The position numbers and the translations under genes are program-made. Positions 1 through 23,797 of a DNA stretch of 23,797 nucleotides are shown here, one piece after another; position 1 is the stretch's first letter; each line of letters opens with the position of its first letter. The stretch spans positions 1 through 23,797 of IMG/VR virus record IMGVR_UViG_3300008459_000402, one strand, 5' to 3'. The stretch comes from a virus. The notes beneath the pieces are model-generated. The model saw nothing but the letters and a program-made list of their open reading frames with translations. It was not told the origin of the DNA and searched no databases.

Positions 1-994
1 CGCCCACGCCCTCAACCTGCCTTGCACCGATCTGACGCGCTGACGCGCTGACCGCGGACACGAAAGAACTAAAACTCTCAGTATCTAGGCTCAAGCCCTG
101 CTCGGCCATGCGTGATGTGTTCTGCGCCACAGCGGCAAGTAGTCGCTCGACCCCCGCACCACTCAGCCCCATCGCGCGCCCCGTGGCGCTGAGACGCAAG
201 GCGGTCTGTAGCTCTTGTGCCACGCCTCCACGCGCACCGCCACCAAGGGCACCACCGCCCGCAAAGCCACCGAGAGCCCCTGCGCTCACGCCACTCAGCT
301 CACTTTGCAACACATCGCGCACGGAGGCGGCGCTCAGGCTCTCGCGCGTCTGTGTGGCGCGTGAGAACTGTTGCAGGAGCCCCACGGTCTGCGCGTCATT
401 GAAGCCAAGCCCCGCCCCTGTGGCGCGTGCGCTAAATAGCTCGGGGCGCGTGTACCCACCGCCTATCGCCAGCTCCGTTTGCGGGCGCTCTAAGCCCATC
501 ACATCGCCGACACGCGCCATCCGCGCCTCAAGTGCCGCGCCCACAAGACCGCCCACCACAGGGAGCCCCGCACCGAGCCCGCGTAGCGTGGACCCCACGC
601 GACCCTCTCGCCCTGCACCCAGGCGCGTGAGCCCTGCGCCCAAGCCCTGAGCGGTCGCTTGGAGCATACCAACACCGCTCCCTGTGACCACGGACTGCGC
701 CGCCTGTTGCGCGGCTCTCTGCGCCTGTTGCATGGCCTGTTCACGCTGTTGCTCTGCCACTCGTTCACGGCGCTCACGCTCTATCGCCTGCGCGTCACGC
801 GCCGCTTGTGGGGAGGGAGCCTGCCCCCCTTGCGCCTGCTGTGCTTGGCGCGCGGCTCCTCCCGTAGCTTGGATAGCCTGTTGCGCGGTCCTCTGCATCC
901 GCGTAAAGGTCTCACTCAGCGTGCGGATGGCCGCTAGTGCCTGGTCATCATCTAGCGTGATGTGTAGCTCGGAGCTGTGTTGCTGTTGCGCCAT
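1..994 (-). CDS. Tail tape measure protein, N-terminal part (runs off left edge)
   Basis: The reading frame is open from the ATG at 994 down to the window edge, about 331 residues, with no stop. The start MAQQQHSSELHITLDD is followed by a Gln/Ala/Arg-rich, probably coiled-coil stretch (about residues 30-95, full of QQA and ERRE runs). After that come Gly/Ala-rich segments (for example GGLVGAAL and GAGLTRLGAG). This low-complexity helical and glycine-rich make-up, directly after the frameshifted tail chaperone pair, is the standard position and style of a tape measure protein. That protein sets tail length and is threaded through the tail tube. The ATG directly follows the TAA stop of the G-T extension (TAAATG), so translation is probably coupled. 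The C-terminal bulk lies outside the window. Family assignment rests on position and composition rather than on a diagnostic motif. Confidence 0.82.
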   Translation of the reverse strand, partial: MAQQQHSSELHITLDDDQALAAIRTLSETFTRMQRTAQQAIQATGGAARQAQQAQGGQAPSPQAARDAQAIERERRERVAEQQREQAMQQAQRAAQQAAQSVVTGSGVGMLQATAQGLGAGLTRLGAGREGRVGSTLRGLGAGLPVVGGLVGAALEARMARVGDVMGLERPQTELAIGGGYTRPELFSARATGAGLGFNDAQTVGLLQQFSRATQTRESLSAASVRDVLQSELSGVSAGALGGFAGGGALGGGARGGVAQELQTALRLSATGRAMGLSGAGVERLLAAVAQNTSRMAEQGLSLDTESFSSFVSAVSASARQIGARQVEGVG

Positions 995-1652
995 TTAGGA
1001 GCCTCCTTGTGCCTGTTTAGCCCAAAACTCACGCTCCCATTGATCTACCACGGCGTCACCCGTACTGCTGGGTCCGTGCTGTTCAATGATAACGGGGGGC
1101 GCGTTTAGCTGTTCCCATTGTTCCGCGCTCACGGACAAGAGCCAACGCTCCAAGCGGTCCGCGTCACCCAAGCTGGGCTTCAACGGGTCAAAGCGGCTCG
1201 GCTCAAGTGGGGGCAAGGTCGCTTGAAGTGACGGCCACTCGGGACGCGCTCGGGTCCGCCGCACTCGCTCCCAAAGTTGCGCGAAACCATGCCGCGCTGT
1301 GGCGCTCACACTCCCCTCTGAGCGCAAACAACAGCTCGTCATCCTCTGCCGCCCATGTCGCCACCCACTCAGGCATATCGCGCAGTTGCACGGACACAAG
1401 CGCCAGCGCCAAACAACGCGCCTGCGAGTACTCCGACAAGTGCGCCCACGGGGCACCCGCAAGCACGGCGGCGCGGCGGTCAATGCTCATGCGCTCGTCC
1501 CCGTTGGGCACACGGGACACAAGCGCCCCCGTGTGCTTTACCCCATCAGGAGCGCGATACGAGATAGTGAAACGGACCTCACGCGGCACAAGTGGCGTCT
1601 CCTCAGAGGAACGCTCAACGGGGGCTTGCTCACTTAGCTTGCGTAGGTCCAT
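995..1652 (-). CDS. Tail assembly chaperone G-T fusion made by programmed frameshift
   Basis: This is the long form of the tail chaperone. It is read from the ATG at 1652 in the frame of protein G, then shifts frame at the C-run (1209-1213) just before the TGA at 1205-1203. It continues in a second frame to the TAA at 997-995. The extension adds about 70 residues (from LEPSRFDPLK to WAKQAQGGS) and gives a product of about 219 aa. The extension frame has no convincing start codon or ribosome binding site of its own. It begins where G ends and stops one base before the tape measure ATG. In lambda-like, Mu-like and most long-tailed phages the G/G-T pair sits between the tail tube and tape measure genes and chaperones the tape measure. 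The existence of the fusion is inferred from this arrangement. The shift needed is -2 or +1, not the common -1. Confidence 0.72.
1203..1214 (-). promoter_or_regulatory. Probable ribosomal frameshift site (C5 run before TGA)
   Basis: On the minus strand the end of G reads GCC CCC ACT TGA in frame. The downstream frame reads TTG CCC CCA CTT GAG. A proline tRNA on the in-frame CCC can slip back two bases onto another CCC with perfect pairing, giving ...A-P-P-L-E-P. It can instead slip forward one base onto CCA, giving ...A-P-L-E-P. A -1 shift leads to the wrong frame. Tail-chaperone shifts of -2 are known in Mu-type phages. Which of the two occurs here cannot be told by eye. Confidence 0.6.
1203..1652 (-). 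CDS. Tail assembly chaperone G (unshifted form)
   Basis: This is a 149-residue protein starting MDLRKLSEQAPVE and ending SSDLAPT. It lies between the tail tube gene (7-base gap) and the tape measure gene, the fixed position of the G-type tail chaperone. The middle part (AAVLAGAPWAHLSEYSQARC) and the helical MPEWVATWAAEDDELLFALRGE segment suit a small helical chaperone. I see no diagnostic motif, so the call rests on synteny and on the overlapping second frame. The ribosome binding site before ATG 1652 is weak (a GTGAG-like stretch), so initiation may depend on coupling to the tube gene. Most ribosomes would end at the TGA at 1205-1203 and make this short form. A minority would shift to make G-T. 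Confidence 0.75.
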   Translation of the reverse strand: MDLRKLSEQAPVERSSEETPLVPREVRFTISYRAPDGVKHTGALVSRVPNGDERMSIDRRAAVLAGAPWAHLSEYSQARCLALALVSVQLRDMPEWVATWAAEDDELLFALRGECERHSAAWFRATLGASAADPSASRVAVTSSDLAPT

Positions 1653-1659
1653 GTCTCAC

Positions 1660-2076
1660 TTACTCTCTCTCGTCGTACAGACGGCGGGCTTGGAAGCTCG
1701 CGTTCGTGGTCACAATGCTTCCTGCTTGCACAGTCCAGCTCCGTGACTCCGCGCGGCACCCCTCAACACGCCAAATGAGTTGGTCCGACACCTGGTCATA
1801 CACTTCCATGGTGATTTCGGGGAAGTTGATGACCTCCACCGTGCCACCACGGGGGATGAGCCCGAGGTCCTTGAGGCTCTGCCCCGAGATACGCACGAAG
1901 GCCGCCTGCACGGACACCGCGCGCCCCACAGGCACGATCTCCTTGGAGTCAATGTCGCCCAACACATCCACGCGCTGGAGAGCAATCTGCTCTGACGCGG
2001 ACACATTGGAGGCGTACCCAATCTCGTTGCCGTTCACGATGAGCTTGGCGCGCGCGCCACTCAGTACATTCGCCAT
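1660..2076 (-). CDS. Tail tube protein of a contractile tail
   Basis: A 138-aa protein beginning MANVLSGARAKLIVNGN. It polymerises into the inner tube of the tail through which DNA passes. It is encoded right after the sheath and right before the tail chaperones, the normal place for the tube gene. The pattern of beta strands is visible (KLIVNGNEIGYASNVSASE, then RAVSVQAAFVRISGQ, then TVEVINFPEITMEVYD), and the size (about 140 aa) is usual for myovirus tubes. A clear AAGGAG lies upstream of the ATG at 2076 and overlaps the stop region of the sheath gene, so the two should be translated in step. The family call is from synteny plus the N-terminal signature and is fairly secure. Confidence 0.85.
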   Translation of the reverse strand: MANVLSGARAKLIVNGNEIGYASNVSASEQIALQRVDVLGDIDSKEIVPVGRAVSVQAAFVRISGQSLKDLGLIPRGGTVEVINFPEITMEVYDQVSDQLIWRVEGCRAESRSWTVQAGSIVTTNASFQARRLYDERE

Positions 2077-2086
2077 GATTTACTCC

Positions 2087-4054
2087 TTAGAAACGCGCCA
2101 CGGAGGCGGTGATGCGGATGAAGTTCAGGGGCTCCACCGCCGCCACGGTGTAGTTGACTCGCACCGTGTCCCCAAGGTCCTCAAGCACCACATCCTTGAA
2201 CGCCTTGATCACGCCATCAAGCACCTGGCGGTTCAGGCGCGCGGTCACAATCCCCGTGAGGCGCGCGGCGGTCAAGCCCACATTGCCAACACCGATGAAC
2301 GGGTCAAGGGCGCCACGCAGGTCACGCACGCTCGCGTTGATGGACTCGTTGGCGCTCACCTCTGAGTAAATGGGGTTGTCGTCCCTGAGCCAAGTGGTCA
2401 CGCTACGCTCCACACGCCAGCCAAGAGGACCACGCGACAAGACACACACGCCCTTGCTGATAGCATCGCCCGCGTCACGGTTCGCGTCCCACAGTTGGAG
2501 CGAGTCCACGATGTTGGGCTCCTTGCGCGTGAGAGGCGTTGCAACGGGTGTCCCCGCCTGCATCGAGGCAAGCATGAGCGCGAGCCACTTGGGCTCAAGG
2601 GTGCGCGTCACGCCCTGCGGGTCAATGTGCTTAATCTGCTGACCCACAAGCGCGAGGTTGCGGTCATTCAAGCTCTTGGTGATAGCGTGGAGCGCGGTGA
2701 GGCTCTGTGAGCCCTGTGCGCCAAGCCACGCGTTCCGCTCACGCCCTGCGAGCGCCGCGAGGCGCAGGTGGGCCTTGACCGCACCAAACACGCTCACATC
2801 ATCCGACCAAGGCACAAGGATCTGAAGGTCTGAGGACTCAATGAGGGCAAGCGCCGCGGTCCAATGTGACAAGGTAGTGGCGCTACTCGCGCCCCCGCTC
2901 ATCAGCGAGGTGAGCGTGCCGCCCTCAGTCTGCTGTTCCACGGAAGCCACGCCACCCGTTGCGCGCTCCACGCTGACGAGGCGCGAGCCCGCCAAAGCGG
3001 AAAGGATCTCGGCGGCGTCACAGCGCAGGGTCACCAGGTAAGACTCGCCCTCAATGTTGCTTGAAGCCAAGAGGTCAAAGTCATCAGCCTCGTACTCCTT
3101 GCCTGCAAGGTAGCTCGCCACCACATGAGGCAGGTTGTCCAACGCGCTCACAAGCTCACGCAGGGACGAGTAATCAGCGGGGGCGAGGTTCAAGCTACCC
3201 GACACCTGCACGCTCCCCGTGTACGCGGTGTGGGTAGTGGTCGCGGAGATGCTAGAGATAGAGCTAAAGGCGCTCGTGGTCTGTGCCGTGTTGACCCCTG
3301 CGCTAAAGGTCTTGACCTGCGTGAGCGCGGCGCCCGCGAGGTCAAGCCCCACGATAGTGACCACGACTGATGCCGTGTGTGCCGTGCTAGAGAGGGACAC
3401 GCTCAAGGTCGCGTTGCTCACCATGTCGCTCACATCCAGGCTCGCGCTCCCCGCGCTCATAGCCTGTGACTGGCTCCACGAGTACAAGACGCCCGAGTCA
3501 CGGCTTGCCTCAAGGGTCACAGCGGAGAACAGGGACCCGTCGTAGTACACGGACGCCACATTCCCGCTCTCAATCCCCTCGTACTCCTCCACCACGCCAT
3601 CACGGCTCACGGTCACATTGAGCGGGGCAGGCACGGACACGCCCACATTCGCAAGGCTCACCTGCGTGCGGTTGCCCTTGGAGCCCCACACCGAGGACTT
3701 GAACACAAGCGCGTCATCCCCGTTCGCGTCCACGCACACAAGCTGGGCCTGCGTGTTCGGGGTGACATTGAGGAGCGTGAGCGAGGCTACGCCAGCGGGC
3801 ACGCGCTCATCGAGCGAGGGGCTGAACGCCACCTTGCCAATGTGAGCCAGCTCGCGGTCACTCGCGTCATACTCCACAAGCGCCGAGGCGCTAGTGAAGG
3901 TCAACGGCTCATTCTGCTCAAAAGTGGGGAACGAGCCCACAAGCGCGAGGTTCCCCGTGCTTGGGTTTTGACCACCAAGCGCGGAAGCGTCCACCTCCGC
4001 GTACACGGCGGGGCGGTAAATCTTGAGCCCGTTTAGGTTCAGCGTGCTCGGCAT
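2087..4054 (-). CDS. Contractile tail sheath protein
   Basis: A 655-aa protein. The N-terminus (MPSTLNLNGLKIYRPAVYAE) and the final ~80 residues (PFIGVGNVGLTAARLTGIVT, later VLEDLGDTVRVNYTVAAVEP) have the form of phage tail sheaths, whose C-terminal domain makes the inter-subunit mesh along the tail. The terminal strand FIRITASVARF is typical. Between about residues 115 and 330 lies a long Ser/Thr/Val-rich beta segment, which makes the protein larger than many simple sheaths (often about 400-500 aa). This is probably one or more surface domains. The gene has a good AAAGGAG ribosome site before ATG 4054 and is followed at close range by the tube gene. It is the best evidence that the phage is a myovirus. 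Confidence 0.92.
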   Translation of the reverse strand: MPSTLNLNGLKIYRPAVYAEVDASALGGQNPSTGNLALVGSFPTFEQNEPLTFTSASALVEYDASDRELAHIGKVAFSPSLDERVPAGVASLTLLNVTPNTQAQLVCVDANGDDALVFKSSVWGSKGNRTQVSLANVGVSVPAPLNVTVSRDGVVEEYEGIESGNVASVYYDGSLFSAVTLEASRDSGVLYSWSQSQAMSAGSASLDVSDMVSNATLSVSLSSTAHTASVVVTIVGLDLAGAALTQVKTFSAGVNTAQTTSAFSSISSISATTTHTAYTGSVQVSGSLNLAPADYSSLRELVSALDNLPHVVASYLAGKEYEADDFDLLASSNIEGESYLVTLRCDAAEILSALAGSRLVSVERATGGVASVEQQTEGGTLTSLMSGGASSATTLSHWTAALALIESSDLQILVPWSDDVSVFGAVKAHLRLAALAGRERNAWLGAQGSQSLTALHAITKSLNDRNLALVGQQIKHIDPQGVTRTLEPKWLALMLASMQAGTPVATPLTRKEPNIVDSLQLWDANRDAGDAISKGVCVLSRGPLGWRVERSVTTWLRDDNPIYSEVSANESINASVRDLRGALDPFIGVGNVGLTAARLTGIVTARLNRQVLDGVIKAFKDVVLEDLGDTVRVNYTVAAVEPLNFIRITASVARF

Positions 4055-4077
4055 CTCTAGTCTCCTTTGTGTTGCCT

Positions 4078-4728
4078 TTAGGGTACCACAAGCGGGCTTA
4101 CTCCGCCTTGTGTGCCATCATTCGTGCGCTCTGCGTCCGTGAGTACAAGCACCTGCTCCGCCTCATAGGTGGGCACGGTGAACTCAGCGGCGGCGGGGAT
4201 AGGCACATGAACCTGGTACTCCGCGCTCAAGGTGAGGCGGCGTACATAGATCCCAAGCTCCTCTGCCGCCAAGTCCTCCTCGGGGTTCAGCGGCTGGGCT
4301 CCCCCGTAGCTCCACACATGATACCCAGCGCGGTGCATGGCACGGCGCGCGAGAGCCACGGAGGCGCGCACAACCACATGGTAAACACGCGCCATATCAG
4401 GCGTACGCGCGAATATCACAAGCTCCACGCCCTCGCGGATCATGTAGGTGTCCCGCGTCACCCCGCTCACGCGCTCCGCGAACTCGCCCACAAGCTCCTG
4501 CGCCACGGACTCCGCCTGCGGGTTGATTGTGATAAGTGGAGCCTGCGCCGTGCCGCGCGCGGTGTGTGACCGCACAAGTGGGAACTGATCCGTTGAGAAC
4601 GCGGTGAACCAGGCGCTCAAGGTGCTCGTGCCCACGCCCACAAAGAGCGCGTTAAAATCGGCTTGGCGCGTGCGGTAGTAGTCGCACCCGCTCGCGATAG
4701 CCTGCACCGCGTGAAGGTCAAGTATCAT
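4078..4728 (-). CDS. Probable tail terminator / tail completion protein
   Basis: A 216-aa protein that starts MILDLHAVQAIASGCDYY and lies between the neck proteins and the sheath. The segment VELVIFARTPDMARVYHVVV, followed by a helix with ARRAMHRAGYHV and a LGIYVRRLTLSAEYQV strand, resembles the alpha/beta layout of tail terminator proteins. Those proteins cap the growing tail and dock it to the head. Position just upstream of the sheath fits that role. The gene begins two bases after the preceding stop (TAA 4732-4730), with GGGAG at a suitable distance before ATG 4728. I see no catalytic motif. The name is from synteny and general fold pattern, so other neck roles are possible. Confidence 0.55.
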   Translation of the reverse strand: MILDLHAVQAIASGCDYYRTRQADFNALFVGVGTSTLSAWFTAFSTDQFPLVRSHTARGTAQAPLITINPQAESVAQELVGEFAERVSGVTRDTYMIREGVELVIFARTPDMARVYHVVVRASVALARRAMHRAGYHVWSYGGAQPLNPEEDLAAEELGIYVRRLTLSAEYQVHVPIPAAAEFTVPTYEAEQVLVLTDAERTNDGTQGGVSPLVVP

Positions 4729-4729
4729 G

Positions 4730-5482
4730 TTATCTCCCGTACACTTGGGCTATGAGGGCAGGGAGGCGCTGATACACTTGGTCCGCGAACCTGTGGGCCG
4801 TCACGCCCTTGCTCACCCACGCCTGTGGGTGCTTGTTGGCGAAGCTGGCGCGCCTCCAAGTCCTGTACCCCGTGGTCTGCGTGCGCGCGCGCCCACCTTG
4901 CCCCTGTGAATAGGTGGAGGCGAGGCGCACCATCTGCGCGGCGAGGTCGGTGACATGATGCGCTTTAGCCTTGGGGATCGTGCCCGTTGGGAGCCTGCCT
5001 CCCCACGCGGTGCCCTGCCCCGTGGATACGGTGGCGCGGAGCCTCTGCGCCATGTTCGCCAGCGCATCGCCCCCAAGCTCGCGCACCTGCCCCTTGGAGC
5101 GCGTGAACGGCACATTTACGAACGGGCGCCCCTGTCGGTCATATCTCAGGTTCCGTGTACCCGAGCGCAACAGGAACAAGCGCACATCATACGAGCCCTG
5201 TGAGCCTATCCCGTTGGGGCCCATACCCTGCTCCACCATATGAGCGAGCACTGAGGTGCTTGGGCCTGCGGGCAAGCCCACAATAAAGCCGTTGGCGGTC
5301 ACCTCGCGCACCTGGAGCGAGGACAAGTACGCTTGGCGCGTGGTGTTCAAACGCTGGCGCGCAAGACTGCTCCACTCCGCAAGCACAAGTGAGGCGAGCG
5401 TTTGGGAACGCGTCACCGCTTGCTCGGGCGTGAAACCAAGGGCGCTCACAAGCTGTGAGTACACCGCGCGTACATCAGCCAT
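4730..5482 (-). CDS. Neck / head-tail joining structural protein
   Basis: A 250-aa protein. The true start is the ATG at 5482 (MADVRAVYSQLVSALGFTPE), which overlaps the end of the preceding gene by 8 bases. The open frame extends further upstream but only as Arg/Thr-rich shadow of that gene. The pattern MVEQGMGPNGIG, then a RYDRQGRPFVNVPFTR strand, and a C-terminal WVSKGVTAHRFADQVYQRL helix resembles a group of phage structural proteins with an 'E.G..PF.....IPF...W..PG' layout. These are found between connector and tail genes and are often annotated as minor tail or neck proteins. It is strongly basic in its C-terminal half (KAKAHH, GQGGRARTQ). A role in joining head and tail is inferred from this layout and its place. 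Confidence 0.55.
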   Translation of the reverse strand: MADVRAVYSQLVSALGFTPEQAVTRSQTLASLVLAEWSSLARQRLNTTRQAYLSSLQVREVTANGFIVGLPAGPSTSVLAHMVEQGMGPNGIGSQGSYDVRLFLLRSGTRNLRYDRQGRPFVNVPFTRSKGQVRELGGDALANMAQRLRATVSTGQGTAWGGRLPTGTIPKAKAHHVTDLAAQMVRLASTYSQGQGGRARTQTTGYRTWRRASFANKHPQAWVSKGVTAHRFADQVYQRLPALIAQVYGR

Positions 5483-6290
5483 GAGTAAAGCCCATGAACT
5501 CAAGGGTGCAATGTACCTGCACGGGGAGCAACAAGGGGCGCTCGGTCGTGGTCTTACGCAAGAGCGATGAGTCTCTGTGCGTGTGGGGGTTGTCCGCCGC
5601 GTAGTAGCGCGGTTGCGCGTAGTACGAGACCGAGTACCTGTTGCCGACAAGCGGCGCAGTCCCCAACGCGTCCCCCAGCGTGAAGTCAATCAGCCCCGCC
5701 TCCGTGACCGTGAAGTCCACGCCTTCCACGAGCCCGTCTGACGCGGTGCTCAAGCCCGTGGAGTTCGCGCGCTGTATCCGCAAGACACCAAGCTCCAACT
5801 CACCCGTGGCGAGGTCCAACAGGCGCGGGGTCACTGGATAGCGGAGCGCCTGGGGGCCTGCCGTGCGGATCTTGGTCTCTCGGTACACCTGCACCGAGTC
5901 CTCTATCGTGTACCTGTCCCCATACGAGGGCAAGTGCTCAGGTAGGAGGGTCAAGGACACCATCCCGCGCGCATACTGCCCGTACAGTGCGTACTTTTGC
6001 GTGTCCGCGCTCGCCCCCGTGAGGATGGCGCGGATGGTCTGCGGCGAGTGCCAAAAGTAGCCTCGCCCCTCGCACAAGGTGCAGTCCTGCCGCGCCTCCC
6101 CCGTCACCGCGTCCGTGGACTCCACAAGCCCCAAGGTGAACGAGTCCGCGCGCCTAGAACAAGGGCACTCCGCGCATTGCTCCCAGGTCATGTCCACGCC
6201 CTTGGTGAACATGAGCTTCTTGAACTCCACCATGGAGAAGTCAACGCGGGGGCGTGCCTTTTGTGGCGGCGTTGCAGGTAGCTGTGTCAT
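5475..6290 (-). CDS. Cys-rich neck/virion protein with zinc-knuckle-like motifs
   Basis: A 271-aa protein whose likely start is the ATG at 6290 (MTQLPATPPQKARPRVDFS), overlapping the previous stop in a TGATG. Near the N-terminus are two cysteine clusters, CAECPC (C39, C42, C44) and CTLCEGRGYF (C70, C73). The second has the CxxCxGxG form seen in DnaJ-type zinc fingers, so a structural zinc site is likely. The rest is beta-rich with a YSVSYYAQPRYY stretch and an IEDSVQVYRETKI strand, as in virion proteins that carry a small beta domain. It lies between the head-tail connector and other neck genes, so it is probably a head-tail interface protein. I do not recognise a named family. Confidence 0.5.
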   Translation of the reverse strand: MTQLPATPPQKARPRVDFSMVEFKKLMFTKGVDMTWEQCAECPCSRRADSFTLGLVESTDAVTGEARQDCTLCEGRGYFWHSPQTIRAILTGASADTQKYALYGQYARGMVSLTLLPEHLPSYGDRYTIEDSVQVYRETKIRTAGPQALRYPVTPRLLDLATGELELGVLRIQRANSTGLSTASDGLVEGVDFTVTEAGLIDFTLGDALGTAPLVGNRYSVSYYAQPRYYAADNPHTHRDSSLLRKTTTERPLLLPVQVHCTLEFMGFTHG

Positions 6291-7237
6291 CAAACCACCC
6301 CGAACTGCGTGATCTTGTACTGACCGCGCAGAGCCTTGATAAGCATTGTGTATTGCTTTTCAAGCGACTCAACGCGTGACGAGTACCCCGAGTACATGGC
6401 GCTTGAGGTCGTGCCCACGCTCTGCGAGAGCCCGTCCACGCTCAAGCTCTGTGTAGCGATACCTGCACCAAGAATCAGGTCACCCGCCACATGGAGCAGG
6501 AGGAGCGTTGCACCCTTGACCCCTATCGCGTGCTTGAGGTCAGCGGGGATGCCGTCAGCCGTCCACGAGATGACCAAGGGGCTCGTGGGCGCGGTGGCCA
6601 CATACAGCTCAAAGCCGCCTTGGCTCTTGTTCCTCACCTTCACGCTCGCCTGGTTCGTGGTCACGGTGAAGGTCCCCAACATCGCGGGCGACAAGGACAC
6701 CTCCACCGAGGTCTCCCCCGCCGCGATAGTCGCGCTCCCCGTGCGCGTGTCAAAGCCCGCTGTATAGTCAAACTCAAAGTACGAGGGGATGTACTCCCTG
6801 TCCTCGTAGATACCAAAGCCACCAATCAACGGGACACCCGCGCGGAAAAAATAGGAGCCTAGGCTCTCCTCGCTGGGTATCAAGTTTATCTGCCCGTGCA
6901 GGTGACTCGTGAAGCGCATCCACGAGTTGGGGATGGTCACAGGCTGGAATGACCCAAAGCGGATGCGCGCCGCGTCCATACGCATCACGGGGCGCGCGTC
7001 TAGGCGGAACGGCCAATAGCTATACCGCCCTTGTCGCTCGGCGTCATGGGTCTCACCCACAACGCTAAACGGTTCGACCGAGATGCCTAGGTCGCTCTCG
7101 ACATGGCGCACCGCCGCTTGGATGCTCTGCTCATACGCCACATCGGGATAAGGGGACCCGTCATCTAAGGTAAGATCAATCCCAAGCAGGAATGTGTCCT
7201 TGAGCCATTGGGGCGTGATCTGGTCATAGATGCTCAT
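6290..7237 (-). CDS. Head-tail connector (adaptor) protein with beta insertion
   Basis: A 315-aa protein beginning MSIYDQITPQWLKDTFLLGI. It lies directly downstream of the capsid genes, where adaptor proteins that attach under the portal are encoded. The N-terminal half has the usual order: helix with AYEQSIQAAVRHVESDLG, strands around RLDARPVMRMDAARI, then FEFDYTAGF. Adaptor proteins commonly pass straight from YTAGF to a 'P.d...A....a...l' helix. Here about 55 residues of short strands (GSATIAAGETSVEVSLSP to VISWTADG) come in between, before IPADLKHAIGVKGATLLLL. The C-terminus is a Ser/Tyr-rich loop and a helix (SRVESLEKQYTMLIKAL). GAGGGG precedes ATG 7237. Confidence 0.55.
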   Translation of the reverse strand: MSIYDQITPQWLKDTFLLGIDLTLDDGSPYPDVAYEQSIQAAVRHVESDLGISVEPFSVVGETHDAERQGRYSYWPFRLDARPVMRMDAARIRFGSFQPVTIPNSWMRFTSHLHGQINLIPSEESLGSYFFRAGVPLIGGFGIYEDREYIPSYFEFDYTAGFDTRTGSATIAAGETSVEVSLSPAMLGTFTVTTNQASVKVRNKSQGGFELYVATAPTSPLVISWTADGIPADLKHAIGVKGATLLLLHVAGDLILGAGIATQSLSVDGLSQSVGTTSSAMYSGYSSRVESLEKQYTMLIKALRGQYKITQFGVV

Positions 7238-7261
7238 AGGGTCCCCTCGTTTGCGTGCCTA

Positions 7262-7492
7262 CTAGCGCCGCACACTCGCGGGACGCCCTCGGCGTTTCTG
7301 CACGGCGGGCTCTGCGTCCACCGTGCTCTGTGGAACAGGTGACTCAAGCACAAAGCCCGAGTCACGCCCCCACAGGTTCAACAGGTTTAGCTCGTAGCGC
7401 GTTGGCGACACCACAAAGCCCTCCGCGTCAATGGTCATGGTCCCGTATTGCAGGGTCAGGGTACATGAACGCATGGAGGTGTGGCGCCACAT
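7262..7492 (-). CDS. Small hypothetical protein between capsid and connector
   Basis: A 76-codon frame fills the gap between the major capsid gene (ends 7499) and the connector gene. Because the virion operon has almost no unused space, it is probably a real gene. No ATG has a good ribosome binding site. The first is at 7492 (MWRHTSMRS), with others at 7474 (MRSCTLTLQYG) and further in (MTIDAEGFVV), so the start is uncertain. The middle looks like two short strands (TLTLQYGTMTI, EGFVVSPTRYEL). The C-terminus ends in a basic KRRGRPASVRR tail that could bind DNA or an acidic partner. Function is unknown. A small head or neck component is the natural guess from its place. Confidence 0.45.
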   Translation of the reverse strand: MWRHTSMRSCTLTLQYGTMTIDAEGFVVSPTRYELNLLNLWGRDSGFVLESPVPQSTVDAEPAVQKRRGRPASVRR

Positions 7493-7498
7493 TTACGC

Positions 7499-8923
7499 TC
7501 AGACCGTGGTGTCCAGCATGGAGCTGGTGGCCGTGATGCCCGCGTTCTGCAAGACCCACATCTTGTTGGGGACCTTGACGATGGGGGACCCGAACAGCAT
7601 GAGGAGGAAGGGCTTGCTGGTCGCCACCTCGGCGAGGGGGCGGCGGAAGAAGTCAAGCAGGCGCGCGAACTCAAGCACCGAGGGGTCGTGCTGGACGAAC
7701 ACGATCTTGCTGGTGTTGGGGCGGACGCCGTTGCGGTCCACGAACACGGTGGCGCCGCTCGATGCCTTCTTGATCTCGCCAATCAGCGCGGCGTCAGCGG
7801 CAACACCGCCCGCCTCGGTGCGGTAAATCTTGTAGAACACCGCATCAGTCGCGGCGGCGATGGTGAGGGTCACCTTGTCGCCAGCGGCCACGGTGACCGC
7901 GGAGCTGTTGATGGCGGCGCTGAAGCCATCGTTGTTGACCGCCACGATGCGGTAAATGTACGCGCCCGCGTCAGCCGCAACGAACTTGGAAGCCGCGTCA
8001 GAAGCCGCCACGGCGCTGGTGAGCGTGGCGCTCGCAGGGGCCGAGGTGGACGAGGCGGCGGAGGGGGCCTTGTAGGCGTTGAACAAGAACGGAGCCGCCT
8101 TGACGGGCACGGGGCCGTAGGGGCTCATGATGTTCAGATCCATGGCGCCGAAGGTGATGCCATCGGCGGCGCGGGAGACGCTGAACTGGTCATGGCGACC
8201 GAACTGCACCGCAAACTTGATAAGCTCCGCGTGGATGCGGGGCTCCACATAGATGCAGTCAGGGCGACCAAAGCGAGGGGCGCTCTGAAGCTCCGCAAGG
8301 ACCTCTTGGAGGAGGCGGGGCGTGGGGCTCTTGCCCGCGAGGTCAAAGGTGTTCGAGCCGCTGTTGTGACCCTCAATCTGCTTGATGATGCCGTTGAAGG
8401 CGAGGGGGTTCACATCCTCGTCCGCGTGCCACAGCGAACGCTCCAGCTTCTGAAGGAGGCGCATGGTGCCGCGCTCGGTCTCGGCGGCAATCGCGTTGGA
8501 CTGGTTGCCAATGAGGCCCACGAGCGAGCCCACATCGGTGACCTCGCGGCGCTCTGCCAGGTACTTGATACGCACATTCTTGCGCTCGTACTCGGAACGG
8601 TTGGTCACGCCCGCAGAGCCCTCAGAGATAAAGGCCTCAAGGTCAAGGCCGTGGTCATTGATGACCGCGTACTCGTGGAGGGTGTTGGTCACCTGCACCT
8701 TGGGGATCGCGGGCCACAGGACCAGCTCCTTCATGGTGTAGGTGGCAGAGGCGAGGGTGTTCTCAATGGACTGAGGGACGAGGGGGCTAAGGCTCCCTGC
8801 ATCGCCGCCACTAGTGCCAGCGGGGGTCTGATACCCAGCGTTCGCGCTCTTGCGGAGAGCGTTGTTGAGATTCGCAAGGTCCTCGACATTGACGAGGGAG
8901 TTGACCTCGGGGATGTTGTACAT
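7499..8923 (-). CDS. Major capsid protein with inserted Ig/FN3-like domain
   Basis: A 474-aa protein with AGGAG before ATG 8923. It lies downstream of protease and scaffold genes as HK97-fold capsid genes do. Capsid-like features include the N-terminal helix, LVPQSIENTLASAT, the long ERGTMRLLQKLERSLWH helix and a GRPDCIYVEPRIHAELI strand/helix. The C-terminal core strands (SKPFLLMLFGSPIVKVPNK) are also present. Between about residues 285 and 405 lies an extra domain. It starts with an Ala/Ser/Pro linker (APSAASSTSAPASA) and has YIYRIVAVNNDGFSA, VTLTIAAATDAVFYKIYRTE and ATVFVDRNG, the strand pattern of fibronectin-III or Ig-like domains. This could decorate the capsid surface. The call as major capsid is from position, size and this architecture. 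Confidence 0.85.
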   Translation of the reverse strand: MYNIPEVNSLVNVEDLANLNNALRKSANAGYQTPAGTSGGDAGSLSPLVPQSIENTLASATYTMKELVLWPAIPKVQVTNTLHEYAVINDHGLDLEAFISEGSAGVTNRSEYERKNVRIKYLAERREVTDVGSLVGLIGNQSNAIAAETERGTMRLLQKLERSLWHADEDVNPLAFNGIIKQIEGHNSGSNTFDLAGKSPTPRLLQEVLAELQSAPRFGRPDCIYVEPRIHAELIKFAVQFGRHDQFSVSRAADGITFGAMDLNIMSPYGPVPVKAAPFLFNAYKAPSAASSTSAPASATLTSAVAASDAASKFVAADAGAYIYRIVAVNNDGFSAAINSSAVTVAAGDKVTLTIAAATDAVFYKIYRTEAGGVAADAALIGEIKKASSGATVFVDRNGVRPNTSKIVFVQHDPSVLEFARLLDFFRRPLAEVATSKPFLLMLFGSPIVKVPNKMWVLQNAGITATSSMLDTTV

Positions 8924-8935
8924 ACTGCTCTCCTA

Positions 8936-9583
8936 TTAACCGTTCACGAGTGAATCAATGGTGCGGGGGTCCGCGCCGCTCTCAAGGAGGGCAACGGCGC
9001 TACGGATGCGAGCCTTGCGGGCCGCGTCAAGCTGGGGGTCCTGGAGCATGGTGAGGGACTTACGCATAAGCTCGGCGCGGTCCACCACAGGTGCCACGGG
9101 GGCGGGGGGCGTGATAGCCGAGAACGCGGCGCGAGGGGGCACAGGCGCGGCACCGAGAGCGTTGAGGCTCTTGGCCATGCTCACCTGCTCGCCCTTGAGA
9201 GCCTTCATCTCAGAGAGCAAGGACTCCATGCCCTTCATAAGAGCGCCCATGCGCTTCTCCATGTCGGCCACGATCTTATCGGTGCCAGCCGCCATGGCTT
9301 TCATGGCCTCCTCAAAGCCGTACATGGGGAGCGCCTTCTCCATGTCCTCATCCTCATCCTCCTCAGACATGGAGCCCTCGTCCTCCATATCCTCGTCCTC
9401 GTCCTCAAACAGGCTGACCTGCTTGGAGGGCTTGGAGTCCTTGGCCTTGGAATACTCAGAGCCCTCGGGCTCCTTTTTCATCGCCTTGGCGAGAGTGTCC
9501 AGCGCCTCGGTCAGCGCGTCCACGCTCACGGCATCCTCGTGGGACTGCGCCTCAAGGACGCTCTGCTCGGTCTGATCGCTCAT
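8936..9583 (-). CDS. Capsid scaffolding protein
   Basis: A 215-aa protein. The ATG at 9583 (MSDQTEQSVLEAQSHEDAVS) has AGGAG 8 bases upstream and is chosen over an in-frame TTG/ATG further out at 9640, which lies inside the protease gene. It is made almost only of charged helices. An acidic block (FEDEDEDMEDEGSMSEEDED, about residues 59-78) is followed by a Met/Lys/Glu-rich coiled coil (MEKRMGALMKGMESLLSEMK), then an Ala/Pro linker and a terminal helix (ARKARIRSAVALLESG). This is the classic build of a scaffold removed by the prohead protease. It lies between protease and major capsid genes, as expected. High demand for this protein and capsid fits the AT-rich promoter-like patch just upstream. 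Confidence 0.82.
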   Translation of the reverse strand: MSDQTEQSVLEAQSHEDAVSVDALTEALDTLAKAMKKEPEGSEYSKAKDSKPSKQVSLFEDEDEDMEDEGSMSEEDEDEDMEKALPMYGFEEAMKAMAAGTDKIVADMEKRMGALMKGMESLLSEMKALKGEQVSMAKSLNALGAAPVPPRAAFSAITPPAPVAPVVDRAELMRKSLTMLQDPQLDAARKARIRSAVALLESGADPRTIDSLVNG

Positions 9584-9640
9584 GGGGTTCTCCTGTGTCG
9601 GGATCTTTTTAATGGTCAAGTATTTTTTATTTATTCGCAA
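9584..9640 (-). promoter_or_regulatory. AT-rich promoter-like patch before the scaffold gene
   Basis: Within a very GC-rich operon this stretch is rich in A and T on the minus strand (AAATAAAAAATACTTGACC, then ATTAAAAAG). It includes a TTGACC (+ positions 9614-9619) that could be a -35 box below an UP-like A/T tract. No good -10 box follows at 16-18 bases, so a phage sigma factor or an activator may be needed. The patch covers the end of the protease gene and the scaffold leader. It may be an internal promoter or simply a leader with low structure. Confidence 0.35.
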
Positions 9641-10631
9641 CTTTGCGTGCGTGCTCCATCACGGACTTGCACAGCGCGTCCATCTGCGCCTTGCTCATCT
9701 CGGGGAACTTAGCCTCAAGCATCGCGCGCACCTGTGCCGCCGTCACGCGCTTCTGCTTGGGGGCAGGTGACGCGGGCGTGGTGGCGCTCGACAGCTTAGG
9801 CGCTAGGCTCTGCTCCATGAGCGCACTCAGCGAGGCGTCCGCGTCAGGGATAGCAGGTGACTGGTAGCCCGCCGCCGCCGCGCCCATCGAGCGTGCAATC
9901 AGCTCAAGGTTCGTGTGCGGGTTCACGGGGGCGCTGGTGATAGCCACATTGAGCACGCGAGCCTTGAGCACCTTCTTGGGGCTCACCGAGTCACGCTGTA
10001 GCACCTGCCCCTCAATACTGAAACCAAGTGAGCGCGGGGCGCCTGCCTTCTGTATCGCGTACGCGGTCTCGTATATCTCGCGCGCAAGGGGCTTGCTCAA
10101 GTAGATCTCGCCCTCCACACGGGTCTTGTGCTCGTCCACAGGCTCCACGCGCGTGGGGTGTCCAAGGACCGCCTGCGGCCCCTGCTGGTGCTCAAAGTTG
10201 AACCACCCGTGTTGCAGGAAATAGGACCAATCAAGCCCGTCCTGCGAGATGGACTCGCCTTCAAAGTCCTTGTCATCAGTAGAACAGATACCGCCTATCT
10301 TAGCCACCACGGGCGCATCACCCGCCTCCGCCTTGCTCAAGGTCTCCTCGCTCAAGGTCACGGGGGCCCAGCGTGAAAAGAACTCAAGCCCGCCCTTGCT
10401 TGTAGCCTCCTCCACATCCGCCTTGAAGTCGTGCTCTTGGAGCCACTTGGCGAACTCCGCCGCGCTCATCTTGGACGAGTCAGCGCGGATGCTCTGCACC
10501 TCGCTCTTACCCTCCTTGAGTCCAAGGATCATGGAGAGCCCCGCAGGTGCGCCCTTGGGCGTGAAGCGGCGGAACTCGTCATACAAGCTAGGCTCGGTCT
10601 GCCTCGCGGCGTGCTCATTCGGGAACGGCAT
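9627..10631 (-). CDS. Prohead (capsid maturation) protease
   Basis: A 334-aa serine protease expected to cleave scaffold and capsid proteins during head maturation. The core shows ICSTDDKDFEGESISQDGLD, then WFNFEHQQG (likely catalytic His148), a RVEGEIYLSK strand, and SLGFSIEGQV with likely nucleophile Ser205. This H...S arrangement is that of phage prohead proteases (T4 gp21 / HK97-like fold). The first ~75 residues carry a region with SIRADSSKMSAAEFAKWLQE that is also seen ahead of such proteases in other phages. The C-terminal ~100 residues are an Ala/Pro/Lys-rich tail with a helix (VRAMLEAKFPEMSKAQMDAL). The ATG directly follows the Mu F-like stop (TAAATG), with GAGGAG upstream. Confidence in the family is high. 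The exact subfamily is not certain. Confidence 0.88.
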   Translation of the reverse strand: MPFPNEHAARQTEPSLYDEFRRFTPKGAPAGLSMILGLKEGKSEVQSIRADSSKMSAAEFAKWLQEHDFKADVEEATSKGGLEFFSRWAPVTLSEETLSKAEAGDAPVVAKIGGICSTDDKDFEGESISQDGLDWSYFLQHGWFNFEHQQGPQAVLGHPTRVEPVDEHKTRVEGEIYLSKPLAREIYETAYAIQKAGAPRSLGFSIEGQVLQRDSVSPKKVLKARVLNVAITSAPVNPHTNLELIARSMGAAAAGYQSPAIPDADASLSALMEQSLAPKLSSATTPASPAPKQKRVTAAQVRAMLEAKFPEMSKAQMDALCKSVMEHARKVANK

Positions 10632-11675
10632 TTAGGGCTCCTCAGTCTCGGGTGGTCGCTCAAGCGCCCCCGTGGGGGTCACTCTGTATCCATCAGGCAC
10701 ATATAGTGTGTCACACCTGCACTTAGGGTGCATGGGGAACACGGTGGGGAGCCATTGAGCGCGGACCCTCCCCACATTGACCCCGTTGCCCACGAGGTCC
10801 GACACAAGGAACACGCGGGGGGCTCCGTTCTCGGTGAACGCGCCCAGGCAATAGTCACACGCTCCGCTCTCAGGTATGCGCGCCACACGCGCCCCCTCCC
10901 CTCCAAGCTCAAGCGCCGAGAGTACGCGCCCCTCGTTGTGCGCCGCCTGTAGCTCGGTCTGTGCAATCCTGAGCCAGTTGTGCGCGTATGTGCCCACACG
11001 GTCACCAAACGCACCTGCAAGGGCGCGCGCGTCCCGTGTGGTGGCGAGCGTGTTGGCCAGCTCCTCACGGATGGCTTGGAGCGTGTTTGCGCGCCTCACG
11101 GGGTCCACCTCACGCGTTATCTGCTCCCCCTGCCACGCCTCCGCCGCCACACGGGTCAAGTCCTCCGCAAGCTCGTTGCCGAGCCCCCGTGCATACTCGC
11201 CCGCACGCGTCACAGCGCGCGCGTACGCGCCCCTCTCCGCCGTGCTCATCCACGCGGGCGCGGTCACCTGTACCGCCCCGCCTTGTGGCGTGGGTACAGG
11301 CACCTCAACGGTCACCGTGAGCCCAGGCTCCATCTGCGCCTCTGCCTCGGCGCGCGTGCGCGTGCGTAGGTCCTCCACGCGCGCCTGCACCAACGGGCTC
11401 CATTGCTCCATAGTCCAATCGCGCATTGACGCACGCTGGGCAGGTGTCGCGCGGTCCATAATCGCCCCCGCGTGCGCTATGTACTCGTACGGGTCAAGGT
11501 TCTCGACCCTCCACCCCTCAATCGCTTGGGGGTCAAGTACGCCTGCCTCCACGAGCTCTTGGACCCTCTCAGGGGGGAGCCCCGCGCGCTCGGCACCAAG
11601 GAACTCGACCAAGAACGCGTCATTATGTAAGCGCGTGACGCGCTCCGCCTCTTGCAAAAGCTCAAGCTGGGTCAT
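10632..11675 (-). CDS. Mu F-like / SPP1 gp7-like head morphogenesis protein
   Basis: A 347-aa minor head protein. The diagnostic part is at the C-terminus: RIAQTELQAAHNEGRVLSAL (about 236-255), then CDYC (C273, C276) and FPMHPKCRCDTLY (H316, C319, C321). This CxxC...HPxCRC zinc-knuckle layout defines the Mu F / SPP1 gp7 group, which helps head assembly and is packaged in the capsid. The N-terminal 200 residues are mostly helical. It overlaps the preceding gene by four bases (ATGA at 11672-11675) and is followed directly by the protease. Its place between portal and protease is normal for this family. Confidence 0.85.
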   Translation of the reverse strand: MTQLELLQEAERVTRLHNDAFLVEFLGAERAGLPPERVQELVEAGVLDPQAIEGWRVENLDPYEYIAHAGAIMDRATPAQRASMRDWTMEQWSPLVQARVEDLRTRTRAEAEAQMEPGLTVTVEVPVPTPQGGAVQVTAPAWMSTAERGAYARAVTRAGEYARGLGNELAEDLTRVAAEAWQGEQITREVDPVRRANTLQAIREELANTLATTRDARALAGAFGDRVGTYAHNWLRIAQTELQAAHNEGRVLSALELGGEGARVARIPESGACDYCLGAFTENGAPRVFLVSDLVGNGVNVGRVRAQWLPTVFPMHPKCRCDTLYVPDGYRVTPTGALERPPETEEP

Positions 11676-12352
11676 GGCTTCAACGCCTCAAGGTCACGCT
11701 CAAGCGCAAGTACGCGCACCTTGTACAGGTGCTCCAAGCGCCCCGCCATCTCCGTCACAAGGTCCACCTCTCCCCCCCTGTGACCTCGCGCCTTGTGTAG
11801 CGCGTCACCGCACTCGTGCTCATGCTCATGCGCCTTGTGGAGCGCGCGCACGCGCGGATGGTCCGCGTCCAACAGGTCATCATCCTGTGTGTACTTGGGG
11901 TTCCCTCCCCCGTTGGCCACTTTGAGGAACGCGTTGACGCGCGCGTACGCCCAGCTCTGCCTGTTCTGCGAGGGTCTGTGTGACACGCTAAACGCCCCCG
12001 CCCCCCTCCGCCACACGGCCATCAACGCCCCCAGGCTCACCCGTTGCCACGGCTCGCGGGTGTCCTCGTTGTGCTCCTTCACCTTGTCGCGGAGCGCGTC
12101 TCGTATCTCCTTTGTGACCTCGATGGACTCGCCACTCGTGCGCGAGCGCGCGGAGCCCTCGGGGTTGCGCGCGCTCCCTCTCACGCGCTCGTGGGGCTCG
12201 GCTGGCGTGTCCGCTCGCTCTTGTGCCTTGCGGAGCCCGTCCACAAGCGCGGCACGCGCCACATCAAGCGCCGCCTCCGTGATCTTGGCGCGCAGGGTCT
12301 CCACGCTCTCACCCTGTAACTCGGCAGGGCTCGCCACAAGCTCAAGTTTCAT
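11672..12352 (-). CDS. Phage head-module protein of unknown function (226 aa)
   Basis: The protein begins MKLELVASPAELQGESVETL and has a helical N-terminal half rich in Ala/Arg/Glu. The central part (EIRDALRDKVKEHNED, then RVSLGALMAVWRRGAGAFSV and RQSWAYARVNAFLKVANGG) is a pattern I know as a recurrent conserved block in phage head modules with no firm function. The C-terminus is His/Glu-rich (KAHEHEHECGDALHKARGH), which could bind metal. It overlaps both neighbours by four bases and has GGAGGAG before ATG 12352. The gene just upstream carries a second such recurrent block, and the two are commonly linked. A role in packaging or head assembly is only a guess. Confidence 0.6.
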   Translation of the reverse strand: MKLELVASPAELQGESVETLRAKITEAALDVARAALVDGLRKAQERADTPAEPHERVRGSARNPEGSARSRTSGESIEVTKEIRDALRDKVKEHNEDTREPWQRVSLGALMAVWRRGAGAFSVSHRPSQNRQSWAYARVNAFLKVANGGGNPKYTQDDDLLDADHPRVRALHKAHEHEHECGDALHKARGHRGGEVDLVTEMAGRLEHLYKVRVLALERDLEALKP

Positions 12353-12738
12353 GCGCGCTCCTCCTTGTCTAAACGCTCCACGATGCCACGCGCCCAGGCG
12401 TCACCCGCGTCACCCCCCCACAGGAGCCACGAGATATAAGACGCGCTGGTCTTGTCCTCATGGTATCCCCGCTCCTTGTACACGCGGTGCCTGTTAAAAA
12501 ACGCGGCCATGCGCCTCACCGTGCGCTCGCTCATGCGGTCCCCGTTCGCAAGGTTCACGGCTCGCTGTACCCCGCTCCCTATCCCCTGCGCGCTCGCCTG
12601 CTTGTTGCTCAAGCCCCCGCGCCCATGCTCGCGCCTCAGTTCCAAGCCACGCCTCGCCGCGTCACGCACGGACTGAGGCGGCGTGTAGCCCTCGCCACCC
12701 TTCAACAGCGCGTCAACAATCGCGGTGAATACTTGCAT
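12349..12738 (-). CDS. Small conserved phage head-module protein (129 aa)
   Basis: The sequence shows YTPPQSVRDAARRGLELRRE, then VNLANGDRMSERTVRRMAAF and SASYISWLLWGGDAGDAWAR. This order (PP..VR.AA.RGLE.R, LANG...S..TV.RM..F, WLLWGGDAG..WA) recurs in many phages, alone or fused to head proteins. Its function is not established. The MSERTVRRMAAFF segment looks like a short helix-turn-helix. AAGGAG lies well placed before ATG 12738. It overlaps the next gene by four bases, so the two are probably made together. Gene reality is secure. The biochemical role is open. Confidence 0.68.
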   Translation of the reverse strand: MQVFTAIVDALLKGGEGYTPPQSVRDAARRGLELRREHGRGGLSNKQASAQGIGSGVQRAVNLANGDRMSERTVRRMAAFFNRHRVYKERGYHEDKTSASYISWLLWGGDAGDAWARGIVERLDKEERA

Positions 12739-12762
12739 CTGTGGCTCCTTGGGGCGGGTCTC

Positions 12763-13071
12763 TTAGTACACGGTCTCGGGGTCCGTGGGGGGCGTGAAGG
12801 GCGTGAGGTCAATCGCTGGAGTGACCGTGTACTTGAGCCCATCATAAAACGCGCTCATGTACTGCGCGCTGTTCGTGTATGCCATGCTGTTCGTTAGCCC
12901 CTCAGAGCCTATATAGTACCCTGGGAGCCTATCTAGCACCTCTTTGAACGCGGCAATCAAGCCCGCGTGCCCCTCGTAAGTGGCGCGTGTGTCCTCTAAA
13001 GGGCTACTCGTCCAGGTGAGCAACACGCGCGCGCGGAGCCCCTTGTACTTGATCTCTATCGTGTGCTTCAT
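12763..13071 (-). CDS. Hypothetical protein (102 aa)
   Basis: I do not recognise this protein. It begins MKHTIEIKYKGLRARVLLTW, two probable beta strands, followed by a helix (GHAGLIAAFKEVLDRLPGYY) and a Tyr/Asn/Ser-rich middle (NSMAYTNSAQYMSAFYDGL). It ends in a Pro/Thr tail. It shares a four-base overlap (ATGA) with the zincin-motif gene before it and may work with that protein. It is less extreme in GC than the surrounding head genes, like the neighbouring part of the zincin gene, which suggests the two arrived together. Confidence 0.55.
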   Translation of the reverse strand: MKHTIEIKYKGLRARVLLTWTSSPLEDTRATYEGHAGLIAAFKEVLDRLPGYYIGSEGLTNSMAYTNSAQYMSAFYDGLKYTVTPAIDLTPFTPPTDPETVY

Positions 13072-14516
13072 GGTTGCGTGTACCCCTTCAAAATGGCGTA
13101 GGTCAGCAAGTAGTGATGCGGGTCAGCGGCGGCAAAGTCTGCAATCGCTTTGATCTGTATGTCGGGCTCGGTGGAGGTGAAAAAGTTTTCTACGCCCATA
13201 CTAACAAGTTCACTCCCTCCGTCTGCGTATAGTTTCCCTGTGTAGTTGTTCGTGTATTGATCCTCAAAATACATCTCTCTGCCCATGTACCTTTTATATT
13301 TGCCTTGCCGAATGCGCGTTGCGTGTGTCAATGTCACAGCGCGTTCTATTCCTGCGTAAGCGGGCCCGTGCTGTTCTAGCGTGTGCGCTAGCTCATGCGC
13401 GGCGGTTTTTAGTGTTGACGCCGTACATAGTGTAAGTGTGCCCTTATTGCACGACTCCCGAAGTACCTGGGAAGGCATCTGCATTTCTATATGCGTTATT
13501 TGGTGCGTGCGCGCTGGATATGCCCTGCCTAGTATATCCTCTAAATGCGCTAATGTACCCAATCCGCTAAACTGCTCCGGATTAGTTGGCGTACTAGGTG
13601 CGGGTTTGTGTCTAGCGTGAAGCGTGTTTGTAGGTGTTGATTTATGTAAAAAATCGGCGTTTGCGGCGCTTATTGCCGTTAAAAACTCGTGGTGTGCGGC
13701 TTTTGTATAATGCTCTACTTTTTCGCGGCGCTCTTTACCGCTCATTTCAGCGGCGGGGTGAGCCGCTAACGCCTCCTTCCTAGCCTGCTTATAAACAGCT
13801 ATTGCGGAGAGTACGGCGGCGTTATCTTGCGCCGCGCGCTCTAACGCTTGATTGTACTGCTCGCAATAGTCTGCGATGTCACCCGCTGTTAGCTTGTGTA
13901 ATCTAGATCTAAAAATCATATCGGGGTTTATGAGGGCGCTAACGCGGCTCTTTGAAAAGCTGGCGATTGCGGCGGCCACCTTGTCAGGGGTCACGCGCGC
14001 CGTCTCAAGTACCTGCCGAGCAAATGCACCTAGTTTGTCGGCTTCCGTTGTGACCGTGCCCAGTCTATCCAAGCGAGCCTGCTCACGCGCAATCTGCTTC
14101 TCGGATGCACCGCTGGCGCGTAACTCCGAAATCACCTTAGCCTGCTTCTCGCGCTCGCTCTGCAAGGCGGCAGAGATACCGTGCGCCGCGTCTAGCTTGG
14201 AGAGCAGGTCACGCTTGCTCATGGTCTCCTTTTCACCCTTGCGTGGTCCGTCATCGTACTCAACGGTCACCTTGTCTCCGTCAACGGACTTCACATGAGC
14301 GTGTACCTCGCTCCCCTTGTCCGTGCCTAACATGAAAGCGGCACCAACGGTCACATCGTCCTCATGGAGCGCGTGCTTGCCTCGCGCCGTGTGGGTGACC
14401 TTGTAGATGTACCTGTAGCGGAGCTTACCACCTGACGAGTAGGGGATACGCTTGATGTACTTGTGACCCGCCGCCTTAAACAGCAAGTCCACCCAGGCAG
14501 AGAAGGTCGTAAACAT
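13068..14516 (-). CDS. Two-part head-module protein with zincin metallopeptidase motif
   Basis: A 482-aa protein. ATG 14516 is preferred because GGAG sits 8 bases upstream. A TTG at 14522 is possible but too close to it. The N-terminus has HKYIKRIPYSSGGKLRYRYI, a short basic/aromatic module found at the head of several phage proteins, then strands with DGDKVTVEYDDG and a coiled coil (about 108-155). The C-terminal part carries HELAHTLEQH (H374, E375, H378), the HExxH zinc-binding and catalytic core. Downstream GGSELVSMGVE offers E436 or E443 as third ligand, as in gluzincins. Its place between portal and Mu F-like genes suggests a virion or co-injected peptidase. The DNA coding the C-terminal two thirds is clearly richer in A/T than its surroundings. 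The substrate is unknown. Confidence 0.65.
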   Translation of the reverse strand: MFTTFSAWVDLLFKAAGHKYIKRIPYSSGGKLRYRYIYKVTHTARGKHALHEDDVTVGAAFMLGTDKGSEVHAHVKSVDGDKVTVEYDDGPRKGEKETMSKRDLLSKLDAAHGISAALQSEREKQAKVISELRASGASEKQIAREQARLDRLGTVTTEADKLGAFARQVLETARVTPDKVAAAIASFSKSRVSALINPDMIFRSRLHKLTAGDIADYCEQYNQALERAAQDNAAVLSAIAVYKQARKEALAAHPAAEMSGKERREKVEHYTKAAHHEFLTAISAANADFLHKSTPTNTLHARHKPAPSTPTNPEQFSGLGTLAHLEDILGRAYPARTHQITHIEMQMPSQVLRESCNKGTLTLCTASTLKTAAHELAHTLEQHGPAYAGIERAVTLTHATRIRQGKYKRYMGREMYFEDQYTNNYTGKLYADGGSELVSMGVENFFTSTEPDIQIKAIADFAAADPHHYLLTYAILKGYTQP

Positions 14517-14518
14517 AC

Positions 14519-16096
14519 TCAAAGCTCCACGGACACGCGCACGCGGCGTGCCTTTGTCACGGTTTCCGTTGTGAAGTCATCACCCTCGTCCTCCATGTCC
14601 TCGCCATCAAAGCCAGCGCCCTCCTCGGGCTCCTGCTCCACGGGCTCCTGCTCCACGGGCTCCTGCTCCCCCTCACCCATGCTCATGGCGGTGATGTAGG
14701 TTTGGTTCAAGATGATGTCGCCCCCCTTCTCCAAGGGCTCAAGCCCGTTGGAGGCGCGCACCTCGTTGATTGTCATGTACGAGGACACGCGCTCCTTGTC
14801 CGCCTCCAGCTTGCTCTTGGCGTCCTCAGAGTCGAGCCCCACGAACTCAAAAGACAGCTCGGGCGCGATTGGGTGAATAATCCAGCGATTCAGCCACCCT
14901 TGCACCTGGCGCAAGAGAGGGCGGAGCCCGCGGTCCTTGCTCGCGAGTATCCTCTGCTCAGGCCCGCCTTGTGAGAGGGAGCTTGTGACGCCCTCACTCC
15001 CAAACACGAAGCCAAGCTCCGCAGGGTCAATCTGATAAATGGCGCACGCGATCTTGGTGAGGTAGCCCATCCAAGTGCTGTACCCCATCTCCTCGGCGCT
15101 GGAGCCCATGTTCACGCTGGACACCTCCTCGTTGGAGTCGGGGTCAAGTTGCAGGATAGGCGTGCGCTTGGCTTGGTGCGCGCCACTCAGCATCGCGTAA
15201 AAGTCACGGCGGAACGCGCGGAACAGTTGCGGGCTCATCTTGGACTTGACCGCCAAAATACTGTTCACATGGATCCCGTTCACGAAGTTTGAAGCGTTGT
15301 AAGTCTCCGCGTTCACAAGGTAAGTGACCGTGCGGACAAGCTCCTCAAGCTCAGGGAAGCCGTAGCCGTGCGCATATATCCAAGTGCGCGGGCGCCTAAT
15401 CGCAAACGCCATTGAGTCCGCGTCCCACTCAGCCACCTTCTTGTTGTTTATCACCTGCACGAACGCGCCCTCGCTCCAGTCGCGCCGCCCCTCCTTGCGC
15501 TCCTCCGTGCTAGTCGCCGCGCGCCGTATCGTGCTTGCATCCACGGGCACGAAGCCGTTGATCTTGCCGTTGCGCGTCCGCAGTATCTCGAAGCACGCTT
15601 GGTCAAAGGTCAACGAGTCACGCAGTATCATGCGTACAAACGCCTCAAAGTCATACGCGCCCCCGTACTTGTAGCCGTCACCACAAGTCTCCAGCCACCG
15701 CGTCATCTCGTTTATCTGTGCCTTGAGCGCGTCCGTCATCTCCGCGCTCTTGTCGCGTGGACGCAGGACAAAGCCCGCCGAGAACTTGTCCGCCTGTGGG
15801 TTGCAGAACTCCGCCACCTGGTTGATACGCGTCTGAATAATCGAGGACACAACGGGCACGCGCGCCATCTGCGCGAGTACCCCATAATCAAGCCCAAGCG
15901 TGCCCTCGTGCGTGGTGTCGCGGAAGCTGTCCCCGTACGCCGCCGTAGAGTCCCACGGGTTCAGGTCATGCGCCGTGGGGATCTTGGAGTACTCGCCCAC
16001 GCTCCCCTTGAGCGCCTTTTGAATGACCTCCTCCGCCTCCACGGCAAGTTGGGCCATCATCTCGTAGTAATCAGGTGTTGGGTGCGGTGCCTTCAT
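14519..16096 (-). CDS. Portal protein
   Basis: A 525-aa protein forming the dodecameric ring through which DNA enters and leaves the head. Portal features in order: AQMARVPVVSSIIQTRINQV (helix after the clip region), a FVRMILRDSLTFDQACFEIL block, a NGFVPVDASTIRRA strand, FPELEELVRTVTYLVNAETY, SQLFRAFRRDF-like stem helices, and a terminal YMTINEVRASNGLEPLEKGG. The last pattern ('T.NE.R...GL.P...GD') is very typical of portals. The C-terminus carries an acidic tail with three EQEPV-type repeats and GEDMEDEGDD. GAGG precedes ATG 16096. It lies at the promoter-near end of the head genes, as usual after the terminase, though no terminase is in the window. Confidence 0.9.
   Translation of the reverse strand: MKAPHPTPDYYEMMAQLAVEAEEVIQKALKGSVGEYSKIPTAHDLNPWDSTAAYGDSFRDTTHEGTLGLDYGVLAQMARVPVVSSIIQTRINQVAEFCNPQADKFSAGFVLRPRDKSAEMTDALKAQINEMTRWLETCGDGYKYGGAYDFEAFVRMILRDSLTFDQACFEILRTRNGKINGFVPVDASTIRRAATSTEERKEGRRDWSEGAFVQVINNKKVAEWDADSMAFAIRRPRTWIYAHGYGFPELEELVRTVTYLVNAETYNASNFVNGIHVNSILAVKSKMSPQLFRAFRRDFYAMLSGAHQAKRTPILQLDPDSNEEVSSVNMGSSAEEMGYSTWMGYLTKIACAIYQIDPAELGFVFGSEGVTSSLSQGGPEQRILASKDRGLRPLLRQVQGWLNRWIIHPIAPELSFEFVGLDSEDAKSKLEADKERVSSYMTINEVRASNGLEPLEKGGDIILNQTYITAMSMGEGEQEPVEQEPVEQEPEEGAGFDGEDMEDEGDDFTTETVTKARRVRVSVEL
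14627..14671 (-). repeat. Three 15-bp tandem repeats in the portal C-terminus
   Basis: Three back-to-back copies of GGGCTCCTGCTCCAC (+ strand, the last copy differing at the end) encode the EQEPVEQEPVEQEPEE tail of the portal. Such in-frame repeats expand and contract by slippage, so the tail length may vary among relatives. Confidence 0.85.
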
Positions 16097-16099
16097 GTT

Positions 16100-16759
16100 T
16101 TAGACCTCAAAGTCCTCGGGGAGCCAGCGGTACGCGTGCATGATGTACGCCTCGCCCTCTTTGGCAACACGCGCAAAAGGGCGCCTGCGCCTCACAACAC
16201 CCTCACCCCAGCCACCTGTGCCAAGTGTCCCGTGCGCGTTGCCCTCCACGGTCTCCGCGTACCCCTCCGTGATACTCAAGCTCGTGCAGAGCGTGATATG
16301 TGAGCCCCACTTCTTGGCTCCCTTTTTACCCACAACGAGCACATCACCCGCGCGTACATCATCAAGTGACACCTTGCGCGGCGTGCCCGAGCAGAACGCG
16401 AACAGGCGATAAGTGGAGGCACAATGCTTGTGGCGGATCTCGCGCTTTAGTGCCTGGTAGCAGTACGCCATAAACGCGCCACACCACTCAAAGCCCCCAA
16501 GCTCCAGCTTCCCCGTGTTCATGTAAGGCGTGTCCTTGGGCCAATCCAATCCCTCACGGATGAACGCAAAAATCCGCAGGGAGCTGTGGGGCTTGCTCTG
16601 TTGTGGGTCAAGCGCCGTGTACTTGTCCCCCTTCTTGGCAAGCAAGGTGCCCGCGTCATCCACATATGCGCCCCTCGGTGGCTCCATACAGCCTAAGCTG
16701 TGCTCCAAGAGGCCGCGCGCTATCGCCTCGCGCACGCGGGGGGTTGGTGTAGTGCTCAT
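16100..16759 (-). CDS. Endolysin-like cysteine peptidase (CHAP/NlpC type)
   Basis: A 219-aa protein with the order of a papain-like cell-wall amidase. FEWCGAFMAYCYQAL carries the probable nucleophile Cys93. DVRAGDVLVVGKKG is followed by WGSHITLCTS with probable His154, and TVEGNAHG gives the third polar residue (Glu172 or Asn174). This WCGAF...GDV...GHITL...EGN pattern is seen in CHAP and NlpC/P60-type endolysins and tail lysins. There is no signal peptide or membrane segment, so it would need a holin to leave the cell, or it may be a virion peptidase. No holin is visible next to it. It has GGAG before ATG 16759 and lies immediately upstream of the portal gene. Confidence 0.75.
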   Translation of the reverse strand: MSTTPTPRVREAIARGLLEHSLGCMEPPRGAYVDDAGTLLAKKGDKYTALDPQQSKPHSSLRIFAFIREGLDWPKDTPYMNTGKLELGGFEWCGAFMAYCYQALKREIRHKHCASTYRLFAFCSGTPRKVSLDDVRAGDVLVVGKKGAKKWGSHITLCTSLSITEGYAETVEGNAHGTLGTGGWGEGVVRRRRPFARVAKEGEAYIMHAYRWLPEDFEV

Positions 16760-16788
16760 GTGCTCTCCGTGCTTTCGTGTGCCTTAGC

Positions 16789-17256
16789 TTACCACTCACC
16801 CGTGTTTTCTGCGAGATACCTGACAGTTACCCCGTTCCGCTTCAGGTACTCCACCCCCCTCTCATCGTAACTAGACCCCTCAGGCACCACCACAAGCGAC
16901 ACGCCCGCGTGGTGGATGAGGCGCGCGCACCCAAGACACGGCGGCGTGGTCGCCACGAGCGCGCACCCAGCCACGCTCACCCCCTTGTGGAGCGCGTTCA
17001 TCAGCGCGTTCTGCTCCGCGTGGTGGCACCCCACCTCCGTGCTCGTGCCGCTCTCAATCCCCTGCGTCACACGGTCACAAGTCGCACCCCCACACAGCTC
17101 GCCACACGCCCCACGGGGCGGACCATTGAAGCCAGCGCTCACGGGGTTGTTCCGCTCATCCACAATGAACGAGCCCACTTTACCCCGCACACACGGACTC
17201 ATGCGCGCCAAGAACCTCGCTTGGAGGACCCATTGTGACTGCCACGCCTGTTTCAT
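16789..17256 (-). CDS. Deoxycytidylate (dCMP) deaminase
   Basis: A 155-aa zinc enzyme that turns dCMP into dUMP, feeding thymidylate synthesis for phage DNA. The motif HAE (H79, E81) in GCHHAEQNAL and PPCLGCARLI (C107, C110) are the zinc ligands and proton shuttle of the cytidine/deoxycytidylate deaminase fold. The upstream GFNGPPRGACGELCGGATC segment is the second conserved block of phage T4-type and ComEB-type dCMP deaminases. The ATG at 17256 has a perfect AGGAGG four bases upstream and is chosen over the ATG at 17298. It is the first gene (5' end) of the minus-strand block leading into the virion genes. A divergent gene starts only 52 bases away. Confidence 0.9.
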   Translation of the reverse strand: MKQAWQSQWVLQARFLARMSPCVRGKVGSFIVDERNNPVSAGFNGPPRGACGELCGGATCDRVTQGIESGTSTEVGCHHAEQNALMNALHKGVSVAGCALVATTPPCLGCARLIHHAGVSLVVVPEGSSYDERGVEYLKRNGVTVRYLAENTGEW

Positions 17257-17308
17257 ATCGCCTCCTAGGTTCGGTGTTATCATGTACACACAACACACGG
17301 GAGGTCTT

Positions 17309-17587
17309 ATGCTCGCGGTCCTGCCTCACTTTGCGCCTCAGTTTCTCAGCCCCCTCCTCCTGCAACGCGAGACCAAGTTGATCACGCGTAAGCTCGCCCC
17401 CGAGGAAGCGCGCAACAAAGCGCGCGCCGCCTCGTTCAACGGATGCACAAGCGACACGCCCCAAGCGGAATGGGCCGCCGAGGCAACAGGGCTCGCGCCA
17501 CAAGACCGCGCGGACCTAGGTGTTGGGGACACGCTCATGCTCCCCTGCGGTGACTCCTGGATCCTCGTGTCAATCCACCTAGTCTGA
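17309..17587 (+). CDS. Small hypothetical protein (92 aa), possible DUF1874-like layout
   Basis: A plus-strand gene with GGGAGG just before ATG 17309, divergent from the dCMP deaminase and convergent with the Dps-like gene (9-base tail overlap). It reads MLAVLPHFAPQFLSPLLLQR, then TRKLAPEEARNKARAASF, NGCTSDTPQAEWAAEATGL, and PQDRADLGVGDTLMLPCGDS. The order strand, 'L...EA', a helix after a short Ser/Thr loop, 'R......GD.L' and a final strand weakly recalls the DUF1874 / STIV B116 group, some of which are viral ring nucleases (AcrIII-1). The catalytic His of that group's GH motif is not seen here. So this is at best a diverged relative, and the likeness may be chance. Gene reality is supported by the ribosome site and by coding in a gap. 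Confidence 0.55.
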   Translation: MLAVLPHFAPQFLSPLLLQRETKLITRKLAPEEARNKARAASFNGCTSDTPQAEWAAEATGLAPQDRADLGVGDTLMLPCGDSWILVSIHLV

Positions 17588-18043
17588 GGGACCCTGCACC
17601 ATCGCGGACGACATAGCACGCCCACGCTGGCGCAACAGGTACAGCGCCCCCTCGTGCGCGTTCGCCACGCCCATCAAGTAATCATCGAGCCCAAGCGACA
17701 TATCCCCCTGCATCTTGCAAGACTGATACACGCGCTTGACCTCCACCTGTAAACGCTCCTCAAGCACAAGCGCGCGCTCCACGGGCGTCATGCCCCCAAG
17801 CTCCGCGAGGAGCGCGGAGACCTTGGCCGCCTGCACCACAGGGTCCACGGCGCTCGCCCCAAACTCGCCCACAATCTTTTCAGCCAGCGTGTCAATCTCC
17901 TCCTCCATGTCACGATACAAGCGCATAAACATTCGGTGGTCACCAAAGAACGGGAGACCCTGCACCTGCCAATGCGAGGACAAGTGCGAGAAGTGAACAG
18001 CGCGCAAGAACGCCAAAAGACCCTGTAAAAGCTCAAGACGCAT
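17579..18043 (-). CDS. Dps / ferritin-like protein
   Basis: A 154-aa four-helix protein. ATG 18043 (MRLELLQGLLAFL) has AAGGAG 7 bases upstream and is preferred to the ATG at 18061. The segment SHWQVQGLPFFGDHRMF...YRDMEEEIDTLAEKI carries H24, H36, D51 and E55. These match the spacing of the Dps ferroxidase ligands (12, 15 and 4 residues between them, as in E. coli H51, H63, D78, E82). The ligand expected four residues after the second His (D67 in E. coli) is Met40 here, so iron oxidation may be altered. Dps proteins bind iron, detoxify peroxide and protect DNA. Phage homologues are known. The gene stands alone on the minus strand between two plus-strand genes. Confidence 0.8.
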   Translation of the reverse strand: MRLELLQGLLAFLRAVHFSHLSSHWQVQGLPFFGDHRMFMRLYRDMEEEIDTLAEKIVGEFGASAVDPVVQAAKVSALLAELGGMTPVERALVLEERLQVEVKRVYQSCKMQGDMSLGLDDYLMGVANAHEGALYLLRQRGRAMSSAMVQGPSD

Positions 18044-18229
18044 ACGGACTCCTTGTGTCATGTGTCTCGCTACTTTACCACACGCTCACAAGTACGCCCC
18101 CACAAAGTACATGAACGACACCGAGCCCCACAGGAGCGCGCGCCCCGCACCCTGTACCTGGTGGCACATAACACCCACACACGCTAAAACGAACACAGCA
18201 GGTACACCTCACACGAAACAGGAGCCAAC
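18044..18229. other. Intergenic region between divergent Dps-like and acidic ORF
   Basis: No convincing gene lies here. The region must carry the promoters of two divergent genes. I see only weak -10-like words (TAAAGT on the minus strand near 18070, TAAAAC on the plus strand at 18185-18190) without good -35 partners. The word CACAAGTAC, followed by CACAAAGTAC, occurs as a near-direct repeat at about 18087-18110 and could be a regulator site. Confidence 0.3.
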
Positions 18230-18373
18230 ATGGACCCGCGCGCCCTCTACGAGATCCTTAATCCCCCCAGCGACACGGACGCGTGGAGCGAGTGGGACGA
18301 ACTCACCCCTCCCCTTGAGGATGAGGAGTTTGAGGACTTTGAGGATCCCGAGGAACAAGACCAAGCTCACTAA
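18230..18373 (+). CDS. Very acidic 47-residue small protein
   Basis: A short plus-strand ORF with a good AGGAG 5-9 bases before ATG 18230 and a TAA at 18371-18373. It begins MDPRALYEILNPPSDTD and ends in a Glu/Asp block (EDEEFEDFEDPEE). Eighteen of 47 residues are Asp or Glu, against one Arg and no Lys. Its last 71 bases overlap, on the opposite strand, the 3' end of the sigma-factor-like gene. Small acidic phage proteins often mimic DNA or bind basic host proteins, but no family is recognised here. Reality rests on the ribosome site, the otherwise empty 186-base region ahead of it, and its composition. Its codon use is less G/C-biased at third positions than the neighbours. Confidence 0.5.
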   Translation: MDPRALYEILNPPSDTDAWSEWDELTPPLEDEEFEDFEDPEEQDQAH

Positions 18374-18893
18374 GCACCTCCGTCATCTCCGCACGGCGCG
18401 CGCGCACCTTGTGTAACTTGACCCCATGCTCCCTCACACACTCGCTCATGTTCGCGCCCTCCATAAGTGACACGAAGCACGCCTCAAAACGCATGGCACG
18501 CGCCACCGCGTGAACCTCGCGCTCCAAGATAAGGTCCTGCACGCGCGCCTCCTCGCTGGGCTGTGGCGCCTGACGCATGACCGCGAGGTCCCCGCTCTCA
18601 GGTGCCACCTCCGCCTCGTACCCGAACCTCGTGCGCCGCGTCCCCTCGTCCCTCAACGCGTTCAGCGCCACGCGCCGCGTCACCTGCGCGCACCACCCCG
18701 CCACATTCCCCTCCGTGTACAGCTCCGCCTTGCTCAACATCCGCTCAAGGGCCTCACTTAGAATGTCCTCCGCGGTCACACAGCCCCGCGCATACTGGGA
18801 AGCCACCCCACGCAAGTGACGCAGGCTCGTGCGCTCCGCAAGGTACGCCCTCACAGGACACACGGGGACAGCGGAAGGCGCGCGCCGCCTCAT
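18303..18893 (-). CDS. Sigma-70-family (ECF-like) RNA polymerase sigma factor
   Basis: A 196-aa protein starting at ATG 18893 (MRRRAPSAVP), overlapping the previous gene by four bases (ATGA). Residues about 40-87 read AEDILSEALERMLSKAELYT then GWCAQVTRRVALNALRDEGT. This matches the region 2 pattern of ECF-type sigma factors ('aeDi.qea..r.......a Wl..i.rn.aln.lR') that binds the polymerase and melts the -10 element. Residues about 118-170 (LILEREVHAVARAM, ANMSECVREHGVKLHKVRAR) fit region 4 with a helix-turn-helix, though the end is diverged. A phage sigma factor would turn host polymerase to phage promoters, perhaps to the late genes on the same strand. The extra Pro/Gln-rich C-terminus has no clear role. 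Confidence 0.6.
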   Translation of the reverse strand: MRRRAPSAVPVCPVRAYLAERTSLRHLRGVASQYARGCVTAEDILSEALERMLSKAELYTEGNVAGWCAQVTRRVALNALRDEGTRRTRFGYEAEVAPESGDLAVMRQAPQPSEEARVQDLILEREVHAVARAMRFEACFVSLMEGANMSECVREHGVKLHKVRARRAEMTEVLSELGLVPRDPQSPQTPHPQGEG

Positions 18894-19246
18894 TCCTCGT
18901 CCCCCTCCCCCGCAGGGCACAAGTCCAAGCACCCATCCACCACCACAGGCTCACCCCCCTCCACGCCCGCTTGCTCCAAGTACCACCGCGCGTCCACAAC
19001 CACAATATCAGCACGCTCCGCGCGCTCTCGCTCCTCGCGCTCCAGCGCCTCAAGCTCCCTGTTCAAGTACCACCGCGCCTTCTCCAAGTCCTCAATCCGC
19101 GTCCCCGAGTCCTTACGCCCAGCGCGCGCCACATACTTGACCACATTTCCAAGGCAGAAGCCCAAGCCCCACGCCTCAATGGCTACAATCACTTCCACCC
19201 CACTCGCCTTGTGGTAGTGGCTCGGGCTGTTCACCGCGCCGCTCAC
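18890..19246 (-). CDS. DUF3310-type phage protein
   Basis: A 118-aa protein with a GTG start at 19246. AAGGAGG sits seven bases upstream and the start overlaps the previous stop (GTGA). The ATG at 19291 has no such site. The N-terminus VNSPSHYHKASGVEVIVAIE, then FCLGNVVKYVARAGRKD and EDLEKARWYLNREL, is the signature of the DUF3310 family (also called SaV-like), common among phages and found near nucleotide-metabolism genes. Its biochemical role is not settled. The C-terminal third adds a Glu/Arg-rich helix and a repeated ARWYL word (VVVDARWYLEQAGVEGGE) beyond the usual domain, ending in an acidic tail. It lies between an HTH protein and the sigma factor and is translationally coupled to both. 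Confidence 0.85.
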   Translation of the reverse strand: MSGAVNSPSHYHKASGVEVIVAIEAWGLGFCLGNVVKYVARAGRKDSGTRIEDLEKARWYLNRELEALEREERERAERADIVVVDARWYLEQAGVEGGEPVVVDGCLDLCPAGEGDEE

Positions 19247-19827
19247 TTGTCGCCCTCCTTGAGCAGGTTGGCCACAGCCTGACGCGTCCACGGGCTCCCT
19301 TTACCTGTTCCCGACTTCTCAAAGCCCTCCTCCGTGAGCTTGTCCGCCACCTGCTGGAACGAGAGACCGCTTGCACGAAGCTCCGCCGCACGCTCACGCG
19401 TACGCGCCGCCCCCGCCGAGGGCCCGCGTGGGCGACCCACGGACGCCACAACCGCGTCACACGCACGGATCACCGAGTCCACCTTGTGGCTCAACGCCTC
19501 CCACGGCGCGTACTCCGCCTCCGTTGCAACACGCGCAAGTACACGCACAGCCAGCTCAAGCGCCTCGCGCTCAGTCACCGAGATGATTGGACGCACCTTG
19601 GGCTCAAGCGCCACAGTAAGCACGGGCGCGGGGGCAGGCATGGGAACCGCAGGTCTCAAACTCGTCACATACCTGCTCATGTCGGGCGCGGGCTTGGGGG
19701 GCTTGGGCGCTTGTGCCGCCTGCATCTCCACCTGCAATGACTCGCGCGCGGCGAGCCCCGCAAAGTCACTCCGAGGCGCAGGCACGCTCGGGGGCAAACC
19801 ATCAGGATCCTGAAACCAATCTCTCAT
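19243..19827 (-). CDS. Putative HTH DNA-binding regulator
   Basis: A 194-aa protein. ATG 19827 (MRDWFQDPDGLPPSVPAP) has GGAG 6 bases upstream. The first ~60 residues are Pro/Ala-rich and likely disordered. A helical middle (TEREALELAVRVLARVATEA) could be a dimer surface. A basic SVGRPRGPSAG linker leads to ERAAELRASGLSFQQVADKL and WTRQAVANLLKEG, the layout of a recombinase-type helix-turn-helix ('GlS...iA..L...g.....W....v...l'). No recombinase catalytic domain is present, so a regulator is more likely than an integrase. It is the first gene of the three-gene minus-strand set ending with the sigma factor. It is divergent from the plus-strand trio that holds two more HTH proteins. Confidence 0.6.
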   Translation of the reverse strand: MRDWFQDPDGLPPSVPAPRSDFAGLAARESLQVEMQAAQAPKPPKPAPDMSRYVTSLRPAVPMPAPAPVLTVALEPKVRPIISVTEREALELAVRVLARVATEAEYAPWEALSHKVDSVIRACDAVVASVGRPRGPSAGAARTRERAAELRASGLSFQQVADKLTEEGFEKSGTGKGSPWTRQAVANLLKEGDK

Positions 19828-19843
19828 GCGACTCTCCAACGAG

Positions 19844-19870
19844 ACAAAGGGAACAAAGGGAACAAAGAGA
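19844..19870. repeat. Three 9-bp direct repeats in the divergent regulatory region
   Basis: ACAAAGGGA, ACAAAGGGA and ACAAAGAGA stand in tandem on the + strand just ahead of the ribosome site of the minus-strand HTH gene (TCCCTTTGT on its own strand). Evenly spaced copies could be binding sites for a regulator or lie in the 5' leader. Confidence 0.6.
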
Positions 19871-19886
19871 CGCGCTGACAGTAGTA

Positions 19887-19901
19887 TTTCGCTTGACGAA
19901 A
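19887..19901. promoter_or_regulatory. Inverted repeat TTTCG-N5-CGAAA, possible operator
   Basis: A perfect 5-bp inverted repeat with a 5-bp centre (CTTGA) lies in the middle of the only shared control region for the minus-strand HTH/DUF3310/sigma set and the plus-strand trio. It contains TTGACG (19893-19898), a possible -35 for the plus genes, so a protein bound here could block them. No good -10 box follows at 17 bases. Confidence 0.4.
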
Positions 19902-19954
19902 GGCAAGCCCAAGCTCAACCTGTGAGCCCCTTTTGACCTCGGAGACCCTGACAC

Positions 19955-20386
19955 ATGAGCCAAGAACTCCGCGCCGCCCTCGATGCCCTGAGAGCGAGCC
20001 TCCCCGCCCCCCATTGCCTAGAGCTGGTACTTGCCCGCACGCGCACCATCACCCTGTGGGCCATGTCCCCCTCGCCCGTGCAACACTCAGCCTATGAGCG
20101 CGCCATCGCCACAATGGCCCAGGTACACGAGACCACACGCGACCAAACACTCCTGTGGGCAAGCGGACTCCCCACAAGTCACCCGCTCCATGTGCGCCAC
20201 GGACACATCGTCACGCGCCGCTGGCTCCTGTGGAGCCACAGTCCAATCTCCCCCCGTGACCTCAACCTCCACGGGGACACGCTCCGCGCGTTCGTCCTCG
20301 CCATGGACTCGTGGGGCTCGCGCTCGCGCCCCAAGCTCCCCGATGACCTGGAGGCGTGGCTCGCGCCCGTGGTGCGCGTTGTATGA
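19955..20386 (+). CDS. Hypothetical protein (143 aa)
   Basis: First gene of a plus-strand, translationally coupled trio. It begins MSQELRAALDALRASLPAPH and contains ELVLARTRTITLWAMSPSP, HIVTRRWLLWSHSP and a C-terminal RAFVLAMDSWGSRS. It looks like a small mixed alpha/beta protein rich in Trp (six). I do not recognise a family and see no catalytic motif. GGAG lies about 10 bases before ATG 19955. Its TGA overlaps the next start (ATGA at 20383-20386), so it is likely made together with the first HTH paralogue and may be its partner. Confidence 0.6.
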   Translation: MSQELRAALDALRASLPAPHCLELVLARTRTITLWAMSPSPVQHSAYERAIATMAQVHETTRDQTLLWASGLPTSHPLHVRHGHIVTRRWLLWSHSPISPRDLNLHGDTLRAFVLAMDSWGSRSRPKLPDDLEAWLAPVVRVV

Positions 20387-21087
20387 GTAGCACTTACGCA
20401 CAAGACCTCAACCGCGCGTGCCTCGCGTTCCTCCGCGCCGAGTACATAGACTCCCAAACACACGCTAGAGGCAACGATAACCGCGCACGCGCGGGACGCC
20501 CACTCCGAGCACGCTCACTCTCCCCCGCCCAGGTACTCGCGCAACGCGTACTCAAGCACGCGGACCCGTTCACACTACCTGATGACGAGCCCACAGAGAC
20601 CAATACGCACCCAGGCACCACGGACACCACGAGCACCACAGACACCACGGACACCGCGACTATCCAACAGCGCGTACGCCTGATGCGCGCACAAGGACTC
20701 CGCCCCGTGGACATCGCACGCGCACTCGGGGTGAGCCCCAACACCATCCAATACTGGCTCTCAGACAGGTTCTCCGAGGGCGCCGCGCCCATCCGCAAGT
20801 ACACACGCAAGGCACACATGACACACGCACCCGTTGAACCTGCCCCCACGGAACACGCACCCGTTGAACCCGCCCCCACTTCACACTCCACTTCACACTC
20901 CACTTCACAGCCCGAGCGCGTGAACACCGCGACCCCCGCCCCAAGTGACGCCCTCGCCCAGCTTCTAGAGATCTCGGAGCAGATACGCGCGCTCACCGAG
21001 AAGCGCGAAGCACTGCTTGCACCCCTCCGCGCAGAGCGTGAAGCCCTGCGAGCCCGTCTCGCCTACCTGGAGGCCGTTCTCAAGTGA
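20383..21087 (+). CDS. HTH protein, paralogue A, with repeats and coiled coil
   Basis: A 234-aa protein starting at ATG 20383. It opens with STYAQDLNRACLAFLRAE, shared with the next gene, and has DPFTLPDDEPTET, also shared. Residues about 92-128 (TIQQRVRLMRAQGLRPVDIA then ALGVSPNTIQYWLSDRF) are a clear helix-turn-helix of the Trp-repressor/transposase-like type. A Pro/Thr/His repeat region follows (HAPVEPAPTE, HAPVEPAPTS, then HSTS copies). The last 45 residues (EQIRALTEKREALLAPLRAE and LRARLAYLEAVL) form a strong coiled coil, so it is probably an oligomeric DNA binder. It could tether HTH heads to a partner through the long flexible linker. The exact role is unknown. Confidence 0.68.
   Translation: MSSTYAQDLNRACLAFLRAEYIDSQTHARGNDNRARAGRPLRARSLSPAQVLAQRVLKHADPFTLPDDEPTETNTHPGTTDTTSTTDTTDTATIQQRVRLMRAQGLRPVDIARALGVSPNTIQYWLSDRFSEGAAPIRKYTRKAHMTHAPVEPAPTEHAPVEPAPTSHSTSHSTSQPERVNTATPAPSDALAQLLEISEQIRALTEKREALLAPLRAEREALRARLAYLEAVLK
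20823..20909 (+). repeat. In-frame repeats in paralogue A linker
   Basis: Two near-identical units of 30-bp period (20823-20849 and 20853-20879, encoding HAPVEPAPT) are followed by a 12-bp period (CTTCACACTCCA, two copies and part of a third) from 20879. These make a flexible linker between the HTH and the coiled coil and are likely to vary in length. Confidence 0.85.
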
Positions 21088-21512
21088 CCACCTACGCCCA
21101 AGACCTCAACCGCGCCTGTCGCGCGTTCCTGCGCTCCTGCGACCGCGAAGCCGAGTACCTGCGCCGCTCAAGCGCCGCCACCATGGGACGCGGGGGCGAT
21201 GTGTACCTGCCACCCGCAACGCCCCTCCAGGCACTCGCCCTCTCCGTGCTCGCGTACGAGGACCCCTACACACTCCCCGAGGACGAGCCCACAGAGGCGA
21301 ACCTGTACCCGCCCCCCTTGCCCCCTGCACCCACGGAGCCCACACCCAAAACCCGCACCCAGCGCACGGGCGCACGCTTCCGCGCCACACCCGAGACCAA
21401 GGCGCTCGCAGTGAAACTCAAGCGCCGTGGGCTCAGTTACGCGGAGATCGCGCGCGAGTTGGGCATGGCCGCGCAAACCGTCGCAAAGTGGCTTAGGTGC
21501 CCCGCACCCTAG
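21084..21512 (+). CDS. HTH protein, paralogue B
   Basis: A 142-aa protein with a GTG start at 21084 overlapping the stop of paralogue A (GTGA). It shares the N-terminal TYAQDLNRAC.AFLR and the DP[YF]TLP[ED]DEPTE[AT]N block with A, at high DNA identity, so the two arose by tandem duplication. Its C-terminus (ETKALAVKLKRRGLSYAEIA then ELGMAAQTVAKWLRC) is a helix-turn-helix. It has no coiled coil and no repeat linker. This suggests a short and a long form that may compete for sites or form mixed complexes. Its stop TAG is part of the CTAGCCC-type repeat that follows. Confidence 0.68.
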   Translation: MTTYAQDLNRACRAFLRSCDREAEYLRRSSAATMGRGGDVYLPPATPLQALALSVLAYEDPYTLPEDEPTEANLYPPPLPPAPTEPTPKTRTQRTGARFRATPETKALAVKLKRRGLSYAEIARELGMAAQTVAKWLRCPAP

Positions 21513-21573
21513 CCCCCAACCTCTAGCCCCTAGCCCCTAGCCCCTAGCCCTCACGCACCCCAACCTCTAGCCC
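21507..21573. repeat. CTAGCCC heptad repeats with G-quadruplex potential between convergent genes
   Basis: Four perfect copies of CTAGCCC run from 21523 to 21550. Before and after them is a 16-bp direct repeat (CCCCAACCTCTAGCCC at 21514-21529 and 21558-21573). On the minus strand this gives six G-runs of 3-5 separated by CTA or a 9-base loop, the standard form for a G-quadruplex. The stretch lies between the stops of paralogue B (TAG at 21510-21512) and the convergent minus-strand gene (TAG at 21585-21583). There is no ordinary hairpin terminator here, so this element may stop transcription or stall replication. Confidence 0.8.
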
Positions 21574-21582
21574 TCCCAGCGC

Positions 21583-22209
21583 CTAGTCCAACATCGTGGG
21601 GTACAGGGTGGGGAGGTCCAAACGCTGACGAATGCCCTCGTACTCCGAGAAGTACAAGTGCAAGTACCCCACGCTCGCATTGTACCTCGCCGCCCAAGCA
21701 TACGCCTCCTCTAGCCCCGCAGAGGTGCGCGTCATAGGGTACATAATCCCCTCACAAGCCTTGCGGCGCGTGTTCAGCCTACTCAGACCCGCCCGTACCG
21801 ACTCAAACAAGACTGTCGTGTTCTCGGGATACGCGGAGTCCCCCTCATCCTCGTACAGCACGAACGCCCCATCAAGGGGACGCGATACAAGCGCGCCATA
21901 TTGCCCATGAGGGAGCACGAACGCTCCATCAAGGGCCCACGGAGACCTGTGCTGGGTGCGCGCGTGTGTGCGATACATGGCCCGCTCCACTACGGGGCGC
22001 ACCGCGGGGTGCTGGGCGATGGCGTCTTGCACCACCAGGTACGCCTCAAGGGGCGAAATCTTGTGCTCGCTCCAAGAAAACATAGGGGTGAGGGACCCCG
22101 CGCACGACCCCAAACGCGTCACACACACCTCAATGTAGTCCTCGGGGCCCGTGATGGGCTCGGCGTTCAGCTCTTGGGCGAGCTTCAGGTACTCAGCAAA
22201 AGTTCTCAT
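21583..22209 (-). CDS. Hypothetical protein (208 aa)
   Basis: Read from ATG 22209 (MRTFAEYLKLAQELNAEPIT), with GGAG 8 bases upstream and a probable promoter beyond it. The word LDGAFVL occurs twice (residues 93-99 and 112-118), from a ~21-bp DNA repeat. The surroundings contain MFSWSEHKISPLEAYLVVQD, VLFESVRAGLSRLNTRRKAC and EEAYAWAARYNASVGYLHLY. It is rich in Tyr and looks like a soluble alpha/beta protein. I recognise no family or catalytic motif. It stands alone on the minus strand between the HTH trio and the sliding clamp gene. Confidence 0.6.
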   Translation of the reverse strand: MRTFAEYLKLAQELNAEPITGPEDYIEVCVTRLGSCAGSLTPMFSWSEHKISPLEAYLVVQDAIAQHPAVRPVVERAMYRTHARTQHRSPWALDGAFVLPHGQYGALVSRPLDGAFVLYEDEGDSAYPENTTVLFESVRAGLSRLNTRRKACEGIMYPMTRTSAGLEEAYAWAARYNASVGYLHLYFSEYEGIRQRLDLPTLYPTMLD

Positions 22210-22277
22210 GTATCTGTCTCCAAGCCCACACGGGGCAGGTTGCGGTCCTTCACGGGCAGGGGCGCCCGCTCGCTCCC

Positions 22278-22307
22278 CTAATACACCGAAACACCCCCTA
22301 CGGACAA
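22278..22307 (-). promoter_or_regulatory. Putative promoter of the 208-aa gene
   Basis: On the minus strand TTGTCC (+ 22302-22307), an 18-bp spacer and TATTAG (+ 22278-22283) each match the sigma-70 boxes at 4 of 6. Directly upstream (+ 22308-22340) is an A/T-rich tract of about 30 bases that would act as an UP element. The tract may also serve the divergent clamp gene, where it is followed by TTCACA, a weak -35. No good -10 for that side is seen. Confidence 0.4.
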
Positions 22308-22400
22308 GTAATAGTAAAAATAAATAGTGATTATTTCACACCGCAGACTCGCCCCGCCTCCCGTGTTCTCGTGCCCACCACACACACCACAGGAGGCACG

Positions 22401-23489
22401 ATGCCCGTCACTCTATCAGCCAAGACCCTAGCAGACGCCGCCGCCCGCGTGGCAAAGTTCACGCACTCCAGCTCCCTCGCCCCCGTGCTCTCATGCACCT
22501 TGTTGGAGGTCAACCAGGGAGCCGTGACCCTCAGTGCCACCGACACGACATACGCCGCGCGCGTGCGTGTCCCCTGTGACTCCGCCGAGCGGTGGCGCGT
22601 GTGCGTGGACGCCAAGAAGCTCGCGCAGGCCCTCAAGGCTCTCAGCGGCGAGGTCACCTTGGCCACGGGCACAGGTGAGCTGATCCTCAAGAGCGGGCGC
22701 GCGAGACTCGCCCTCAAGGTCACGGACGCGGACGAGTACCCCGAACTCCCAAGCATCACCGCCGCGCCCCAAGAGCTACACGCGCCCACGCTCGCACGCG
22801 CCCTAGAGGCTGTCCTCCCCGCCTCTAGTCAGGACTCCACGCGCCCCAACATCGCCACCGTGTACCTAGACAGCCACAACGGGCACCTGGTGACCGTTGC
22901 CACCGATGGACACCGCCTCCACAGCGCGGTGACCGCGCTCTCGTGGGACGCGCCCGCGCTTATCGGTTCGGAGGGAGCCAGGCACTTTGTAAACGCGCTC
23001 AAGGGCGCAGGCACCTGCACGCTCGCGCGCGAGGGGTCTAGCCTCCTGCTCCGCGCAGGTGACACCGAGGTCCACGCGCGCCTAAGCGCGGAGCGCTTCC
23101 CCCCGTGGCAGTCCGTGGTCCCCAAGGACACGCCCGTGGCCACGCTCACCTTGCACGCCCAGGAACTGGCTGACGCGCTCAAGCGCGCCAAGCTCGCCGC
23201 CTCCGAGGACCTGCCCGCCGTGTCCCTCTCCGTGGAGCACGGAGAGCTTGTGCTACGCGCCACAGGGGAGCGCGCCCAAACGGAGGAGCGCGTGCCCACC
23301 GAGACCCAAGGGGACCTCCCCCTCACGGGGCTCGCGCTGGAGTACGCGCAGGAGGCGCTTGTGGCGCTGGGCGCGGAGCAGGTCACCTTGACCTCGCGTG
23401 GCACGCGCTCCGCGGTCGTGTTCGCCCCCGTGGACACCCCCGAGGGCGCGCCCCAGGTCTCGTGCGTGGTCATGCCCCGCCGTATCTAG
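22401..23489 (+). CDS. dnaN: DNA polymerase III beta-like sliding clamp
   Basis: A 362-aa protein, the same length class as bacterial beta clamps (about 366 aa), which ring DNA and hold the polymerase. ATG 22401 (MPVTLSAKTLADAAARVAKF) has AGGAGG 4 bases upstream. Three clamp domains can be followed. The first includes LEVNQGAVTLSATDTTYAAR and LILKSGRARLALKVTDADEY. The second includes VATDGHRLHSA (residues 167-177), the family's signature, preceded by SSQDSTRPNIATVYL. The third ends with FAPVDTPEGAPQVSCVVMPRRI, a match to the usual C-terminal 'MPMRL'. It is flanked by AT-rich islands. Phage clamps of the bacterial type are less common than T4 gp45-type ones. It implies that this phage recruits a host-type polymerase III or its own clamp-binding polymerase. 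Confidence 0.95.
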   Translation: MPVTLSAKTLADAAARVAKFTHSSSLAPVLSCTLLEVNQGAVTLSATDTTYAARVRVPCDSAERWRVCVDAKKLAQALKALSGEVTLATGTGELILKSGRARLALKVTDADEYPELPSITAAPQELHAPTLARALEAVLPASSQDSTRPNIATVYLDSHNGHLVTVATDGHRLHSAVTALSWDAPALIGSEGARHFVNALKGAGTCTLAREGSSLLLRAGDTEVHARLSAERFPPWQSVVPKDTPVATLTLHAQELADALKRAKLAASEDLPAVSLSVEHGELVLRATGERAQTEERVPTETQGDLPLTGLALEYAQEALVALGAEQVTLTSRGTRSAVVFAPVDTPEGAPQVSCVVMPRRI

Positions 23490-23563
23490 CCCCCAAACAA
23501 GGCGCACGGGGCGCGCTCAAAAGTGCGAGGAAATAGGGGCGGGGCGACTAGGGCTCAAATAAA

Positions 23564-23579
23564 AGTAAAATATTTTACT
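23564..23579. repeat. Perfect 16-bp palindrome AGTAAAATATTTTACT
   Basis: A perfect, A/T-rich palindrome in the AT island between the clamp gene and the next gene, with a further ATATAT-like stretch before a TTGACA. The related half word AGTAAAA recurs in the island upstream of the clamp gene (22313-22319), so the same protein could bind both. Confidence 0.85.
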
Positions 23580-23587
23580 AAATATAT

Positions 23588-23616
23588 TTGACACTAGGGA
23601 CGGGGGAGGCTAGGTT
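23588..23616 (+). promoter_or_regulatory. Putative sigma-70-like promoter for the right-edge gene
   Basis: TTGACA (23588-23593) matches the -35 consensus exactly. It is followed by 17 bases and TAGGTT (23611-23616), a weak -10 (3 of 6). The A/T tract upstream would be an UP element. Transcription would start near 23623, giving a leader of about 60 bases before ATG 23687. Confidence 0.45.
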
Positions 23617-23686
23617 CAGAGCATCGGGGCCACTCGGGACCCCTCAACACAGACCGCGCCCCCCTAGGCGCCAAGGACCGCACACC

Positions 23687-23797
23687 ATGAGCACCCAGCT
23701 CCTCGCCCTCATCAACATCATCAACGACTCCCTGTTCTCCATCGAGCACGGCGACACCCTCACGGGCGCCGAGATCCTTGAGCAGAACGAGGACAAG
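23687..23797 (+). CDS. Start of an unknown gene, cut by the right edge
   Basis: From ATG 23687 the frame is open for 37 codons to the window edge: MSTQLLALINIINDSL, then a short GDTLTGAEILEQNEDK stretch. AAGGA lies about 11 bases upstream, a little far. The fragment looks helical and is too short to name. Being downstream of the clamp gene on the same strand, behind its own promoter-like boxes, it probably belongs to the DNA-replication block. Confidence 0.55.
   Translation, partial: MSTQLLALINIINDSLFSIEHGDTLTGAEILEQNEDK

Follow-up and report, generated by a model that had tools for sequence, protein, structure and literature searches.

The window, by which we mean the whole 23,797-nucleotide stretch of DNA analysed, is a 23.8 kb fragment of a virus and carries the structural gene cluster of a contractile-tail phage on its minus strand. 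The cluster includes genes for a portal protein (14519..16096; Pfam PF04860, 2.4e-18; phrog_12, 3e-43), a minor head protein encoded separately in a MuF-like slot (10632..11675; phrog_115, 3.2e-9), a dedicated prohead protease for head maturation (9627..10631; phrog_1028, 6.5e-48), the major capsid protein (7499..8923; phrog_752, 2.1e-64) and the tail sheath (2087-4054). Weak matches were found to an endolysin or tail lysozyme-like protein in the region adjoining the portal gene (16100-16759, minus strand; phrog_9589, E 6e-4) and to an RNA polymerase sigma-factor-like protein (18303-18932, minus strand; phrog_1740, 1.5e-6). The region at 20356-21087 gave only a weak repressor-like match, and there was no evidence of an integrase within the 23.8 kb of the fragment.

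Between the portal and minor head genes lies a reading frame (13068..14516, minus strand) that is open from an ATG at position 14516 and encodes a protein of 482 amino acids. Its start is 2 nucleotides past the portal stop codon (an alternative TTG start is found at 14522). The protein comprises an N-terminal module (residues 1–153; 14058..14516, minus strand) and a C-terminal part (residues 154–482; 13071..14057, minus strand) in which a helical linker precedes a zincin-like peptidase domain (residues 292–482; 13071..13643, minus strand). That domain contains a HELAH motif (residues 374–378; 13383..13397, minus strand) and a glutamate, E436 within SELVSMG (13209..13211, minus strand), that is a probable third zinc ligand. 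A short ORF that was absent from the original prediction follows directly (12763..13071, minus strand), overlapping the peptidase gene by 4 nucleotides. Its 102-residue product, which we call the partner and propose to be an inhibitor or immunity-like protein, ends in a conserved C-terminal tail, DPETVY (12766..12783, minus strand).

Ten homologues of the zincin-like part were identified, giving 11 zincin-type members (the window, L002, L003, L015, L021, L027, L049, L050, L051, L052 and L053). Nine of the ten also have visible module sequence; the module is cut in L027, and in L050 the cut lies upstream of the zincin. The original prediction of a zincin motif had named a lack of HExxH conservation as evidence against itself and had pointed to a possible third ligand. 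Both elements are conserved: HExxH is kept in 10 of the 11 members and E436, the likely ligand (numbered E137 in the aligned fragment), in all of them. In the remaining member (L021:8001-9764) RELAY stands in place of HExxH and the third glutamate and the downstream partner are retained; this homologue is, from its sequence, a probable pseudopeptidase.

An AF2 model of the protein built from a 26-row alignment had a mean pLDDT of 87.6 (modeling without an alignment gave 43.5 and was set aside). The HELAH motif is located inside a predicted helix (369–380) and E436 begins another (436–445). Comparison of the model with solved structures using VIA-align gave PPEP-1 as the top match (Z 8.0, rmsd 3.8 over 154 residues; model residues 292–477). 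PPEP-1, a secreted bacterial enzyme, likewise contains HExxH and a distant glutamate, but is only 12% identical to the window protein, which is phage-encoded and lies among head genes. Matches with Z values of about 5 over residues 292–482 included thermolysin, vibriolysin, LasB, ProA, LTA4H and M1 aminopeptidases. A Foldseek search of the PDB with the whole model returned no match below an E value of 1, and the best viral structural match was an uncharacterised phage protein of 527 amino acids (E 2e-6). The model and the conserved motif support a zincin fold, at Z values that are moderate.

The window zincin part had no Pfam match at an E value of 1, a search of PDB sequences with the zincin gave nothing credible, and tblastn searches of 50,697 phage records with the protein, module, zincin or partner yielded a single weak match (E 0.03), between the L053 zincin and a protein of Xanthomonas phage Rb1 annotated as reprolysin-like.

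The N-terminal module, for which Pfam and PHROGs provided no convincing family match, is predicted in the model to form a helix, a KYIKRIP...RYRYIY hairpin, an SH3/Tudor-like barrel and a helical hairpin; structure searches with it returned Tudor/SH3-like matches. Residues 1–153 were found in further viral contigs (10 loci in one search and 39 in another), and a profile search detected the module in more than 40 ORFs, a count that includes several overlapping or near-duplicate loci. The claim that this module is common to other phage proteins is therefore correct, and those proteins have differing C-termini. A search of a genome collection identified only two distant module proteins, both in metagenome-assembled genomes. 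The module is placed at the N-terminus of proteins of ∼210–1100 amino acids and occurs internally in giant ones, the longest of which has 2625 amino acids; in L035, L037, L041 and L043 it lies deep within ORFs of polyvalent size (1800–2600 amino acids).

Apart from the zincin described above, the C-terminal parts that accompany the module include sliding-clamp-like domains (L004, L009, L011, L025, L028, L030 and L050), LPD1 with a HEWGH zincin (L011 and L027), ddrB-ParB (L029, L032 and L049), DarA_C (L036), a methyltransferase (methylase; L007) and others to which no family was assigned. Since one module joins so many different C-termini, it behaves, as judged by sequence comparison, as a tag for exchangeable cargo. 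The window phage encodes a DNA polymerase processivity factor of its own (22371-23489, plus strand; phrog_947, 1e-63), and several related phages have module-tagged proteins with a clamp-like domain at the C-terminus.

Module genes are found among head and tail genes at various places in these clusters, and several contigs hold two or three of them, three being the largest number per phage. In L049 (3363-9300) three module-bearing genes occur in a row, encoding respectively an unknown protein, a zincin (followed by its partner) and a ddrB-ParB protein; the same contig encodes a helicase (230-2206) with matches to both DarB-like and methyltransferase families. The identity of modules between loci averages 0.41. 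Within a phage the modules are often near-identical (0.96 in L023, 0.97 and 0.80 in L049, 0.91 in L051), but in L011, L027, L015 and L026 they share only 34–63% identity, and a single phage-wide receptor for the tag is therefore not universal. A close DNA relative of the window phage, L004 (94–97% identity over parts of positions 1-3010), carries among its tail genes one (L004:5977-7197) that joins the module to a sliding-clamp-like C-terminus; it lies just past the point that corresponds to the left end of the window. A single phage therefore probably has two or more tagged cargoes.

The partner ORF is tied to the zincin rather than to the module. It follows the zincin gene in all 11 members (102–105 amino acids, with overlaps of 4–11 nucleotides; the L051 copy is cut by the contig end) and follows none of 31 other module genes, three of which have some different small ORF next (Fisher p ∼2e-10, or ∼2e-8 with near-identical lineages collapsed). 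All complete partners end in [DE]P..[VI]Y, despite pairwise identities as low as 12%, and outside the partners this ending was seen in none of 5144 stop-to-stop ORFs of at least 60 amino acids in the fetched DNA. Their dN/dS values of 0.06–0.19 indicate that the partners are real, constrained genes. Comparison of the partner with Pfam, PHROG and PDB sequences gave nothing credible, and a search for orphan copies with a subset of partner sequences, of limited reach, recovered only copies behind zincins.

Comparison of the window with L003 defined the unit that is exchanged. The two are nearly the same phage, with 95–98.5% DNA identity outside the cassette. Their blastn similarity stops at position 14058, exactly where codon 153, the final one of the module, ends, and restarts at position 12768, in the final tyrosine codon of the partner; across the C-terminal part, DNA identity falls from more than 90% to about 40%. 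The positions of these two breaks indicate that the swapped unit consists of the peptidase part together with the partner ORF. A match to L049 DNA begins at 12761, just past the partner stop codon, covers the partner and extends into the peptidase and parts of the linker; the L049 module is only 33% identical to that of the window. Across the eight members in which all three parts are available (28 comparisons), the identity of the C-terminal part is correlated with that of the partner (r = 0.87, permutation p = 0.002); the corresponding value for module and partner is r = 0.14 (not significant). The peptidase part and its partner are one exchangeable cassette behind a steadier tag. The match between the two is not a tight one at the catalytic core, since the window and L002 have partners that are 98% identical and zincin parts that are only 57% identical (the break lies near codon 455).

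The strict order of the two genes, the overlap in their translation and the unchanging C-terminal tail would also be compatible with an adaptor for export or a chaperone, which would hold the peptidase part unfolded or bring it into the head, in place of an inhibitor. We regard such a role as unlikely, because module cargoes from the same cluster occur without a partner, which argues that loading through the module needs none, and because the partner varies with the peptidase and not with the module.

The C-terminal part had been singled out originally for a lower GC content than its surroundings, and this difference is confirmed by calculation. Residues 196–449 have a GC content of 0.495 and a GC3 of 0.488. 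For comparison, all 1225 in-frame 762-nucleotide segments of the other genes in the window have a mean GC of 0.629 (s.d. 0.023) and a mean GC3 of 0.795 (s.d. 0.033); the AT-richness is local, in that each of those segments is at or above a GC of 0.587 and a GC3 of 0.701. The first 153 codons of the peptidase gene have values of 0.582 and 0.739, respectively. The protein is a mosaic, as was proposed, of a shared module and a zincin-like part that is exchanged separately.

The further suggestion that the peptidase part is a recent graft stands only in part. The C-terminal part is truly exchanged independently of the module, but its AT-richness is not the mark of a recent event, because low GC and the presence of both halves are common to its relatives and because the partner, although it lies inside the same swapped block, has a near-normal GC3 of 0.777. 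Low GC is widespread among cargo parts in general, with a cargo GC3 below or about equal to that of the module in 20 of 20 loci examined. Homologues with both halves, which the original prediction had listed as evidence against a graft, do weaken a simple graft (ten relatives have the zincin, nine of them with module sequence in view), while the L003 comparison demonstrates recurrent exchange. On these observations of the relatives and the partner we reject a recent single graft as the whole story; what the data show is recurrent exchange of the C-terminal part with its partner.

The same widespread low GC, together with the loss of HExxH in L021, could be taken as a sign that the C-terminal part is an extension that is degenerating or has a structural role, with the module a minor head decoration and catalysis irrelevant. 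We consider this very improbable, because the zincin (dN/dS 0.16–0.22) and the partner are under purifying selection, and because HExxH and E436 persist as described above in proteins that are 25–65% identical to the window copy.

Two groups of phage proteins invite comparison with this locus. Polyvalent proteins, including P1 DdrB and DarA, are described in the survey by Iyer et al. (2017, PMC5512222) as products of virion-cluster genes that join a virion- or DNA-related part to effector domains, with zincin metallopeptidases, of which 12 clades are published, as their commonest domain. The window protein similarly consists of two distinct domains, module and zincin, and is encoded among virion genes, and relatives of its module carry ddrB-ParB, DarA_C and LPD1. 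It differs in its small size (482 amino acids), in its recurrent tag followed by a single enzymatic domain, and in its obligatory downstream partner, which the parts of PMC5512222 considered here do not mention for such a zincin. Its architecture and the domains joined to its module nevertheless suggest that it fits the polyvalent class.

MuF toxins, in turn, are encoded next to the portal, in most cases with a small ORF of immunity type behind them (PMC5576092). The window protein resembles them in its position directly after the portal gene, in its constant N-terminal and variable C-terminal parts, and in the small ORF (under 150 amino acids) that lies directly downstream and moves together with the C-terminus. 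In contrast to the MuF toxins, the minor head protein of the window phage is encoded by a separate gene, and module genes are also found elsewhere in head and tail clusters; MuF toxins come from temperate phages, and the window phage is known here from a fragment with a weak repressor-like match. Neither Pfam nor PHROGs (E 0.1) gave a MuF domain for the protein, and for this reason we do not class it with the MuF toxins.

A precedent for targeting of cargo by an N-terminal stretch is provided by P1 DarB and T4 IPIII, in which such a sequence sends cargo into the head (PMC9024508); for the window module this role is only proposed. The N-terminal 30 residues of DarB suffice for capsid targeting, and neither a consensus of the Dar N-termini nor a signal common to the P1 Dar proteins was found in that study (PMC9024508). 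These targeting sequences are short, under 30 residues in DarB, unlike the module of ∼150 residues described here, which is shared at the level of sequence.

On balance, we favour with about even confidence a reading in which the locus encodes a packaged zincin effector of the polyvalent or Dar type and its cognate inhibitor; packaging, injection, activity, inhibition and the target are what we infer from the observations above. The module (residues 1–153) would act as an address tag that sends various cargoes into the phage head. In the peptidase, H374, H378 and E436 would hold the zinc ion and E375 would serve as general base; the enzyme would enter the host along with the DNA and cleave host proteins, perhaps defence proteins (for a cell-surface target, also raised originally, no support was found here). 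In the virion-producing cell the partner would bind the peptidase and, perhaps by way of the invariant DPxxVY tail, block it, and it would be excluded from the virion or from the newly infected cell. The pair looks like a weapon and its antidote, and the virus may carry it into the host cell.

This reading is favoured because modules accompany hallmark domains of polyvalent proteins and phage cargo (LPD1, ddrB-ParB, DarA_C, methylase and clamp-like domains), and because the C-terminal part and partner are swapped jointly in L003 and the partner is obligatory with the zincin. The L049 match, the correlation of C-terminal part and partner, the low dN/dS of the partner, the location of module genes in head and tail clusters, the zincin neighbours of the confident model and the DarB and MuF precedents speak for it as well. 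Counting against it, L021 has lost both histidines of the motif yet retains its partner, and the structural matches are modest (the best VIA-align Z value being only 8.0, with nothing below an E value of 1 from Foldseek). The near-identical partners of the window and L002 and the unlike modules within some phages weigh on the same side. Immunity systems, moreover, often have orphan copies, which our search, limited as its reach was, did not find.

The location of the gene within the head cluster would also suit an assembly enzyme that, while the head matures, cuts itself or other cargo, with the partner acting as cofactor, timing inhibitor or substrate; autoprocessing has been proposed for polyvalent metallopeptidases, as for P1 DdrB (PMC5512222). 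We judge such a role to be improbable. A dedicated prohead protease is already present, a zincin is absent from most module cargoes, so that processing is no general need, and the swapping of peptidase and partner between near-identical phages is more in keeping with an arms race than with a fixed step of assembly.

A bolder form of the packaged-effector reading, which we put forward as a tentative and rather doubtful possibility, is that the locus belongs to a polymorphic effector system of the phage head that is separate from MuF: a single folded tag of ∼150 residues would bring many enzymes into hosts, and the peptidase version would be silenced by a new family of small inhibitors working through the invariant DPxxVY tail at their C-terminus.

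In this locus the partner gene and the tag that recurs with other cargoes deserve to be followed up, and the module is relevant to how packaging recognises proteins of the polyvalent and Dar types. If the packaged-effector reading is true, the module would be a mark of phage cargo recognisable from sequence, every gene that carries it would be a candidate for an injected effector, and one could try the tag as a means of directing chosen proteins into phage heads. Together the peptidase and its partner are a small pair that lends itself to direct testing; under this reading the partner would represent a new family of inhibitors of metallopeptidases, and the substrate of the peptidase could give a lead to a host defence.
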